From positions 2,610,501-2,674,500 of the forward strand of contig NZ_AP024154.1 of assembly GCF_015533855.1 (NCBI RefSeq): DNA of 64,000 bases, given 5' to 3'. Under the pieces are notes generated by a model. That model saw nothing but the letters and a program-made list of their open reading frames with translations. It had not been told where the DNA came from and did no database searches. Source of the DNA: Echinicola sp. 20G. Lineage in GTDB: Bacteria; Bacteroidota; Bacteroidia; Cytophagales; Cyclobacteriaceae. The position numbers and the translations under genes were made by a program. Below, one piece after another: positions 1 to 64,000 of this stretch. Numbering within the stretch: position 1 is the first letter of the stretch; every line of letters starts with the position of its first letter.

Positions 1-999
1 GAAATAAAGGTCTAACTCTATGGGATCCACGTCAGTGATAAATAGGCAGTAAGCAATGATACTATTGGCCCCACTTCCTCTTCCTACATAGTAAAACCCT
101 TTTTTTCGAGCATATTTTATGATGTCATAATTGATCAGGAAGTAGGAGACGAAATCCTTTTGCCAGATGATGTCCAACTCTTTTTCTATTCTAGACGTTT
201 GATTTTCGCTCAAAGGTGTACCATACCTGGATTCGGCTCCATCATAGGCCAGTTCTCGGAGCAATTCCAGATCTTTTTCCTCTGTGCCTAAAATTCCGTT
301 TTTGTTATGAACTTTTTGATAGTCCTCAAAGAAGTTGCAGCTATTTAATAGCTTTTGTGTGTTTTGAAGAAGCCAATATTGGTTTTCGCAGCGGTCAACT
401 AAGTCGGGAAGGGTGTAAAGTTGATCTGTTTTGTTGGCTTGTTCTGTCTGTGGTAGTTTGCTTAAAAGTATATTGAGTTCAATGCAGCGCAAAAGTCGAT
501 GGATATTGAATGATTGCTGAGTGGTGAAGCTAGCGGGCTGTAGTAATACCCAGCGGTGCTTTTGCTGATTCCATGTGGACCGAAGTGCCTTTTTAATTTG
601 ATCCGGGTGGATGCCTATATATTCGTTAGCGCCCAATTCAAAATATTGCTGAGAAAACGGATAGATAATGGCTACATGTTGCCATTTGGGTGCTTTTTTA
701 GGAAAGGGGGTATTCTTCCTTTTGTGAAAAGAAAGATGGAGGTTGATTTCAAAAAATCCGTGGTGGTTTTTGGCAAGTCCTATGTATTGCTGCTCAATGC
801 CATTTCTGAAGTCTATCCCAATTACCGGATGGATGCCTGCAGCTTCGGCTTCCTTTAAAAATGGATATACTCCAGCTGTGCAATTGATGTCTGTCAAGGC
901 CAAGGTGTTGATGGATTTACTTTTGGCTTCTTTGATCAATTGGGAAATGGACATGGTGCCATATTTAAAACTAAAGTGAGAATGGCAATTGATATACAT
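1..999 (-). CDS. dnaE: DNA polymerase III alpha subunit (DnaE-type), N-terminal part
   Basis: The reverse strand reads open from ATG at 999 to the window edge, giving 333 codons with no stop, so the 3' part is missing. The first residues (M-Y-I-N-C-H-S-H-F-S-F-K-Y-G, then ALTDIN) are the start of the PHP domain typical of bacterial replicative polymerase alpha chains. Near the edge GRGSGANSIIAYCL-ITDVDP matches the start of the polymerase catalytic core. The gap between PHP and core is short, as in the compact (about 1000 aa) DnaE copies of Bacteroidota. Whether this is the main replicase or a second, repair-associated copy cannot be settled from the fragment. It is transcribed away from the DUF983 gene. 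Confidence 0.85.
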   Translation of the reverse strand, partial: MYINCHSHFSFKYGTMSISQLIKEAKSKSINTLALTDINCTAGVYPFLKEAEAAGIHPVIGIDFRNGIEQQYIGLAKNHHGFFEINLHLSFHKRKNTPFPKKAPKWQHVAIIYPFSQQYFELGANEYIGIHPDQIKKALRSTWNQQKHRWVLLQPASFTTQQSFNIHRLLRCIELNILLSKLPQTEQANKTDQLYTLPDLVDRCENQYWLLQNTQKLLNSCNFFEDYQKVHNKNGILGTEEKDLELLRELAYDGAESRYGTPLSENQTSRIEKELDIIWQKDFVSYFLINYDIIKYARKKGFYYVGRGSGANSIIAYCLFITDVDPIELDLYF

Positions 1000-1125
1000 A
1001 GCAGAAATATATTTACAAATATAATGTTTATTTTACAAACATTTTAAAGTTGTTTTTATAAACTACATGCTTGTTTAGGGGGAAGGAATTCTTGTTCGAT
1101 ATGTGGTTTAAAGCACCTTTCTTGT

Positions 1126-1133
1126 TATCTTTG
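1126..1133 (+). promoter_or_regulatory. Bacteroidota -7 promoter element
   Basis: TATCTTTG matches the TAnnTTTG -7 consensus of Bacteroidota and lies 22 bp before the ATG of the DUF983 gene. No clear -33 TTTG is seen. Confidence 0.5.
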
Positions 1134-1155
1134 GGTAGTAAAAAATAGTTCAAGT

Positions 1156-1527
1156 ATGAAGAGTTCAGGTGCAGCCATGCTGGCGGCAAAATGTCCCAAA
1201 TGCCATAAAGGCAATCTTTTTCCAGTTTCTCTTATTAGCTTTAGAAAGTTATCAACGGTGAACCACAACTGTCCTCATTGTGGTGTGGTGTTGGAGCCTG
1301 AGCCGGACTTTTATTATGGGGCCATGTATGTGAGTTATGCACTTTCCGTAGCCTTGGTTATCAATGTGATGATTATTTTGAACTATGTGTTCGGCGATCC
1401 TGACTTATGGGTGTACATTGTGGCTGTGGGGGTAGCAAATGTTTTGTTGTTACCCATCATGCTCCGCTATTCCAAAGTCTTGTATTTATATGCAGCGGGA
1501 AAAATCAAATATGACCCAAAGGTCTAA
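1156..1527 (+). CDS. DUF983 family zinc-ribbon membrane protein
   Basis: This 123-aa protein opens with a four-cysteine zinc ribbon (CPKC at about residues 13-16, CPHC at about 40-43). It is followed by the EPEPDFYYGAMYVSYA segment diagnostic of DUF983 and two hydrophobic helices (about 58-78 and 83-103). Family function is unknown; it is a small inner-membrane protein common in Bacteroidota and Alphaproteobacteria. The ATG start sits 22 bp after a TATCTTTG promoter element. It ends six bases before the stop of the convergent BCCT transporter. Confidence 0.85.
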   Translation: MKSSGAAMLAAKCPKCHKGNLFPVSLISFRKLSTVNHNCPHCGVVLEPEPDFYYGAMYVSYALSVALVINVMIILNYVFGDPDLWVYIVAVGVANVLLLPIMLRYSKVLYLYAAGKIKYDPKV

Positions 1528-1533
1528 AGAAGC

Positions 1534-3072
1534 TTAGTTTTTGAAATATTTTTGGGGTTGCCACATCATTTTGTTGATACTGATGGTAATGCCAATCAGT
1601 AAAAAAAGAGCAGGAAGTCCACCAAGGCTGGACAGCATCTTTACACCGTCAATACCGGCAAAGGTTACCATGACCCATGCTAGGAGGCCAACTAGTGTTC
1701 CCCAAATCACTTTTAAACTAGTGTCCGAGTCAAAGTCCTTTAAAGAAAATGACTTCATGCTCAAGGAGGCCATTGCTTCTGTGCTCGAATCAGCAGCCGT
1801 GACATAACTGATAAACATGGCGAGGATAAAGGCCGGGGCCAAAATATTGGACCAGCCAATGTTAGAAAACACTTCGTAAATGATAGACTCAGGGCCGGAC
1901 TGATTCAATAGCTGATCAAAGTGGTCGGGGTCTTGGTTGGCGTAAAATAGTGTGCTGCCTCCAAAAATACTCATCCATGTCAGGCAAAATATGGTAGGGA
2001 AAATCCAGTTAAACAGAATGAATTCGCGGACTGTTCTTCCGTAAGCAATTTTGCCTAAAAACAGAGCAGATATTGGTGCCCATGCCATCCAGTTGGCCCA
2101 GTTAAATACGGACCAAGATTGACTCCATTCGCTACCTTTGATGTCTCCCCACTGGAGGCTTAAAGGAAGGAAGTTTTGTGCATAGCTTTTAACGTTTGAA
2201 AGGCTATCTTCTAGAATTGGAACAGTAGGGCCTAGGGAGAAAATTAGCAAACTAAAAATCAAGAAAAAGTAGAAGTTGATTTGGCTTAGATTCTTGATCC
2301 CTTGGTTTATTCCTGAGGAGGCGGAGACAATGAATGTAACCATGATGATCAAGGTGACTCCAAGCAGTAGAAACTCTTTGTCAAGACTATTCCATTGGTC
2401 CATTAAGCCACCTGAGATGCTTAAAATCCCTGCCCCAAGAGATGCGGACATTCCTGTTACCAAAGCAAACAGACAGACCATATCTATACTGTTGGAAATT
2501 TTATTGCGACCGTTTTGCGCCAGAATAGGTGATAAAGGGCTGCTTAAGCTGAATTTAAGTTGGGAATTATAAACGGCCAAAGCGACTCCTAATGCCGGGA
2601 TGCAATAGATGGCGTAAGGAGTAAATCCCCAATGTAGAAAGATTGCTCCCATGGAGAACTGTTTGGCTGCTGGAGATCCACTGGGAAAGTACTTGAAGTC
2701 GGGTGGGTGAAGAAAGTGAAATAGGGGCTCTGCGCTCCCCCAGAACAAAATGCCTACCGCCACAGTGGTACATAGGATAATTGAAAACCAGCTTAGTTTA
2801 CTGAATTTTGGTTGGGCTTTGTTACCTCCTATTTTGATTTTGCCCAATGGAGAAAAAATAACGAGAATACAGGTGACTACCATCGCAAAAGAGGTGTAGG
2901 AGAAAAGCAAAGAGAAATTTGTCAAGATAAACTCATTGATGAGTTCCATAGACCTTTTAAAAATACCTTCAGCAAAAATGCTGACCAATACGGCTAAGGA
3001 TATCAGAATAAACGGTGGCCAAAAAACACTTTTTCGTAATGGTGTATCAAAGATGTTTTGGGATTTTTTCAA
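1534..3072 (-). CDS. BCCT family betaine/carnitine/choline transporter
   Basis: This 512-aa integral membrane protein has about 12 hydrophobic segments. It should import a quaternary ammonium osmolyte (betaine, choline or carnitine) with Na+ or H+. Family marks visible are WGSAEPLFHFLHPP near residue 110, a glycine-rich GMSASLGAGILSISGG stretch near 205-220 in the substrate/Na+ region, and the signature WMAWAPISALFLGKIAYGRTVREF near 325-350. The length is normal for the family. No long C-terminal osmosensory extension is present. Substrate cannot be assigned. Divergent from the App1-like gene across a 302-bp gap. Confidence 0.9.
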   Translation of the reverse strand: MKKSQNIFDTPLRKSVFWPPFILISLAVLVSIFAEGIFKRSMELINEFILTNFSLLFSYTSFAMVVTCILVIFSPLGKIKIGGNKAQPKFSKLSWFSIILCTTVAVGILFWGSAEPLFHFLHPPDFKYFPSGSPAAKQFSMGAIFLHWGFTPYAIYCIPALGVALAVYNSQLKFSLSSPLSPILAQNGRNKISNSIDMVCLFALVTGMSASLGAGILSISGGLMDQWNSLDKEFLLLGVTLIIMVTFIVSASSGINQGIKNLSQINFYFFLIFSLLIFSLGPTVPILEDSLSNVKSYAQNFLPLSLQWGDIKGSEWSQSWSVFNWANWMAWAPISALFLGKIAYGRTVREFILFNWIFPTIFCLTWMSIFGGSTLFYANQDPDHFDQLLNQSGPESIIYEVFSNIGWSNILAPAFILAMFISYVTAADSSTEAMASLSMKSFSLKDFDSDTSLKVIWGTLVGLLAWVMVTFAGIDGVKMLSSLGGLPALFLLIGITISINKMMWQPQKYFKN

Positions 3073-3374
3073 ACCAAATAGGGGTTAAGGTAGTTGGTAT
3101 TATAATAAAATTCTGATTATCTGCATTAGTGTCACTAACCTAGTTTATTTTGTTTTACCGATTTGGAAATCTATATAGCTAGTAGATGTATAAAGAGAGG
3201 GGAGTGTTATATTCAATAAACATCATTTTTGCTTTTAGCTAATATTCTCTATTGACAAAATAGGGGATAACATGATTAAAATAAAGGGTAAATTAAGAAT
3301 AGCAATTTTTTGGGGCGATTGTTGCTAGTGTTAAAGAGTAATAAGTTTTTGAGGATTGTTAATAATGATTTAGC
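3073..3374. other. Divergent intergenic region, no gene seen
   Basis: This AT-rich 302-bp gap separates the BCCT transporter (minus) and the App1-like gene (plus). It must hold the promoters of both; no convincing -33/-7 pair, hairpin or small ORF was found. Confidence 0.5.
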
Positions 3375-4418
3375 ATGATTATAAGAACCCTGTCTTTTCC
3401 TTTTAGATATACATTTGCCAAGTTAAAGAAAGCGGTAGGCAAATTGGGAGAAATAAAAATCGAACCATTATATGCCTTTGGAAATGAGGATCGGGTTTAT
3501 GTAAAAGCCAGGGTGTTGGAGGCTTATAAGCAGAGCAAGCCTTCAGCAAAGAAAAACAGCTTGCAGAATATTTTGGCGGCATTGAGGCGATATGCAGGTA
3601 GCAGTGTTCCTGATGCCAAGGTAGAAGTGTTTTGCCTTGGACAGAAGAAGGTAGTTTTAAGTGATGATGAAGGAATTATTGAGTGCGAATTTGATGCAGA
3701 GACAAGTATGGTCAAGGAAAGGCATCGGGTTGGGTTTAGCTTAGTTCCTGAGTCGGGTCTGATTCCTGAAAAGAGAAAGAGCTATCTTGATGTTAAGCAA
3801 TTTGCTAAAGATCATCCTGTTGGTGTTATTTCTGATATAGATGATACGGTGTTGATATCACATGCTACAGATATAGGGAAGAAGTTATGGCTCTCGGTTT
3901 CCAAAAATGCTTACACCAGAAGGCCTTTTCCGGGAGTCAGTGAATTTTATAAAGAGTTGACAGATTATGGTAAACATCCTGTTTTTTATGTTTCCAGTAG
4001 TGATTGGAACTTGTTTGATCTAATCAAGGATTTTTTGAAATATAGGAATATTCCTTTGGGGCCTATTTTACTTCAGGACCTGCATTTGAATTTGAAAAAT
4101 ATATGGAAGTCTGGCGGGGGAGATCACTTGCATAAATTGGAGAAAATCAGGATGTTGTTGGAGCTATATCCCGGAATGAAATTTTATCTGATAGGGGATA
4201 GTGGTCAACATGATCCCGAGTTGTATGCTCAAGTGATCAAAGAGTGTCCTGGGCGAATAAAATCTGTCTACATTAGAAAAGTCAAGAAGTATGATGGAGA
4301 AAGAGACCAGCTGTTACAGGAGCTTTTGAAGGATGATCGAAGTCCGGAAATGGTTTTTGTGAAAAGTACCCAAGAAGCCATGCAGCATGCTAAAGAACAT
4401 TCATTTATATCATCTTAA
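3375..4418 (+). CDS. App1-like phosphatidate phosphatase (DUF2183 domain)
   Basis: 347 aa. The C-terminal half carries the haloacid-dehalogenase-type motif DIDDTVL (about residues 155-161), then FYVSSSDWNLFDLI and the GPILLQD segment. Together these define the App1/DUF2183 catalytic domain. Yeast App1 with this domain dephosphorylates phosphatidic acid to diacylglycerol; the bacterial substrate is inferred. A beta-rich N-terminal domain (about 1-130) precedes it. LIGDSGQHDPELY near 275 completes the HAD acidic motif. It is followed after 3 bp by a diacylglycerol-kinase-like gene, so the two very probably form one operon running opposite reactions. Confidence 0.85.
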   Translation: MIIRTLSFPFRYTFAKLKKAVGKLGEIKIEPLYAFGNEDRVYVKARVLEAYKQSKPSAKKNSLQNILAALRRYAGSSVPDAKVEVFCLGQKKVVLSDDEGIIECEFDAETSMVKERHRVGFSLVPESGLIPEKRKSYLDVKQFAKDHPVGVISDIDDTVLISHATDIGKKLWLSVSKNAYTRRPFPGVSEFYKELTDYGKHPVFYVSSSDWNLFDLIKDFLKYRNIPLGPILLQDLHLNLKNIWKSGGGDHLHKLEKIRMLLELYPGMKFYLIGDSGQHDPELYAQVIKECPGRIKSVYIRKVKKYDGERDQLLQELLKDDRSPEMVFVKSTQEAMQHAKEHSFISS

Positions 4419-4421
4419 AAT

Positions 4422-5294
4422 ATGGATAAAAATTATTTATTTGTGCTTAACCCGATTTCCGGAGAGGGGGATGACCGGGAAGAAGTGAAAGAAATAGTAT
4501 GTAACAGTCTCTATGGGACTAGTGTTGAAATTTGGGAAACTACCGGAAATGATGATGTGAGAAAGGTAAAGGAAAAGCTTCAAAAGCAGGGCTTGGATGG
4601 AGTGTTGGTTGGTGGTGGAGACGGGACTGTGAAGATGGTGGTGGAGGCAATATTAGGGCTGGATTTGCCTCTAGGAATCATTCCTTTAGGGTCGGCAAAC
4701 GGGCTGGCCACAGGTTTTGGTATTCATGGAATATCTGACGCATGTCATGCCATTAAAACAGGGGAAGTGAAAGCAGTAGATCTATGGCGGATCAATGAAG
4801 AGATTTGTATTCATTTAAGTGATTTTGGCTTTAATGCTGGGTTGGTGAAGAAATCCACTGGGTTGGAAGGCAGGGGCATGATGTCTTATTTCAAAAGCTC
4901 TGTTGCACAATTTACAGAATTGAGGCCTTACCAATTTGAAATCCAAATTAACGATGAAACCCTTGTTGTAGAGGCAAAGATGCTGGTAATCGCCAACGGG
5001 AACAAGTACGGTACTGGAGCGTTGATTAACCCGTCCGGTAAGATTGATGATGGTAAGTTTGAGGTGATCGCTTTAAATCCAGAAGGGATTGATGAGATAG
5101 TTTCTCTATCTATAGATTTATTCAAAGGAACGCTAGAGTCAAATGAAACAGTGAAAATATGGAAGGCTGAAAAAGCGGAGATAAAGAACCTTGAGGGTGC
5201 GGATTTTCAAATCGACGGGGAGGTAATGCCTCAGACCGAGTTTATCAGTATTAAAGCCGATATGAATAAAGTCAACTTTTTTTACTTGGAATAA
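4422..5294 (+). CDS. Diacylglycerol kinase family lipid kinase (YegS/DgkB-like)
   Basis: 290 aa, the usual length for soluble DAGK-catalytic-domain kinases. Visible marks are FVLNPISGEG (residues 7-16, phosphate-contacting loop), GGGDGTVKMVVEAI (about 63-76, the ATP-binding GGDGT) and GIIPLGSANGLATGFGI (about 84-100). It should phosphorylate diacylglycerol or a related lipid with ATP at the inner membrane face. The start codon lies 3 bp after the stop of the App1-like phosphatase, implying co-transcription and coupling of phosphatidate and diacylglycerol turnover. Confidence 0.9.
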   Translation: MDKNYLFVLNPISGEGDDREEVKEIVCNSLYGTSVEIWETTGNDDVRKVKEKLQKQGLDGVLVGGGDGTVKMVVEAILGLDLPLGIIPLGSANGLATGFGIHGISDACHAIKTGEVKAVDLWRINEEICIHLSDFGFNAGLVKKSTGLEGRGMMSYFKSSVAQFTELRPYQFEIQINDETLVVEAKMLVIANGNKYGTGALINPSGKIDDGKFEVIALNPEGIDEIVSLSIDLFKGTLESNETVKIWKAEKAEIKNLEGADFQIDGEVMPQTEFISIKADMNKVNFFYLE

Positions 5295-5316
5295 AATCGG
5301 TCTGGGTTTATTTGGT

Positions 5317-5772
5317 CTATTGTGTGACCATTCTTCTTTGGGCCATGGCATAGCCAAGGTGCATGCCTTCATGAGCGCTGTTGAATTCTATGGCTTCTTT
5401 GATATTGGTAAGGGTAACCCCAAAGCTGGTTGTGTATTCTTTGAACTCCTTAAAGCTTCCGATCAATAAGTCATTCTTTAAGTTTTCAAGGGATGATAGT
5501 GCCAAGATTTTGAGATTTTCCAATTCTTTTTCTGAAATGGGGCCTTCAGGCTTGGAACCTTTTTTATATTTTTCTACCAAGTCCTCTTCCACCAATAAGG
5601 GCAGGCCTGATAGTTTATAGCAGATGATTTGTTGTGTAACGACGATATGTCCGAAGTTCCAAGCTATGTTATTATTAAAGCCTTTTGGGATTTGATTGAT
5701 TTGATCTAAGCTTAGGCCATTGATCAAATTGATGAAATTTTCCCTGGTTTTAATGATATGGTTGATATTCAT
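5317..5772 (-). CDS. DinB family protein
   Basis: 151 aa, helical, with the four-helix DinB/YfiT pattern: NFINLINGLSLDQINQIPKG at the N-terminus, then NNIAWNFGHIVVTQQII containing the first metal-type His, and HEGMHLGYAMAQRRM at the C-terminus containing further His residues. DinB-like proteins are often metal-binding, thiol-dependent transferases or nuclease-like proteins of unknown role. Convergent with the lipid kinase (22-bp gap). Specific function is not predictable. Confidence 0.75.
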   Translation of the reverse strand: MNINHIIKTRENFINLINGLSLDQINQIPKGFNNNIAWNFGHIVVTQQIICYKLSGLPLLVEEDLVEKYKKGSKPEGPISEKELENLKILALSSLENLKNDLLIGSFKEFKEYTTSFGVTLTNIKEAIEFNSAHEGMHLGYAMAQRRMVTQ

Positions 5773-5851
5773 TGTATTAAGAAAATGTTTGATAGTTTTG
5801 GTTAATGGAAGCTAAAGATAAAGGGAAAACTTTATAAATAAGTGTGAACAA

Positions 5852-5883
5852 ATAAAAAAGCCGACTGCTTGAGAGTCGGCTTT
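5852..5883 (-). terminator. Rho-independent terminator of Gfo/Idh gene
   Basis: Inverted repeat AAAGCCGACT (5874-5883 read in reverse) with AGTCGGCTTT and a 7-nt loop, followed on the minus strand by a run of T. It lies just after the stop of the oxidoreductase gene at 5890. Confidence 0.8.
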
Positions 5884-5889
5884 GAATTG

Positions 5890-7353
5890 TTAAACGTTCA
5901 AGGAATAGTTTCCTCTATATTCCCTTTTGACGAATTGATTGGCTTCGTCAAAATTGGTTACTTTCATATTAGGGCCATCCCATACGAGTTTGATGCCTCT
6001 TCCTGGGTAATCAAATCCATTGTCATCTTTTCGAGGCTTTCTGATGTCATAACTTCTAATCGCCAAGTTACCCATTAGCACAGATTCTGTAAGCGGTCCG
6101 GCGATAGAGAATGGAGAACTTAATTCTTTGAATTCTTTGCTTCCATGTCCGGCTACACAGGCTTTTACCCATTGTGCGTAGTGACCATTATCACCATTTT
6201 CAACTCTTGGAATGGTCATTGGTACTTTGTCACCATCTTCTCTTGAAGTAGGCAAAAGCTTAGGGTTAATTCCATAAGTGGAGCACATCATTTTTCCTTT
6301 AGTACCCTCAATAATAACACCGTTTCCACCATCGCCCATTTGTTCATTAGGGCCAAGCTCTTCTGGACGTGCTGGTTGGATGCCGCCGTCCATCCAGTGG
6401 AATTCAAGGTCTTCTTTTCCTGGGGTTTTAAATTTCAGCGTAACATGAGAAGAAGGAGGGCAGCCATCAGGAAAATAGCCTCTGTTGAACTCACCTACAT
6501 ATACGGAGCCTACACTGCATTCTGCTTCAGATGGATAACCAAGTCCCAATACCCTAAAAGGAGGTTCCATAATGTGACAGGCCATGTCACCAAGTGCTCC
6601 TGTACCATAGTCCCACCAACCTCTCCAGTTGAATGGTACCAAGTTGTCCACATATTCTTTGTAAGGGGCTGTGCCTAACCAAAGGTCCCAGTCTAGCTCT
6701 TTGGGAGGAGTAATTCCTTTTTCTGGCCATTTGATGCCTTGTGGCCAAACTGGTCTGTCTGTCCAGCACCAAACTTTAGTAGCTTCACCGATCATGCCAG
6801 CATTGTACCATTCCATCATTCTTCGCACACCATCGCCTGAAGAACCTTGGTTTCCCATTTGGGTTACCACTTTGTATTTTTCTGCTGCCTGGGTTAGCAT
6901 TCTTGCCTCGTATATATCATGGGTCAAAGGCTTTTGAACATATACGTGCTTGCCCAGCTGCATGGCCGCTAGGGCTTGGACTGCATGGTTGTGGTCAGGA
7001 GTGGATACTGTTACTGCATCTATATGTTTATGTTCTTTGTCCAACATTTCCCTAAAGTCCTTATAGTATTTTGCTTTAGGGAAACGTTCTCGTGAGGTGG
7101 CAGCTCTTCTATCGTCTACATCACATAGGTAGCCAATGTCAGCCAAGCCGCTTTTATACATTTCATTGATGTCACTTTGGCCTTTTCCTCCTGCTCCAAT
7201 TCCAGCAACTACGATTTTGTCACTTGGGGCGGTGAATCCAGGTCCGCCCAGTACATGTCTTGGTACGAGGTAAAATCCTGCGGCTGCAGTGGCAGCACCT
7301 TTCAAAAAGTCTCTTCTAGAGTTATGCTCTTTGAGCGAGTTTTCTTTTTTCAT
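5890..7353 (-). CDS. Secreted Gfo/Idh/MocA family oxidoreductase (Tat leader)
   Basis: 487 aa. Residues 12-18 read SRRDFLK, a twin-arginine export signal, followed by an alanine-rich hydrophobic stretch. The Rossmann part shows VVAGIGAGGKG (about 48-58) and CDVDDRR. The family EKP motif appears as VQKP with the catalytic-type Lys at 141. The C-terminal domain holds CHIMEPPFRVLGLGYP and GGNGVIIEGTKGKM. These Tat-exported NAD(P)-dependent enzymes of Bacteroidota are thought to act on sugars or glycosides, some by oxidation-elimination-hydration-reduction steps. Substrate is unknown. It is divergent from the GH20 hexosaminidase, which supports a sugar role. The Glu to Gln change in EKP is seen directly. 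Confidence 0.9.
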   Translation of the reverse strand: MKKENSLKEHNSRRDFLKGAATAAAGFYLVPRHVLGGPGFTAPSDKIVVAGIGAGGKGQSDINEMYKSGLADIGYLCDVDDRRAATSRERFPKAKYYKDFREMLDKEHKHIDAVTVSTPDHNHAVQALAAMQLGKHVYVQKPLTHDIYEARMLTQAAEKYKVVTQMGNQGSSGDGVRRMMEWYNAGMIGEATKVWCWTDRPVWPQGIKWPEKGITPPKELDWDLWLGTAPYKEYVDNLVPFNWRGWWDYGTGALGDMACHIMEPPFRVLGLGYPSEAECSVGSVYVGEFNRGYFPDGCPPSSHVTLKFKTPGKEDLEFHWMDGGIQPARPEELGPNEQMGDGGNGVIIEGTKGKMMCSTYGINPKLLPTSREDGDKVPMTIPRVENGDNGHYAQWVKACVAGHGSKEFKELSSPFSIAGPLTESVLMGNLAIRSYDIRKPRKDDNGFDYPGRGIKLVWDGPNMKVTNFDEANQFVKREYRGNYSLNV

Positions 7354-7661
7354 GGGTAATATTGTCGGTTTTTTATATGGTAATGGTTTTTAAGGGAGGC
7401 TTAATTTAGAGAAAACTTTTTTTACGTCAAGGCAATTGAAAGATTTTCATATTAAATGGCGTTAATTTAGGATGGATGGTCTTTGTAAATATTGTGTTAT
7501 TTCCCCAAAAAATAAGCCTGATTAATTGCTAAATCGTTAAAATATGTAAAAATATTGAATTAATAGTAGGATGAAAGTTTAATTTATTGGATACAGTGTT
7601 TTGTAAAAAAATTAACTAAGTTTAGGAGCTGTATTTCATAATATTCCAAACCCATTGAGTT
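7354..7661. other. Divergent promoter region, no gene seen
   Basis: This 308-bp AT-rich gap lies between the Gfo/Idh gene (minus) and the GH20 gene (plus). No ORF, strong hairpin or clear operator was found; it must carry both promoters. Confidence 0.5.
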
Positions 7662-9209
7662 ATGTTAAAAATTAAAATAGGAAAAGTATCAGGGGCAGTA
7701 CTACTGATCATCATGGCCTTTGCATGTAGCAAGCCTGCACCCAGGCTTTCAGATGTGGCCCTGATTCCTCTTCCAGACATGGTGACAGAAGAAGCCGGAG
7801 CTTTTGAATTGGACGAATCCACTAAAATTTTTGTTGAGCAAGATGATAAAGGACTTCAAAATGTTGCTGGGTTCTTATCTGCTTTGATCAATAAATCTAC
7901 AGGTTTTAATGTTCAAGTGGTAAAAGAGGAACCTGCAGAGGGTAATTTTATTGGTTTGAAAATAGGTGCAGGAAGTGGAGAAGAGGCCTATAAACTAAAT
8001 GTGGGCGAGGAAAAGATTGAGGTTTCTGGAGCTACTGCTGCCGGAGTTTTTTGGGGAGTTCAGACTTTAAGACAATTGATGCCTGATCAAATCGAAAAAT
8101 CTGGAGAGTATGAAGGGGTGGATTGGCTGATTCCAGCTGGATCTATTCAAGATGATCCTGAATATGCTTATCGTGGAAGTATGTTGGATGTGGCAAGGCA
8201 CTTTTTTAGTATGGAGGATGTGAAGCGCTACATTGACTTGTTGGCGATGTACAAAATAAATTATTTACACCTGCACTTAGCCGATGACCAAGGCTGGAGG
8301 ATAGAGATCAAGTCATGGCCAAAACTGACAGAGATCGGCGGTAGTACAGAAGTAGGGGGTGGTGAAGGAGGTTTTTATACCCAAGATGAGTATAAAGAGC
8401 TTGTATCTTATGCTCAGGAGAGGTTTATCACCATCGTTCCGGAGATTGATATGCCTGGTCATACCAATGCAGCATTGGCATCATATCCAGAATTGAACTG
8501 CAATGGTGAGTCCCCGGAATTGTACACTGGTATCGAAGTAGGGTTTAGTACCTTGTGTACCGACAAGGAGGTTACTTACCAGTTTATTGATGATGTAATA
8601 AGAGAGTTGGTTGAATTGACTCCCGGACCCTACATCCACATTGGTGGGGATGAGTCTCATGTGACCGCGTTGGAAGACTATATTCCTTTTATTGAACAGG
8701 CACAGGATATAGTAAATTCTTATGGTAAAAAGGTAATTGGCTGGGATGAAATCGCACATGCGGCATTAAGGCCAAGTTCTACTGCTCAGTATTGGGCAAA
8801 GGCAGAAAATGCTAAATTGGCGGTCGACCAAGGAGCAAAGGTTTTGATATCACCGGCTTCCAAGGCTTATTTGGATATGCAATATGACTCTACCACTGAG
8901 CTGGGGTTGCACTGGGCGGCCTATATAGAACTTGATAGTGCTTATATGTGGGACCCTGCTAAATTGGTGGAGGGGATCGGTAAGGAAAATATATTGGGCG
9001 TTGAAGCTCCTTTATGGACGGAAACCATTACCAAAATGGAGGATATAGAATATATGGTTTTCCCACGCTTGATTGGGATTGCAGAGGTGGCATGGACTAG
9101 TCCTGAGAAGCGGGATTGGGAAAGCTACAAGGGCCGTTTAAAGAAGCATGCCAATAGGCTTGAAGCCCTTGGAGTAGGATACTATCAGTCGCCATTGTTG
9201 AAAGAATAA
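7662..9209 (+). CDS. Beta-N-acetylhexosaminidase, GH20, lipoprotein
   Basis: 515 aa. It should remove terminal N-acetylhexosamine residues from chito-oligosaccharides or glycans by substrate-assisted catalysis. The leader ends MAFAC with Cys22 as probable lipidation site, so it is likely anchored to a membrane. An N-terminal GH20b domain (about 30-165) is followed by the barrel. Seen there are YRGSMLDVARHFF, HLADDQGWRIEIKSWP, VPEIDMPGHTNAALASYPEL and HIGGDES, with the catalytic Asp-Glu pair at about 329-330. Tryptophans near the end (ILGVEAPLWTET, EVAWTSP) fit the active-site wall. A strong bidirectional terminator follows. Confidence 0.93.
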   Translation: MLKIKIGKVSGAVLLIIMAFACSKPAPRLSDVALIPLPDMVTEEAGAFELDESTKIFVEQDDKGLQNVAGFLSALINKSTGFNVQVVKEEPAEGNFIGLKIGAGSGEEAYKLNVGEEKIEVSGATAAGVFWGVQTLRQLMPDQIEKSGEYEGVDWLIPAGSIQDDPEYAYRGSMLDVARHFFSMEDVKRYIDLLAMYKINYLHLHLADDQGWRIEIKSWPKLTEIGGSTEVGGGEGGFYTQDEYKELVSYAQERFITIVPEIDMPGHTNAALASYPELNCNGESPELYTGIEVGFSTLCTDKEVTYQFIDDVIRELVELTPGPYIHIGGDESHVTALEDYIPFIEQAQDIVNSYGKKVIGWDEIAHAALRPSSTAQYWAKAENAKLAVDQGAKVLISPASKAYLDMQYDSTTELGLHWAAYIELDSAYMWDPAKLVEGIGKENILGVEAPLWTETITKMEDIEYMVFPRLIGIAEVAWTSPEKRDWESYKGRLKKHANRLEALGVGYYQSPLLKE

Positions 9210-9220
9210 ATAACTAAATA

Positions 9221-9261
9221 AAAAGCAAAAGCCGATTTGAAAAAAATCGGCTTTTGCTTTT
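9221..9261. terminator. Bidirectional Rho-independent terminator (GH20 / metZ)
   Basis: A perfect 18-bp stem (AAAAGCAAAAGCCGATTT and its complement) with a 5-nt loop lies between the convergent GH20 and metZ genes. A-rich and T-rich arms give a T tract on either strand, so it should serve both. Confidence 0.85.
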
Positions 9262-9288
9262 TATTTTCCAAGGGGATTTTTCCCTGTG

Positions 9289-10464
9289 TTATCTGGATTT
9301 TTCAAGAGCTCTTTCAACATCGGCTATGATATCATCATGATGTTCGAGTCCAGTAGAAAGCCTGATAAGGCCTGGTAAAATGCCAACCCTTTCTCTTTCC
9401 TCCTCACTCAATTTACTGTGAGTAGTGGAGGCAGGGTGGGTGATGATGCTTCGGCTGTCTCCAAGATTAGCAGTGACAGTGATCATTTGAAGTTCATCTA
9501 TAAACCTCTTGGCTCTTTCTATTCCTCCTTTAAGGGTCAGGGTAATTATTCCGCCTCCATGTTTCATTTGTTTTTTTGCCAAATCATACTGTGGATGACT
9601 CTTTAGAAATGGATATTTTACAAATTCCAAATCTGGGCTGTCCTGAAAGTATTCGGCCGTTTTCAAAGCGTTGGCACAATGTCTTTCCATTCTTACTGCA
9701 AGGGTTTCCATACTGCGTGAAAGGATCCAGGCATTGAAAGGAGAGATAGAAGGTCCTGTGTGCCTGGTAAAGAATTGTACATCTTGAATGAGCTCTTTTT
9801 TCCCTAAAATAAGTCCGCCCAAAACTCTACCTTGGCCATCAATGTACTTGGTAGCACTGTGGGCTACAATATCAGCTCCCCATTTGGCAGGTTGCTGAAG
9901 GTAAGGAGTGGCAAAGCAATTGTCCACGACCAAGATTAAGTTGTGGGCTTTGGCAAACTTGCCGATCCATTCCAAGTCGATGATTTCAAGGCCTGGGTTG
10001 GATGGCGTCTCTATAAATAGCATTTTGGTGTTGGGCTGTACCAACTTGTCCCAGTTTTCAATATCTGAGATATCACCATAAGTTGAAGTGATGCCCCATT
10101 TGGGGAATACGCGTGTAAGCAACTGGTGAGTAGATCCGAAGAGGGACCTGGCAGCAAGGATATGGTCTCCCTGTTGTAAGAGAGATGCTATGGCTCCAAA
10201 CATAGCGGCCATACCAGAAGCAGTGGCAATTCCATCTTCAGTACCTTCCACCGCACAGACTTTTTCAATCAGGTCAGTACTGTTGGGGTTAGCATAGCGT
10301 GAATAAATATTTCCCGGAATTTCATCCGCAAACATTTGCCTTGCTTCCTCAGCACTGTCAAATGTAAAGCTAGAGGTTAGGTAAATTGGAGCAGAATGTT
10401 CTCTTTGGTTGGATTTGGAAGAAGCAATTCGGATGGCTTCAGTTTCAAAATTCTTATTGGACAT
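9289..10464 (-). CDS. metZ: O-succinylhomoserine sulfhydrylase-like Cys/Met PLP enzyme
   Basis: 391 aa, a full-length Cys/Met-metabolism PLP enzyme. SATKYIDGQGRVLGG holds the PLP lysine at residue 206. IETPSNPGLEIID and VVDNCFATPYLQQP are the other cofactor-pocket motifs, and the DGQGRVLGG variant is typical of MetZ. It should replace the succinyl (or acetyl) group of activated homoserine with sulfide to make homocysteine in the cytoplasm. A SAM-class riboswitch about 150 bp upstream supports a methionine role. MetB or a methionine gamma-lyase are alternatives. Confidence 0.85.
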   Translation of the reverse strand: MSNKNFETEAIRIASSKSNQREHSAPIYLTSSFTFDSAEEARQMFADEIPGNIYSRYANPNSTDLIEKVCAVEGTEDGIATASGMAAMFGAIASLLQQGDHILAARSLFGSTHQLLTRVFPKWGITSTYGDISDIENWDKLVQPNTKMLFIETPSNPGLEIIDLEWIGKFAKAHNLILVVDNCFATPYLQQPAKWGADIVAHSATKYIDGQGRVLGGLILGKKELIQDVQFFTRHTGPSISPFNAWILSRSMETLAVRMERHCANALKTAEYFQDSPDLEFVKYPFLKSHPQYDLAKKQMKHGGGIITLTLKGGIERAKRFIDELQMITVTANLGDSRSIITHPASTTHSKLSEEERERVGILPGLIRLSTGLEHHDDIIADVERALEKSR

Positions 10465-10483
10465 GATATTCTATTTCTATGGC

Positions 10484-10591
10484 TTAATTAAAGTAATTGA
10501 TAGGTGCATTCAGTTCAAAAAAGGAATGCATGGATGAAACCTGAGCAAGGTTTATAGAGGTGAAAAAGGAAGGTGCTCTTAATTGGATCAT
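10484..10591 (-). CDS. Possible 35-aa leader ORF between riboswitch and metZ
   Basis: Read by hand on the reverse strand: ATG at 10591 to TAA at 10484, 35 codons. It begins MIQLRAPSFFTSINLAQV and ends ELNAPINYFN. It lies wholly between the SAM aptamer and metZ and stops 19 nt before the metZ ATG. No family is recognised. It may be a translated leader element or chance. Confidence 0.25.
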   Translation of the reverse strand: MIQLRAPSFFTSINLAQVSSMHSFFELNAPINYFN

Positions 10592-10609
10592 AATTTCTAA
10601 TTTATAGTT

Positions 10610-10705
10610 CCCTATTTATTTGGGCAGGTATTGGCACCTTTTCGTTGTGGCGAATGGTTGCCAGAGGGTCGCAGAGCCTGATCTCTCGCCTCTTCTTTAT
10701 AAATC
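10610..10705 (-). promoter_or_regulatory. SAM-I-class riboswitch (S-box) of metZ
   Basis: On the minus strand the segment contains GGCGAGAGATCAGGCTC, then GACCCTCTGGCAACC, and finally AAGGTGCCAATACCTGC. These are the conserved core blocks of SAM-I/S-box aptamers in the right order. Short complementary ends (ATTTAT and ATAAAT) can close a P1 helix. It lies about 150 bp upstream of metZ in the same orientation, so SAM should turn down metZ expression. No obvious terminator follows, so control may be through translation or folding of the long leader. Confidence 0.85.
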
Positions 10706-10764
10706 AGTTGCCTGAATTGCTGCAAAGTAAAGGCAGCCATTTTGAAATTCCAAACAAATTCCAT
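10612..10764 (-). other. 50-codon open frame running through the SAM aptamer
   Basis: ATG at 10764 (with a second in-frame ATG at 10740) stays open across the whole aptamer and stops with TAG at 10612, just past P1. The translated aptamer part includes RPSGNHSPQRKGANTCPN. It is most likely a passive by-product of the conserved RNA sequence, but a leader peptide is possible. Confidence 0.3.
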
Positions 10765-10803
10765 TTTAGCCTACAGAAAATATAAAACATGCTAAGCGTC
10801 TGT

Positions 10804-11487
10804 TCAAGGGAAATAATTTTCAAGAACCTCTGCCCAAAGGTCATACCCTTTTTTGTTCATATGAAGTCCGTCCTCTATGAATATTTCCTTGATAGGTTCT
10901 CCAGATTCATTGAGAGCGATGTCCCAAACATTGGCAAAGCTTACTTTGGCTGTCTTTTCACAATAAACTTCCAACAATCTATTAAGGGTGTTGTAGTTTT
11001 CCTTGAGTGTCCATCTGGAAAGACTTGGTTTAGGGCTGATCAAAATAATCTCAGCATCTGGTAGTTTTGATTGAATCTTAGTGACCAACTTTTTCGTGGT
11101 TTTGAGGATGGTAGAAGGTTTTTTGCCACTGGCCAAATCATTGTCCCCTTCATAGATGAAAATTTTACTGGGTTTGTAACGGAAGATTAATTCGTCAGCA
11201 AAATGCATTAACTCGTGCGTTTGAGAGCCTCCAAATCCCGTGTTTACAATGGTTTGATTGGGGAAGTATTCGGAAATGTTTTTCCAAAGTCTGATGCTGG
11301 AGCTTCCGGTAAACAAGTAGACGGGAGCGTTTCCATTTGGTATGGGGGTGGTGGCAATGATTTGGTCTACTTCGTTTTGGAAACGTTCGGGACCTTCTTG
11401 AGCGAAAAGTCCGTTGAGTGAGCCAATAGAAAAGAAGGTGAATATTAATAAGAAGGAAAGCTGTTTTTTTTGGTTGTTGAAGGTCAT
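10804..11487 (-). CDS. Secreted SGNH/GDSL-family hydrolase
   Basis: 227 aa with an N-terminal signal peptide (hydrophobic about 10-29). The SGNH blocks are visible: FTGSSSIRLW (nucleophile Ser about 63), NTGFGGSQTHELM (Gly block), YEGDNDLASG (Asn116) and DGLHMNKKGYDLW (Asp206, His209). It should be an exported esterase, possibly removing acetyl groups from carbohydrates. It resembles the GDSL proteins of Bacteroidota whose natural substrate is unknown. It is the nearest gene upstream of the metZ leader in the same direction but is probably a separate unit. Confidence 0.82.
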   Translation of the reverse strand: MTFNNQKKQLSFLLIFTFFSIGSLNGLFAQEGPERFQNEVDQIIATTPIPNGNAPVYLFTGSSSIRLWKNISEYFPNQTIVNTGFGGSQTHELMHFADELIFRYKPSKIFIYEGDNDLASGKKPSTILKTTKKLVTKIQSKLPDAEIILISPKPSLSRWTLKENYNTLNRLLEVYCEKTAKVSFANVWDIALNESGEPIKEIFIEDGLHMNKKGYDLWAEVLENYFP

Positions 11488-11827
11488 TTTACATAAAGTT
11501 TATTTCAATGAAATTATTAATAAAGTACGATAATTACTTCGTTGGGAGGAGAGTTTATTTTGTTCGGTTGAGATTTTACATTTTCGGACACAAAAGCGTA
11601 CGTTTTTATACAATGAACGATTTTGAATTGGGATGAAAATTTTGAGTCTCCAAAAAAATAATTGGATCTATAACGTAAAAACCATCCTTGGTGTCAAAAG
11701 AAACCATATTCGTCACATTTATTATAGGAGGACAAGTAATAAAAGTAATTTAAGTGGACTATAGCTCGTTTTTTGAGAAAGGGATGAGGAATAGAAGTGG
11801 TTATTGGATACTTTCTTAACGTTTTGA
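11488..11827. other. Divergent intergenic region, no gene seen
   Basis: This 340-bp gap lies between the SGNH hydrolase (minus) and the DUF4407 gene (plus). No ORF, repeat or strong hairpin was recognised. Confidence 0.5.
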
Positions 11828-12979
11828 ATGAATAAGATGAAACAGTTTTTGTGGTTTTGCAGTGGGGCAAATATGGCTCTCTTAAAGAAATGTCCTACTG
11901 AATCCAATAAATATATGGGGATTGGTGGTACTGTGTTTTTCACAGGAATTCTTGCTGCCCTATCTGCAGGTTATGCATTGTACACTGTGTTTGGTTTGTG
12001 GTATTGGGGCGTAGTATTTGGCTTGATCTGGGGAGTGATGATTTTTAATCTTGACCGATTTATAGTGTCGAGTATGAGGAAGAAGGATAGTGCTTGGTCT
12101 GAGTGGAAGTTGGCTTTTCCAAGGTTGGTATTGGCGGTCTTTTTGGCTTTGGTTATCTCCAAACCACTTGAATTAAAAGTGTTTGAAAGAGAAATTAACC
12201 GGGTGGTGGATGAAGGTAAGATTCAAGCAATGACCGAGGCGAAGATAGGCTTAGAAGGAGCGTTTCCTGAAGTAGCGAGGTTGGAAGAAGAGAACCAAGC
12301 TTTAAGGGATGAAATTACAGCAAAGTCTGTCTTCAGGGATCAAAAGCAAAAGGAGTATGATGAGGAACGCTTTGGGGTGAAAACTCCAGGGACTACAGGA
12401 ATAGTAGGGCTGGGAACCAATGCCAAGAAGAAGGAAGAGCAGCTTGATGCCGCCCAAGTAGATCTGGAAGCTCTTCAGCAAAGGAATTGGGCCAAAATTG
12501 ATGAAAATGAAACGGCTATTCAGGAAGCGATTGACAGAAGGCAGTTGGCCTTTGAAGAGCAGCAAAAGAGTATAGACGAATATGATGGCTTAGCTGCGAG
12601 GATGGATGCTTTGTCGTCTTTGACTGCAGGAAGCAATGCAATAGCCTTGGCAAACCTGTTTATTATATTATTATTTGTGGCCATGGAAACTGCCCCGGTT
12701 ATTGTGAAATTGATTGCAGGCAGGGGGCCGTATGATGAGTTGATGGATAAAGCTGAAAGTGAGGTTGCGGTCTATGCTAAGGAGATGAAGTTTAAGAATG
12801 AAGAGAAGAGTAGGCAGCGTTTGCAGTTGTTTAAAGAAACATTGGGTGTGGATACTGAGTTGGCGATTAAGAAAGCCATTCACAAAAGTAAAATTATGAC
12901 CAATGCAGAAATGGATGTTTTAGAGAGAAGTCTGAGTACTCGGAAGGAGGAAGAAGCACCACAAGAAACTTCTTCCTGA
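11828..12979 (+). CDS. DUF4407 domain membrane protein
   Basis: 383 aa. The start FLWFCSGANMALLKKCPTE and the FNLDRFIVSSMRK segment (about 77-89) are typical of DUF4407. There are two N-terminal membrane helices (about 36-80), a third near 100-118, a long charged coiled-coil stretch (about 130-245), a fourth helix (about 255-280) and a charged C-terminal tail. Function is unknown. The architecture suggests an inner-membrane protein with a large coiled-coil loop. Convergent with the DUF5995 gene, 11 bp away. Confidence 0.82.
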   Translation: MNKMKQFLWFCSGANMALLKKCPTESNKYMGIGGTVFFTGILAALSAGYALYTVFGLWYWGVVFGLIWGVMIFNLDRFIVSSMRKKDSAWSEWKLAFPRLVLAVFLALVISKPLELKVFEREINRVVDEGKIQAMTEAKIGLEGAFPEVARLEEENQALRDEITAKSVFRDQKQKEYDEERFGVKTPGTTGIVGLGTNAKKKEEQLDAAQVDLEALQQRNWAKIDENETAIQEAIDRRQLAFEEQQKSIDEYDGLAARMDALSSLTAGSNAIALANLFIILLFVAMETAPVIVKLIAGRGPYDELMDKAESEVAVYAKEMKFKNEEKSRQRLQLFKETLGVDTELAIKKAIHKSKIMTNAEMDVLERSLSTRKEEEAPQETSS

Positions 12980-12990
12980 TTGATGAGAGC

Positions 12991-13779
12991 CTAAGATATT
13001 GAGTGAACTGAACGAAGGTTGTTTGGGGCGCATTTTCTTGCAATTCCCTCCAATTGGTCCATGACATCTGGGACTGATTTCCATTCTGTCAGGCTTATCA
13101 ACTTAGTAATGAAGTTTAACAGAATTCCAGGTTTTGCTATTTTTTGTCCAAGATTGGCGATTGAGAGATCTCTTAAATGTAGGCAGTCATCTTGGTTAAG
13201 GGCAATTAGGTATTCATTTGCGAATTTCCAAGCTCCATCTCTGGCGAGCTTGATGCTGAAGTCCAGTAGCATTTCATCTTTTCCGTTTGCAAATTGGATC
13301 AAAAAACCAAACACCGGAGAAACTAGCGACAAATTGGCTTTTACACCGTCCACCATACTGGCAAGGATAATGTTGATTTTGTCAAAGTCATTTTTTATGC
13401 CCAGCATGTCTTGTCCGTTCATGGTCAAGACCGCTGCAATGCCAAGGTCAAGATTGATATGAGCGTTGATGCCAAGAAGGAGGTGCTGCAGGATCATGTG
13501 GCCACTGGCTGTGGAAGTGTTAAATGCACAAGCCCAACTTTGGGTTGGTGAAGCGGAGGCTAGATGGAGTTCATACGCTTCAAAGAAGCGCGTGGCGAAA
13601 AGAATGTCAAGTTTTTCCATTCTTGGATTATCCTCAAATTCGTCATTTTCTATGCCTTCTTTGATGCGCTTGGTTACCTGTCTATAAAGTATTGCAAAGT
13701 AACCTATTCGACTTTTCTTGGCTTTACACTGCAAAACAATTTCGTCCATTTTGTGCAGCACATCTTCAATGGTATTCAT
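12991..13779 (-). CDS. DUF5995 family protein
   Basis: 262 aa, soluble and helical. The motifs LDILFATRFFEAYELH (about 74-89) and QHLLLGINAHINLDLGIAAV (about 118-137, with closely spaced His and Asp that could bind metal) match the DUF5995 family as I know it. The function is not established. No signal peptide is seen. It faces the DUF4407 gene and has no operon partner. Confidence 0.7.
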   Translation of the reverse strand: MNTIEDVLHKMDEIVLQCKAKKSRIGYFAILYRQVTKRIKEGIENDEFEDNPRMEKLDILFATRFFEAYELHLASASPTQSWACAFNTSTASGHMILQHLLLGINAHINLDLGIAAVLTMNGQDMLGIKNDFDKINIILASMVDGVKANLSLVSPVFGFLIQFANGKDEMLLDFSIKLARDGAWKFANEYLIALNQDDCLHLRDLSIANLGQKIAKPGILLNFITKLISLTEWKSVPDVMDQLEGIARKCAPNNLRSVHSIS

Positions 13780-14192
13780 GGTGAGAGCTTATTTAAACAA
13801 TTTGTTAAGAAATATAAGGATAAAAATAGAATAGGTTGGAGTGGGTGTGTTTTAGTTGGTTCTAGGAAAGATAAGCTACTGGTTATCTTAAATAGAGGTT
13901 TTGATTTGCAATTGGTGGTTTTGTTAAACTTCGAAATTATTTTCTGTAAAACAGGTTGTTGGTGGTTTAATCGTTTTAGTATTTTTTATTTAGGGTAGTT
14001 TGGGTTTTGTAGGCGGGAAAATGCATTAGTTGGTGTTTTGTAGCTTGTTTTTTGAGAAAATTATTTTTGGTGTTTTATTGTATTGAAAAATATTTTTATT
14101 AAGTTTAAAGAAGTTTTGGTTCTAAAAACGAGGATTAAATTCCTTTTTTCCAAAATATATACGGCTGTTAGTCAGTTAAAATAAACCCATTC
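13780..14192 (+). other. Gene-free AT-rich stretch upstream of an orphan terminator
   Basis: About 410 bp with no credible ORF on either strand. Because a strong plus-strand terminator sits at its end while both flanking genes point left, it may be the body of a non-coding transcript. No known RNA family was recognised. Confidence 0.3.
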
Positions 14193-14224
14193 GAGGAATC
14201 TAGGTAAAGATTCCTCTTTTTTTT
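14193..14224 (+). terminator. Orphan Rho-independent terminator
   Basis: GAGGAATCT - 6-nt loop - AGATTCCTC followed by eight T on the plus strand. No plus-strand gene ends upstream; the nearest, DUF4407, ends 1.2 kb away past a convergent gene. Confidence 0.7.
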
Positions 14225-14575
14225 GTCTTTTTTTAAACCATATTCTTTGATGTTGACAAAAATCAATTAAAAAATGGGTGTTTTTTAAACCGGTTTTTTG
14301 ACTTTCTGCAAAAGGGGTGTTTAGAAGTTGGGTTTTTGACCCTATAGAATTCTTAAAGGGTGTTAACAGGCTTAAATAAGGCTTTTTGGGACGCTGTTTT
14401 CCTTTTTTTACGTTTTTATGACGGATTTTAGGCGGATAATCATCCTGTGTGATGAAATTGTTAAATTTTCTTAACAAATGAGTTTAAGTGGAATGGTTTG
14501 CGCTACATTTTTGGTGCAAGCAGGTGTCAAATCAAAAAGTGTTGCACTTAATTGAATAAGCTAAATATGTAGGAA
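14225..14575. other. AT-rich intergenic, nothing recognised
   Basis: This 350-bp stretch has T-rich runs on the plus strand. The only long frame (minus, 14172-14477) runs through the terminator hairpin, is rich in Lys/Gln and poly-T-derived codons, and is treated as chance. Confidence 0.4.
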
Positions 14576-14603
14576 ACAAAAAGAGCTGCCATAAGGCAGC
14601 TCT
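14576..14603 (-). terminator. Rho-independent terminator of second Gfo/Idh gene
   Basis: Minus strand AGAGCTGCC - TTAT - GGCAGCTCT followed by TTTTG, located 25 bp after the stop at 14628. Confidence 0.8.
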
Positions 14604-14627
14604 AACTATACAGAATGTAATACTATT

Positions 14628-15833
14628 TTATATGTAATTGTATTCCGGCTTCCAGCTTTCAATCGATTTATTGAATAGAGAGTGGTTGGCCAGGTGGATA
14701 CAGGTGGCTGTGGTGGCACCACTAAGTACGTTGGAGGCAGGCATGGCTTTGGTTTGGATGGATTTATAAAAATCCTCTAAAGCATACCAAGTACCATCCT
14801 TAGTTTTCTCTTCTAAGATAGGAATGCCTTTACCGTCTTTCCAGGTAAGCTTGGTGGCTCCAGATACACCGTCTACGATTTGCAATTCTTCCATTCTTTC
14901 CTTTTCTGGATAGAAGTAGCCTTCATTCATTAGCAATTCGACAGTTCCTTGGGTGCCTTTAATGCTAAAGGAGTATCCTTCTCTAGCGTTACTACAGGTG
15001 GCTCCGAAATTACCTATCATCTCTTCTTTTTCATACCTAAGCAGAAGTTGGACATTGTCAAAGGTTTCTCGGCCATCATGATAGTTATCAATGCCACCTG
15101 TTCCAATAATTGTATCAGGATGCGTTTCGAATGCCCAGTTGATAAAGTCGATTTGATGGCTCAATAATTCCGCAGGAAGACCTCCAGAATAGTCCTTATA
15201 CATTCTCCAGTTGATGATCTTTTCCAAAGAAGGGTCAGGGACCGGTCTTTTCCAATTCCAGTTTCTATCCCACCTTGAATCGATTTGAGTTATTTTGCCC
15301 AAATAACCTGACTGGATCATTTCCTTAACCTTATAGTATAATGGCGTATAGCGGTATTGGTGTCCGACTTGAAGTGTGAGCGAAGGCTTGTCTTTGACAA
15401 TCTTGATCAATCCCATGGCTTCAGGGATACTGTAGGTCATGGTCTTTTCAAGGTAAACGTGTTTTCCTGCTTCGAGTGCAGCCTTTGCAGGAGCAAAATG
15501 CATGTTGAGAGGAGTGGCTATGATGACAGCGTCAATGGACTTGTCCTCGACCAGCTTTTCGTATTGTTTGTAAGTTTTAAATTTATGCTTTGGGAAGGCT
15601 TTATAAGTTTGGTCAAGTCTGAAATCCATCACATCACAAACAGCGATGATGTCAAACTGTTCTGGCATTCTAGACATCACGTGCATGACACCTTTACCTC
15701 TATCACCACACCCGATTACTCCAACTTTTATGGGGCCTTCTGTTTGGCTATGGAGAGCACTAGCCATTTGGTAAGGGAATAAAGATCCGCCCAAGACTAT
15801 GCCGCCGGTTTTCATAAAGTCCCTTCTATTCAT
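14628..15833 (-). CDS. Secreted Gfo/Idh/MocA family oxidoreductase (Tat leader)
   Basis: 401 aa. The leader NRRDFMK at residues 2-8 is a twin-arginine signal. The NAD(P)-binding segment is VGVIGCGDRGKG (about 37-48) with CDVMD. The family EKP appears as LEKT with Lys at 130. GHQYRYTPLYYKVK and DFINWAFE lie in the C-terminal domain. It should be a periplasmic sugar-modifying oxidoreductase of unknown substrate. It is clearly shorter than and only distantly similar to the oxidoreductase at 5890-7353, so the two are not a recent duplication. It has its own terminator and stands alone. Confidence 0.9.
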   Translation of the reverse strand: MNRRDFMKTGGIVLGGSLFPYQMASALHSQTEGPIKVGVIGCGDRGKGVMHVMSRMPEQFDIIAVCDVMDFRLDQTYKAFPKHKFKTYKQYEKLVEDKSIDAVIIATPLNMHFAPAKAALEAGKHVYLEKTMTYSIPEAMGLIKIVKDKPSLTLQVGHQYRYTPLYYKVKEMIQSGYLGKITQIDSRWDRNWNWKRPVPDPSLEKIINWRMYKDYSGGLPAELLSHQIDFINWAFETHPDTIIGTGGIDNYHDGRETFDNVQLLLRYEKEEMIGNFGATCSNAREGYSFSIKGTQGTVELLMNEGYFYPEKERMEELQIVDGVSGATKLTWKDGKGIPILEEKTKDGTWYALEDFYKSIQTKAMPASNVLSGATTATCIHLANHSLFNKSIESWKPEYNYI

Positions 15834-16077
15834 GATTGCATTTATTATATTTTTTAAACTTAATTTTTTGACAAGTTCTAAATATATGTCATTAATAAGT
15901 GAAAAAGAAATGAGAAGTTTTTGAATGGGTATAATTTCGTTTTAGGTAAATATTTAATGTATGACAGGTTCAAATAGCTTAGTTAGTAATATGAAAGTCA
16001 TGAAAGTATAGTACGTGCAAGTAAAATGGGAATTTATTGGTTAGTTTAATGTTTTGAAACTAAATGTGATTAATGGC

Positions 16078-16662
16078 ATGTATATCTATGGGGCTTCTGG
16101 TCATGCAAAAGTGGTCATTTCGGGTGTAGAAAGTCAAGGTATTGGGATTGTTAAGGTTTTTGATGATAACCCGGAATGTACCTCATGCTTGGGGTATTCT
16201 GTTTCTTTTTGGGATGCTGGGGAATATGAGGAGGGTGGCTTGATGGTGATTGCTATTGGAGAAAATGGGATAAGGAAGAGGGTGGTAGAAAGGTTGGGAG
16301 CTAAAATAACTTATGGTAAAGTGTTTCATGATAAGTCAATAATTAGCAAATATGTGAAGTTAGGGGAAGGGACCGTTGTGATGGCAGGAGCTATAATTCA
16401 GCCTGAGGTTAGGGTTGGGGATCATGTGATTATCAATACGGGTGCAGCGGTAGATCATGATTGTAAAATTGAAGACTTTGTGCATATTGCGCCAAGCGCC
16501 ACCTTGTGTGGTAATGTTCATGTCGGGAAAGGAAGCCTTATCGGCGCAGGAAGCGTTGTGATTCCTGGAATTAGTATAGGTGAGAACTGTGTGATTGGGG
16601 CAGGGGCTACGGTTTTGAGAAATGTCAGTGATGGAGAGACTGTTTATGGAGTGGTCAAATAG
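16078..16662 (+). CDS. NeuD/PglB-type sugar O- or N-acetyltransferase
   Basis: 194 aa from the chosen ATG; a TTG at 16054 would add eight residues. YIYGASGHAKVV at the start is the small Rossmann-like N-terminal domain of the NeuD/PglD/VioB acetyltransferases. The rest is left-handed beta-helix hexapeptide repeats, with HVIINTGAAVDHDCKIEDFVHIAPSATL-type turns including the catalytic His in VDHD (about 127-130). It should transfer acetyl from acetyl-CoA to a nucleotide sugar or sialic-like sugar. No polysaccharide genes are nearby. It is 12 bp upstream of the Crp/Fnr gene and probably shares its mRNA. Confidence 0.85.
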   Translation: MYIYGASGHAKVVISGVESQGIGIVKVFDDNPECTSCLGYSVSFWDAGEYEEGGLMVIAIGENGIRKRVVERLGAKITYGKVFHDKSIISKYVKLGEGTVVMAGAIIQPEVRVGDHVIINTGAAVDHDCKIEDFVHIAPSATLCGNVHVGKGSLIGAGSVVIPGISIGENCVIGAGATVLRNVSDGETVYGVVK

Positions 16663-16674
16663 TAAATTGATATT

Positions 16675-17328
16675 ATGCAGATAGAAGATATAAAACAGAA
16701 AGTTCCCATGATTACCGATAGTCATTTATTGGCGGAGTTGGTAGAAAAAGGTGTTTTTCAAGAAATAGCTTCAGGGGTTACGATTATGGAGCCTGGTAAA
16801 TTCATAAAGATGGTTCCTTTAGTAATAGAAGGAGCCGTAAAGGTGCTCCGAGTGGATGAAGATGGTAAGGAGCTTTTTTTATATTATTTATACCCCGGCG
16901 AAACGTGTGCGTTGTCACTTACCTGCTGTGATGTGAGTCGGGCAAGTGAAATCAAAGCGGTGGCAGAGGAAGATACCATAATACTTGGTGTTCCGGTCAG
17001 GGTCCATGAAGAATGGAGTGAAAAGTATTCACAGTGGAAGGATTTTGTGACGCAAACTTATCAAAGGAGGTTTCAGGAGATGTTAAAGGCTTTGGATGCT
17101 GTGGCCTTTTTGAAAATGGATCAAAGACTGGCTCGGTATATTTTGGCTAAGATGAACAAATTTAATAGTACTGAACTACAGCTCACGCATCAGGAAATAG
17201 CCAATGAACTAGGGACCTCAAGAGAAGTGATATCCCGACTTTTAAAACAATTAGAAAAGAAAAAATGGATAGAATTGGGGCGTAATAAAATTTATGTTAG
17301 AGAAGACTTTGAAGAACTTATCAAGTAG
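16675..17328 (+). CDS. Crp/Fnr family transcriptional regulator
   Basis: 217 aa. The N-terminal cyclic-nucleotide-binding-like beta barrel (about 20-120) is followed by a dimer helix (about 125-160) and a winged HTH in which LTHQEIANELGTSREVISRLLKQL (about 166-190) is the recognition unit. Cys78 and the adjacent Cys84-Cys85 (ETCALSLTCC) lie in the sensor domain. There is no N-terminal Fe-S cysteine cluster as in E. coli FNR. The location beside sulfur-handling genes and two CRP-like palindromes suggests it controls them, perhaps by sensing a thiol-reactive signal. That last step is inference. Its end overlaps the convergent USP gene by 8 bp. Confidence 0.9.
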   Translation: MQIEDIKQKVPMITDSHLLAELVEKGVFQEIASGVTIMEPGKFIKMVPLVIEGAVKVLRVDEDGKELFLYYLYPGETCALSLTCCDVSRASEIKAVAEEDTIILGVPVRVHEEWSEKYSQWKDFVTQTYQRRFQEMLKALDAVAFLKMDQRLARYILAKMNKFNSTELQLTHQEIANELGTSREVISRLLKQLEKKKWIELGRNKIYVREDFEELIK

Positions 17329-18154
17329 ATTGATTTTTTGATTTCAAAACCAAAAGGGGGACAGTGCTACGGATGGCCATTTGGGCACAATGGCTTTTAT
17401 TGAAAAGACGGTCAAAAAAACTTAAGTGTTTAGAAAACATGCTCAGCAGCGTGTTAGGGTAATTTTCAGTAAATTCTTGTAGACCCTGATTTACTTCTTC
17501 AGCTTCGATTTCATGAAAACTAAATGAAAGTTTTGGAAAATGATCGTCTAAATAATTTGACAACTCGGAAAAAGTAAGACTGTGAATTTCTTCACGGTCT
17601 TTTTTGATATGAATGATCCTGTAAGGAAGTCTGTAATCGCGTGTAAGTGTAATGAGTTGCCCTAAAAAAATGATGTCACTCCTGTTGAGCTCCATCGCCA
17701 AGGATATTGAAGATACATTTTTAAAAGTTGCGTGTTTAGGGATAGAGAGTACCGGAATGTTACTTAATCGAATTACTTCCGTTGTGGTAGCACCAAATAA
17801 GTTTTGAGTAATGCCACCTTCACCTTGGGAGCCAAGTACGATGAGGTTAAAAGATTCTTTTTCAGCATAACTGCAAATGGCGGATATCACATTTTCCTGC
17901 TTGATAATGAAATTAGTGCTAACGCCCTTTTTGATGAGGTTTTTTTGATATGACTTCAATACCTTTGTGGCTTGGTTTTCCAAATTCACCACATATTCGG
18001 CAGTTTGTGCTGCAAAGTCATACACTGGGGTATAGGCAAACAATAATGTTAAGCTACTTTGCGGAGTGTTTGCAAGGTGACTAGCAAATTCCAAGGCGTT
18101 GAATGCATTGTCTGAAAGGTCTGTAGCAACAAGGATTTTCATGTAGTCCAACAA
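17321..18154 (-). CDS. Tandem-domain universal stress protein
   Basis: 277 aa with two UspA folds. The first (about 5-140) is clear: KILVATDLSDNAFNALEFA at the start and VLGSQGEGGITQNLFGATTTEVIRLSNIPVL, carrying the G-x2-G-x9-G-S/T-like ATP-binding loop. The second (about 145-277) is degenerate, ending STVPLLVLK, and lacks a clear glycine loop. It is likely cytoplasmic and stress- or redox-linked. It diverges from the TauE gene across a 195-bp region that holds a CRP-like palindrome, so both may share one regulator. Confidence 0.85.
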   Translation of the reverse strand: MLDYMKILVATDLSDNAFNALEFASHLANTPQSSLTLLFAYTPVYDFAAQTAEYVVNLENQATKVLKSYQKNLIKKGVSTNFIIKQENVISAICSYAEKESFNLIVLGSQGEGGITQNLFGATTTEVIRLSNIPVLSIPKHATFKNVSSISLAMELNRSDIIFLGQLITLTRDYRLPYRIIHIKKDREEIHSLTFSELSNYLDDHFPKLSFSFHEIEAEEVNQGLQEFTENYPNTLLSMFSKHLSFFDRLFNKSHCAQMAIRSTVPLLVLKSKNQST

Positions 18155-18273
18155 AATGTTTTATATGAATATAAGGACTAAATGAGATAATCTCAATAAG
18201 TTGTTGGCTATAAATGGATTAAGATCCGGGTGTGTTTTGTTTCGAATAGTTTGGAGAAAAGGATAAGGCCTAA

Positions 18274-18289
18274 TGTAACAAATGTCACA
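18274..18289. promoter_or_regulatory. CRP/FNR-like palindromic operator
   Basis: TGTAA-N6-TCACA, one base off the TGTGA-N6-TCACA consensus. It is centred about 43 bp before the start point expected from the TAGTTTTG element at 18311-18318, a spacing like class II CRP/FNR sites. Confidence 0.5.
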
Positions 18290-18310
18290 ACCGTTGGAAA
18301 ATGAAACTAT

Positions 18311-18318
18311 TAGTTTTG
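18311..18318 (+). promoter_or_regulatory. -7 promoter element of tauE-like gene
   Basis: TAGTTTTG fits TAnnTTTG, 32 bp before the ATG at 18350. No good -33 TTTG is present at standard spacing, which would fit an activator-dependent promoter. Confidence 0.45.
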
Positions 18319-18349
18319 TTGAAAATTAGGAATTAGTAATCAACCGCAC

Positions 18350-19153
18350 ATGGATTTAATAGTAATAATTGGTTTTTTGGCTTCAATACTCATTGGCGTT
18401 AGTTTGGGTTTGATCGGAGGAGGTGGATCTATTCTTACGGTTCCGATATTGGTTTATCTTTTTGGGATTACTCCGGTTTTGGCAACAGCTTATTCCCTGT
18501 TTGTTGTAGGAAGTACTTCACTTGTAGGGTCTGTTAGCTATATGAAAAGAGGGAGTGTTTCCTATAAAACAGCTTTGGTATTTGCCATACCTTCTTTTAC
18601 AGCGGTGTTTCTTACCAGAAAATATTTGGTACATGCTTTACCGGAAGTGTTGTTCACCTTTCAAGGAATTGAGGTCACAAGGGATGTGGGGATTATGGTG
18701 TTTTTTGCCATAATTATGGTAGCGGCAGCATTCTCTATGATCAAAAATGGTAAGAAACTTCAACCTGAAAGTAATGGGAATGACTTGGACTATCCGCTAA
18801 TTGCTGTTCAAGGTTTGATGGAAGGGACTGTAACCGGTATAGTAGGAGCTGGTGGAGGTTTTTTGATTATTCCGGCATTGGTGCTTTTGGCAAAGCTTCC
18901 TATGAAAAAAGCAGTGGGCACATCATTACTAATTATTGCTGCGAAGTCATTGCTTGGCTTCACCGGTGATCTTACTACTCAAAAGATAGACTGGCACTTT
19001 TTATTGATCTTTACAGGGCTTAGTGTTACAGGGATATTTATTGGAAGTATGTTGTCCCGAAAAATCAACGATGCAGCCCTCAAGAAATCATTTGGTTGGT
19101 TTGTACTGATCATGGGGATTTACATTTTATTCAAAGAAATAACTGGAGTATGA
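18350..19153 (+). CDS. TauE/SafE family sulfite/sulfur-anion exporter
   Basis: 267 aa, hydrophobic almost throughout, with 7-8 predicted membrane helices. It has two related halves marked by GVSLGLIGGGGSILTVPILVYL (about 16-37) and GIVGAGGGFLIIPALVLLAKLPMKKAVGTSL (about 163-193), the duplicated TauE/SafE signature. The family moves sulfite, sulfoacetate or related sulfur compounds. Next to a persulfide dioxygenase, whose product is sulfite, export of sulfite is the most reasonable role (inference). Probably the first gene of the sulfur operon after a CRP-like site. Confidence 0.88.
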   Translation: MDLIVIIGFLASILIGVSLGLIGGGGSILTVPILVYLFGITPVLATAYSLFVVGSTSLVGSVSYMKRGSVSYKTALVFAIPSFTAVFLTRKYLVHALPEVLFTFQGIEVTRDVGIMVFFAIIMVAAAFSMIKNGKKLQPESNGNDLDYPLIAVQGLMEGTVTGIVGAGGGFLIIPALVLLAKLPMKKAVGTSLLIIAAKSLLGFTGDLTTQKIDWHFLLIFTGLSVTGIFIGSMLSRKINDAALKKSFGWFVLIMGIYILFKEITGV

Positions 19154-19169
19154 GAGGAACCTTTTCTTA

Positions 19170-19185
19170 TGTGATAGAAGTCACT
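19170..19185. promoter_or_regulatory. CRP/FNR-like palindromic operator
   Basis: TGTGA-N6-TCACT, one base off TGTGA-N6-TCACA, located between the TauE-like gene and the persulfide dioxygenase gene (19304). It is the second such site in the locus. Confidence 0.5.
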
Positions 19186-19303
19186 TTTATCTAGGTAAGT
19201 ATTCTCTAATTTAGTGTCATAATTAAACCTCTAAAGGGAACTTTTGCCCTATAGAGAAAGTATTAAAGTAATTAATTAACCGCATATAATATCAATTAGA
19301 AAG

Positions 19304-20725
19304 ATGAAAATAGAACAAATTTATACAGGATGCTTAGCGCAAGGGGCTTATTATATAGAGTCTAATGGAGAAGCGGCTATCATCGATCCTCTTCGCGAAG
19401 TGGATCCTTATATTCAGAAGGCTGAAAGAAACGGGGCAAAAATAAAGTATGTTTTTGAAACGCATTTTCATGCTGATTTTGTCTCAGGACATAAAGACTT
19501 GGCTGAAAAGACTGGTGCTAAAATTGTCTTTGGCCCGACCAAAGCCAAACTGGGGTTTGAAGCTGTAGTGGCAAAGGATGGAGAGGAGTTTGAAGTGGGC
19601 GGAGTTAAGATTCAAGTGATTCATACTCCAGGGCATACCATGGAAAGTTCTTGCTATTTGTTGACCAATGAAGAAGGTAAGCAGGAAGCCATTTTCACTG
19701 GTGATACCTTGTTTATAGGAGACGTAGGAAGACCTGATTTGGCACAGAAAGTATCTGAAGACCTTACACAAGAAAAGCAGGCTGGCCATCTTTATGATTC
19801 TTTGAGAAATAAGATCATGCCTTTGCCTGATGACTTGATCGTTTATCCTGCACATGGAGCAGGAAGTGCATGTGGTAAAAACATGAGCAAAGAGACCTCA
19901 GATACCCTTGGCAACCAAAAAAAGACAAATTATGCTTTGCAGGAAATGAGTAAAGAGGAGTTTGTGGAGAAATTGATCAATGGGTTGACACCACCTCCAG
20001 CATATTTCCCGCAAAACGTGATGATGAATATCCAGGGATACGACAGTATCGATGAGGTCCTAAAGAGAGGAGAACAGGCATTGAGTCCAGATGAATTTGA
20101 GGCTACCGTCAATGATACTGGAGCCATTATGCTGGATACTAGGAGCCCGCAAGTATTTGCCAAAGGGTTTGTTCCCAACTCAATTAATATCGGAATTGAT
20201 GGCAGTTTTGCAGTTTGGGTAGGGACCATGATCCCTGATGTAAAGCAAGAGATTTTGGTGATTGCCGAGGAGGGAAGAGAGGAAGAAGTAATTACTCGAT
20301 TGGCTAGAGTGGGATATGACCATGCTATAGGTTACTTAAAAGGCGGTTTTGAGGGATGGGAGCAATCTGGAAAAGAAGTAGATGCTATCGAATCCATTTC
20401 AGCTGATGAATTGGCAGATATTAAGGCAAAGGATTCTGAAGTCTCAATTTTGGATGTTCGTAAAAGCAGTGAATTTGAAAGTGAACATGTTTTAGGAGCA
20501 ATCAACGACCCTCTGGATTACATCAATGAGAATATGGATACACTTGACAAAAACCAAACCTATTATGTTCATTGTGCAGGAGGGTATAGGTCTATGATCT
20601 TTGCTTCTATCATGCGAGCGAGAGGATTTGAGAATATGATAGATGTAAATGGAGGCTTTAAGAGCATCAAGGAATCTGGGAAGTTTGAATTGACAGAATT
20701 TGTATGTCCAACGACCAAACTCTAA
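19304..20725 (+). CDS. CstB-like persulfide dioxygenase-rhodanese fusion
   Basis: 473 aa in three parts. (1) A metallo-beta-lactamase fold (about 1-245) with His54 in THFHADFVSGH, His111 in HTPGHT and Asp134 in FTGDTLFIGD; these match the three iron ligands of ETHE1-type persulfide dioxygenases. (2) A rhodanese-like domain (about 255-365) with no active-site Cys (VIAEEGREEE at the loop). (3) A C-terminal rhodanese (about 370-473) with Cys424 in HCAGGYRS. MBL-pseudorhodanese-rhodanese is the order of staphylococcal CstB. It should oxidise persulfides to sulfite and/or form thiosulfate in the cytoplasm. Neighbouring sulfur transporters agree. Confidence 0.88.
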   Translation: MKIEQIYTGCLAQGAYYIESNGEAAIIDPLREVDPYIQKAERNGAKIKYVFETHFHADFVSGHKDLAEKTGAKIVFGPTKAKLGFEAVVAKDGEEFEVGGVKIQVIHTPGHTMESSCYLLTNEEGKQEAIFTGDTLFIGDVGRPDLAQKVSEDLTQEKQAGHLYDSLRNKIMPLPDDLIVYPAHGAGSACGKNMSKETSDTLGNQKKTNYALQEMSKEEFVEKLINGLTPPPAYFPQNVMMNIQGYDSIDEVLKRGEQALSPDEFEATVNDTGAIMLDTRSPQVFAKGFVPNSINIGIDGSFAVWVGTMIPDVKQEILVIAEEGREEEVITRLARVGYDHAIGYLKGGFEGWEQSGKEVDAIESISADELADIKAKDSEVSILDVRKSSEFESEHVLGAINDPLDYINENMDTLDKNQTYYVHCAGGYRSMIFASIMRARGFENMIDVNGGFKSIKESGKFELTEFVCPTTKL

Positions 20726-20752
20726 TCTGATCTTTCATTAAAATTTGAATAG

Positions 20753-20779
20753 AAAAGGGGATGGTTTTATCCCCTTTTT
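20753..20779 (+). terminator. Rho-independent terminator after the cstB-like gene
   Basis: AAAAGGGGAT - 6-nt loop - ATCCCCTTTT plus a further T, 27 bp after the stop codon and 16 bp before the next start codon. It may partly cut off the transporter genes downstream. Confidence 0.7.
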
Positions 20780-20794
20780 AAATTAATAAACAGT

Positions 20795-21376
20795 ATGGAA
20801 AAAATAATTGATTGGATTAGTCAGCCATGGCCTTGGTATGTGGCGGGTCCATTATTGGGACTGACAGTTCCTGTTTTACTATTGATAGGGAACAAGTCTT
20901 TTGGGATTTCATCCTCATTAAGGCATATCTGTGCGGCCTGTGTACCTGCCAAAATTCCATTCTTCTCATATGATTGGAAGAAGGAGGCCTGGAATCTTTA
21001 CTTTGTTTTTGGAGTATTGGTAGGGGGGATGATCGTAGGATTCTTTTTCTCAAACCCCGAAGCTGTTGTGGTTGCGGAAAGTACTCAGAAAGATTTAGCG
21101 GTATTGGGAATCACGCAATACTCTAACTTACTTCCTTCTGAAATCTTTAATTGGCAAAACGTATTTACCCTGAAAGGGCTCGTTTTTTTTGTGTTTGGAG
21201 GTTTTATGGTGGGCTTTGGGACAAGGTATGCAGGAGGCTGTACATCAGGACACGCCATCATGGGGATCAGTAACTTACAATGGCCATCAGTGGTAGCGAC
21301 CATCTTTTTTATGTTGGGGGGATTTGCAATGACGCATTTGTTTCTGCCAACGCTAATGAAAATTGCAGGATTCTAA
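20795..21376 (+). CDS. YeeE/YedE family transporter, first half
   Basis: 193 aa, about 4-5 membrane helices. GTRYAGGCTSGHAIMGISNLQWPS (about 143-166) is the YeeE/YedE (DUF395) repeat with its conserved Cys in GGCTSG. A further conserved-type cysteine block, HICAACVPAKIPF, lies near residue 45. One-piece YeeE/TsuA proteins take up thiosulfate through a line of cysteines; here the protein is split into two genes, each with one repeat. It should pair with the next gene to move thiosulfate or a similar sulfur anion across the inner membrane. Direction is not provable. Confidence 0.85.
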   Translation: MEKIIDWISQPWPWYVAGPLLGLTVPVLLLIGNKSFGISSSLRHICAACVPAKIPFFSYDWKKEAWNLYFVFGVLVGGMIVGFFFSNPEAVVVAESTQKDLAVLGITQYSNLLPSEIFNWQNVFTLKGLVFFVFGGFMVGFGTRYAGGCTSGHAIMGISNLQWPSVVATIFFMLGGFAMTHLFLPTLMKIAGF

Positions 21377-21387
21377 AATTTAAGACA

Positions 21388-21873
21388 ATGATGAAAGAAG
21401 ATATATTGGAAAAGCCGGTCGAGTGTGAATCACCAAACCTTCAGAAGAAAAGAGAAACTGGTATTGGATTGTTGAAGTATATGGTTGTGGGAGTTTTCTT
21501 TGGTATAATTATGGTCAAATCAGAAGTGATCTCATGGTTTAGAATCCAAGAAATGTTTCGCTTGCAATCTTTTCATATGTATGGAGTAATAGGCTCTGCG
21601 GTATTTGTGGGAATGATCTCTATATTTCTGATCAAGAAGTTTAACATCAAGACATTTTCAGGAGAGAAGGTGGTAATCCAAGACAAGGAATTTAGAAAAG
21701 GCCAAATCATAGGAGGCTTTATCTTTGGTTTAGGGTGGGCAATCACTGGAGCATGTCCCGGACCATTGTTTGCCCAAATTGGAACAGGCTTCACCGTAGT
21801 TACCGTTACTTTGATCAGTGCTTTGGTAGGGACTTGGGTATATGGAAAGTTGGCTGATAAACTGCCTAATTGA
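21388..21873 (+). CDS. YeeE/YedE family transporter, second half (DUF6691-like)
   Basis: 161 aa from ATG-ATG at 21388, chosen because it follows the stop of the first half by 11 bp; the longer open frame upstream overlaps that gene. Four membrane helices are seen. GFIFGLGWAITGACPGPLFAQIGTG (about 114-138) is the second YeeE repeat with its conserved Cys in GACPGP. It should form the partner half of the split thiosulfate-type transporter. A strong terminator follows at 21888-21928, closing the sulfur locus. Confidence 0.85.
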   Translation: MMKEDILEKPVECESPNLQKKRETGIGLLKYMVVGVFFGIIMVKSEVISWFRIQEMFRLQSFHMYGVIGSAVFVGMISIFLIKKFNIKTFSGEKVVIQDKEFRKGQIIGGFIFGLGWAITGACPGPLFAQIGTGFTVVTVTLISALVGTWVYGKLADKLPN

Positions 21874-21887
21874 TCAGATTATTCTTA

Positions 21888-21928
21888 ACAGAAAAAGTGA
21901 GTGGGACTAATCCACTCGCTTTTTCTGT
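21888..21928 (+). terminator. Rho-independent terminator closing the sulfur locus
   Basis: ACAGAAAAAGTGAGTGG - 7-nt loop - complement (one G:C/A:C imperfection), followed by TTTATTT on the plus strand, 14 bp after the transporter stop. Confidence 0.8.
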
Positions 21929-21929
21929 T

Positions 21930-22010
21930 TTATTTAAATACTCTTTTGTAAACAGCTCGAACAAGTAAGATGGCACTGATTATTACAATTCCAGCAATGA
22001 TAAATTCCAT
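21930..22010 (-). CDS. Possible 26-aa single-helix membrane peptide
   Basis: Read by hand on the reverse strand: ATG at 22010, TAA at 21930, 26 codons. The sequence is acidic at the N-terminus, then about 18 hydrophobic residues (IIAGIVIISAILLVRAV) and a basic tail (YKRVFK), the layout of a tiny inner-membrane protein. A TTACTTTG block close to a -7 element lies 16-25 bp upstream. No family is assigned. Its stop abuts the sulfur-locus terminator. Confidence 0.35.
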   Translation of the reverse strand: MEFIIAGIVIISAILLVRAVYKRVFK

Positions 22011-22177
22011 ACTGTATTTTTTTATTAGAGCAAAGTAAGTAAAATAAAATCAAAGTAATGAAGTGCTTTATTAAACAGCTTGGGTGCAATCGTTTGCTAT
22101 AGTTATAATTTAAAATCATTGGTCTTATTGCTTAAAAAGTCCTTTACTTTGTGGGACAAACCTATTACTACAGACCT

Positions 22178-23359
22178 ATGAACTTATTAAGAAAGAGGCG
22201 TATAGCACTAAGCGGACTTTTTTTTCTTGCGGGATTGAGCTTTGCATCTTGGGCTTCCAGAATCCCTGATTTTCAGCAATTATTTGATTTAAGCGAAGGG
22301 CAATTAGGAACATTGTTGCTAGGGATGCCCTTGGGCTCGTTGATCGCACTGCCTTTGGCAGGTTGGGCCGTGGACAAATACGGAAGCCGTACAGTTATCA
22401 TAGTGGGGAGTTTGTTTTATGCTTTGTCGCTTTTGAGCTTAGGGTATACGGTGAGTGTTTTTCAGCTAGGAGCTGCAGTAATTATTTTCGGAATGATGGG
22501 GAACATCATGAACATTTCCTTGAATACCCAGGCTTTGTTGGTGGAGGATGGTTATCAAAGAAGTATTCTGGCTTCCTTTCATGGATTATGGAGTTTGGCA
22601 GGTTTTGCCGGTGCAGGTATTGGTGCGTTGATGATTAAATTGAAATGGGAACCTAAGTTGCACTATTGGGTAGTGGCTGGGATCATGATCTTGATTCTTC
22701 TATCAGCTTACCGATTACTTTTCAAAGAAGAAAAGAAAGGCAGCGGTGGAGGGCTGGTGCTGAAAAAGCCTGATGCGATTCTGTTAAGAGTGGGTTTGGT
22801 AGGGTTTTTTGGGATGATGTGCGAGGGATGTATGTTTGATTGGAGTGGGGTTTATCTCAAAAAGGTGGTCATGGCAGGGGCTGATCTAGTGCCTTTAGGG
22901 TATGTGACTTTTATGGCAGCAATGGCTTCAGGACGTTTTTTTTCGGATACATTGGCCAATAGGTGGAGTAAAATAGTGATGCTTAGAATTTCTGGTGGGT
23001 TAATCGGCTTGGGTTTAATCCTTGCAGTGGCAGTTCCTACTTTTTGGGCAGCAGTAACCGGGTTTTTACTGGTTGGTTTTGGTACAGCATCAGTGATTCC
23101 TTTGTCATACAGTATAGCAGGTCGTTCAAAAATGTATTCACCTGGCATTGCTTTAGCCTTGGTCAGTACCATTTCTTTTTTCGGTTTTTTGTTGGGACCA
23201 CCTCTGATCGGCTTTATTGCCGAAATCTTTAACCTTCAGGTTTCTTTTACGGTGATAGCATTGATGGGGACTTGCATCACTTTATTGGTAAGTATAAAAA
23301 CACAGATATTTGATGCCCACAAAACTCCAGCGAATAAAAAGGTAAGCACTAGTTCTTGA
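22178..23359 (+). CDS. MFS transporter (YbjJ-like)
   Basis: 393 aa from ATG at 22178; a GTG at 22151 would add nine unlikely residues. Twelve hydrophobic segments in two halves. The start FASWASRIPDFQQLFDLSEGQLGTLLLGMPLGSL and AVDKYGSRTVI (loop 2-3 motif A-like) are typical of the YbjJ-type MFS subgroup, sometimes annotated as sugar or drug efflux proteins. Substrate is unknown. It stands alone between the sulfur locus and metG. Confidence 0.85.
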   Translation: MNLLRKRRIALSGLFFLAGLSFASWASRIPDFQQLFDLSEGQLGTLLLGMPLGSLIALPLAGWAVDKYGSRTVIIVGSLFYALSLLSLGYTVSVFQLGAAVIIFGMMGNIMNISLNTQALLVEDGYQRSILASFHGLWSLAGFAGAGIGALMIKLKWEPKLHYWVVAGIMILILLSAYRLLFKEEKKGSGGGLVLKKPDAILLRVGLVGFFGMMCEGCMFDWSGVYLKKVVMAGADLVPLGYVTFMAAMASGRFFSDTLANRWSKIVMLRISGGLIGLGLILAVAVPTFWAAVTGFLLVGFGTASVIPLSYSIAGRSKMYSPGIALALVSTISFFGFLLGPPLIGFIAEIFNLQVSFTVIALMGTCITLLVSIKTQIFDAHKTPANKKVSTSS

Positions 23360-23441
23360 TTTGGGAGAAATACTTTTCGAAGCAAGTAAATTCGCCAAAA
23401 ATCGGTTGTGGGTTTATTCTCTTAAAAAAATCAAATTTCCC

Positions 23442-23449
23442 TATCTTTG
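23442..23449 (+). promoter_or_regulatory. -7 promoter element of metG
   Basis: TATCTTTG, a perfect TAnnTTTG, only 6 bp before the ATG at 23456, so the metG mRNA may be nearly leaderless. Confidence 0.5.
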
Positions 23450-23455
23450 CAGCCT

Positions 23456-25516
23456 ATGAGCAAAAGAGATTTCAAAAGATATACAGTTACTTCCGCTTTG
23501 CCTTACGCAAACGGACCTTTACATATTGGGCATTTAGCAGGATGTTATATTCCTTCTGATATTTATGTACGCTATTTGCGTTCATTAGGCAAGGATGTGG
23601 CCTACATCTGTGGCTCTGATGAGCATGGAGTGGCGATCACCATCAAGGCCAAAAAAGAAGGGGTGACTCCACAAGAAATAGTGGATCGATACCATGGTAT
23701 CATGAAGTCCAGTTTTGAGGAGTTTGGAATCAGTTTTGACCATTATTCCAGAACCAGTGCACCCGTTCACCATGAGACAGCTTCTGCATTTTTTTCTGAC
23801 TTGTATGAAAAGGGTGAGTTTTTGGAGCAATCCACCGAGCAGTACTATGATGAGGAGGCGGGCCAGTTTCTGGCAGATAGGTATATAGAAGGAACTTGTC
23901 CTAAGTGTGGCTATGAGCAAGCTTATGGAGATCAGTGCGAGAAGTGTGGGACATCATTGAGTCCTACTGATCTAATTAACCCTAAATCAAAGTTGAGTGG
24001 AAACTCACCTGTTTTGAAAGAAACCAAACATTGGTTTTTGGATTTGGCCAGGTATACAGATTTCCTGAAGAAGTGGATTTTGGTTGACCATAAGGGGGAT
24101 TGGAAAAACAACGTGTTGGGCCAATGCCGCTCGTGGCTAGAGGCAGGAGACGGCCTTCAGGCACGTTCTATGACCAGGGACATGGACTGGGGAGTTCCTG
24201 TTCCGGTAGAAGGGGCTGAAGGGAAGGTTTTATATGTGTGGTTCGATGCACCTATTGGCTACATTTCCTCTACGAAGGAATGGGCAGCGGAAAAAGGCTT
24301 GGATTGGGAGCCCTATTGGAAAGACCAAGATACCAAATTGGTACATTTTATAGGAAAGGATAATATAGTTTTTCATTGCATCATTTTCCCGGCAATATTA
24401 AAGACACATGGAGAATATGTGCTTCCAGACAATGTACCGGCCAATGAATTTTTGAATTTGGAAGGCGACAAAATTTCAACTTCAAGGAATTGGGCAGTAT
24501 GGTTGCATGAGTATTTGAAAGACTTCCCTGGCAAGCAAGATGTGTTAAGATATGTCCTAACAGCAAATGCACCTGAAACCAAGGACAATGACTTTACTTG
24601 GAAAGACTTCCAAGGAAGAAACAACTCTGAATTGGTGGCCATTTTCGGGAATTTTGTAAATAGGGCTGTAGTACTTACCCACAAATACTTTCAAGGATCC
24701 ATTCCGGAAAGAGGCGATCTGTCACCTTATGACCAAGAAGTGATTGATGAGTTGAAAGCATACCCCAACAAAATTGCCGCTTCGATAGAAAAATACAGGT
24801 TCAGAGAAGCCTTGAGTTTGGTAATGGACTTTGCCAGACTTGGTAACAAATATTTAGCGGATACCGAGCCTTGGAAGACCATCAAAGAAGATAAGGAGAG
24901 AACAGCAACCATCTTAAATATAGCGCTCAACATTGCTGCTAATTTAGGCGTTGTTTGTGAGCCATTTTTACCGCTTACCGCGGAGAAATTATCAAGCATG
25001 CTAAATACAAGAGGCTTGAAATGGACTGATGCAGGAGCTGATAATTTATTGAAAGGTGGAGAAGAGATTGGAAAGGCAGAGTTGTTATTTGAAAAAGTAG
25101 AGGATGAAGTCGTTGATGCCCAAGTTCAAAAATTAATGGAAGCAAAGAAGCAGAATGAAGCAGCAAATGCTACCGTTCCTGCAGTGAAGGAAAATATTTC
25201 TTTTGATGATTTTACCAAGCTAGATCTTCGAGTTGTGACGGTTTTGGAAGCTGAAAAAATGAAGAAGTCAAAAAAGTTGATAAAGCTGACAGTTGACACT
25301 GGCTTGGAAAAAAGGACGGTACTGAGCGGAATAGCTGAGCATTTTAATCCTGAAGAATTAATAGGTAAACAAGTAACCATGTTGATTAATTTGGCTCCCA
25401 GGAAAATGATGGGCGTTGAGTCTGAAGGTATGATATTGATGGCTGAAGATAAAGATGGAGCATTGAGATTAATGATGCCACATGAAGCTACAGCACCGGG
25501 ATCACCAATAAGTTAG
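23456..25516 (+). CDS. metG: Methionyl-tRNA synthetase with C-terminal tRNA-binding domain
   Basis: 686 aa from ATG at 23456 (a TTG three codons upstream lies inside the promoter). It charges tRNA-Met. HIGH is at residues 23-26 in PLHIGHLAG, a zinc knuckle CPKC...CEKC lies near 145-165, and the KMSKS loop appears as KISTS near 338. The anticodon-binding helical region follows. The last about 110 residues, starting [20 protein letters not shown], form the Trbp111/EMAP-like OB fold that helps dimerisation and tRNA binding. Length and order fit the long bacterial MetRS class. Confidence 0.96.
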
Positions 25517-25525
25517 AAAAGAAAG

Positions 25526-25560
25526 CGCATCTTTAGATCGGCTTAAGGATGCGCTTCTTG
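25526..25560 (+). terminator. Probable terminator after metG
   Basis: AAGCGCATC and GATGCGCTT pair with a long 14-16-nt loop just after the metG stop; the T tract is broken (CTTGTTGTTTTT). Confidence 0.5.
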
Positions 25561-25703
25561 TTGTTTTTAGTAAAGCCAAAGAAAAATAAATAGGTGGTAG
25601 GTCTTCTAATGTTTTATTGCTGAAAATATCGTAAATAAGGTGTTTTTTTCTTTGTATGAAGGTGTATTTTTAACGGACGTTAATTTTCTAAATACCTGAT
25701 TTA

Positions 25704-25877
25704 ATGACATTCTTTTATCTAAGTAATTGTTTTGATAAGACTGGACTGTATGAAGTTCATAAACAAGGCTTTAATGAAATACATGGAGTAAATAATACTA
25801 GCTATTTAGGCCCCTTAAATAATGGTAATGAAGCTTTACGAAAGGCAAGAATAAATTTTGAAAAGGTAAGCTTATGA
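25704..25877 (+). pseudogene. Short EVH...YLG protein, apparently decayed
   Basis: 57 codons read by hand, ATG at 25704, TGA at 25875. The order YLSN..., YEVHKQG (about 18-24), SYLGPLNNGNEALRKAR (about 34-50) resembles a family of roughly 60-70-aa cysteine-containing proteins that I recall from Bacteroidota. In those, EVHxxGC and a CxxC...CH tail are expected. Here the Cys after EVHKQG is Phe and the frame stops before the tail. The same frame beyond the TGA reads VHCCADK, so a premature stop is plausible. Family recall is from memory. Confidence 0.35.
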
Positions 25878-25999
25878 GTTCACTGTTGCGCGGATAAGGT
25901 GAAAAAAATTTTTATTATCAGGTTAAAGTAAAGCTGAAAGGGTTAAGACTATTTTAATAGTTGTTGATGCTAAGGGCAAAGCTTTGCCTTAAAGGTAGT

Positions 26000-26758
26000 T
26001 TATGGGTTTGCTTCAAAAAACCTTAGCTTTCTATACCTTACAGGAAAGGATACACTGATAGGGTATACTTCATCCATCAATAGACTTTTGATTTTCCAAT
26101 CAGAAAAACCGCCACCAACTTCGTAAGGAATATATTGGACTCCATCTAAGCAGTTTATAAAGTTTAAGTTGTCTACCACACCTACAGAAGTCGCCTTCAA
26201 TAGAGATTCTTTTCTGGTCCAAAGTTTAAAAAACTCATGTCTTGGTGAGTAAGCATTTTCAATAAAGTGAGCTTCTGGTTTTGTGAAACAATTGTTGATT
26301 AGGGATAAAAAATCAAACTTACTATCAACGAACTCAATATCTACTCCCAGCTCATCACTACAAAATCCAAAAATTACCCAGTCTTTGGAGTGAGAAATGT
26401 TAAAATTAAAATTCCTATGATTTTTAATGGCAGGTTTTTTATTCATACCTTCTATGAACTCTACTTCTTCTGGTTCGCAATTAAGATATTTGGACAATAA
26501 TGTCTTGAGGAAGCCCTTTCCAATAGCATACCTTAACCGATCACTTTCTTTCTGATACCGGTTCATCGTATTAAACTCTTGTGGGGTGAGAAGCTGTAAA
26601 ATTTTATCAATTTTATCTTTTAATTTCTGCACAGGAACTCTCCACAAATCAACATTTTCGCCGATTTTGAAGTCTGACTTCACGGTCCAATTAGGAAGCA
26701 AAACGGTGCTACAATGAATTTTGCTTATAAACAGTTGACTATCCATCATTTGACACAT
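26000..26758 (-). CDS. 4'-phosphopantetheinyl transferase, Sfp type
   Basis: 252 aa, the size of Sfp/Gsp-type enzymes. GVDIEFVD (about 126-133) supplies the Mg2+ acidic pair, and FFKLWTRKESLLKATSVGV (about 175-193) is the W-x3-ES-x3-K block. ISHSKDWVIFGF precedes it. It should move the phosphopantetheine arm of CoA onto carrier-domain serines. It is the last gene of the leftward NRPS/PKS group, 540 bp after the C-A-T-TE gene, and presumably activates the four carrier domains there. An 11-bp inverted repeat lies just upstream. Confidence 0.9.
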   Translation of the reverse strand: MCQMMDSQLFISKIHCSTVLLPNWTVKSDFKIGENVDLWRVPVQKLKDKIDKILQLLTPQEFNTMNRYQKESDRLRYAIGKGFLKTLLSKYLNCEPEEVEFIEGMNKKPAIKNHRNFNFNISHSKDWVIFGFCSDELGVDIEFVDSKFDFLSLINNCFTKPEAHFIENAYSPRHEFFKLWTRKESLLKATSVGVVDNLNFINCLDGVQYIPYEVGGGFSDWKIKSLLMDEVYPISVSFPVRYRKLRFFEANP

Positions 26759-26783
26759 TTTGTCGATAATTGACTGATTTTAT

Positions 26784-26815
26784 TTTGAATTCGAGAAAAA
26801 CTTATCGAATTCAAA
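26784..26815. promoter_or_regulatory. Inverted repeat upstream of PPTase gene
   Basis: TTTGAATTCGA - 10 nt - TCGAATTCAAA, a perfect 11-bp inverted repeat starting 26 bp before the PPTase ATG. There is no T tract on the minus strand, so an operator is more likely than a terminator. Confidence 0.4.
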
Positions 26816-27256
26816 TTATTTGGGACTTTTCTCAATTCTTTTTATTTAAACGATTTTTACTACCAGGAGTATTATCTGTTTCTTTTTTGATATCAAATAT
26901 TTTCAAAAATTAATTCCTATTTATTGATGAATTTTGAGGTGAGTTGCTTGGTACATTTTAAAATGAACAGAAGAGCCAATATTGTAATCTTGATGTTTTA
27001 TGAGCCGACAATCAAAGAGGACAAACTGTGCGTGACTAAGTTTTTCTTACCTTCCAATTTATCATATAATAGTAAAGCTAATCAAATTTTGAATCAATAA
27101 AAATGTATTTCATACTAAAAAAAATGAATTAAGTATTTTAGTGTTCGAAAGGTTCAAAAATAGAAACAATCATGGCTAAAAAGTCCTAATTAATAATCTA
27201 AAATTGTGTTATTTATATTAAAAATGATAATAAATATTGATTGTCGATAAAGAATT
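26816..27256. other. AT-rich gap with one 57-codon frame
   Basis: This gap lies between the NRPS operon end and the PPTase gene. A plus-strand frame (ATG 26927 to TAA 27100, 57 codons, beginning MNFEVSCLVHFKMNRR) has no recognised family and is opposite to all neighbours. Nothing else was seen. Confidence 0.3.
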
Positions 27257-27289
27257 GATTTTCGGATAAACTCAGTTTATCCGAAAATC
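27257..27289 (-). terminator. Perfect hairpin at the end of the NRPS operon
   Basis: GATTTTCGGATAAACT - C - AGTTTATCCGAAAATC, a 16-bp perfect stem 9 bp after the last NRPS stop. On the minus strand it is followed only by AATTCTTTATC, so it is a terminator without a full T tract or an mRNA-stabilising hairpin. Confidence 0.55.
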
Positions 27290-27297
27290 ACCTTCCA

Positions 27298-30200
27298 TTA
27301 TCTTTCGTTTAAAAGATTTTGAAGTTTGTTTGCAAATGGTGCTCCAAATGGCGCATCAAACATACTATTGTGATCTCCTTCAATGTCTATCACATTTACT
27401 TTCTGCACAAATGACGACCATCCATAATATTTTTCATCTGTTACAGGAGCTATTTTTATGGCAGCTTTGAAAAGTGTAAGTTCCGCACTGATAGGAGATA
27501 AGGAATAATTTAGCAATGACTCCGCATTAATTTGTTTTATTTCTTTAATAATTTGGAACCGGTCTTTATTGATTTCTTCCTTTTTAGCCATTCCTACTTT
27601 AGAACGCCATCCGTCCATTTTTCTTTTGATTACTCTAGCTTTAGTGGTTCTAAAGGTTTTTGGTGCCTTAAACAATAACTCTAGTTCCACTTTTCTTTGA
27701 TTTAACTGATCAGCTAGTCTTTGCTTAAAGGTTTTTGAATTAATATCTCTAAAATCATCTGGTTCAATACTGGTATCAAAGATTATTAGTTTTCCTAGTT
27801 CTTTTCCCATCGAAAGTAGTTGCTTGGCCATTTCGAATGCAACATAACCTCCGAAAGAGTATCCACCAATATGGTAGGGGCCCTGAGGGTTATGAGCAAT
27901 GATTTCATTGACATAGTGCTTGGCCATATTTTCTATTCCTCGGTTAGGTTCGTCAATACCGTTTAGGCCTTTAGCTTGCAGCCCGAAAAGAGGTTGTTCT
28001 TTGTCAACATATTCAATTAGTTTAAAGTAATTGGTGATATTGGCAGCTATCCCGTGAATGAGGTAGATAGGAGGCTTGTTGCCTGATTCTTTTATAGGAA
28101 TTAGTGAAGTCCAATCTTGAGTTTCCTCAATCAGTTTATTTTTATTGTCCAATAGCTGAGCAAATTGTCTTACAGTGGGATTTTTAAATAGCGAAGTAAG
28201 TGGAAGGTTTTGTTTAGTTTCTTTATCTATTTTGCCCATTACTTCAACAGCCATTATGGAATGTCCTCCGAGTTCGAAGAAATCATCATCAAGACTTATA
28301 TGGTTTACATTAAGACTCCTTTTCCATATTTCACTTACGAGTTTTTCGGTATCTGACTGGGGTGAGAGGCCTATGTTGATTGGGCTAGCTTCTAGAAGTT
28401 TAGGAGTAGGTAAAGCGTCTAGGTCAACTTTCCCGTTTGGTGTAAGTGGAAAAGCTGTAATTATAATCCACTCAGAGGGAATCATATATTCAGGTAGAAA
28501 CTTCCTCAAGGTTTGCTTTTGCTCTTGAAGACTTCTTTTTTGATTGACCAATGTAGTACTTTGGTCTCCAGTCAGCAAAGGGTCATTTTCCTCAATGATG
28601 TATGCTACAAGCATTTTGTCACCATTTGTAGAATTGAAATCAGTGACGAGCGAGGCCTCTATTCCACTTAGGTTGTTTATTTGCTGCTCTATCTCTCCAA
28701 TTTCGATTCTTTGGCCTCTAAGCTTTATTTGTTTGTCAATTCTTCCCAAACAAACTAGTTCTCCATTGGGAAGGTATTTGCCCAAATCTCCTGTTTTATA
28801 GAGAGTGCCTTCATCATTTACAAGATTTGTGAGAAAACGCTCTTTGTTTAATTCCTGCCTATCCCAATAGCCACTAGCTACTCCATTACCTGCTATGTAG
28901 ATTTCCCCTGTCTCCCCTAACGGTAATAGTTGTTGATGTTCATCAAGAATGTAGATTCTTGTATTATTGACTGGTCTCCCGATAGACTTACACTCTTCTA
29001 CATGCTTAATTTGTTTAATAGTGGAAAAAATAGTCGTTTCTGTTGGGCCATAGGCATTCCAAATTTCGTCAGTAATTTTAAGTAGTTTTGTAATTAAACT
29101 TTCTTGAAAAGGTTCTCCTCCAGAAACAATCTTTAGAGGTAGATAATAGTCCCATCCCACCTGAACAAGCATTTGATAAGTAGCTGGGGTGGAAAACATG
29201 CGTGAAATACGTTGTTCTTTTAATGCTTTTAGCAAGAGTCTACCATCTTTAGAAGTATTACTGTCTGCCATGACCAAAGTGGCTCCATGGGCAAGAGGAC
29301 TGTAAAATTCCGCCCCTGCTACGTCAAATGATATCGTAGTAATGGCAAGTAACCTGTCTGAGTGATGCATTCCAGGATTATTTTTAACTCCTAATACAAA
29401 ATTCACTAAGTTACCATGAGTCACTTCTACTCCCTTAGGTTGACCTGTGGAACCTGATGTATATAATATATATACCGGATCATGTTGCTCTATTTTAACA
29501 GATGGTCTAACAGGACTGTAGTGGGCAGAAGTGTCTTTGAATATGGAGAAGTTGATGACTTCTATAGGTTTTTTAGAAATGAATTCACGTTTCTTAGCTG
29601 TAATAAGAGCTGTTGCACAAGAATCCTCCAACATGTAATCAATTCTGTCCTTTGGAAGGTCAGGGTCTATTGGAATATATACCCCCCCTGCTTTAATTAC
29701 CCCTAAAATGCCAATTATTAAATCGGCTGATCTTGGAAGAGAAACACCAACATGTTCTCCTTTTCTAATGCCACTTTTTATTAAAAAATTTGCAAACTTA
29801 TTAGATTCCTCTTCAAGGTTTAAGTAACTAAGCTGTTGTTGTTTAAATTCTAATGCTAGCTTTTGCGGTCTGATTTTGACTTGGTTTTCAATCAGCTTTA
29901 AGACAGTTAAATCTGAATTGTAAGCTGAAGTCGTATCCAGATTGAACTTATTGTATTCCTCCAATATAATTGATTGGCTTTGGCTAAAAATTTTATAAAT
30001 GGGTATGTTAGGATTTTTGCTTACGACTCCAAGTAGATATTCAAAATCTACCATGAGCTTTTCTACTGTCTCTGATTTGAGGAGGGAAGTGTTGTAATGC
30101 CATTCAAATTGAATAGAATCGTTAAAACTTGTTATGTTTAAGGCCAATTCGAAGTTATCAAACTTTCTTGGGTTGTTGACTATTGAATATTCGAGACCAT

Positions 30201-31347
30201 GAAAGTTGATGTTGTCTATTCCACTATCAATATTAAGGACTATTGGTACCAGTGGCGAATTGGAGGGGTCACGTTTGATTTTTAATTTGGGCAGAAGTTT
30301 GCTATAAGTAAAAAGTGTATGGTCATAGCTTTCCTGGATTTGAACATTTCTTTCATTGATGTATTCAGTTACTGTTTTCTTATCGTCAATTTTCGATTTC
30401 ATTGGTAGCAAATTGACACAGTGACCAATCAAATTAAAGTAGCCTTTTGTTGACTGACCTGCTGAAGGTAAACCAATGGTGATACTATCTGCCAAGGAAA
30501 ATTTAGCAATAAGGAGCTCAAAGGTGGCAAGTAATGTATTAACCAAGCTAGTGTTTAATGATTTGGCTAATGACTTTATTTGTTCAGCTTTTTCATGATT
30601 TATTTTACCATCAATTCTTTTACTACCATATGTTTTGATCGAAGGTCGTTTATAATCTGATGGTAAACAGAATGAGGAATCTTTCTCAAATTGATTTAGC
30701 CAAAATTGTTCAGTCTCCAAGAAGCTTTCGCTTTGTTCAAATTTGTGAATAGCTTCAGAGTATTTCTCAAATTGGTCAGGTGATGGTAATGAATGTGGAT
30801 TGTTTTCAAGTTTCGAAGTATAAATTTCACTGATTTCCTCGAGTAATATGCCAAGCGACCAACCGTCAGCGATAATATGGTGTATGGTTAAAGTAAAGCG
30901 ATAATGCTCAGGGGACAATTGATGTAAAAAGGTACGCACCAGAGGACCTTTTTCTAGTTCGAATGCAGTTTCAGCATCTTTCTCATGGAAATCTTTTAAA
31001 CGTATCTTTTGATCATCTTTTGACAGCATCGATAGATCAAATTGTGCTGTCAAATGAATCTGTGATTGATGAATATATATATGATTACCATCATTACTAA
31101 AAGTAGACCTAAGTAGTTCATGTCTTTCTAAAACTTCCTTAAATGAATCATTGAGGATTTCAGGTTTTAAAACGCCTTTAAAATCCAAAGAGAGTGATTG
31201 ATTGAAGGAAAGGTTTGCCTCTTGTCCTCCCAGTTTGCAAGCCAACCAAATTTCCTTTTGAGGAGGGATAGTGGAAATAGATTTAACTATATGGCCTTGT
31301 TTGAAGGGGTTGTAATCAACTGGTATGTACTTAAAAGTAGAATTCAT
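27298..31347 (-). CDS. NRPS module C-A-T-TE
   Basis: 1349 aa. C domain (about 20-470): an opening STIPPQKEIWLACKLG and the catalytic HHIIADG near 156. A domain (about 480-985): YTSGSTGQPKGVEVTH near 634, NAYGPTETTIF near 765, YKTGDLGKYLPNGELV and NGKVDLDALP. Carrier domain: DDFFELGGHSIMAVEVM, Ser near 1031. Thioesterase (about 1080-1349): GGYSFGGYVAFEMA near 1165 (nucleophile Ser) and GDHNSMF near 1328 (His). It should join amino acid 2 to the chain made by the upstream protein and release the product. A-code read by hand: D-V-A-F-V-G-A-I-F. Its start is 4 bp after the upstream stop, so translation is coupled. Probably cytoplasmic. Confidence 0.92.
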   Translation of the reverse strand: MNSTFKYIPVDYNPFKQGHIVKSISTIPPQKEIWLACKLGGQEANLSFNQSLSLDFKGVLKPEILNDSFKEVLERHELLRSTFSNDGNHIYIHQSQIHLTAQFDLSMLSKDDQKIRLKDFHEKDAETAFELEKGPLVRTFLHQLSPEHYRFTLTIHHIIADGWSLGILLEEISEIYTSKLENNPHSLPSPDQFEKYSEAIHKFEQSESFLETEQFWLNQFEKDSSFCLPSDYKRPSIKTYGSKRIDGKINHEKAEQIKSLAKSLNTSLVNTLLATFELLIAKFSLADSITIGLPSAGQSTKGYFNLIGHCVNLLPMKSKIDDKKTVTEYINERNVQIQESYDHTLFTYSKLLPKLKIKRDPSNSPLVPIVLNIDSGIDNINFHGLEYSIVNNPRKFDNFELALNITSFNDSIQFEWHYNTSLLKSETVEKLMVDFEYLLGVVSKNPNIPIYKIFSQSQSIILEEYNKFNLDTTSAYNSDLTVLKLIENQVKIRPQKLALEFKQQQLSYLNLEEESNKFANFLIKSGIRKGEHVGVSLPRSADLIIGILGVIKAGGVYIPIDPDLPKDRIDYMLEDSCATALITAKKREFISKKPIEVINFSIFKDTSAHYSPVRPSVKIEQHDPVYILYTSGSTGQPKGVEVTHGNLVNFVLGVKNNPGMHHSDRLLAITTISFDVAGAEFYSPLAHGATLVMADSNTSKDGRLLLKALKEQRISRMFSTPATYQMLVQVGWDYYLPLKIVSGGEPFQESLITKLLKITDEIWNAYGPTETTIFSTIKQIKHVEECKSIGRPVNNTRIYILDEHQQLLPLGETGEIYIAGNGVASGYWDRQELNKERFLTNLVNDEGTLYKTGDLGKYLPNGELVCLGRIDKQIKLRGQRIEIGEIEQQINNLSGIEASLVTDFNSTNGDKMLVAYIIEENDPLLTGDQSTTLVNQKRSLQEQKQTLRKFLPEYMIPSEWIIITAFPLTPNGKVDLDALPTPKLLEASPINIGLSPQSDTEKLVSEIWKRSLNVNHISLDDDFFELGGHSIMAVEVMGKIDKETKQNLPLTSLFKNPTVRQFAQLLDNKNKLIEETQDWTSLIPIKESGNKPPIYLIHGIAANITNYFKLIEYVDKEQPLFGLQAKGLNGIDEPNRGIENMAKHYVNEIIAHNPQGPYHIGGYSFGGYVAFEMAKQLLSMGKELGKLIIFDTSIEPDDFRDINSKTFKQRLADQLNQRKVELELLFKAPKTFRTTKARVIKRKMDGWRSKVGMAKKEEINKDRFQIIKEIKQINAESLLNYSLSPISAELTLFKAAIKIAPVTDEKYYGWSSFVQKVNVIDIEGDHNSMFDAPFGAPFANKLQNLLNER

Positions 31348-31351
31348 GATA

Positions 31352-34300
31352 TTAAGAATTAAAAGTTAGTGACTCCAATAAAAGGTACTTACCTGCTCTA
31401 TTTGGATCATTAATGAACCATGCAGGTTTTCCATCCAATGTTTTACCAAGTAATGCTCCTGGTACTGGAGGTTTATCATAATTTGTAAAGAAAGAATTAC
31501 TTTTTAGAACTTCAATTTTTTCACCTTCATTGGGTAAATGTTCACGTGAAATTGTGTTAGTTTGCGTACTTTTTGGCTCGTTTTTTCTTTCTCCTGTAGT
31601 GTTAATATTAACATTTAACAATAGATTGATTTGTTGGGATAGTTGTGTCATTTGCTTACTAATAAGCAACAAAGCCTCTTTATCGACATTGCTTAGATTA
31701 CTTTGGATCTGGTTAATTCTGTTTGACACTTCATCAGATTCAATTTTGAGATTGTTATCATTTACTGAATTCTTCAAATCAGAGGTTTCCTGAGAGAATT
31801 TAAGCAAATGATTCACAAGTTTGTCTAAGCTATTAAAAGAGGTTGTTAAGAGTTTAAATGATAATGGTGTTTTAAACTCTTTCTGGAAAGTAAAAGATAA
31901 TTGGGTTAGTAGAAGGGAATCTAAGCCCATCTCCATAAATGTTTGATGGTCAGGTGTGTTTTCGTAATTGATGCCTGATATATCTAATAAAATTTTTATC
32001 AGCTTATCTCTAATCCTTTTCCTTGGGGTTAGTTCAGCTTCAGCCTGCAAGGGAGAGGGAAATATTACAGTTTCTTCAGTTTTTGTTTCTAATATTCTAT
32101 CTGTTTGGATAGGATCAATCCAGCATCTTTGTTTGTCAAATGCATAGGTTGGAGTTTCTATAAAGTTATTGTTTTCTCCATGATAAAATTTGTCCCATTT
32201 AGGTTTGATACCAAGGGAAATTAGTCTCCCAAATTGAGTCAATATATAGTGATACTCATTTTTTTCATCTAAACGGTTTAAACTGTTAACTGTTTGAGAT
32301 TTGGAAGCGGATTTATGTTGCTTTATTAGGGTAGATAAACCATTTCCTGGGCCTATTTCTAAGAAAATGGTTGTTGCATTGAGTGATGTTATATGTTCAA
32401 TAGTTGGAGAGAACAAGACAGACTTTCTGAGGTGATCTGTCCAATATTTTGTAGAAGTTGCTTCTTCTTCAGTTAAATGTTTTCCTGTAACTGTTGAAAT
32501 AATGGGGATTTTAGGTTGCTTCATCTTCACTTTACTAACTTCCTCATGAAAAGCATCCAAAATGGGATCCATCATGCTTGAATGAAAGGCATGACTTGTG
32601 AAGAGTTTTTTATGTAGAATTTCATGTTTCTCCAAAATCAAGGAGAATTTTTCAATTTGGTAAGAAGGTCCAGCAACCACACAAAGCTCAGGAGAGTTGA
32701 TAGCGGCTATTGATAGGTCTTCTGAGATGAGGGTGTTGATCTTATTCACCGACGCTCTTACTGAAAGCATATCCCCATGTGGTAGATCGGCAACCAACTT
32801 TCCCCTAATAGCAACCAACCTTATGGCATCTTCAAGACAGAATATTCCAGAAAGATGAGCGGCTACAAATTCACCAATACTGTGACCGCATAAATAGGAA
32901 GGAACTACTCCCCATGACTGCCATTGCTTAGCAAGCGCATATTCAATTGCAAAAATTGCTGGTTGTGTATATTTGGTGTTTTTTAATATTGATTCTGCAA
33001 TACTGTCACTTTCATTAGGGAAAATGATTTCTCGTAATGAAAAGTCAATGTGTGTATTAAAAAGACTTATGCAATGATCCAAAGCTTCTCTAAATATTGG
33101 AGCAATTTGGTATAAATCTTTTCCCATATTTAAATATTGTGCTCCTTGACCGGGAAATAAAAATATTGGATTGGGTACCTCGGTTGTTACTCGATTGGTT
33201 GGAGCGGGAGAAGATTCAGTCTTTTCAAGTTCTTTAATAAGGTTCTCTCGATCACTGAAAGTTAAATAACTTTTGTAGGAAAATTCACTTTTTTTACGGT
33301 TGATCGAGTAGGAGAGATCGTCAAGGTTAATGTGGGGAGCACTTTCTATAAATTGCCTTAGTTTCTTCCAATAGAGGTGCAAACTGTTTTCGGATTTTGC
33401 TGCAATGTTTATTACCTTATAAGGTTTAGTTGAGGATTTAACTGTGTGAGCTTTTTCTGGGTATTCTTCTACGACAATGTGGACATTTGTTCCTCCGATA
33501 CCAAAAGAGCTTACTCCAGCTTTTCTTGGGAAATCTTCTATCCAATCTGTAGTGCTATTGTTGATAAAAAAAGGCGTATTGACAAAGTCAATATTACTGT
33601 TAAGTTCATTAAAGCCGACGGTAGCAGGAATTTTTTTGTTTCTTAAGGCTAGGACTGTTTTGATCAATCCCGCTACACCAGCAGCAGCAGTAAGGTGTCC
33701 AATATTACTTTTTACCGATCCCAAGGTACATTTATGTTGTCGGTTATTTGTGAAGCCAAAAGCCATTTTAAGTCCTTCGGCTTCAATAGGGTCACCAACT
33801 GGCGTTCCAGTTCCATGCATTTCAACATAACTTATGGATTCCGGTGAAGTTTGAGCATCTTTCAAGGCGGCGTGAATGGCTCCTGCCTGTCCTTCTGCAC
33901 TTGGTGCTGAAAAACTGCCTTTATTACCTCCATCGTTATTGACCCCTATGCCTTTAATGACTGCTAAAATAGTATTACCATCTTCAATGGCCTTGTCTAA
34001 ATTTTTTAATAGAACTGCTCCAGCCCCGTCATTAAATAAAGTGCCAGAAGAAGTTTTGTCAAAAGGCTTACAATGGCCATCTTTGCTGAAAATTGCTCCC
34101 TCCTGATATAAATGGCCGGTTTTTACTGGAGAAGAAACAGAACTACCTCCAGCTATTGCCATTTCACATTGTCCAGACCTGATACTCTGTACAGCTTGAG
34201 CCACAGCAAGTAGAGAAGTAGAGCATGCTGAATAAACACTTATGGCTGGTCCACTTAAGTTAAGGTGATAGGCTGTTCGGGAAGAAACATAATCTTTTTC

Positions 34301-36604
34301 ATTAAGTGTCATTACAGGGATAGAACCAAACCTTTCGACCAGTTTCCTGTTAGGAAGTATATTGTTTTGGTAATAGGTGTTGTTATTTGTACCAGCAAAA
34401 ACCCCTATTTTGCTCTTTTGCTCATTGGAAGAGAAGTGCTCATTTTCTAATAATTCCCAAGCAATTTCAAGAAAAATCCTTTGTTGGGGATCCATTAAAG
34501 CAGCTTGGGACGGGGGAATACCAAAAAACAAAGGATCAAACTTTTCGACATCCTGGATGATTCCTCTGGCGGGGACATAGTTAGGATCATTTTTTAAATA
34601 ATCAGGAATTGTACTGTCCAATTCATCTTTTGAAAACCTTGAAATTGAAGATTTACCTTCTAGAAGATTTTTCCAAAAACCAGCTACATCATCTGCACCA
34701 GGGAATCTACCCGAAAGTCCTACAATTGCAACATCACTTTGCGTTGAAGCTTGCAGTTTTTTAGAAGTGTTTTTTGGAAATGTATTTTTTTGCTCTGGCT
34801 CCAAGTGTTTAGTAAGTGCCTTAATTGTAGGACTCTGATAAATGTTAGGAACGGTTATTACTAGTCCAAGCTCTTCTTTTATTTCGATAGATAGTTTTTG
34901 AGCAAGCAGTGAATTGCCTCCAAATTCAAAGAAATTATCTTCTGTTCCAATAATGTCAAAATTGAGTATGTTTTTGAAAATCCTAGATAAACTTTTCTCT
35001 ATTTCACTTTTGGGGTTTACAATAATGGAATCAAATTCTTCTCTTCGACTTATTGGCAAAGGAAGGTTATTACGATCTATTTTTCCGCTGGTAGTTTTTG
35101 TGAAATCACTTAGCTTCACAAAGATGGAAGGGATCATGTACTCGGGCAGCGTTGTGGCTAGGTGTTGAATTATACTTTTTTGAGAAATATTGTCAGATTG
35201 ATCTGTAGTATAGTAGGCGACTAAAAATTTATAACCGTCTTCATTTTCCCTAGCCACTACAACTACTTGATTTATTAAAGCATATTCGTTAAGAACAGCT
35301 TCAATTTCTCCAAGTTCGATCCTATACCCTCTTATTTTTACCTGATGATCTCTTCTTCCTAAGAAAGTAATTGTTCTATCAGTTTCAATTTTTGCAATGT
35401 CCCCCGTTTTATAAACTTTAATGTCTCCTTTTTCGGGGTGAGAGATTGTTTTGAATTTTTGTGAGGTTAGTTCATGTTGATTTAAATAACCACTTGCTAG
35501 GCAAGGACCCGCAATAACCAGTTCCCCTTCTTTTTCTAATCCTTCATTTAGCACACATTCCTTATCATCTAAGATAAAGGCTTGAACATTGTCAATTGGA
35601 AACCCTATACTTGGTAAGTTTGGCCATTTGTTCACATCATTGCCTGATAGTTTTAGATTAGTTACGATCACAGCCGTTTCAGTAGGGCCATACTGATTGT
35701 AAAGGTCTGCTGACTCGATTTGGGAATAAAACTTTCGAATATTGGGTGTGATTTTTAGTTGTTCCCCGGCAGTTATGATTTCCTTGATAGATTGAGGGTA
35801 TAGATTGTTTAGTACAGCGGCGTTACACAAAGCCTGAAAGCTAACAAAAGGCTGGAATAAGCGATTGATTTTGTTACGTTCGATAAACTTCAAAAGACCC
35901 AAAGGATTTTTCACTAATTCTTCGGTTGTAAGAAATAGGGTTCCGCCTGTGGTCAGCGTGCTAAAAATCTCTTGAAAGGAAACATCAAAAGTTAATTTTG
36001 TGAACTGTAGAGTGTTCGCTTTACTGTTGGCCATAGAGTTTTTCTGTTGCCAAATTAATAGGTTGACTAATGCTCGATGAGGTACACAGACTCCTTTTGG
36101 TTTTCCCGTAGAACCTGAAGTAAAAATTGTATATGCGATATGCTCAGGAGATATTTGACGAGTAGTTCCTAAGATAGGATAACTAAGAAGTCTTTTTTTA
36201 ATGTCGTTTATTCCTAAAACCCTGACTCCACTCCCTTCTAGACTATTATCAGTTTCATTTGCAATTAAAATAGAAGAAGCTGTGCTTTCAATAATAATTT
36301 TTTTTCTTTCATTCGGAAATTCAGGAGCAATAGGAACATAAGAAGCCCCGCACTTCATGATACCTAAAATTCCAATGATCATTTCTAAGGATCTGTTTAA
36401 GATTATTGGAACTTGGTCGTGTTGATTTACGCCCTCATCTATTAGGAGATTGGCTAGTTGGTTACTTTTGTCCTCTAATTGCTGATAGGTGAGGGTTTGA
36501 CCCTCAAGATTTAAGGCAATGTTATTAGGATATTTGAGAAAGGCCTCAAAAAATAGATCCACGATGGACTTATCTGAGTAGTGGTTGATTTCTTCTGGAT
36601 TCAT
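31352..36604 (-). CDS. Hybrid NRPS-PKS A-T-KS-AT-ACP
   Basis: 1750 aa. A domain (about 10-510): FTSGSTGKPKGVCVPHRA near 163, FTKLTFDVSFQEIF, NQYGPTETAVIV near 305. Carrier: NFFEFGGNSLLAQKL, Ser near 564. Ketosynthase (about 628-1055): VAIVGLSGRFPG, YSACSTSLLA (Cys about 794), EMHGTGTPVGDP (His about 932), KSNIGHLTAAAG. Acyltransferase (about 1145-1440): FLFPGQGAQ, GHSIGEFVA (Ser about 1240) and HAFH near 1338, the malonyl-type motif. ACP: FMEMGLDSLLLTQL, Ser near 1562. The C-terminal PPVPGALLGKTLDG...NDPNRAGKYL tail is typical of PKS modules handing over to a C domain. There is no KR, DH or ER, so the keto group should stay. A-code D-V-Q-F-I-A-Q-V-I is close to proline codes. Confidence 0.93.
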   Translation of the reverse strand: MNPEEINHYSDKSIVDLFFEAFLKYPNNIALNLEGQTLTYQQLEDKSNQLANLLIDEGVNQHDQVPIILNRSLEMIIGILGIMKCGASYVPIAPEFPNERKKIIIESTASSILIANETDNSLEGSGVRVLGINDIKKRLLSYPILGTTRQISPEHIAYTIFTSGSTGKPKGVCVPHRALVNLLIWQQKNSMANSKANTLQFTKLTFDVSFQEIFSTLTTGGTLFLTTEELVKNPLGLLKFIERNKINRLFQPFVSFQALCNAAVLNNLYPQSIKEIITAGEQLKITPNIRKFYSQIESADLYNQYGPTETAVIVTNLKLSGNDVNKWPNLPSIGFPIDNVQAFILDDKECVLNEGLEKEGELVIAGPCLASGYLNQHELTSQKFKTISHPEKGDIKVYKTGDIAKIETDRTITFLGRRDHQVKIRGYRIELGEIEAVLNEYALINQVVVVARENEDGYKFLVAYYTTDQSDNISQKSIIQHLATTLPEYMIPSIFVKLSDFTKTTSGKIDRNNLPLPISRREEFDSIIVNPKSEIEKSLSRIFKNILNFDIIGTEDNFFEFGGNSLLAQKLSIEIKEELGLVITVPNIYQSPTIKALTKHLEPEQKNTFPKNTSKKLQASTQSDVAIVGLSGRFPGADDVAGFWKNLLEGKSSISRFSKDELDSTIPDYLKNDPNYVPARGIIQDVEKFDPLFFGIPPSQAALMDPQQRIFLEIAWELLENEHFSSNEQKSKIGVFAGTNNNTYYQNNILPNRKLVERFGSIPVMTLNEKDYVSSRTAYHLNLSGPAISVYSACSTSLLAVAQAVQSIRSGQCEMAIAGGSSVSSPVKTGHLYQEGAIFSKDGHCKPFDKTSSGTLFNDGAGAVLLKNLDKAIEDGNTILAVIKGIGVNNDGGNKGSFSAPSAEGQAGAIHAALKDAQTSPESISYVEMHGTGTPVGDPIEAEGLKMAFGFTNNRQHKCTLGSVKSNIGHLTAAAGVAGLIKTVLALRNKKIPATVGFNELNSNIDFVNTPFFINNSTTDWIEDFPRKAGVSSFGIGGTNVHIVVEEYPEKAHTVKSSTKPYKVINIAAKSENSLHLYWKKLRQFIESAPHINLDDLSYSINRKKSEFSYKSYLTFSDRENLIKELEKTESSPAPTNRVTTEVPNPIFLFPGQGAQYLNMGKDLYQIAPIFREALDHCISLFNTHIDFSLREIIFPNESDSIAESILKNTKYTQPAIFAIEYALAKQWQSWGVVPSYLCGHSIGEFVAAHLSGIFCLEDAIRLVAIRGKLVADLPHGDMLSVRASVNKINTLISEDLSIAAINSPELCVVAGPSYQIEKFSLILEKHEILHKKLFTSHAFHSSMMDPILDAFHEEVSKVKMKQPKIPIISTVTGKHLTEEEATSTKYWTDHLRKSVLFSPTIEHITSLNATTIFLEIGPGNGLSTLIKQHKSASKSQTVNSLNRLDEKNEYHYILTQFGRLISLGIKPKWDKFYHGENNNFIETPTYAFDKQRCWIDPIQTDRILETKTEETVIFPSPLQAEAELTPRKRIRDKLIKILLDISGINYENTPDHQTFMEMGLDSLLLTQLSFTFQKEFKTPLSFKLLTTSFNSLDKLVNHLLKFSQETSDLKNSVNDNNLKIESDEVSNRINQIQSNLSNVDKEALLLISKQMTQLSQQINLLLNVNINTTGERKNEPKSTQTNTISREHLPNEGEKIEVLKSNSFFTNYDKPPVPGALLGKTLDGKPAWFINDPNRAGKYLLLESLTFNS

Positions 36605-36627
36605 AGTGGAGAAATTTAGAAAAATTG

Positions 36628-36646
36628 ATTCTTCAAACTGAAGAAT
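36628..36646. promoter_or_regulatory. Inverted repeat in leader of hybrid NRPS-PKS gene
   Basis: ATTCTTCA - AAC - TGAAGAAT, an 8-bp perfect stem 23 bp before the ATG of the hybrid gene. On the minus strand it is followed by CAATTTTTCT. Possible weak attenuator or operator. Confidence 0.35.
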
Positions 36647-36784
36647 TCGAATGGATATCTTTAAGTAAGAATAATTATTTTTTAAATATATAAAAATGTT
36701 TTTTGTAAATAAAAAAACGAAATTAAAATATTGTATTTAAATGGAAAATTAATACAAAAAATAACTTGATTGCTAGGTAAGTAG

Positions 36785-39472
36785 TTATAATTCAGTTGTT
36801 TTGTATTTGTTTTTTGATGAAATTACGTTTTGTAAGTTATTCGCTAAATTTTTTACATTGGGAGCATCAAACATTGTATAATGATCTCCTTCAATGTCCA
36901 GTGGAATTATATTATTGACAAAGGGTTTCCAGCCATAGGTGTTTTTATCTCTTATGTAGCTGATTTTGATTTTAGCCCTAAATAGATAAATGTCAATATT
37001 CAGCGGTTTCATTTTGTAAGCCTTTATGGAGTTTAAATGAATAGTCTTAATATTTTCGAATATTAATTTTCTTATATGAGATGGTTTGTATTTCTTGGTA
37101 TAAAGAGTATTAATTTTTCTTTCAAGGGCACGCCGTTTTGTGGTTATAAAAGTTTGCGGAGCCCGAAAAAGTAGCTGAATATCTACTAATCGTTTATTTA
37201 CTGAATGAGTAAATGACTTTATGTTTTTTTGCCAAGTGGTAGATTGTTTTTCATTCAAAGGCAAAACATCTGTATCGAAGAGAATAAGGTACGAGACTTT
37301 TTTGCCCAGACTTAAAAGTTGTCTAGCCATTTCGTAGGCTACATAACCTCCGAAAGAATATCCTCCTAATAGGTAAGGGCCTTTTGGATTGTGTTCCAAT
37401 ATTTCTTTAATGTAATGAGCTGCTATATTTTCAATTCCGAATATGGGTTTTTCTGACCCATCTAGACCCTTTGCTTGAAGGCCAAACAATGGTTGTTCGG
37501 GGCTTACATGATCGACCAAATTAAAGTAATTAGTGATATTGGCGTTGATTCCGTGAATAAGGTAGAGTGGAGGGAGCGAACCAGATGGTTTGATTGGTGT
37601 TAAGGATTTCCAAAACTGGGATTCTTGTTTGCTTTTTTCATGGGAATTTAGAAGCTCACAGAATTTCTCTAATGTTGGGTTTCTGAAAATAGTGGTTAAG
37701 GGGTAATAATGCTCTGTCATTTGGTCAATTTTTGCCATCAGTTCAACAGCTAAAATTGAGTTTCCTCCAAGCTTAAAAAAATCATCGTTGGGTTTGATAT
37801 GCTTGATTCCAAGAACTTGAGACCAAATTTCCCGAACAGCTTTTTCTTTGTCAGATAATAAGAAGCTCCTATCCGAGTTATCAGCTTCCTTTTGAAATGG
37901 GGCCGGTAAGGCCTTAAAGTCAATTTTTCCATTTAGAGTTAAAGGAATTTTTGTGATTTTGATCCAAAGTTGGGGGATCATGTAATCAGGAAGGAGCTTT
38001 TCGAGTTTTGACTTCCAAATAGAAAGTTGATGATCCGATATTTCTTTGTCTAAATCTGTAATAATGTAAGCTACTAGAACTTTGATCCCAATAGAATTCG
38101 AAGGTGCAGTTATAACAGCAGATTTAATATTGTTCAAACGAATGATTTGATTTTCTATTTCTTCTAATTCAATTCTATGTCCTCTAATTTTTACCTGTGA
38201 GTCCATTCTTCCCTCAAATAAAATTTCTCCATCTTCAGTCAATGAACCAAGGTCACCTGTCTTATAAATAATTTCATTACCATTAGAGAAAGGGCTTTGT
38301 ATGAATTTTTCTTTATTCAGTTCATTTTTTTTCCAATAGCCTTTGGAGACACCTGTCCCTCCAATTACGATTTCACCTTTTTGTCCTGGTGATAGTAAGT
38401 TCAAGTTATTATCAAGAATGTAGATGGACGTGTTATGTATGGGCGAACCGATAGTTAATTTTTGGAGGTTTTTTGTGATTCTTTTTATTGAAGAGAAAAT
38501 CGTAGTCTCCGTTGGGCCATATTCATTCCATAATTCGTCAGAAAGATCCAGAAGTCGATTGGCCAAATCATTGGATAAAACCTCCCCTCCAGTTATCAGT
38601 TTAATTGGTAGTTTTTTCCTCCAGCCTATGTTAATGAGCATTCTGTATGTTCCGGGCGTGGAATGAAGCATGGTGATTTTCTTTTCTTCAAGAAAAGAAA
38701 GAAGTAGTCTTCCATCCTTTATAGTTTCTTGGTTTGCAATGATGAGCTCGCTTCCATTACATAATGGAAGTAAGATTTCCATGATAGAAACGTCGAATGA
38801 AAACGAAGTAATAGCCAAGAGTCTATCTTTAGAAGTAATTCCAGGGCGTTGTTGAGATGAAAGAAGTAAATTTAAAAGATTTCCATGTGTCATGATGACA
38901 CCTTTTGGCTTGCCAGTTGATCCAGAGGTATAGATCATGTAAGCCGCATCGAGTTGATTAATTTTTGTGCTTGGAAAGTCAATATTTGGGGGGCATTGTT
39001 TTAATTGATGGATTAGTATGTGTTCAACATTAATATTTTGAGTTGAAAGGAGTGTTTTGGATGATATGACTACTGAAATTTCTGCATCATTAAGTATTGT
39101 TTTTACTCTTTCAATAGGTGTTTGTAAATCAATAGGTAGACAAACCCCTCCAATTTTGAGGATGGCTAAGAAGCAAATTGGATACTCATGAGACCTTTCA
39201 AGGGAAACTGCTACTTTTTGCCCTTTGGTTACACCTCTATAGCGCAGATTTTTTGCATATAAATTAGATTGGTTTTCAAGTTCTAAATAAGTAAAGTGCT
39301 CCAGATTAGAAATTAATGCGATTTTGTATGGGTGGCTTTGGACTGTTTTTGCGAAAAGCTCAAGAACATTTGAGTAAAGAATGTCCATGGAAAAGTAATT
39401 TTTGGCATAATATGCTTCAAAAATATCGCCATAATCTTTGGCGGATGCTTCTCGCGAACCTAGATAGCTCAT
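36785..39472 (-). CDS. Free-standing NRPS-like A-T-TE protein
   Basis: 895 aa. A domain (about 25-520): YTSGSTGKPKGVIMTHGN near 184, FSFDVSIMEILLPL (Asp of the amino-acid anchor present), NEYGPTETTIFSS near 319, YKTGDLGSLTEDGEILFEGRMD and LNGKIDFKALP. Carrier: DDFFKLGGNSILAVELM, Ser near 573. Thioesterase (about 625-895): YLIHGINANITNYF, GGYSFGGYVAYEMA near 709 and GDHYTMFDAP near 864. There is no condensation domain. It is a close paralogue of the A-T-TE part of the 1349-aa protein. It could load an amino acid in trans, or act alone like A-T-TE quinone/furanone synthetases; the conserved Asp argues for an amino acid. A-code: D-V-M-H-I-G-E-I-F. First gene of the leftward operon. Confidence 0.92.
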   Translation of the reverse strand: MSYLGSREASAKDYGDIFEAYYAKNYFSMDILYSNVLELFAKTVQSHPYKIALISNLEHFTYLELENQSNLYAKNLRYRGVTKGQKVAVSLERSHEYPICFLAILKIGGVCLPIDLQTPIERVKTILNDAEISVVISSKTLLSTQNINVEHILIHQLKQCPPNIDFPSTKINQLDAAYMIYTSGSTGKPKGVIMTHGNLLNLLLSSQQRPGITSKDRLLAITSFSFDVSIMEILLPLCNGSELIIANQETIKDGRLLLSFLEEKKITMLHSTPGTYRMLINIGWRKKLPIKLITGGEVLSNDLANRLLDLSDELWNEYGPTETTIFSSIKRITKNLQKLTIGSPIHNTSIYILDNNLNLLSPGQKGEIVIGGTGVSKGYWKKNELNKEKFIQSPFSNGNEIIYKTGDLGSLTEDGEILFEGRMDSQVKIRGHRIELEEIENQIIRLNNIKSAVITAPSNSIGIKVLVAYIITDLDKEISDHQLSIWKSKLEKLLPDYMIPQLWIKITKIPLTLNGKIDFKALPAPFQKEADNSDRSFLLSDKEKAVREIWSQVLGIKHIKPNDDFFKLGGNSILAVELMAKIDQMTEHYYPLTTIFRNPTLEKFCELLNSHEKSKQESQFWKSLTPIKPSGSLPPLYLIHGINANITNYFNLVDHVSPEQPLFGLQAKGLDGSEKPIFGIENIAAHYIKEILEHNPKGPYLLGGYSFGGYVAYEMARQLLSLGKKVSYLILFDTDVLPLNEKQSTTWQKNIKSFTHSVNKRLVDIQLLFRAPQTFITTKRRALERKINTLYTKKYKPSHIRKLIFENIKTIHLNSIKAYKMKPLNIDIYLFRAKIKISYIRDKNTYGWKPFVNNIIPLDIEGDHYTMFDAPNVKNLANNLQNVISSKNKYKTTEL

Positions 39473-39619
39473 AATGGGTTATTGTTGACTTGATAAATTT
39501 ACTAAATCGAACGTAGATAATTACGAGGAGATAGTAATACTTGGATTAGATGGATGCTATTTTTAATTACAACAAAATGACCTTTAAATTGTTTTAAATG
39601 TATGTTGTGAATTTTCAGA

Positions 39620-39656
39620 AAGAAAAAAGTCCGATGACTTTATAAGTCATCGGACT
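39620..39656 (-). terminator. Rho-independent terminator of oligopeptidase B gene
   Basis: Minus strand AGTCCGATGACTT - 3-nt loop - AAGTCATCGGACT followed by TTTTTTCTTT, 105 bp after the stop at 39762. It separates the peptidase from the NRPS operon. The NRPS promoter must lie in 39473-39619, where no clear TAnnTTTG was found. Confidence 0.8.
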
Positions 39657-39761
39657 GAAATTTATTTTATTTGTATTCGCTACTTTACCTGTAAAGTATA
39701 TTATTAATTATTGATTTTAACTCATAAACATATAGATATCCCTTTTGAGATTGGAATAAAT

Positions 39762-41810
39762 TTATTTGACGAGATTTAAGATATAAGCATATTCCATGGC
39801 CAGTTCTTTCAAGGAATAGAATCTTCCAGAAGCTCCTCCATGACCTGCATCCATATTGGTGTAAAGCAACAATAGGTTATCATCGGTTTTTTCAGCCCTT
39901 AGCTTGGCCACCCATTTGGTAGGTTCCCAGTATTGTACTTGACTGTCGTGCAATCCAGAGGTCACTAATAGGTTAGGGTAGGACTTTCTTTCTATGTTGT
40001 CATATGGCGAATAGGACAGCATGTAATCATAGTAAGCTTTTTCTTTAGGGTTGCCCCATTCATCAAACTCACCCGTGGTCAAGGGAATGCTTTCATCAAG
40101 CATGGTGGTGACCACATCTACAAAAGGAACGGCAGCAATTACACCTTTGTACAAGTCTGGTCTTAAGTTGATGATTACGCCCATTAATAATCCTCCTGCG
40201 CTTCCACCCATCGCAAAAAGTTTCTTTGTAGAAGTATATTGATTAGAGATCAAATGTTCACTACATGTTATAAAGTCCGTAAAAGTGTTCATCTTTTTGA
40301 GCATTTTCCCATTCTCATACCAGTTTCTCCCCATTTCCTGTCCTCCCCTGATATGGGCAATCGCATAAACAAAACCTCTATCTAATAAGCTTAGCCTATT
40401 TGAACTAAACAAGGCGTCAGTGCTGAATCCGTAGGAACCATAAGCATATTGAAGCAGAGGATTACTTCCGTCCTTTTTGAAAAGAGATTTTTTATAAACC
40501 AGTGATATAGGGATGCGGGTTTCATCATCTGCTATTGCCCAAATTCGTTCGGCTTGATATTCATTTGGATTATATCCACCTAGTACTTCCTGTTGTTTGA
40601 GCAAGGTTTGCTCCTTACTGATCATGTCATAGTCAAAAGTGGAGGAAGGAGTGGTGAGAGAATTATATCCGAACCTTAGAAGGTTAGACTCGAAGGAGGG
40701 ATTGAAGCTTATCCAGGCAGAATAAGTGGGCTCTTCAAAGTTTATATAATGACTGTTATTGCCGTTCCATGGATTGATTTGTATTCTGGTTAGTCCGTTG
40801 AAGCGTTCTTCAAGAACAAGAAAGTCTTTGAAAACTTCAAAGCTTTCTAACAAGACATCCTTCCTGTGAGGAATGACATCTATCCAATTCTCTTTACCAG
40901 TAGTTTTTACTGGGGTTTTGACCAATTTATAATTTAAAGCCTTATTGTGGTTTGTCCAGATAAGGAAGTGGTCCTCAAAATGTTCAACGCTATATTCTAG
41001 GTCTCTTTCTCTGGACTGGACAAGGTGTGGTGTGTTGTTGGGGGAATCGGCTTCAATAAATCTTACTTCTGATGAAACTGTACTTTCACTATTGATAAAT
41101 AGATATTTTTTTGATTTTGACTTTGAAATATGACAAGTAAACGTTTCATCTTTTTCCTCATAGATCAATTCATCTTCAATTGACTGTTGGCCTAAAGAGT
41201 GCTTATAGATTTGGAATGACCTTAGTGTATTAGGGTCTTGTTTAGAATAGAACAGCGCTTTATTGTCATTGGCCCAAGCAATATTGCCTGTGATTTCAGG
41301 GATTTCGTCTTTTAGGATTTCACCGGTTGTCAAATCTTTTAACCTAATAGTATAAACTCTCCTTCCAACATTATCCTGAGCAAATGCCAACAGGTTTTGA
41401 TTGGTTGAAATAGCGAGGGAGCTGACATTAAAATACTCATGTCCTTTTGCCAGAATATTTACGTCCAGTAAGACTTCCTCAGGGTTTTCTAAAGAGTCTT
41501 TTTTACGGCAAAAAATAGGATACTCTCCGCCTTGAATATACTTAGAGAAATAAAAGTATCCATCTTTAAAATACGGGACACTCTGATCATCTTCCTTAAT
41601 TCTGCCTTTCATTTCTTCGTAAAGCTCATTTTGGAGACCTTCAGTGTGTTGTAAAGAGGCTTTTAGGAAATCATTCTCATCGTTTAAATATTGGATGACC
41701 TCAGGATTATTTCGATCATTCATCCAATAGTATGGATCATTTCTTTCATGTCCGTGAAAAATAAGTTTTTTATTGTTAATGCTTGCCTTAGGAGAAGGTT
41801 TACTAGTCAT
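39762..41810 (-). CDS. Oligopeptidase B, prolyl oligopeptidase family S9
   Basis: 682 aa, normal length for PtrB. The N-terminal beta-propeller (about 70-410) is followed by an alpha/beta-hydrolase domain. There GGSAGGLLMG (Ser about 538), SGLHDSQVQYWEP (Asp about 622) and DAGHGG (His about 660) give the triad. YGSYGFSTDALFSSNRLSLLDRGFVYAIAHIRGG is the classic S9A/B segment. It should cleave short peptides after Arg/Lys. There is no signal peptide, so it is probably cytoplasmic. It stands alone with its own terminator; a link to the NRPS product is not supported. Confidence 0.93.
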   Translation of the reverse strand: MTSKPSPKASINNKKLIFHGHERNDPYYWMNDRNNPEVIQYLNDENDFLKASLQHTEGLQNELYEEMKGRIKEDDQSVPYFKDGYFYFSKYIQGGEYPIFCRKKDSLENPEEVLLDVNILAKGHEYFNVSSLAISTNQNLLAFAQDNVGRRVYTIRLKDLTTGEILKDEIPEITGNIAWANDNKALFYSKQDPNTLRSFQIYKHSLGQQSIEDELIYEEKDETFTCHISKSKSKKYLFINSESTVSSEVRFIEADSPNNTPHLVQSRERDLEYSVEHFEDHFLIWTNHNKALNYKLVKTPVKTTGKENWIDVIPHRKDVLLESFEVFKDFLVLEERFNGLTRIQINPWNGNNSHYINFEEPTYSAWISFNPSFESNLLRFGYNSLTTPSSTFDYDMISKEQTLLKQQEVLGGYNPNEYQAERIWAIADDETRIPISLVYKKSLFKKDGSNPLLQYAYGSYGFSTDALFSSNRLSLLDRGFVYAIAHIRGGQEMGRNWYENGKMLKKMNTFTDFITCSEHLISNQYTSTKKLFAMGGSAGGLLMGVIINLRPDLYKGVIAAVPFVDVVTTMLDESIPLTTGEFDEWGNPKEKAYYDYMLSYSPYDNIERKSYPNLLVTSGLHDSQVQYWEPTKWVAKLRAEKTDDNLLLLYTNMDAGHGGASGRFYSLKELAMEYAYILNLVK

Positions 41811-42007
41811 ATATGTGCTACTTTTTATGCTAAATACTTTGCTTGCAAATTTAGTATAGACCTTGATGGAAGCCTATTTAAAGTTCAATCAAATGTTAAA
41901 TCATGCAGGAAATAGTGGGTGCTCATTGTAGCTGAAATAAACTTCTGGTTTTGTGATTTTTTTAAACATATAGGTTATATTGAGAGAGGTTTTTAAAATT
42001 TAATTTT

Positions 42008-42424
42008 ATGGGATTTATACAAGAATTTAAAAAGTTTGCGCTCAAAGGTAATGTTGTCGACTTGGCAGTTGCCGTGATCATTGGAGGAGCTTTTGGTAAA
42101 ATTGTTTCATCGCTGGTGAATGATGTCATCATGCCACCAATAGGCTTGGCTTTGGGCGGTGTCAATTTCAAAGACCTTATGGTTGTACTTAAAGAGCCTT
42201 CTGTCAGTCCGGACGGAGTTGAGTTGGCGGCAGTGGCCATTAAGTATGGTAACTTTCTCCAAACAGTAATAGATTTTGTTATCATTGCTTTCGTGATTTT
42301 TATGGCTATCAAAGCGATGAATAGCATGCAGAAGAAAGAAGAAGCAAAACCAACCCCACCTCCAGCACCTAGTAAAGAAGAGGTATTGCTAACTGAGATT
42401 CGAGATATTTTAAAGGCTAAATAA
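42008..42424 (+). CDS. mscL: Large-conductance mechanosensitive channel
   Basis: 138 aa. The start [43 protein letters not shown] is the MscL N-terminal helix and pore-lining TM1. A second membrane helix (about 80-100, [19 protein letters not shown]) and a charged C-terminal bundle with a proline spacer (PTPPPAPS) then [12 protein letters not shown] follow. It opens under membrane tension to release solutes during osmotic downshock. It stands alone and is followed by a short terminator shared with the convergent gene. Confidence 0.96.
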
Positions 42425-42430
42425 AATGTT

Positions 42431-42455
42431 AAAAGGCAGGTAATCCCTGCCTTTT
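42431..42455. terminator. Bidirectional terminator (mscL / HhH gene)
   Basis: AAAAGGCAGG - 5-nt loop - CCTGCCTTTT between the convergent mscL stop and the HhH gene stop, followed by ATTTATT on the plus strand. Confidence 0.75.
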
Positions 42456-44550
42456 ATTTATTGAATTGATACCTAAGCTGAAAAGTTAGTTCGGTGATCC
42501 TGTGACCTTCTATTTCTTGCAGTCCCGATCCAATTGCATTCCTGTCAGTATATGTGGTTCTGCTCCATCGAGTCCAAAAAGTCAATTTCCGATTCATTTT
42601 ATATTGGGCAAGGAGATAGTACCTCATACCTTGACCATAATAGCTAGGGATGGAAAAGGCCCAAAGTACATTTTTTTCAAAAACATACTGTCTGTTTTCA
42701 TAGTCATCTGTATCAAAAAGTGCCACTCTTCCACTGAAATTCCATTTTTTTAGGCTTGCGCTAACATCTTGCACAATAGTATATCCTTTAGTAAGTTGAT
42801 GATTAAATTCGAATGAGCTCATTTGAACTCTTGACCTGATCGCTAATGCTTTACTTATTTGATGGTCTAGGTTAATCAAGTAATTTCTTCTTTTTCCAGT
42901 TGATAGCTGGTAAATAGGATAGTCATTATCTTCAGAAGTAATATTTCTGTCTTTTACTTCTTCTCGAATTTGAAAGTAAATGCTGGTTGTTTTTTTAGGA
43001 GAATAGCTTAACCGTTGGAGCCATTCATGACCTGAAGATGGAGCATATGATCGATATCTGAGCCAAGGGAACTTAAATTGATCAAAATAAGCGCTCCATT
43101 TCCATCGCTTATTAGGATGGAAACTCGTTCCAAGATAAATGCCCTTTTCATTGATGGGACGCGAGCCCTCTCCAAAAGCATTACCGTAGAAGCTATGAAA
43201 ATTTCTGTCATAATTTCTGATATGCAACACAAAATCCCAATGAGGACTCAGGCTACTCATTAAACCAGCTACCACCGCTTTTCCTCCGCTCTTGGATATG
43301 GCCCCTTCTCCAAATAGAAAATGGTTTTGAAAGTTATATGACCAGTAAACACTATGTGTATGGTTGTTTTGGCCTCTAAACTCAAACTGGTTATAGGCTT
43401 GGTCTTCTCTGATATAGGGAAATTGTAATTTGGTCAACAAACTATTGATGCCAAGTTGAAAATTCCGGTCGGAAGATGAGTAATTAATATTTATCCCCAA
43501 GTTTTTTTCGGCTGTATTGGCTTTTCTTTCAATCTCTGTAGCGGTTCTATGATAACCGCTCTCAGGTAGGGAACTAATGTGTTCAAATCCAATGGATTCA
43601 TCAAGCGCAATATTGGCATCACGGGAAACATCAGAAACCATGATGGAAGCCTCTATTTTTCCTTTTTGGTAGGTAGAGGCAATTCCTCTGAAAAATCCAA
43701 ACTCCATGGAAGAAGTGTAAGGGCGAATGCCTGTGGAGCTCCTTCTTGTAGTAGTGATGGTTTCAGCTCCCTTACCTACCGAAAAGCCAGCTCCAAATAC
43801 TAGCCCTTGTCCATATTGTGCCTGATAATCTCCTAAAGTTATAATTTGAAAATTACCTTGATTGTAAAGGGTTAAGTGATAACTGAAAAAATTGAAGCCA
43901 TAAGTCCTTGATTTGGGATTCCATGTGAAGGACTCTCCGTCATCCTTGTCCAAGGTTATTCCAATACTAAAGTCCTGAGCATGCTGACTTCTTAATCTTA
44001 AATAGTGTGCTCCTGGTGAGCCGATGTACCTACTTGTTAAGAGACCGTTATTTAAGGTGTCTGGTGGCGTAAACCCTTTTCTAGTTTCTAGAAACCTTCT
44101 GTAGCGATAAATAATATAAGCTGTCTCTTCCTTAATGATTCTTTGTGGAAGATTTTTTGATGAGGTATGTTTTTGAGCACTGATGGATACAAATGGAAGG
44201 AGCTTTTTGACGGTGGCCAAATCAAATTCTGGAATGGCCTGTAATTCATAAATGGATAGGAATTTACCAAAATTTTCCCTGTAACCCATAAAGTTATTGA
44301 GCTGGAGAGGGGAAAGAATATAGAGGGATTGTAAGTCGTCCAATGTACATTTATTAAGGTCAATTGGATTGAGGAAACGTTGGAGCAAGTTTTCATAGAG
44401 CTGTTCATAATCCAAATCATCATCTTGGGTGGCAAAGAGTTCTTCAGCAAAACCTTCTATATCAAAGTTTGATTGGTTTTGGGCTTTGGATTCAGCGTGA
44501 ATAACCAAAGACCAGATAACCAAAAAAATGAACCTGAATAGCGCTTTCAT
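42454..44550 (-). CDS. Exported helix-hairpin-helix / beta-barrel protein
   Basis: 698 aa with a signal peptide (about 1-23). Residues about 55-130 hold ComEA-like helix-hairpin-helix units: NPIDLNKCTLDDLQSLYILSPLQ then YRENFGKFLSIYELQAIPEFD. The remaining 550 residues are rich in alternating aromatic and polar strands and end YQFNK, as outer-membrane barrels do. I infer a surface or periplasmic protein. HhH domains usually touch DNA, so a role near DNA uptake is possible but unproven. Its ATG overlaps the stop of the upstream PorV-like gene by 4 bp, so the two are co-translated. Confidence 0.75.
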   Translation of the reverse strand: MKALFRFIFLVIWSLVIHAESKAQNQSNFDIEGFAEELFATQDDDLDYEQLYENLLQRFLNPIDLNKCTLDDLQSLYILSPLQLNNFMGYRENFGKFLSIYELQAIPEFDLATVKKLLPFVSISAQKHTSSKNLPQRIIKEETAYIIYRYRRFLETRKGFTPPDTLNNGLLTSRYIGSPGAHYLRLRSQHAQDFSIGITLDKDDGESFTWNPKSRTYGFNFFSYHLTLYNQGNFQIITLGDYQAQYGQGLVFGAGFSVGKGAETITTTRRSSTGIRPYTSSMEFGFFRGIASTYQKGKIEASIMVSDVSRDANIALDESIGFEHISSLPESGYHRTATEIERKANTAEKNLGININYSSSDRNFQLGINSLLTKLQFPYIREDQAYNQFEFRGQNNHTHSVYWSYNFQNHFLFGEGAISKSGGKAVVAGLMSSLSPHWDFVLHIRNYDRNFHSFYGNAFGEGSRPINEKGIYLGTSFHPNKRWKWSAYFDQFKFPWLRYRSYAPSSGHEWLQRLSYSPKKTTSIYFQIREEVKDRNITSEDNDYPIYQLSTGKRRNYLINLDHQISKALAIRSRVQMSSFEFNHQLTKGYTIVQDVSASLKKWNFSGRVALFDTDDYENRQYVFEKNVLWAFSIPSYYGQGMRYYLLAQYKMNRKLTFWTRWSRTTYTDRNAIGSGLQEIEGHRITELTFQLRYQFNK

Positions 44551-45374
44551 GGTGTACCAAAGCTATAATTCATGGAAAAATGATGCGTAAGACCAAGTTG
44601 ACTGTTTTGGGCTACAGCATAATCAAGGCTTATGTTTTTGGGATGGAAACCAATTCCGAAATGAAGATTGGAAGGGTTTGTACGAATTCCACACCTGGCC
44701 CAAAAGCGGTTGGTGAAATTGTATTCCAATCCAATTTTCATCAGCGGGTCAAGTAGGATGTCTTTTTCTGCTTCGACGTTGACCAATAGCTTTTCATTGG
44801 GTCGATAGGATATTCCTGATTTGACGATGGTGGGAAGGTAGTCCTCAGTGTTGTTACTGATTTTTGCCCTGGTAAAATTGTATATATGGGCTCCCCAAAA
44901 CACTTTTGGCCCAAGTTCTACAAGTCCTCCCAGTTCAAAAACCGGACTGGCTGAACGACCGTAACCTTCAATATTGGTTTGAAAATAGGATGCTTTTATC
45001 CCAAAACTGCCAATTCCAAATTTATTGGAAAAGCCTGCGCCAAGAACCTGTTGGTTAAATAATTGACCACCATAGTGTGATAGACTGATGCCTAAATTTC
45101 CTATTGGAGTGGGTACAACGCCTCCTGCGGCAAGTGTAGTCAGTTCGTTTAAACCTAGTCTGTGGTCATAAGAACAAAAAACAGAGGATTTCTGAAGCAT
45201 ACCCAAAGCTCCGATATTATTAAAAACACTCCATGCATCATCCAGAGTTGTGTGGGCATTGGCTAAGCCAACACTGCGTGCACCATCAGGAAATGTTTCT
45301 GAACCGTTTTGAGCAAAAACAGCTAGACTTGGTAAAAACACAGCCCAGAAAAATGGACCAAACAATTTATTCAT
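44547..45374 (-). CDS. PorV/PorQ-like outer-membrane protein
   Basis: 275 aa with a signal peptide ending about residue 21. DGARSVGLANAHTTLDDAWSVFNNIGALG (about 30-58) is the hallmark start of PorV/UPF0164-type barrels (aromatic hydrocarbon transporter/FadL superfamily) of Bacteroidota. The rest shows regular beta-strands and closes with HFSMNYSFGTP. PorV itself is the T9SS shuttle; this shorter copy is only a relative and its role is unknown. It overlaps the HhH gene by 4 bp (ATGA), suggesting a joint function in the outer membrane. Confidence 0.75.
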   Translation of the reverse strand: MNKLFGPFFWAVFLPSLAVFAQNGSETFPDGARSVGLANAHTTLDDAWSVFNNIGALGMLQKSSVFCSYDHRLGLNELTTLAAGGVVPTPIGNLGISLSHYGGQLFNQQVLGAGFSNKFGIGSFGIKASYFQTNIEGYGRSASPVFELGGLVELGPKVFWGAHIYNFTRAKISNNTEDYLPTIVKSGISYRPNEKLLVNVEAEKDILLDPLMKIGLEYNFTNRFWARCGIRTNPSNLHFGIGFHPKNISLDYAVAQNSQLGLTHHFSMNYSFGTP

Positions 45375-45461
45375 ACCGTTAAAAAATTATTGTAAAAAAA
45401 TGTAAAGCATTAATTTACAATAAAATATGTACAAAGTAAAGTTCGTCCGGTATTCGGTTTG

Positions 45462-46946
45462 TTATAGAGGAGCTTTGAAGTTTATAAAGAAACTGCCTAC
45501 GTTTTGGCTATTGATAGAGTATTCAAACCTGAATACCTGATCATAAAAAGTAACCAAGTCTATCCCTAGGCCATAACCGTATAAGTAGGTATTGGTTAAG
45601 GCCGCATTTTCAGGGATATGGTTTCGGTCATTAACATAGCCATGATCAAAATTGGCGCTTAGATAGGCACGAATAGGGAAAATGGAGAATTCTTCTATGG
45701 GAATAAGATTTGAAATGTCATAGGCTACATCCAAAAATTTGTACCTGAAGCTGTTTTTGTTGATTAATGTCTGTTGTCCTTCGATTACATTAATTTCATA
45801 CCCTCTTATAAAGTCAGGCGCGTAGCCTATTCCTCTTACCAAAGTGTATGGCTGAGTAGGCCCCAAGTAAGTAGAAGCGGAAAGCCCTGTAACAAAATGC
45901 GTGGTTTCACTGAATTTGAAATAGCGATTTGCAATGAGGGATAGTTCGGTTTCGTTGACATCATCATTCGTGAAAAGCCCGTATCGCGTAAGACCAATAT
46001 TTAGCAACTCCCCATCTGTGGCATAAGCTACATTGTCCCGCCTGTCATGTTTGAAATTATAGGAGGCAAAGAAAAACTTTTGTTTAGTGCCGTCATTCAA
46101 GAAATAGTTTGGGTTTTGCACTAAAACATCCTCATGGATTTTGGAGCTACTATATCCGATGTTCAAGTAATGAAAATTATAAAAGCTACCCCTGTAAGTG
46201 TATTGGAGACTGGCGCTTATTTTTTTTCTGAGTATATCTTCGTTGTCATTAGTGTAAAAAACCTGCTTATTATAGGCTGATTTGACAGCGATTGTTTTGT
46301 TGGTGTTGTAATTGAACCTGGCAGCAAGCCCATGGACTTGATCCCTGTCAATATATGGTATGCTGTAGATGATGTCAAAAGCTTGGGTGAAGCCCAACTG
46401 CCCCAAAACCCTTAATTTTTCATTTCGGCCACCCACATTATTATGGTTAAGTTTTAAGCCGTAGTTAACCCTCGAAAAGTCCCTATTTTGATTGATCCAC
46501 CATTCTGAAAAGTTTCGGTCAGCAAGGTCAAAGATAATACTTGGCATAATGTACCACCTTTCTTTAACAGAAATCAAAAGCTCTACTTCTTCTTCTTCCA
46601 CAAATAGAGGAGTGATCTCCACTGAAGTAAATAGTTGGAGATTGTATATTTTTTTTTGGTCAGCAGAAATAAGCCCTACAAAATCTTCCCAATCATAAGT
46701 CACGCCAGGAGCCACATCCATTTCCCGCATAATGATGTTTTTCTGGGTCTTTTCGTTTCCAATAATAAAAATGTTATTAATGGTTACCTTTTCAGGGAAT
46801 TGATTTGGAGCAGGGATGTGGGTAATAGAATCAGTTGTCTGTGCGCAAACAAGTTGATTGGTTATCAGTACAGCCCATACAAAAAATAGCCAATAAGCAT
46901 TCTTTGATTTTAAAGAGGACAGTATCGAAAGGTAATTTTGTTTCAC
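45462..46946 (-). CDS. BamA/TamA-like outer-membrane protein
   Basis: 494 aa with an N-terminal signal segment (about 18-36). One POTRA-type domain is visible at about 50-135: INNIFIIGNEKTQKNIIMREMDVAPG, then LISADQKKIYNLQLFTSVEI and VELLISVKERWYIMP. It is followed by a D15-type surface-antigen barrel ending with the aromatic-rich strand SFFINFKAPL. Only one POTRA is present against five in BamA, so it is an accessory Omp85 member of unknown client. It stands 87 bp upstream of the PorV-like gene on the same strand and may be in the same operon. Confidence 0.85.
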   Translation of the reverse strand: MKQNYLSILSSLKSKNAYWLFFVWAVLITNQLVCAQTTDSITHIPAPNQFPEKVTINNIFIIGNEKTQKNIIMREMDVAPGVTYDWEDFVGLISADQKKIYNLQLFTSVEITPLFVEEEEVELLISVKERWYIMPSIIFDLADRNFSEWWINQNRDFSRVNYGLKLNHNNVGGRNEKLRVLGQLGFTQAFDIIYSIPYIDRDQVHGLAARFNYNTNKTIAVKSAYNKQVFYTNDNEDILRKKISASLQYTYRGSFYNFHYLNIGYSSSKIHEDVLVQNPNYFLNDGTKQKFFFASYNFKHDRRDNVAYATDGELLNIGLTRYGLFTNDDVNETELSLIANRYFKFSETTHFVTGLSASTYLGPTQPYTLVRGIGYAPDFIRGYEINVIEGQQTLINKNSFRYKFLDVAYDISNLIPIEEFSIFPIRAYLSANFDHGYVNDRNHIPENAALTNTYLYGYGLGIDLVTFYDQVFRFEYSINSQNVGSFFINFKAPL

Positions 46947-46999
46947 TTAAGGGAACTTTGTTTTATGATTGTGTATTTTAGTGTCAAATCGGGTTTAAG

Positions 47000-47221
47000 T
47001 TGAAATCAATTTTAAGAAAAATAGCCATATTTCCAGTGTTGTTTTATCAATACTTAATCTCTCCACTCTTTCCAAGTGCATGTAGGTATACTCCCACATG
47101 CAGTCAATATATGAAAGAGGCCATTATGAAACATGGTGTTTTCAAAGGAGGATGGCTGGGCATTAAGCGGATAGCCCGTTGTCATCCATGGGGAGGACAT
47201 GGGCATGATCCTGTACCTTAA
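47000..47221 (+). CDS. yidD: Membrane protein insertion efficiency factor
   Basis: 73 aa, normal length. The sequence [28 protein letters not shown] and [20 protein letters not shown] holds the three YidD cysteines. It is a small amphipathic protein that assists YidC-dependent insertion at the inner membrane. The start is TTG at 47000: an in-frame TAG at 46979 and no ATG or GTG in between leave no other usual start. The last 4 bp overlap the convergent lgt gene. Confidence 0.93.
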
Positions 47222-48321
47222 TTTTTTGGAGTAGGAGAACCTACTTTTAATGCCCTTATGACCAGGATTATACCGCCAACAACAAGAGGAATACTTAAAG
47301 TTTGTCCCATGTTTAAGGTGAGGTTGTCCTCAAAGTCCACCTGGTTTTCTTTGAAAAACTCCCAAACGAAGCGCATTCCAAAAACAGCAATAAGGAAAAT
47401 ACCTAACAGAAGTCCATCAGGCAATCTTTCTTTATACTTTCTCCATAACGCATATAGAATCAAGAATATGATGAAATAGGACAATGATTCATAAATCTGA
47501 GTAGGATGCTTGGCTAAGCCGAATGTTCTGACAGTGACCAAATAATGATCTCCTTGATCTTTCAAGTCATAATCCAAAGGAGTGTTTTCTGGCTCCGCCA
47601 AATATTTGTGAGAACTGGCAAACTTGGTCAAAACATATTTAACATCACTTTCCAAAGTTCTTTTTAGATCAGCCTCACTGAATTGTCCTTTGTTGATTTC
47701 AATGTCAAAGTTTAAAGGAACAGTTCCATTGCCTTGCAATTCACCACTTCGGCTGTCTGGTTTGTAGGCCGAGACGCTTTCTACTGGGACATTTAGAGTC
47801 ATCAGGATTTCCTCAGTTTGTCTAGCGTAAACAAAGCCATTATCAGTACCAGTAGGCTTTCCTCCGATTTCAGAGTTCATAAGGTTTCCAAACCTAATCA
47901 GCGCACCGGTCATGGCCACAACAATGACAATCCTGTCCACTACCCACAAATACCTTTGATTTGGAGTGTTTCTCACATATAACCAAAGTGCTATCAAAAT
48001 AGCAATGGCCGCACCGTGACTGGCCAAACCACCTTCCCAAACTTTCAGGATTTCTATTGGATTGCTAAGGTATTTTTCGGGCTCATAAAATAGCACATGT
48101 CCTAATCTGGCCCCAATGATAGTAGCCAAAACCATATAAATGGTTAATTTATCTACGAGTTTTTCATCGTGACCTTCCTGTTTGAATATGTAAATGACTA
48201 TTTGTTGGGAAATGATAAAGCCAAGGGCAAAGAGGAGGCTATACCATCTGATCCTTTCAAAACCTGGAAAAACTGCTGGATTTGGACTCCAGACAACATA
48301 ATCTAAAATTGTGCTGAGCAT
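47218..48321 (-). CDS. lgt: Prolipoprotein diacylglyceryl transferase
   Basis: 367 aa, an inner-membrane enzyme that attaches diacylglycerol to the lipobox cysteine of prolipoproteins. The signature [15 protein letters not shown] (about 145-159) corresponds to the GRxGNFxNxExxG motif with the catalytic-type Arg. Flanking marks are [12 protein letters not shown] and [12 protein letters not shown]. About 100 extra residues lie between the signature and the HPTQ helix (about 165-265), making it longer than the usual 260-290 aa. The insert is polar and is probably a periplasmic domain. Similar insertions are known in Bacteroidota, from memory. Confidence 0.93.
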
Positions 48322-48353
48322 TGGTTTAGTTAGTTTCTGCTAAGATAATTTTA

Positions 48354-50207
48354 TTATTGATCTAATTGGTCTAATTCATGTAATTCTTCTGTGAAGCCTC
48401 CAGATAATATAGGAAACCTGCACCAAGTTTTAGGATCCACATTGAAATCATCCAGATGGAATGAAGGAGCGAGCCTTTCGCGTTTCCACTGATTTCTGGA
48501 CCATAAACGGAAGAACTTGGAAATATATTTTTTTAACTGAACGTTGGGGATATCTAATTCTTGTTGTAGGATCAGATAGATGTCTTTAGGATTCCGTCTT
48601 TCTCTAATGGCCAGTTTTTCAATTTCAACTATAACTGGATAGGGCATAAGGTCCTCCTCATCAGTTTGGTGCTGGTCTTGAGGCCTAAGTTCGGCGGTCG
48701 GTTGAAGTGAATTGACTTTTTCTAGGCCTGAGTAGCCCAGATGTTTTTCTGCCCATTGAAGCCATTGTAAGATGAAATGCTTGTCCACAGCTGCAATGGG
48801 AGAGATGCTACCACTGGTGTCTCCATCCATGGTGGCATAACCTACATCTCCTTCGCTTCGGTTGGAGGTTGCCAGTAACAAGGCATTATTTAGATTAGCT
48901 AACATCCAAATAATAGGAGCTCTAACTCGCGCTTGGATATTTTGTAAAGCAATGTCATCTTTTGCCCAAGTAAGCTCTCTGCCTATCGCATGCTCAATCT
49001 TTTGGGTATAAGAGCTAACCTCCTCTGAAATTTTCCAATCATAGAAAGTGGCTCCTAAACTTTCAGCGAGACTTTTAGCACTATTAAGGGTTTCGCACGA
49101 CGAATTATCCGATCCTTGATAGGCTGTCGTAAGCAGGTGCCCAGTGATTTCTTTTGTTGGATTGGATGTTTTTATTTCCAAAGCCAAATGAGCTTGCTTC
49201 AAAAATGTTTCAATACCAAGCTCTTCAACTCCTCTTCGGACCATTTCAGCCACCAAAACAGCAATAGAAGATGAATCGGCTCCTCCGCTTAGAGAAAGAA
49301 CAAAGCCTCTGCTTCTGCTCTTTCTCATGTAATCAAAAAGAGCCAACGTGATAGCACTAGTAAACTCTAAATTTTTATCATGATCACTCTTGATCTCGGG
49401 AAGTTCTCCGATTTGGCTGCTGAGTTCGAATGCATTTACTTGATAGGGTTTGAAGGATAAGAGCTTGTTTTTGAGTAATAATTTACCTTGGTGAGCCAAT
49501 AAAGTTTCTCCATCGAAAATCATCCTTCCTGCCTCATTCCCAAGTAAGTTGACATAAAAGTAAGTCGCATTCAGCTTGATGCTACTTTCAGTGACCAATT
49601 CTTCTCTTAATTGACTTTTGCCCATGGCAAAGTGGCTGGCACTTGGATTGAATATGAGGTCAACAGCTCTTGATTTTAGTCTATAGCCAGGTCTTAGCTC
49701 TCCTCTCCATGCGTCTTCACAAATCTCAAAACCATAGGTAAACCCATTTTTGCTAAAGACCATGTCTCCAAAAGGTACAGCTTCTCCGAAGAAATCAAAA
49801 CTAGTGATTTTACCGGCTTCCCAAGGAGTGAACCATCTGAACTCATAATGGACGCCGTCAATGGCAAGAAATTGCTTGGCAACGAATCCTTTGACCTTTT
49901 GGTCTTCTAATACAGCAGTGCAATTGTAGAGTAATTCTCCTATCCTGACGGGCAAGCCGATACAAATGGAAATATCTTTAGCATAGGGAAGAAGTGATTT
50001 TAATTGACTTAGCGCTTTTTCAGGATACCACCTGCTTAAAAAAAGATCCTCACTCCCATAGCCGATAATAGCTAGTTCAGGAAAGCAGAGCAATTCTATA
50101 CCCATGGATTTGGCTTCATCAATGGCATTTACAATGTTTGATAAGTTGCCTTTCCAGTCGAGTGGGGTTTGATTTACAGTAGCTCCTCCAATTTTCAAAA
50201 TTGACAT
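48354..50207 (-). CDS. nadE: Glutamine-dependent NAD+ synthetase
   Basis: 617 aa from ATG at 50207; a TTG seven codons upstream is less likely. The N-terminal nitrilase-like glutaminase domain (about 1-260) shows CFPELAIIGYG (Glu), the KQFLAIDGVHYEFRWF region (Lys) and FEICEDAW (Cys about 163). The C-terminal synthetase domain has the ATP loop LSLSGGADSSS near 305. It amidates deamido-NAD+ using glutamine as ammonia source, the last step of NAD synthesis. Same strand as lgt, 32 bp away, probably co-transcribed. Confidence 0.93.
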   Translation of the reverse strand: MSILKIGGATVNQTPLDWKGNLSNIVNAIDEAKSMGIELLCFPELAIIGYGSEDLFLSRWYPEKALSQLKSLLPYAKDISICIGLPVRIGELLYNCTAVLEDQKVKGFVAKQFLAIDGVHYEFRWFTPWEAGKITSFDFFGEAVPFGDMVFSKNGFTYGFEICEDAWRGELRPGYRLKSRAVDLIFNPSASHFAMGKSQLREELVTESSIKLNATYFYVNLLGNEAGRMIFDGETLLAHQGKLLLKNKLLSFKPYQVNAFELSSQIGELPEIKSDHDKNLEFTSAITLALFDYMRKSRSRGFVLSLSGGADSSSIAVLVAEMVRRGVEELGIETFLKQAHLALEIKTSNPTKEITGHLLTTAYQGSDNSSCETLNSAKSLAESLGATFYDWKISEEVSSYTQKIEHAIGRELTWAKDDIALQNIQARVRAPIIWMLANLNNALLLATSNRSEGDVGYATMDGDTSGSISPIAAVDKHFILQWLQWAEKHLGYSGLEKVNSLQPTAELRPQDQHQTDEEDLMPYPVIVEIEKLAIRERRNPKDIYLILQQELDIPNVQLKKYISKFFRLWSRNQWKRERLAPSFHLDDFNVDPKTWCRFPILSGGFTEELHELDQLDQ

Positions 50208-50326
50208 AAATAGAATGATTTGGGTCAATGACCTCTCTAATTACATCACCTATTATCCGGATATTGATGATGGTAATCAGCGAAAGGTTTATGAAACCAA
50301 TTAACACAATTGGCAAATATAGGGTT

Positions 50327-51070
50327 CTAAAGGGCCAAATTAAGTTTTTCGCAGGCATTTTTTGCTGCTTCCTGCTCAGCTTTTTTCTTGGTTGGACCTT
50401 TGCCTTCCGTGTAGACTTCTTGTTCTATTTTGAGTTCGATCGTAAATTCCTTGAAGCGTTGACTTCCTGTGACTGATTTTAGCGAAAATTCCACCTCCTT
50501 GTTTTCCTTTTGAGACCATTCTATGATTTTACTCTTAAAATTGGTCGTGGTAGAGATGATGTTTTCTATATCAAAATGTGGGATGATGATTTTGGTCAAT
50601 ACAAATTTTTTGCAAAAATCATATCCTCGGTCCAAATAGACCGCGCCTACAAGGGCCTCCAAAGTGTCTCCATAGATGGATTTGTGAGAATAAAAGCCCT
50701 TTCCTGAGAGGTCAGATTCTACGATGTTTGAGAGTCCGATCTTTTGTCCCACTTGATTGAGGGATTCTCTGTTGACTATTCTGGAACGTGTCTCGGTAAG
50801 GAACCCCTCGTCCCTGTAGGGGAATTTTATAAAAAGATGTTCAGCAACCACAGCTCCCAAAACGGCATCTCCCAAAAATTCCAAACGTTCGTTTGATGCT
50901 TTGATGCCGTGTTTGATTTCTTCCGCAGCAGAAGAATGCTTAGTGGCAAGTTTGTAAAGGGATAAATTTAAAGGCTTGCTGCCCACCATTATTTTAATGG
51001 CAGCAGCAAGCCTTCTATCTTTCTTATTATAAAGTAGTTCGTGTAATCTGAGTTTTCGAAATATCTTCAA
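50327..51070 (-). CDS. rnc: Ribonuclease III
   Basis: 247 aa. The catalytic signature ERLEFLGDAVLGAVVAEHLF (about 62-81) and YGDTLEALVGAVYLDRGY (second acidic pair, about 134-151) are followed by a double-stranded-RNA-binding domain (about 175-245) ending KKKAEQEAAKNACEKL. It cuts dsRNA in rRNA precursors and antisense duplexes. It lies 7 bp downstream of fabF in the widespread acpP-fabF-rnc operon. Confidence 0.96.
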   Translation of the reverse strand: MKIFRKLRLHELLYNKKDRRLAAAIKIMVGSKPLNLSLYKLATKHSSAAEEIKHGIKASNERLEFLGDAVLGAVVAEHLFIKFPYRDEGFLTETRSRIVNRESLNQVGQKIGLSNIVESDLSGKGFYSHKSIYGDTLEALVGAVYLDRGYDFCKKFVLTKIIIPHFDIENIISTTTNFKSKIIEWSQKENKEVEFSLKSVTGSQRFKEFTIELKIEQEVYTEGKGPTKKKAEQEAAKNACEKLNLAL

Positions 51071-51077
51071 GGTAGAA

Positions 51078-52331
51078 TTACTCAGTTAGTTTTTTGAAAA
51101 TAATGGAAGCATTATGTCCACCAAATCCAAAAGTATTACTCAAAGCTACATTTACTTCTCTTTTTTGAGCTTTGTTAAAGGTTAAGTTTAACTTGGCATC
51201 AAAAGCCTCATCATCAGTGAAGTGGTTGATGGTAGGAGGTACTAAGTCATGCTTGATGGCCATGATGGATGCAATGGCTTCAATAGCACCAGCTGCGCCC
51301 AATAGGTGACCAGTCATAGACTTTGTACTGCTTATATTAAGTTTGTAAGCATGCTCACCGAAAATTCTTTCGATGGCCTTGGTTTCACTTACATCTCCTA
51401 ATGGAGTGGATGTTCCATGGACATTGATGTAATCAATGTCTTCAGGCTTCATTCCAGCATCTTCCAGAGCAAATTTCATTACATTACTAGCACCCACACC
51501 TTCTGGGTGCGGAGCAGTGATGTGGTGAGCATCAGCTGACATGCCACCACCTACCATTTCTGCGTAGATTTTAGCGCCACGGGCCTTTGCATGCTCGTAT
51601 TCTTCAAGGATAATAGCTCCAGCTCCTTCTCCTAGTACAAAACCGTCCCTGTCCTTGTCAAAAGGTCTGGATGCAGTTTCAGGGGAGTCGTTTCTTTGGG
51701 ACAATGCTTTAAGGGCATTGAAACCACCAACACCTGCTTCAGTAACTGCAGCTTCAGAGCCTCCAGTAACAAACAAGTTGGCTTTACCTAAACGGATGTA
51801 GTTAAAAGCATCGATCAGGGCATTGGTGCCAGATGCACAAGCTGAAACTGTCACGAAATTAGGTCCCTGAAGACCATATTTCATGGAGATAAAGCCAGCA
51901 CTGATGTCAGCAATCATTTTAGGTATAAAGAAAGGATTGAAACGTGGTGTTCCATCTCCAGTAGCGAAGGAGGCCACTTCATCCTGAAAAGTTTTGAGGC
52001 CTCCAATTCCTGAACCCCAAATTACACCGGCCCTTGACAGGTCGATTTTCTCTAGGTCAAGTCCAGAATCCTTCATCGCTTCTTCTGAAGCGATCATCGC
52101 ATATTGCGTGAAAGGATCCATCTTACGGGCCTCTTTTCTATCAATAAACTGCTCGATATCGAGGTTTTTAACCTCACAAGCAAATTGCGTCTTAAATGAG
52201 GATGCGTCGAATTTAGTAATAGGAGCAGCACCGCTTACACCATTAGATAGACCCTCCCAATATTCTGGGACGGTGTTACCTAGTGGTGTAAGGGCACCTA
52301 AACCTGTTACTACAACTCTTTTTAAATTCAT
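51078..52331 (-). CDS. fabF: 3-oxoacyl-ACP synthase II
   Basis: 417 aa. VVVTGLGALTPLGNT starts the fold. The catalytic Cys is in TVSACASGTNAL (about 164), the two His in VHGTSTPLGD and SMTGHLLGAAGA. It elongates acyl-ACP with malonyl-ACP in fatty-acid synthesis. It sits 22 bp after acpP and 7 bp before rnc on the same strand. It is a primary-metabolism enzyme with no sign of being part of the PKS cluster. Confidence 0.96.
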   Translation of the reverse strand: MNLKRVVVTGLGALTPLGNTVPEYWEGLSNGVSGAAPITKFDASSFKTQFACEVKNLDIEQFIDRKEARKMDPFTQYAMIASEEAMKDSGLDLEKIDLSRAGVIWGSGIGGLKTFQDEVASFATGDGTPRFNPFFIPKMIADISAGFISMKYGLQGPNFVTVSACASGTNALIDAFNYIRLGKANLFVTGGSEAAVTEAGVGGFNALKALSQRNDSPETASRPFDKDRDGFVLGEGAGAIILEEYEHAKARGAKIYAEMVGGGMSADAHHITAPHPEGVGASNVMKFALEDAGMKPEDIDYINVHGTSTPLGDVSETKAIERIFGEHAYKLNISSTKSMTGHLLGAAGAIEAIASIMAIKHDLVPPTINHFTDDEAFDAKLNLTFNKAQKREVNVALSNTFGFGGHNASIIFKKLTE

Positions 52332-52353
52332 AAATGAATTTTGAGTGGTTAGA

Positions 52354-52590
52354 TTATTTTACGTTAGCTTCCAGGTAGCTTACAGCCTGACCTACAGTAC
52401 CGATTTGCTCTGCTTGGTCGTCTGGAATAGAAATGTTGAATTCTTTTTCGAATTCCATGATAAGCTCTACCGTGTCAAGAGAGTCAGCGCCAAGATCATT
52501 AGTGAAGCTTGCTTCAGGAGTAACCTCAGATTCTTCTACGCCTAATTTATCCACGATAATGGCTTTTACTTTTTGTGCAATTTCAGACAT
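52354..52590 (-). CDS. acpP: Acyl carrier protein
   Basis: 78 aa, acidic and helical. [19 protein letters not shown] carries the phosphopantetheine Ser at residue 37. It is the carrier for fatty-acid synthesis and first gene of the acpP-fabF-rnc operon, behind a good promoter at 52620-52651. Confidence 0.96.
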
Positions 52591-52619
52591 TTTGTGATTA
52601 GTTTAGTTAAAACACTCCG

Positions 52620-52651
52620 CAAAGAAATATATTTAAAACATTAATGTCAAA
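52620..52651 (-). promoter_or_regulatory. acpP promoter (-33 TTTG / -7 TTTCTTTG)
   Basis: On the minus strand TTTG - 20 bp - TTTCTTTG, one base off TAnnTTTG at the standard Bacteroidota spacing. The expected start point gives a leader of about 20-25 nt. Confidence 0.6.
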
Positions 52652-52690
52652 AAAAACCGTTAACTAAATTTAAGATATTCCCCTGAAACA

Positions 52691-52719
52691 TTGAAGTTGG
52701 GAGAATATTTTTAATTTTG
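52691..52719 (+). promoter_or_regulatory. Promoter of the IPExxxVDY gene
   Basis: TAATTTTG at 52712-52719 is a perfect TAnnTTTG, with a TTG 18 bp before it. It lies 21 bp before the ATG at 52741 and presumably also drives pyk. Confidence 0.5.
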
Positions 52720-52740
52720 TTTTTTTAAAATCCTTCCTTC

Positions 52741-53169
52741 ATGAGGAAAACAAAACTCCAGGTAGAACATCATTACGAATTTGATCTTTTGGGTCTAGTA
52801 GCTCCTTTGAAGGACTATAAGATGGCCTGGGTGATCAATAGTTCCTTGGGGATTAGGATGACCAAAGGAAGGGACTATGAGCTGGAATTTCTTAATCAGC
52901 CTGATTTGGTCATTTCACAGTTTATCCTTGAAAAAGAACATGGGTTTATTCAGTTATTAAAGAACCGTTCCTTTTCAGATTCGGGACAAACACTGTATCT
53001 TGTGCCGGAATTGAAAATTATGGATTATTTCCTACTCTTTCAGGACTTCACCCAAGAAATCAACCTGAATGTGTTTATGGATAAATTGTCCCAGAGTAAT
53101 TACATCCATAATGTGGTAAAATTAGATGTTTCAAAAATTAAATCTAAAGAGAACCTATTAACCTATTAA
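52741..53169 (+). CDS. IPExxxVDY family protein
   Basis: 142 aa, soluble. The family-naming motif appears as VPELKIMDYFLLFQD (about 88-102). HYEFDLLGLVAPLKDYKMAWVIN at the start is also typical. The family is restricted to Bacteroidota and usually sits directly before pyruvate kinase, as here (16-bp gap). Function is unknown; co-transcription with pyk hints at a link to glycolysis. Confidence 0.85.
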   Translation: MRKTKLQVEHHYEFDLLGLVAPLKDYKMAWVINSSLGIRMTKGRDYELEFLNQPDLVISQFILEKEHGFIQLLKNRSFSDSGQTLYLVPELKIMDYFLLFQDFTQEINLNVFMDKLSQSNYIHNVVKLDVSKIKSKENLLTY

Positions 53170-53185
53170 ATAATATAAAACAAAA

Positions 53186-54622
53186 ATGAAATTACCCGTT
53201 TTGAATAAAAAGACTAAGATTTTGGCTACAGTTGGGCCGGCTTCTAACAACGAAAAGACGCTTATCGACTTGGTGAAAGCTGGTGTAAATGTGTTCAGGT
53301 TAAATTTTTCTCATGGCAATCATGAAGGACACGCAGAAGTAATCAGGTTAATCAGAAAAATCAATAAGGATTATAATTTGAATGTGGGGATTTTGCAGGA
53401 TTTGCAAGGTCCAAAAATCCGTGTTGGAGAGGTAGAGAACAATGGTGTTGAAATCAAAGAAGGCGAAGCGATTACCATTACCAATGATCCTGTAGTGGGA
53501 ACTTCCAGTCTAGTAAGTACTGTATACCAGAACCTTCCTCAAGATGTGAACCCAGGTGACAGGATTTTGATCGATGATGGTAATTTGGAATTGTCGGTCA
53601 ACAATACTGATGGTAAAAATGTGAACTGCACGGTTGTTCATGGTGGTATTCTGAAATCAAGAAAAGGTATCAACCTTCCTAATACTAACGTAAGTGCTCC
53701 TTCTTTAACTGAGAAAGATAAAGAAGACTTGATTTTTGGTTTAGAGAATGAAGTGGACTGGATCGCTCTTTCTTTCGTAAGGTCAGCTGAAGATATTGTA
53801 GATCTGAAGAACAGGATTGAAGAAGCTGGTAAGGATTGTAAAATTGTTGCTAAAATCGAGAAGCCTGAAGCATTAGATAATATCGATGAGATTATAGAGG
53901 TGACAGATGGTTTAATGGTTGCTCGTGGCGATTTGGGTGTAGAAGTGCCAATGGAGATGGTACCACTTTGGCAGAAGAAATTGGTGGAGAAGTGTAAGCT
54001 AGCTTGCAAACCTGTAATTATTGCCACTCAAATGTTGGAAAGTATGATTCAGAATCCTCGCCCAACCAGAGCTGAAACAAATGATGTGGCCAATGCGGTA
54101 TTGGATGGAGCTGATGCAGTTATGCTTTCTGCGGAAACAGCATCCGGGGCTTATCCGGTACATGCAGTAAAAGCGATGACGAGTGTGATCAGATACGTTG
54201 AGGATAATTCTGATATTTACCATAATCTGTATAAGATCAGTGAAGATGAAAATACTTTCTTGAGTAATAACCTTATCCTTATGGCTTCAAGGTTGTCAAG
54301 AAATGTGAAAGCAAAAGCTATAGTAGGTATTACTGCATCTGGCTTTACTGCCTTTAGAATAGCTTCTCACAGGCCTTTTGCTAATAACTTTGTATTTACC
54401 AGAAATAAGACCTTGATTACCCAATTGAGCCTTGTGTGGGGAGTAACTGCTCATTACTTTACTGGTGAGCAGATTTCTACTGATGAAACATTTACCTACA
54501 TTCAGGATGTGTTGAAAGATCAAGGACAAGTTGAAGCTGGAGATATCATTATCAATACGGCAAGTATGCCACTGAAGGAAAAAGGAAGAACTAATATGCT
54601 AAAGCTTCATGTCGTGGAGTAA
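53186..54622 (+). CDS. pyk: Pyruvate kinase
   Basis: 478 aa. TKILATVGPASNNEKTL starts the barrel. NVFRLNFSHGNHEGH, the substrate/Mg2+ block KIVAKIEKPEALDNIDEI (catalytic Lys in KIE), LMVARGDLGVEVP and IATQMLESM...RPTRAETNDVANAVLDGADAVMLSAETA (interrupted here for length) are all present. The C-terminal regulatory domain ends LKLHVVE. It converts phosphoenolpyruvate and ADP to pyruvate and ATP. Second gene after the IPExxxVDY gene and closed by a strong terminator. Confidence 0.96.
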   Translation: MKLPVLNKKTKILATVGPASNNEKTLIDLVKAGVNVFRLNFSHGNHEGHAEVIRLIRKINKDYNLNVGILQDLQGPKIRVGEVENNGVEIKEGEAITITNDPVVGTSSLVSTVYQNLPQDVNPGDRILIDDGNLELSVNNTDGKNVNCTVVHGGILKSRKGINLPNTNVSAPSLTEKDKEDLIFGLENEVDWIALSFVRSAEDIVDLKNRIEEAGKDCKIVAKIEKPEALDNIDEIIEVTDGLMVARGDLGVEVPMEMVPLWQKKLVEKCKLACKPVIIATQMLESMIQNPRPTRAETNDVANAVLDGADAVMLSAETASGAYPVHAVKAMTSVIRYVEDNSDIYHNLYKISEDENTFLSNNLILMASRLSRNVKAKAIVGITASGFTAFRIASHRPFANNFVFTRNKTLITQLSLVWGVTAHYFTGEQISTDETFTYIQDVLKDQGQVEAGDIIINTASMPLKEKGRTNMLKLHVVE

Positions 54623-54637
54623 ATTTCATTGAATTAT

Positions 54638-54680
54638 CCAAACTAAAAAGGCTTCCCCGAGGGAAGCCTTTTTAGTTTGG
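54638..54680. terminator. Bidirectional terminator (pyk / NFACT gene)
   Basis: CCAAACTAAAAAGGCTTCC - short loop - complementary arm, a 19-bp stem with A and T tracts on both sides. The TAA of the NFACT gene (54672-54674) lies inside the stem. Confidence 0.85.
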
Positions 54681-56231
54681 TCCTATCGGTTTAACCATGA
54701 TTACTTTTTCTTTATCTACCATCACAGCTCCAGGGGCTGATCCCTTTACTTTTCTCACATATTTGCAGGGGGTATACATAACAGCTGCCAATGATTCACT
54801 TTTGCTTTTTGAATAATAAGCGGCAAGTTCGGCGGATCTTTCCAATGTTGTTTTTGAAATGCTCTGACCAGCTTTGTGTTTGATAAGGACATGGGAACCT
54901 GACACATCTTTGGCATGCAGCCATAAGTCTTCTTTCCATGCGAACTGCCTTAATAATTGGTCATTGGCCTTTGCAGATTTCCCTACCAATACTTCAAATC
55001 CATCTATTTCAAATCTTTTGAAAGGTAAAGTCTCTTGCTTATCCTTTGGTTTGTTGAAAAGCTGGTTTGATTTTGTGAATTCCCTTAAGTCTTTGAACCC
55101 ATCTATTGTGAGCAGTTCATCCAAAAGCTCACTCAACTCAAGAAAATGGGACTCTTTCTCGTCCAGGTTTTTTTCTAATTGTTGTATTTCGATTTTCCGG
55201 TTTTTTGATTTCCTATATAGGTTTTCAGCGTGCTTCTGGGGAGAAGTGCCTTTCTTAAGTTGTACGGTGATTTCTTTGTTTTGATAGAAATCAAACAAGG
55301 TTACTTCCTGAGTTCCCGGTGGGATTTGATGGAGGTTGGCCATAATTATATCAGCCGTTTGACTGGGAGGTGAACTATGTTGAAGTTCCTTGAGTTTGAC
55401 AGATGTTTTTTTAATATAGGCTTCGGTTTTCTTTTTTTGCTCTTCTAAGGCTTTTGAAATAGTGTTTTTTTCTTTTTCAAAGGCTTGATAGATTACCGCA
55501 TATCGGAAATACTCATTGCATGCTTCGACCGGGTTATGGGTAGAAAATAGTGCCTTCTGTGCAGGAAGTAAGGTAAGTTCATACTGGTCGTTTTCATGGA
55601 TAATGCTAAATAATGGAGTGCTGAGCATGTCTAGCATTTCTTCCATAAGCTGCCATTTTTCTGCTATGGAAGCTGTAATATATCCCTTTGATTTTAACCA
55701 GCTTCTAGGGATTTTTCCCAAAGTGGGCATGAAGCTAGCCGCATTTCCATCTAATAAAACAAAGCGTTCATATGAGATCTCCAACTCTCTTTCAAGTGGA
55801 GCAATTAGTTGATTCTTATCTTCCTTTAATTCATTTCGAAAGATTGTATTGGGTAATGCTTCAATGGATGGGTAAAGAAGGACGTTGCTTCTATTTCCAT
55901 GTAATTTAAAGAGTAGTAATTTCCCGGAATTAAAGGTTAGGGTAAAAGCTCTTTCATTTGACAGTACCTTTACAGACTTTACAGTGTTACCAATAATTTC
56001 CTGAAATATATCAGCACTGTTTTTCTTGCTTCTTTTATATTCGTCGGGGAAGCTTAGGCAAGTGTTGGAAGGGTTTAGATTAGCTCTAATATAAACTTCA
56101 GAAATATCATCGGTAAAACCCATTACCAATTCGTCTTTGTTTTGGGAAAAGCAAACAACCAGATCTTTGTTGGCTAATAATGTATCTAGTTCAGGACATA
56201 GGAATTTCAGAAAATGATAATTTAAATGCAT
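54672..56231 (-). CDS. NFACT/RqcH-family ribosome quality-control protein
   Basis: 519 aa, order as in RqcH/Rqc2/FbpA: NFACT-N (about 1-200), a long coiled coil (about 235-400, with EKEKNTISKALEEQKKKTEAY) and the NFACT-R/DUF814 domain at the C-terminus, seen in WKEDLWLHAKDVSGSHVLIK and AAYYSKSK. RqcH binds stalled 50S-peptidyl-tRNA and adds alanine tails. It is shorter than the Firmicute protein (about 570). That it acts in ribosome rescue is inferred from the family. Its start overlaps the PhnP-like gene by 10 bp. Confidence 0.85.
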   Translation of the reverse strand: MHLNYHFLKFLCPELDTLLANKDLVVCFSQNKDELVMGFTDDISEVYIRANLNPSNTCLSFPDEYKRSKKNSADIFQEIIGNTVKSVKVLSNERAFTLTFNSGKLLLFKLHGNRSNVLLYPSIEALPNTIFRNELKEDKNQLIAPLERELEISYERFVLLDGNAASFMPTLGKIPRSWLKSKGYITASIAEKWQLMEEMLDMLSTPLFSIIHENDQYELTLLPAQKALFSTHNPVEACNEYFRYAVIYQAFEKEKNTISKALEEQKKKTEAYIKKTSVKLKELQHSSPPSQTADIIMANLHQIPPGTQEVTLFDFYQNKEITVQLKKGTSPQKHAENLYRKSKNRKIEIQQLEKNLDEKESHFLELSELLDELLTIDGFKDLREFTKSNQLFNKPKDKQETLPFKRFEIDGFEVLVGKSAKANDQLLRQFAWKEDLWLHAKDVSGSHVLIKHKAGQSISKTTLERSAELAAYYSKSKSESLAAVMYTPCKYVRKVKGSAPGAVMVDKEKVIMVKPIGPN

Positions 56232-56995
56232 TGGTCAAGGGTAATCTTAAGTCCATCATGGGCAAGGAAAACATTTTCAGGTAAATCTTTCTCAATATCA
56301 GCATGAATTCCAAGTCTGTGGCTGATATGGGTCAGATAGGCCTTTTCTGGTTTAATGATCTCAATTATTTCTAAAGCCTCAGCAAGGGTGAGGTGCGACA
56401 GATGTTCTTTTATTTGAAGAGCATTAAGCACTAGTACTTTTGTTCCTTTGATTTTTTTTAATTCAGTTTCGGAGATGTATTTGGCATCAGTGATATAAGT
56501 AAAGTCATGAACGCGATAACCAAAAACTGGAAGTTTATAATGGAGCACTTCAATGGGGCAAAAAGTAGTTCCGAGTACTTCAAATGGCTCGTTTGAAATT
56601 TCGTGTGTGATTATCTGGGGAACGCCTGGGTATTTTTTTGGAGAAAAAACATAGGAGAATTCTTTTCTTATTTGTTCCAAGACAGGTTTGGTTCCGTAGA
56701 TTGGCATGTCCTTCATTTGCATGAAATTGAAAGGACGTATGTCATCAAGTCCTGCGGTATGGTCTTTATGCTCGTGGGTATAAATTATGGCATCCAATTG
56801 TTTGATGCCTTCTCTGAGCATTTGCGCTCTAAAGTCTGGTCCAGTGTCAATGACATAACTTTTGTCTTTGATTTGGATGTGGATAGAACTTCTCAGCCTC
56901 TTATCTCGGAAATCAAGAGATGTGCATGTTCCGCAGTTGCAACCAATAACCGGAACTCCCTGAGAGGTTCCTGTTCCTAAAAAAGTAATTGTCAA
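56222..56995 (-). CDS. PhnP-like metallo-beta-lactamase-fold hydrolase
   Basis: 257 aa. TFLGTGTSQGVPVIGCNCGTC (about 3-23) with closely spaced Cys and YTHEHKDHTAGLDD (HxHxDH, about 72-85) are the marks of the PhnP/cyclic phosphodiesterase branch of the MBL fold. Further ligands are in YITDAKYI and HISHRLG. PhnP cleaves ribosyl 1,2-cyclic phosphate in phosphonate degradation, but no phn genes are present. A general cyclic phosphodiesterase or tRNase Z-like activity is equally likely. It overlaps its neighbours by 10 bp and 4 bp, so it is in one operon. Confidence 0.85.
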   Translation of the reverse strand: MTITFLGTGTSQGVPVIGCNCGTCTSLDFRDKRLRSSIHIQIKDKSYVIDTGPDFRAQMLREGIKQLDAIIYTHEHKDHTAGLDDIRPFNFMQMKDMPIYGTKPVLEQIRKEFSYVFSPKKYPGVPQIITHEISNEPFEVLGTTFCPIEVLHYKLPVFGYRVHDFTYITDAKYISETELKKIKGTKVLVLNALQIKEHLSHLTLAEALEIIEIIKPEKAYLTHISHRLGIHADIEKDLPENVFLAHDGLKITLDQCI

Positions 56996-57270
56996 AGCTT
57001 AAGTTCTGTTTGTTGAAGTTCGATATAGAAATCCTGGTTTTTCTTATTTTTAAACTCTTTTGGGTTGAAATTAAGTTCCTTCAGGATATCAATAAGAGTG
57101 TTTACTTTGCCTTCCAAGGTATAATACTTATTGACTATCACTACCTTGGTGTCTTTCAATAAGCAATAACCGGATTTGAAGTTGCCTTTTTCGTACCGCA
57201 GCATATAATCTGATTCCGCAAAAAGGCTCTCGATTTTATCCAAGAAGGTTTTGGTGTACTTTACAGCCAT
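56992..57270 (-). CDS. Conserved-looking hypothetical protein, 92 aa
   Basis: Small soluble protein beginning MAVKYTKTFLDKIESLFAES and with VVIVNKYYTLEGKVNTLIDIL in the middle. No domain is recognised and there is no signal peptide or membrane helix. It overlaps the PhnP-like gene start by 4 bp and follows the response regulator by 20 bp, so it is probably a real gene of this operon. Confidence 0.7.
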   Translation of the reverse strand: MAVKYTKTFLDKIESLFAESDYMLRYEKGNFKSGYCLLKDTKVVIVNKYYTLEGKVNTLIDILKELNFNPKEFKNKKNQDFYIELQQTELKL

Positions 57271-57290
57271 CTATGCTTGATATTGAAGGA

Positions 57291-57671
57291 TTATTTGTTC
57301 AAATGCTTTTTTACGGTAGATAGAAGTAAGTCATAATCTAGCGGTTTTTGTAGGTAATCATTTAAGCCCGCTTGTTTGAAATCATCCAATGTATAGTTCT
57401 TATAATTTCCGGTAATTGCTATTACGGGAATTTCAGCTTTTTCGGGGTCTTCCAAATTTCTGATGGCTTTTGTACATTCGATCCCATCCATGGTAGGCAT
57501 ATTGATATCCATTAAAATCAGGTCAAAGTCTTCTTTGTTCAATTTTTCTAAAACCTGTTTACCGTTTTTTACTGATGTGATTTGATAATTCTCAAACATT
57601 AACACGTTTTTAGTCAGGTTGATAATGACAGAACTGTCCTCGGCTACCAATATTTTTTTACTATCACTCAT
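57291..57671 (-). CDS. Single-domain response regulator
   Basis: 126 aa, just a receiver domain. KILVAEDSSVI carries the acidic pair, DFDLILMDINMPTMDGIE the phospho-acceptor Asp (about 54), AITG the Thr and LQKPLDYD the Lys. There is no output domain, so it should act by protein contact, as CheY-like or relay proteins do. It overlaps the receiver-Hpt gene upstream by 8 bp; no histidine kinase lies in the window. Confidence 0.9.
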   Translation of the reverse strand: MSDSKKILVAEDSSVIINLTKNVLMFENYQITSVKNGKQVLEKLNKEDFDLILMDINMPTMDGIECTKAIRNLEDPEKAEIPVIAITGNYKNYTLDDFKQAGLNDYLQKPLDYDLLLSTVKKHLNK

Positions 57672-58419
57672 TCTTGTGGTGGGTTATTTTATCTTTTAAA
57701 TGGCTTTTAAAGATGTTTAGTTGATTTTGCAATGTTAAATAATCTTCAATAATATCTTCAAAATTTGTGTCTTTAATTTTTTGTTCAAAAATTCCAACAT
57801 GCTTAAATAGTCGTTTGGCGCCCAATGTTCCGGAGTTACCTTTTAATATATGAAGTTTTTCGCCAATTTCTGAATATTTCTTAACATCAATAAGGTGTTT
57901 GATCTCACCTATCAGGCATTCAGCTTCCTCATCAAAGTCTTCATAGACCGTTTTGATATTGTCTATAGTATTGTATTTCATCAGTTGAATTAGGACACTT
58001 TCATCTAAAATGTCTGAAGTGAGCTGCTGGTTGTCTGAGAAAGGAGCATTATGGTAGTTACTCAAATGTTGTTGGATACTTTCTAGTAACTTTTTAGGCT
58101 TAACAGGTTTGGCAATAAATTCATCAAAACCGGCAGAAAGGAAGTATTCATAATCAGTTTGGTCAGAATAAGCAGATATTGCAATAATTGGTGCATCCGT
58201 AAGCACTTCTTCTTTGATGATTTTGAGCGCTGTAATTCCATCCATCACAGGCATTTGTATATCCATTAAGATAACATTAAAGACATCTTTTTTTATTTTT
58301 TCGATTGCTTCGAGACCATTTTCTGCAGATTCAAATTGATAGTTATGACAAATGATGTTTTCGAGCACCTTTCTGTTTAGGTTATTGTCATCAACGATCA
58401 GAATCTTTTTATTTTCCAT
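57664..58419 (-). CDS. Response regulator receiver-Hpt fusion
   Basis: 251 aa. Receiver domain (about 1-120) with KILIVDDNNLNRKVL, VILMDIQMPVMDGI (Asp about 53), AISAYS and AKPVKPKKLL. A C-terminal histidine phosphotransfer domain (about 135-245) with GEKLHILKGNSGTLGA, where His in HILKG is the phospho-site. It should relay phosphate between a kinase elsewhere and the neighbouring single-domain regulator. It is the first gene of a leftward operon, with the miaA gene divergent. Confidence 0.88.
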   Translation of the reverse strand: MENKKILIVDDNNLNRKVLENIICHNYQFESAENGLEAIEKIKKDVFNVILMDIQMPVMDGITALKIIKEEVLTDAPIIAISAYSDQTDYEYFLSAGFDEFIAKPVKPKKLLESIQQHLSNYHNAPFSDNQQLTSDILDESVLIQLMKYNTIDNIKTVYEDFDEEAECLIGEIKHLIDVKKYSEIGEKLHILKGNSGTLGAKRLFKHVGIFEQKIKDTNFEDIIEDYLTLQNQLNIFKSHLKDKITHHKNE

Positions 58420-58433
58420 GACCTATTATTTAC

Positions 58434-58441
58434 TAATTTTG
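58434..58441 (+). promoter_or_regulatory. -7 promoter element of miaA
   Basis: TAATTTTG, a perfect TAnnTTTG, 33 bp before the TTG start at 58475. It supports the short N-terminus. Confidence 0.45.
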
Positions 58442-58474
58442 ATATAGCAATACACTGATAATAATTAGCTTGCT

Positions 58475-59389
58475 TTGAAAGGGAAAAATAAATATTTGGT
58501 GGTAGTAGCAGGTCCTACAGCTGTAGGGAAAACTGAACTATGCATAAATCTAGCTAAAAAATTTAATACTGTAATTATATCTTCTGATAGTCGTCAGTTT
58601 TATAAGGAGACGGAATTGGGCACGGCAAAACCAAGTATGTCTGAAAGACAGGAGGTTCAGCATTTTTTTGTAGATAGCTTGTCGATTCACGATGATTATG
58701 ATGTTAGGAAGTTTGAAAAAGATGCCTTGATTCTTTTGGAAGATGTTTTTCAAAAAAGTAATGTGGTCATTATGACTGGAGGTTCAGGAATGTATATTGA
58801 TGCAGTTTGCAATGGGTTTGATGATATTCCTGATATTGATCCGGAAATTAGGACTTATTTGAATGAATTATATAAAAGTGATGGGATAGAAGCTATCCGT
58901 AATAAACTGAAGGAAGTAGATCCCGTTTATTATGAACAAGTAGATATTCATAATCCCCAAAGGCTGATAAGGGGCTGTGAAGTTTCTATAGGTACAGGTA
59001 GGCCTTTTAGCAGCTATAGGAATAAAAAGAAAACAGAACGTCCATTTCAAATCATCAAGATAGGTCTGGAAAGAGATCGTGAAGAGCTGTATGATCGCAT
59101 CAATTTGAGAATGGATCTAATGGTTGAGGCAGGACTTTTTGAAGAAGCTGAATCTCTTTACGCCTACAAAAACCTGAATGCGCTTCAAACGGTAGGGTAT
59201 ACGGAAATATTTGACTATCTGGCTGGTGAATATGATAAAGAGGAAGCGCTTAGGTTGCTCAAGCGTAATTCTAGGAGGTATGCTAAGCGTCAAATGACTT
59301 GGTTTAGGAAAGATGAGGATATGGTTTGGTTCCACCCTGATCAGTTCAATCAAGTGCTTGGATATATAGAAAATCAGATAGGATTGTGA
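58475..59389 (+). CDS. miaA: tRNA dimethylallyltransferase
   Basis: 304 aa. VVVAGPTAVGKTELCINLA is the P-loop, VIISSDSRQFYKETELGTAKPS holds the catalytic-type Asp-Ser-Arg-Gln block and MTGGSGMYIDAV the next. LQTVGYTEIFDYLAG and KRQMTWFRKD close it. It adds dimethylallyl to A37 of tRNAs reading UNN codons. The start is TTG: a TAG lies nine bases upstream in frame and no ATG follows before the P-loop. Its end overlaps the next (minus) gene by 16 bp. Confidence 0.95.
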   Translation: MKGKNKYLVVVAGPTAVGKTELCINLAKKFNTVIISSDSRQFYKETELGTAKPSMSERQEVQHFFVDSLSIHDDYDVRKFEKDALILLEDVFQKSNVVIMTGGSGMYIDAVCNGFDDIPDIDPEIRTYLNELYKSDGIEAIRNKLKEVDPVYYEQVDIHNPQRLIRGCEVSIGTGRPFSSYRNKKKTERPFQIIKIGLERDREELYDRINLRMDLMVEAGLFEEAESLYAYKNLNALQTVGYTEIFDYLAGEYDKEEALRLLKRNSRRYAKRQMTWFRKDEDMVWFHPDQFNQVLGYIENQIGL

Positions 59390-59697
59390 CCAGAAACCTT
59401 TGCTACAAAGCTATAGGGACTCTTTTTTATGAGTTCATTGTATTGATGCCTTAAGAGTTTGGCTTTGCCAAAGGAACTTAATATCTCACTTGATTTATCT
59501 TTGTCCTTATCTATAAGCGAAGCGAGTTTTTCTAGAGACGGAGTGTCTTCAGAGGCCTTGTTGTTTGGCAGTAGGGAAGAAAGGTGAGCTAAGGCAGCTT
59601 TATATTGCTCCTTTTTGCTTTTTATACTGTGGTTTACCACTAAGACAAAGAGAAATATAAAGCCACCTAGAGTTAAAAATATTGGTACAAATCCCAT
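59374..59697 (-). CDS. Hypothetical small membrane-anchored protein
   Basis: 107 aa. One N-terminal membrane helix (about 3-24, FVPIFLTLGGFIFLFVLVV) is followed by a polar helical part with two KDKDKS/SKKEQ-type charged stretches. No family is recognised. It starts 3 bp after the pfkA stop, so it is probably co-expressed with pfkA. Its 3' end overlaps miaA on the other strand. Confidence 0.65.
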   Translation of the reverse strand: MGFVPIFLTLGGFIFLFVLVVNHSIKSKKEQYKAALAHLSSLLPNNKASEDTPSLEKLASLIDKDKDKSSEILSSFGKAKLLRHQYNELIKKSPYSFVAKVSGHNPI

Positions 59698-59700
59698 TGA

Positions 59701-60675
59701 TTAAATACTTAGGATTTCGATTAGTTTTAATGTGTCTTTGTTCAGAGGTTTGTCTTTGGTAATACAGTCCTCAAAACTTGTGTAGACCACTTGGTCATGA
59801 ATAATTCCAGCCATGCAGTTTACTTTGCCATTGATTAGTCCTTCTACAGCTGCCATACCGCATCGGCTAGCGAGCATCCTGTCTTTTCCTGTTGGGCTTC
59901 CACCTCTTTGAATATGGCCTAGCGTGGTTACTTTAAAGTCTTTGGTGTCATCGTTGATGGTGTCTTTGACTTTTTGCATGATTTCAGCAGCATTGCCTTC
60001 CTCGTCACCTTCAGCGACCACTATAACGCTGGAAGTTTTGCTTTTTCGAGAACCTTTTAGTTTTTCTACTACCTCGTTTAGCGTTGTTTTTGTTTCAGGT
60101 ACCATTACCAATTCAGCGCCCCCGCCCAAGCCGCATTCCACCGCGATATATCCACTATCACGGCCCATTACTTCTATAAAAAAGATACGGTCATGGGCAG
60201 CCGCGGTGTCCCTGATTTTATCAATAGCTTCCAGCGCGGTATTAATAGCTGTATCGAAACCAATGGTAAAGTCAGTTCCATAAATATCATTGTCTATGGT
60301 TCCAGGACAGCCAATAGTGGGAATACCAAATTCCTCGAAGAATATTTTTGCACCAGTAAAAGTTCCGTCTCCTCCGATTGCTACAAGCCCTTCGATGTCA
60401 TGCTTTTTAAGTTGTTCGTAGGCTTTTTGCCTTCCTTCTTTTGTTCTGAATTCTAAACTTCTGGCTGATTTTAAAATGGTGCCACCTCTTTGGACGATGT
60501 TACTCACAGCATGGGATTCCATTTTTGAAATTTCACCTTTGATCATTCCGTCGTAGCCATACATGATTCCATAGACCTCCAAGCCATGGTAAATGCCGGT
60601 TCTTACCACTGATCTAATACATGCATTCATTCCAGGAGCGTCACCTCCAGAGGTTAATACAGCGATTTTCTTCAT
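59701..60675 (-). CDS. pfkA: 6-phosphofructokinase, ATP-dependent
   Basis: 324 aa from ATG at 60675, chosen because MKKIAVLTSGGDAPGMNACIR is the standard start; the open frame extends 13 codons further upstream. AIGGDGTFTGA is the ATP/Mg loop, TIDNDIYGTDFTIGFDTA the catalytic Asp block and EVMGRDSGYIA the fructose-6-phosphate site. The GGDGT glycine fits use of ATP rather than pyrophosphate. It makes fructose-1,6-bisphosphate in glycolysis. Confidence 0.95.
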   Translation of the reverse strand: MKKIAVLTSGGDAPGMNACIRSVVRTGIYHGLEVYGIMYGYDGMIKGEISKMESHAVSNIVQRGGTILKSARSLEFRTKEGRQKAYEQLKKHDIEGLVAIGGDGTFTGAKIFFEEFGIPTIGCPGTIDNDIYGTDFTIGFDTAINTALEAIDKIRDTAAAHDRIFFIEVMGRDSGYIAVECGLGGGAELVMVPETKTTLNEVVEKLKGSRKSKTSSVIVVAEGDEEGNAAEIMQKVKDTINDDTKDFKVTTLGHIQRGGSPTGKDRMLASRCGMAAVEGLINGKVNCMAGIIHDQVVYTSFEDCITKDKPLNKDTLKLIEILSI

Positions 60676-61027
60676 TGGTTTATATAGGTTTTTTAGTTGG
60701 CTAAAATTAAACATTAATGAATGGAATTGTAATTAAAAAATTAATTCTTTTCGATTTTAAAGAGTACTGGTGTAACAGAAATATATGAAATACATGAAAG
60801 TAGATGTCTGTTAGATAAAACCAGGTATTAGGTGTTATTTTTAATAAATTGGTGTTTTTTTTTGCAAATTGAAATACATTACTATATTTGCTAATCACAC
60901 ACATAGTAAAAATTTTATTTTGTATTAATTGATTGATAATAAATAAAGTTTTGTGTATTTCGGACTAAAATTTTTGAATTTCACAAAACTCTACTAGACG
61001 TTAATTGAGACTACTTACTAATTTCAA
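60676..61027. other. Divergent promoter region of pfkA and the T9SS protein
   Basis: A 352-bp AT-rich gap. Besides the promoter at 60861-60890 no ORF or hairpin was recognised; the mRNA leader of the secreted protein would be about 130 nt. Confidence 0.5.
60861..60890 (+). promoter_or_regulatory. Promoter of the T9SS adhesin-like gene
   Basis: TTTG (60861-60864) - 18 bp - TATATTTG (60883-60890), a good match to the TTTG / TAnnTTTG pair of Bacteroidota. Confidence 0.6.
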
Positions 61028-64000
61028 ATGAGAAAAACTCTACTCTTAACAATTATTGGAGTAATGTTTATCACCTGTACCTTCTCGCTATCCACCAACT
61101 ATATGGCAGGGGTATCTCCAGTAATTACTACGACACCTGGCTTCACTGAATTTGAAGCAGGTAAAGGGGCTGTGACCATAGACGGAGGGGTTACAGTTTC
61201 AGACGCAGACTCCGATAAAGCTTCTAAGGCGATAGTGAAGTTGAGCAATCACCCTGACGGGGGAAATGAATTTATCACTATTGATCCTGACGTGGTTGAT
61301 TTGGCCAGGGACTATGGGTTGACCGTTAATTATGATTTTACAAATGGGGAGCTAAGCATCACAGGAGAGGCTGATTTTGAAGTCTATCAAATGATCCTGC
61401 AAAAACTAACGTATAATAACGTTTCTGTGGTGCCTAATTCCGAGGATAGAATTGTGATTTTTACGATAACTGACATTGATGGAAATGTTAGTGAAAGCCA
61501 AAATCGAATTATTAGGATAAAAAATATTCAAGCAGTTATTACGAATGTTATTGTTTCGGAGAACGACCTATATGGAATAGACAAGACCATTCAAGTCACT
61601 TTTATTTTTAATAAACCGATTTTTGTAAAAGACGGTACACCTTCTTTGCCTATCAATGTAGGAGGTAAGGAGGATAAATTGTATTACAATTCTGGGTCAG
61701 GGACTAATAGACTAGTGTTTACCTACAAGGTTGAAGAGGGGGATATAGATAGTGATGGGGTGGTGATTACACCTGAGATATTACTTGAGGGAGCTTCAAT
61801 TGCCGATAATGTGGAGGAAGCAGCTGACTTATCCATAAGTACTTTTCCAGATACTTCTGGGATTTTAGTAGATGGTATAAGACCTTATGTGACTAAGATA
61901 GTATTACCTGAAGATGGTGTGTATGCCATTTGCGGAGAGAATAAACTAGTTTTTCATTTAGAGCTGAGTGAAGCTGTTAATGTATCTGGAGGTGATTTTG
62001 TTTTGGTTATTAATTTGGATTCAGGGGATGTGTCTGCAGTATTTGATTTAGAAGCGAGCACTGAAACTGATTTGGTTTTTAGTTATGAAATTAAAGCGGG
62101 AGATTCTGAAGCGGATGGAATTGATATCAAATCACTAACATTAAATGGAACTACTATTTTAGATGAGGCAGGAAATGCTCTGACTGACCTTACTTTTACT
62201 AAAACAGAAGATCTGGTAGAAAATAATATCACCATTGACGCAACGGCACCAGGTGTTCCAGTAGTAACGGGAGTTACACCTGATTCCGGAAGCTCGGAGG
62301 ATGATGGTATAACGAACACTGCGGCTCTTCAGATTTCAGGCACAGCAGAAGCCGGTGTGTCAGTAAAGGTTCTTGTTAATGACGATGAAGTGGGCGAAGT
62401 GACAACAGATACTGAAGGTAATTGGAGTTTTGATGCTACAGGTCTTGATCTTAAGGAAGGTAGTTTTGAGATAACTGCAAAATCGGTAGATGGGGCATGT
62501 AATGAGAGTGATGGAAGTGAGCCTTTTGGATTAATTATCGATATGACAGGTCCTGTATTAAAAGGCATGGATAAGGTAGTTAAGTTGGGAGAAGATGGCA
62601 CAGTAACCATTACACCAGATATGATAGTAGAATCCGTTTCAGATAATTTTTCAGCTTCATCAGAGATAGGGCTTTCTTTGAATAATGATACTTTTACTTG
62701 TGATCATTTGGGCGAAAACGAAGTGATCATAACTTCAACCGATTTAGCTGGGAATGAAACTACTACAACAGTAAAAGTAACGGTTGAAAGTGATGAAGCT
62801 CCTGAATTTGTGATTCAAGATGTGAATTTGGAGCTGGGAGATGACGGGACTGCAGAATTGAGTTATGAAGATATTGTTACAGGGTTTAGTGCAAGCTGTG
62901 TAACAATGGATCAATTTAGCTTTGCATTAAGCGAGAGTTCATTTGGCTGTAGCAACATTGGGGATAATCTAATCACATTGTCAATTTCCTACCCTGATGG
63001 AGAAGTGGTGAAGCACGATGTGACGATTAATGTGTCAGATAAACTGGCTCCGACTGTGAATGGAGTAGAAGAGAATATTGATATATATGTTGGGGAAAGT
63101 GGAGAGTACGTCCTTGAGGACTATTTAGCTATCCTTGAGATTTCTGATAACTGCGGTCTGGCGATGATTAATCAGTCCCCTGCAAAAGGGACAGTATTTA
63201 GCGGGTACAATGAGCCTTTTGAAATAACCATCATGGCTATGGATAGAAGTGGGAATGTTACTGAGTTTAAGTTTACCATTACTTTAAAAAGTAATGTCAT
63301 AGAATCAGTAACTGAACCTGAGGTGATTTCAGTGAAATGGGGGACTTCGATAGAAGATGTGTCATTACCGAATCAGGTTGAAGTGGTTACAATTTCCGGA
63401 GAAAAAGTCATGGTAAATGTTAACTGGGATATTCAGGATTACAATAGCTTAGAGCCTAATGTCTATCAGAACTTTGGTGATTTAAACCTCACGGGCAGTG
63501 AATATACCAATCCATCAGAACTGCAGCCAAGTGTAACCATTATTGTTTTAGAGAAGGAGCTTCCTACAGATATTCTACTTAGTGAAGATGAATTTTCGGT
63601 AGAAGATGACCCAAATGCACCACTTGGTATTTTGACTACGGTAGACCCTGATGATGATGAACATACTTATGCATTGACTGGGGACCATGCTGATGAACAG
63701 TATTTTTACATTTTGGGCGACCGGTTGTTTTTTGACCCTGCACAAATGCCGGATGATCAACACGAGTATACCATAACTATTTCTAGTACTGATAGGGTTG
63801 GAAATGTGATCACCAAAGTATTTGTGATTACTAGGACCAAACCAGAATTGAATGATTTGAATATCCCTAATGTTTTTAGCCCTAATGGAGATGGTATTAA
63901 TGATGAGTGGGGTATCAGGGCATTGCAGTTTTATGATGATGTAAAACTTATGGTCTTCGAGAGAAGTGGGAAAATGGTGTTTGTCACATTTGATCCAAAG
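61028..64000 (+). CDS. Large secreted protein with T9SS type B sorting domain, 3' end missing
   Basis: 991 codons open to the window edge. Signal peptide at about 1-25. The following parts can be seen: a repeat-type domain (FITIDPDVVDLA, then EADFEVYQMILQKLTY) near 85-135; Big/SwmB-like beta domains up to about 400; an Ig-like unit (TNTAALQISGTAEAGVSVKV, about 425-445); repeated VTD...DNFSA/ISDNCG HYR-like units; and a cadherin-like segment (LSEDEFSVEDDPNAPLG) near 850. From about 942, NIPNVFSPNGDGINDEW starts the CHU_C gliding-associated C-terminal domain, which directs export by the type IX system. Only about 50 residues of that roughly 85-residue domain are inside the window. Probably a cell-surface adhesin. 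Confidence 0.9.
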   Translation, partial: MRKTLLLTIIGVMFITCTFSLSTNYMAGVSPVITTTPGFTEFEAGKGAVTIDGGVTVSDADSDKASKAIVKLSNHPDGGNEFITIDPDVVDLARDYGLTVNYDFTNGELSITGEADFEVYQMILQKLTYNNVSVVPNSEDRIVIFTITDIDGNVSESQNRIIRIKNIQAVITNVIVSENDLYGIDKTIQVTFIFNKPIFVKDGTPSLPINVGGKEDKLYYNSGSGTNRLVFTYKVEEGDIDSDGVVITPEILLEGASIADNVEEAADLSISTFPDTSGILVDGIRPYVTKIVLPEDGVYAICGENKLVFHLELSEAVNVSGGDFVLVINLDSGDVSAVFDLEASTETDLVFSYEIKAGDSEADGIDIKSLTLNGTTILDEAGNALTDLTFTKTEDLVENNITIDATAPGVPVVTGVTPDSGSSEDDGITNTAALQISGTAEAGVSVKVLVNDDEVGEVTTDTEGNWSFDATGLDLKEGSFEITAKSVDGACNESDGSEPFGLIIDMTGPVLKGMDKVVKLGEDGTVTITPDMIVESVSDNFSASSEIGLSLNNDTFTCDHLGENEVIITSTDLAGNETTTTVKVTVESDEAPEFVIQDVNLELGDDGTAELSYEDIVTGFSASCVTMDQFSFALSESSFGCSNIGDNLITLSISYPDGEVVKHDVTINVSDKLAPTVNGVEENIDIYVGESGEYVLEDYLAILEISDNCGLAMINQSPAKGTVFSGYNEPFEITIMAMDRSGNVTEFKFTITLKSNVIESVTEPEVISVKWGTSIEDVSLPNQVEVVTISGEKVMVNVNWDIQDYNSLEPNVYQNFGDLNLTGSEYTNPSELQPSVTIIVLEKELPTDILLSEDEFSVEDDPNAPLGILTTVDPDDDEHTYALTGDHADEQYFYILGDRLFFDPAQMPDDQHEYTITISSTDRVGNVITKVFVITRTKPELNDLNIPNVFSPNGDGINDEWGIRALQFYDDVKLMVFERSGKMVFVTFDPK

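Follow-up and report, generated by a model that had tools for sequence, protein, structure and literature searches.

A compact block of NRPS and PKS genes in the marine bacterium Echinicola sp. 20G raises the question of whether it encodes a pathway of a new kind or a variant of a line found elsewhere in the Bacteroidota, and what such a line would make. We analysed a 64-kb stretch of DNA containing the block (the window), in which four ORFs, all on the minus strand, encode a phosphopantetheinyl transferase (PPTase), a C-A-T-TE protein, an A-T-KS-AT-ACP hybrid and an A-T-TE protein. The ORFs and Pfam matches agreed exactly with the original prediction in gene set, domain orders, strand and coordinates, including a separate A-T-TE protein with its own gene. 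The relevant features are as follows.

26000..26758, minus strand: Sfp-type 4'-phosphopantetheinyl transferase, 252 aa (Pfam PF01648, ACPS, and PF22624, AASDHPPT_N)
27256..27290, minus strand: terminator-like hairpin of 16 pairs just past the C-A-T-TE stop codon (consensus scan)
27298..31347, minus strand: C-A-T-TE termination module, 1349 aa (Pfam, motifs; A code DVAFVGAIFK, last K assumed)
31352..36604, minus strand: A-T-KS-AT-ACP hybrid, 1750 aa (Pfam, motifs; first A proline-type, AT with HAFH)
31370..31471, minus strand: C-terminal tail of the hybrid, PPVPGALLGKTLDGKPAWFI...GKYL, which follows the aminotransferase (AMT) in AMT-bearing relatives (alignment)
31472..31747, minus strand: linker at the site of the relatives' ~415-aa class III aminotransferase (alignment)
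36785..39472, minus strand: A-T-TE protein, 895 aa (Pfam, motifs; A code DVMHIGEIFK, last K assumed; TE Ser and His motifs)
39628..39656, minus strand: terminator-like hairpin with a 13-pair stem and a trailing T run, between the A-T-TE gene and OpdB (consensus scan)
39762..41810, minus strand: oligopeptidase B (OpdB), prolyl oligopeptidase family (Pfam; below the NCBIfam cut-off), the locus boundary

Pfam recognised Condensation, AMP-binding, PP-binding and Thioesterase in the C-A-T-TE protein, AMP-binding, PP-binding, KS, Acyl_transf_1 and PP-binding in the hybrid, and AMP-binding, PP-binding and Thioesterase in the A-T-TE protein. The lowest E-value among the matches of the four genes was 6.7e-89, which rules out chance for the domain calls. 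KR, DH, ER and AMT had no Pfam match in the hybrid, and its AT carries HAFH, which we take to be a malonyl-type motif. The domains support the predicted module logic of one amino acid, one malonate and a second amino acid with release by a thioesterase. We found neither the frameshift nor the dead core domain that had been named as arguments against a working line: the frames are open throughout, the catalytic motifs are intact across the PPTase/NRPS/PKS block, and the motif patterns were found in all three large proteins except for A10 of the hybrid, whose lysine K508 is, like the ACP serine S1563, an invariant column in the alignment with its relatives. The Ser and His motifs of the TE domains were recognised. 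The description of the block as AT-rich held against the left flank (33-38% G+C in the block and 39-42% to the left, in 2-kb windows), but the contrast with the right flank (36-40%) is weak. The longest direct repeats of the block (D1-D4) map, judged from their positions, to homologous A/T domains of the three proteins.

OpdB was present in 11 of 11 genomes searched. In two of them (G001 and G002) the assembly line is absent and the PPTase adjoins OpdB, and a hairpin parts the PPTase from the three large genes in 20G; this arrangement places the PPTase outside the insert. Its predicted place in the cluster thus stands as far as adjacency and strand are concerned, but not as a member of the inserted unit, which it nevertheless probably serves. 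Its assignment to the Sfp type is based on ACPS plus AASDHPPT_N, and the NCBIfam equivalogs scored under their cut-offs. The three large genes are flanked by hairpins, of which that at 27256..27290 has the longest stem among the 16 terminator-like sites of the region (10.8 +/- 3.2 in shuffles). The promoter scan was at background level (60 found, 58.7 expected).

By alignment, the 20G hybrid is a member of a widespread Bacteroidota family, in which A-T-KS-AT-ACP-AMT is usually followed by C-A-T-TE and often by a PPTase. Sixteen aligned relatives were 44-56% identical to the hybrid over 91-99% of the query, and the top ones were AMT-bearing Echinicola proteins (P0001-P0004 and P0006, 52-56% identity). 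The C-A-T-TE gene, encoded directly downstream of the hybrid gene after a 4-bp gap, has the same place in 22 of 25 relatives with separate genes, and its start was found in one more. Seven Echinicola genomes contain the line, six of them with the AMT and 20G alone without it; in G003-G007 and G010 the line lies at the same locus as in 20G, always with the AMT. Table 2 of PMC3870968 gives this parental layout for Pedobacter heparinus C6XWU5 as A-CP-KS-AT-CP-PLP1, with the cluster prediction Nrp-Mal-Gly-Pk. Compared by that published layout, C6XWU5 has the A-T-KS-AT-ACP order in common with 20G and its Bacteroidota kin, and the kin also share the C-terminal tail and the neighbouring C-A-T-TE, often with an adjacent PPTase. 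The 20G line differs in lacking the aminotransferase and in carrying DVAFVGAIFK, not DILQLG[MV]IWK, as its second pocket.

Our survey of loci on contigs covered the best 80 of 563 loci, which lean to the same A-domain type because the query patterns came from the A domain. The exact AMT-less four-gene set was absent from the loci examined. However, AMT-less A-T-KS-AT-ACP lines with the same tail, C-A-T-TE and PPTase also occur in G226 and G277 (L203 and L204), and an A-T-TE gene lies near AMT-bearing lines at three Mucilaginibacter loci, which makes the set less unusual than originally claimed. The G226 and G277 lines differ from 20G in their glycine-like first pocket DILQLGMIWK and in hybrids only 41-42% identical to that of 20G, and A-T-TE was absent from the 20 kb around them. 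The family is widespread and its pocket codes are strongly conserved near 20G, yet we found no product for any member in the open-licence literature. The statement that no such Bacteroidota pathway was known to have been described needs to be qualified, as the core pair belongs to a large family with a published layout. A stand-alone pathway of a kind new to the Bacteroidota would accord with the missing product and the unmatched gene set, but is extremely improbable given that homologous lines occur widely and share synteny in the genus. By layout, the family of the core pair is already known, and its AMT-less form with A-T-TE is a variant. PMC12565237 names the reference cluster of fulvivirgamide, which it calls a siderophore cluster.

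The in-line class III aminotransferase is missing from the 20G hybrid, as indicated by the lack of a PF00202 match and by a gap in the alignment. The distance from the ACP motif to the tail is 153 residues in 20G and 651 in G007. The family's hand-over tail, PPVPGAxLG...AWF...GKYL, is kept in 20G and is 76% identical to that of G007. With the mycosubtilin MycA-type PKS-AMT, as outlined in PMC3870968, the relatives of 20G share a class III AMT between the ACP and the next C domain, which is absent from 20G. Four other Echinicola have AMTs with 80-81% identity to the G007 enzyme, and a genome-wide search of 20G for a close AMT acting in trans found none. The genome encodes five PF00202 proteins, any of which could in principle aminate the beta-position on the ACP in trans as a free-standing enzyme. 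All five share 25-31% identity with the G007 AMT (best 31%), as would fit ordinary housekeeping enzymes, and none is encoded at the locus, making such amination very improbable. Judged by its domains, the 20G line matches the family up to the ketone and is not a beta-aminating line. In our trees, an AMT-less group (P0005 and its kin) neighbours the Echinicola clade, so that the AMT may, with equal parsimony as we read them, have been lost in 20G or regained in the other Echinicola. A constraint grouping 20G with the P0005 group, chosen after the tree had been inspected, was disfavoured (p-AU 0.0145).

The flanking proteins are 93-98% identical to those of the nearest genome (G007), whereas the hybrid and the C-A-T-TE protein are only ~55% identical, from which the 20G line is read as a divergent allele that was swapped in. 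The same divergence might be ascribed to a decaying cluster, which lost the AMT and changed fast since the line no longer works. The missing AMT, the long 20G branches (0.69, compared with 0.39 for the hybrid and 0.31 for C-A-T-TE in G007) and the pN/pS of 0.30-0.41 in the three line genes, two of which are saturated at synonymous sites, versus 0.09 in OpdB, are in line with decay. Because synonymous sites are saturated against G007, we assessed selection from kept columns only, and the saturation itself points to an older allele, not to faster protein change alone. The 20G proteins keep 96.0% of 379 near-invariant columns in the hybrid and 97.4% of 228 in C-A-T-TE, near the values of the AMT-bearing P0004 and P0006 (95.8% and 96.3%). 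With 12 kb of open reading frame and intact motifs in addition, decay is unlikely.

The first A domain of the hybrid has the code DVQFIAQVIK (last K assumed). Its pocket segment scored highest against tyrocidine synthase 2, at 88.8 bits, and against gramicidin S synthase 2, at 85.5 bits, in modules that we take to be proline modules; the next match scored 50.1. DVQ[FY]xAQV[VI]K was found in 113 of 127 hybrids, a set drawn by similarity to 20G and hence favouring its own code. A section of PMC9113097 assigns DVQFVAQVVK, from which the 20G code departs at two positions, and DVQYIAHVVK to Pro. The proline-type first pocket of the family is present in 20G, and we infer that A1 loads proline. Six loci of an evenly drawn phylum sample had the first codes DVQFMAQVVK (twice), DVQFIAQVCK, DAEFMAQVCK and, in both AMT-less lines, DILQLGMIWK. 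Further AMT-less groups also carry different first codes, so that AMT loss may have been accompanied by a substrate change. The second A code is DILQLG[MV]IWK in 35 of 62 relatives, and DILQLGMIWK is given for Gly domains in the part of PMC12283262 concerned. This glycine-type second pocket is missing in 20G, where DVAFVGAIFK had no equal among the codes compared; six other Echinicola also deviate from it.

The usual chemistry of the family would probably join proline to malonate, aminate the beta-position with the in-line AMT and add glycine. We consider it likely that the three large genes of 20G form a working NRPS-PKS unit between the PPTase and OpdB, as an AMT-less branch of this Pro-malonate line. 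As read from the sequence, the PPTase would arm the carriers, A1 would load proline, and the KS would join the prolyl group to AT-supplied malonyl, giving 3-oxo-3-(pyrrolidin-2-yl)propionyl-ACP. The ketone would remain because KR and AMT are absent. The tail would pass the chain on to C-A-T-TE, whose C domain, the one Condensation match in the whole 20G genome, would add a second amino acid, probably other than glycine, before release by a TE that is 72% identical to that of AMT-bearing G007.

The un-aminated ketone would also permit, by chemical reasoning, an early exit as a bicyclic pyrrolizidine-1,3-dione, formed by attack of the proline ring nitrogen on the ACP thioester, with little or no contribution from the second module. 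In three relatives (P0011, P0042 and P0100) the last carrier is followed by a TE, and the protein has no second amino acid module, although the first code of P0011 and P0042 differs. The retained hand-over tail and near-invariant columns of C-A-T-TE argue that the second module is in use, and we regard early exit as quite unlikely. The predicted product of the full line is a prolyl-malonyl beta-ketoamide of the second amino acid, perhaps cyclised to a tetramic acid. As a conjecture, the line may end by hydrolysis, giving the linear beta-ketoamide acid, or by attack of the acidic CH2 on the thioester, giving a 3-prolyl tetramic acid, and the two endings are about equally likely. A possible but doubtful idea is that the ancestral line made a Pro-malonate(beta-NH2)-Gly dipeptide and became a tetramic-acid line through AMT loss together with the changed second pocket. 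If so, the CH2 of the un-aminated 1,3-dicarbonyl would be sufficiently acidic for the ring to close at release, and 3-prolyl tetramates would come from a TE that releases a beta-amino peptide in a sister species. The 20G product should differ from those of the AMT-bearing close relatives because the nitrogen-adding step of most of them is missing. Strains 20G and G007 constitute a natural experiment, with one line AMT-bearing and the other AMT-less at the same locus with near-identical flanks, and a comparison of their metabolites would reveal both the family product and the contribution of the aminotransferase.

The role of the A-T-TE protein is the weakest part of this explanation. By its domains it is a paralogue of C-A-T-TE minus the C domain, and it would probably present another aminoacyl-T, with a TE of its own, which may be an alternative acceptor for the sole C domain. 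Asp235 marks A domains for alpha-amino acids and is lost in A-T-TE synthetases for alpha-keto acids. We rejected the latter type for the 20G protein, which retains Asp235 in DVMHIGEIFK. Fungal non-reducing NRPS-like enzymes have the same A-T-TE order. Their substrates, according to the relevant part of PMC9047271, are aromatic alpha-keto acids, in contrast to the Asp235-bearing 20G protein. Free A-T-TE proteins of NRPS clusters are also described in passages on the trans-acting A-T-Te proteins PstA (friulimicin) and LpmA (laspartomycin) (PMC9113097) and on PacP, an A-T-TE0 protein (PMC8748450). In those systems they act with C-T modules or with a free T domain, whereas the only C domain of 20G has its own A; with no A-less C-T module in the genome, we rejected a PstA-type trans loader. 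The Ser and His motifs of the 20G TE also contrast with this comparison set. The A-T-TE gene of G007 was likewise rejected as a pseudogene, the in-frame TAG being taken as its own stop, which leaves an ORF of 886 aa.

The original prediction placed a PPTase and three large line genes, C-A-T-TE, A-T-KS-AT-ACP and A-T-TE, on one strand at 26000-39472, and all four genes were recovered at exactly these positions, on the minus strand.

Genes of the line and neighbouring terminator-like hairpins (terminator-like sites exceed shuffles only mildly, 16 vs 10.8)
minus strand: C-A-T-TE, 1349 aa, Pfam match for each domain
minus strand: A-T-KS-AT-ACP (the hybrid), 1750 aa, Pfam match for each domain
minus strand: A-T-TE, 895 aa, Pfam match for each domain
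minus strand: Sfp-type PPTase, Pfam-supported
39656-39628: hairpin between the oligopeptidase B gene (OpdB) and A-T-TE
27290-27256: hairpin directly after the C-A-T-TE stop, with the PPTase beyond it

Pattern matching located the KS motifs SACSTSL, EMHGTGTPVGD and KSNIGH, the AT motifs GHSIGE and HAFH, HHIIADG in the C domain, GYSFG and GDH in both TE domains, and the carrier serines of the line; the A10 pattern gave no match in the hybrid. We take HAFH in this AT to indicate a malonyl-type domain. In the alignment of hybrid relatives (A1), however, the A10 lysine of the hybrid, K508, falls in an invariant column, as does S1563, the serine of its ACP. C-A-T-TE is separated from the hybrid by 4 bp and the hybrid from A-T-TE by 180 bp, and we read A-T-TE, the hybrid and C-A-T-TE as one unit. 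The whole genome, one contig of 5.79 Mb, contains a single Condensation match. Carrier domains match six times, and the line accounts for four of these; the other two lie in an 82-aa frame of the window and in a 910-aa frame outside the line, a second A-T-TE.

As judged from its sequence, the line is a real, intact and derived member of an already known kind of line. The closest relatives of the hybrid (best 120 of 5518) are mostly proteins of about 2200 aa with an extra class III aminotransferase (AMT, PF00202). A second genome scan covered 80 loci, and we examined the 35 with Bacteroidota in the title, assigning domains by BLAST with pieces of the window and of G007, the nearest genome of the genus. 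A hybrid with AMT in a single open frame was found at 32 of the 35 loci, as a separate gene at 25 and fused to C-A-T-TE at seven, the fused proteins being about 3760-4100 aa long and all from Saprospiraceae; the other three copies are in pieces (L146) or truncated by contig ends (L121 and L145). C-A-T-TE adjoins 22 of the 25 separate-gene hybrids, with its start present at one further locus, and a PPTase adjoins the line in 22 of the 35 loci, some of the 35 ending too early for one to show. Three loci, all Mucilaginibacter (L101, L110 and L149), have an A-T-TE upstream. When the phylum was sampled evenly, 30 of 395 genomes, including that of the window, matched at E <= 1e-150, some of them through other PKS; AMT was present in four of the six loci read and absent from those of genomes G226 and G277. 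An unassigned family is not rare in this phylum: in PMC9248904, of 306 cluster families from Bacteroidetes, only 12 fell into groups with functionally known MIBiG entries.

The interest of the window line lies in what would be a natural loss of the aminotransferase alongside an aminotransferase-bearing sister. The family is present in seven of eleven genus genomes (the window's own included), six of which carry AMT; G001, G008 and G009 gave no match at E <= 1e-100, G002 gave a remote match only, and in G001 and G002 the PPTase lies directly beside OpdB without a line between them. AMT, judged by motif, is missing from 13 of 124 hybrids, and this label needs at least four changes on the FastTree phylogeny, drawn from the best 120 of 5518 relatives plus the fetched genomes. 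Because the window hybrid keeps the C-terminal tail that follows AMT in its relatives, with 76% identity to the G007 tail, an in-frame loss is the simplest reading. By the tree alone, a loss here and a regain in the other Echinicola seem equally parsimonious. A topology that joins the window to the adjacent AMT-less clade was disfavoured (p-AU 0.0145, for a group picked after seeing the tree). AMT is highly conserved, with 80-81% identity between G007 and four other Echinicola and 67% to the further genomes G011 and G046. No close AMT was found elsewhere in the window genome, the best of five aminotransferases reaching 31% identity to that of G007.

A decaying line is not supported by the near-invariant columns, which the window keeps at a level close to that of members with AMT, for instance P0004 and P0006. 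The hybrid keeps 96.0% of 379 such columns (8th lowest of 124) and C-A-T-TE 97.4% of 228 (11th lowest of 63).

Comparison with G007 revealed uneven divergence. Flanking proteins are 93-98% identical, including OpdB (94%) and the PPTase (96%), and the line proteins 76% (A-T-TE), 55% (hybrid) and 56% (C-A-T-TE); dS values are 0.42 (OpdB), 1.07 (PPTase) and 0.72 (A-T-TE), whereas the hybrid and C-A-T-TE are saturated at synonymous sites. In 500-base steps, DNA identity is 89-99% over 40001-48000 and 56-69% over 27501-37000. We infer that either the window species or that of G007 had its line replaced by recombination. The C-A-T-TE tree makes the window sister to G007 (96/96), on a longer branch. 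The hybrid tree places it outside the AMT-bearing Echinicola (90/91 at the excluding fork); pairing it with G007 was not rejected (p-AU 0.107). A-T-TE itself shows a mosaic pattern, with 92-94% DNA identity to G007 at 37501-38500 and 58-62% at the two ends of the gene.

Substrate pockets were read by GrsA numbering, and the final position was taken to be K. For the hybrid this gives DVQFIAQVIK, and DVQ[FY]xAQV[VI]K occurs in 113/127 hybrid relatives, which were chosen by similarity to the window and count five Echinicola twice. The best PDB sequence matches of the pocket segment are tyrocidine synthase 2 (88.8 bits) and gramicidin S synthase 2 (85.5), followed by one at 50.1; both chains contain a proline module. 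First codes at the six phylum-sample loci are DVQFMAQVVK (twice), DVQFIAQVCK, DAEFMAQVCK and DILQLGMIWK (twice), the last from the AMT-less pair G226 and G277. The second module carries DILQLG[MV]IWK in 35/62 relatives (six genomes counted twice); the Echinicola codes read follow DV[MAI]F..GAI.K, that of the window being DVAFVGAIFK. A table of PMC9113097 assigns proline to DVQFVAQVVK and DVQYIAHVVK, and PMC12283262 gives codes with Val236 and Gln239 for 59/71 proline domains and reports DILQLGMIWK for glycine domains. A Pedobacter heparinus cluster appears as Nrp-Mal-Gly-Pk in a list in PMC3870968.

From its domains and standard PKS logic, the line would run up to a prolyl beta-ketoacyl-ACP; any route of product release is conjecture. 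Since A-T-TE groups beside the Echinicola C-A-T-TE proteins in a quick tree, we take it as a C-less paralogue; its pocket code is the same in the window and G007. At locus L208 an A-T-TE follows a hybrid ending in AMT-C, a split termination module, which suggests that A-T-TE proteins are able to accept the chain from the C domain of a separate protein.

The second free A-T-TE (906 aa; L087:8078-10798, minus strand, about 1646078-1648798 on G000:C1 of the same genome) has matches in G004-G007, adjoins a putative histidine kinase and a putative response regulator, and has a glycine-like pocket, DILQLGGIYK. The relatives P0011, P0042 and P0100 lack AMT; in each protein a TE follows the final carrier and a module for a second amino acid is missing, so they may be enzymes that join one amino acid to malonate in a single step. 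The Maribacter litopenaei copy (L146:10168-20364) is split into several reading frames.

Two plus-strand genes at 22151-25516 of the window have counterparts there in G001-G006 and G010, but none was found in the G007 stretch that was fetched. Between the hybrid and OpdB of G003 (L072:2467-4742), the place of A-T-TE in the window, lie genes for a DUF5687 protein and an ABC ATPase, a possible exporter, and similar-sized plus-strand frames occupy this position in G004, G006 and G010. OpdB of G010 (L078:5150-7203) is in two frames. In Mucilaginibacter (L149:21-24653; also L101 and L110), the AMT-bearing line and A-T-TE of L149 lie amid polysaccharide genes for a flippase-like protein, glycosyltransferases and an acyltransferase, and the product of such a line may be glycosylated or part of a surface polymer. 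Of 26 loci compared, 9 have homologues of the L149 GT2 glycosyltransferase pair in the vicinity of the line.
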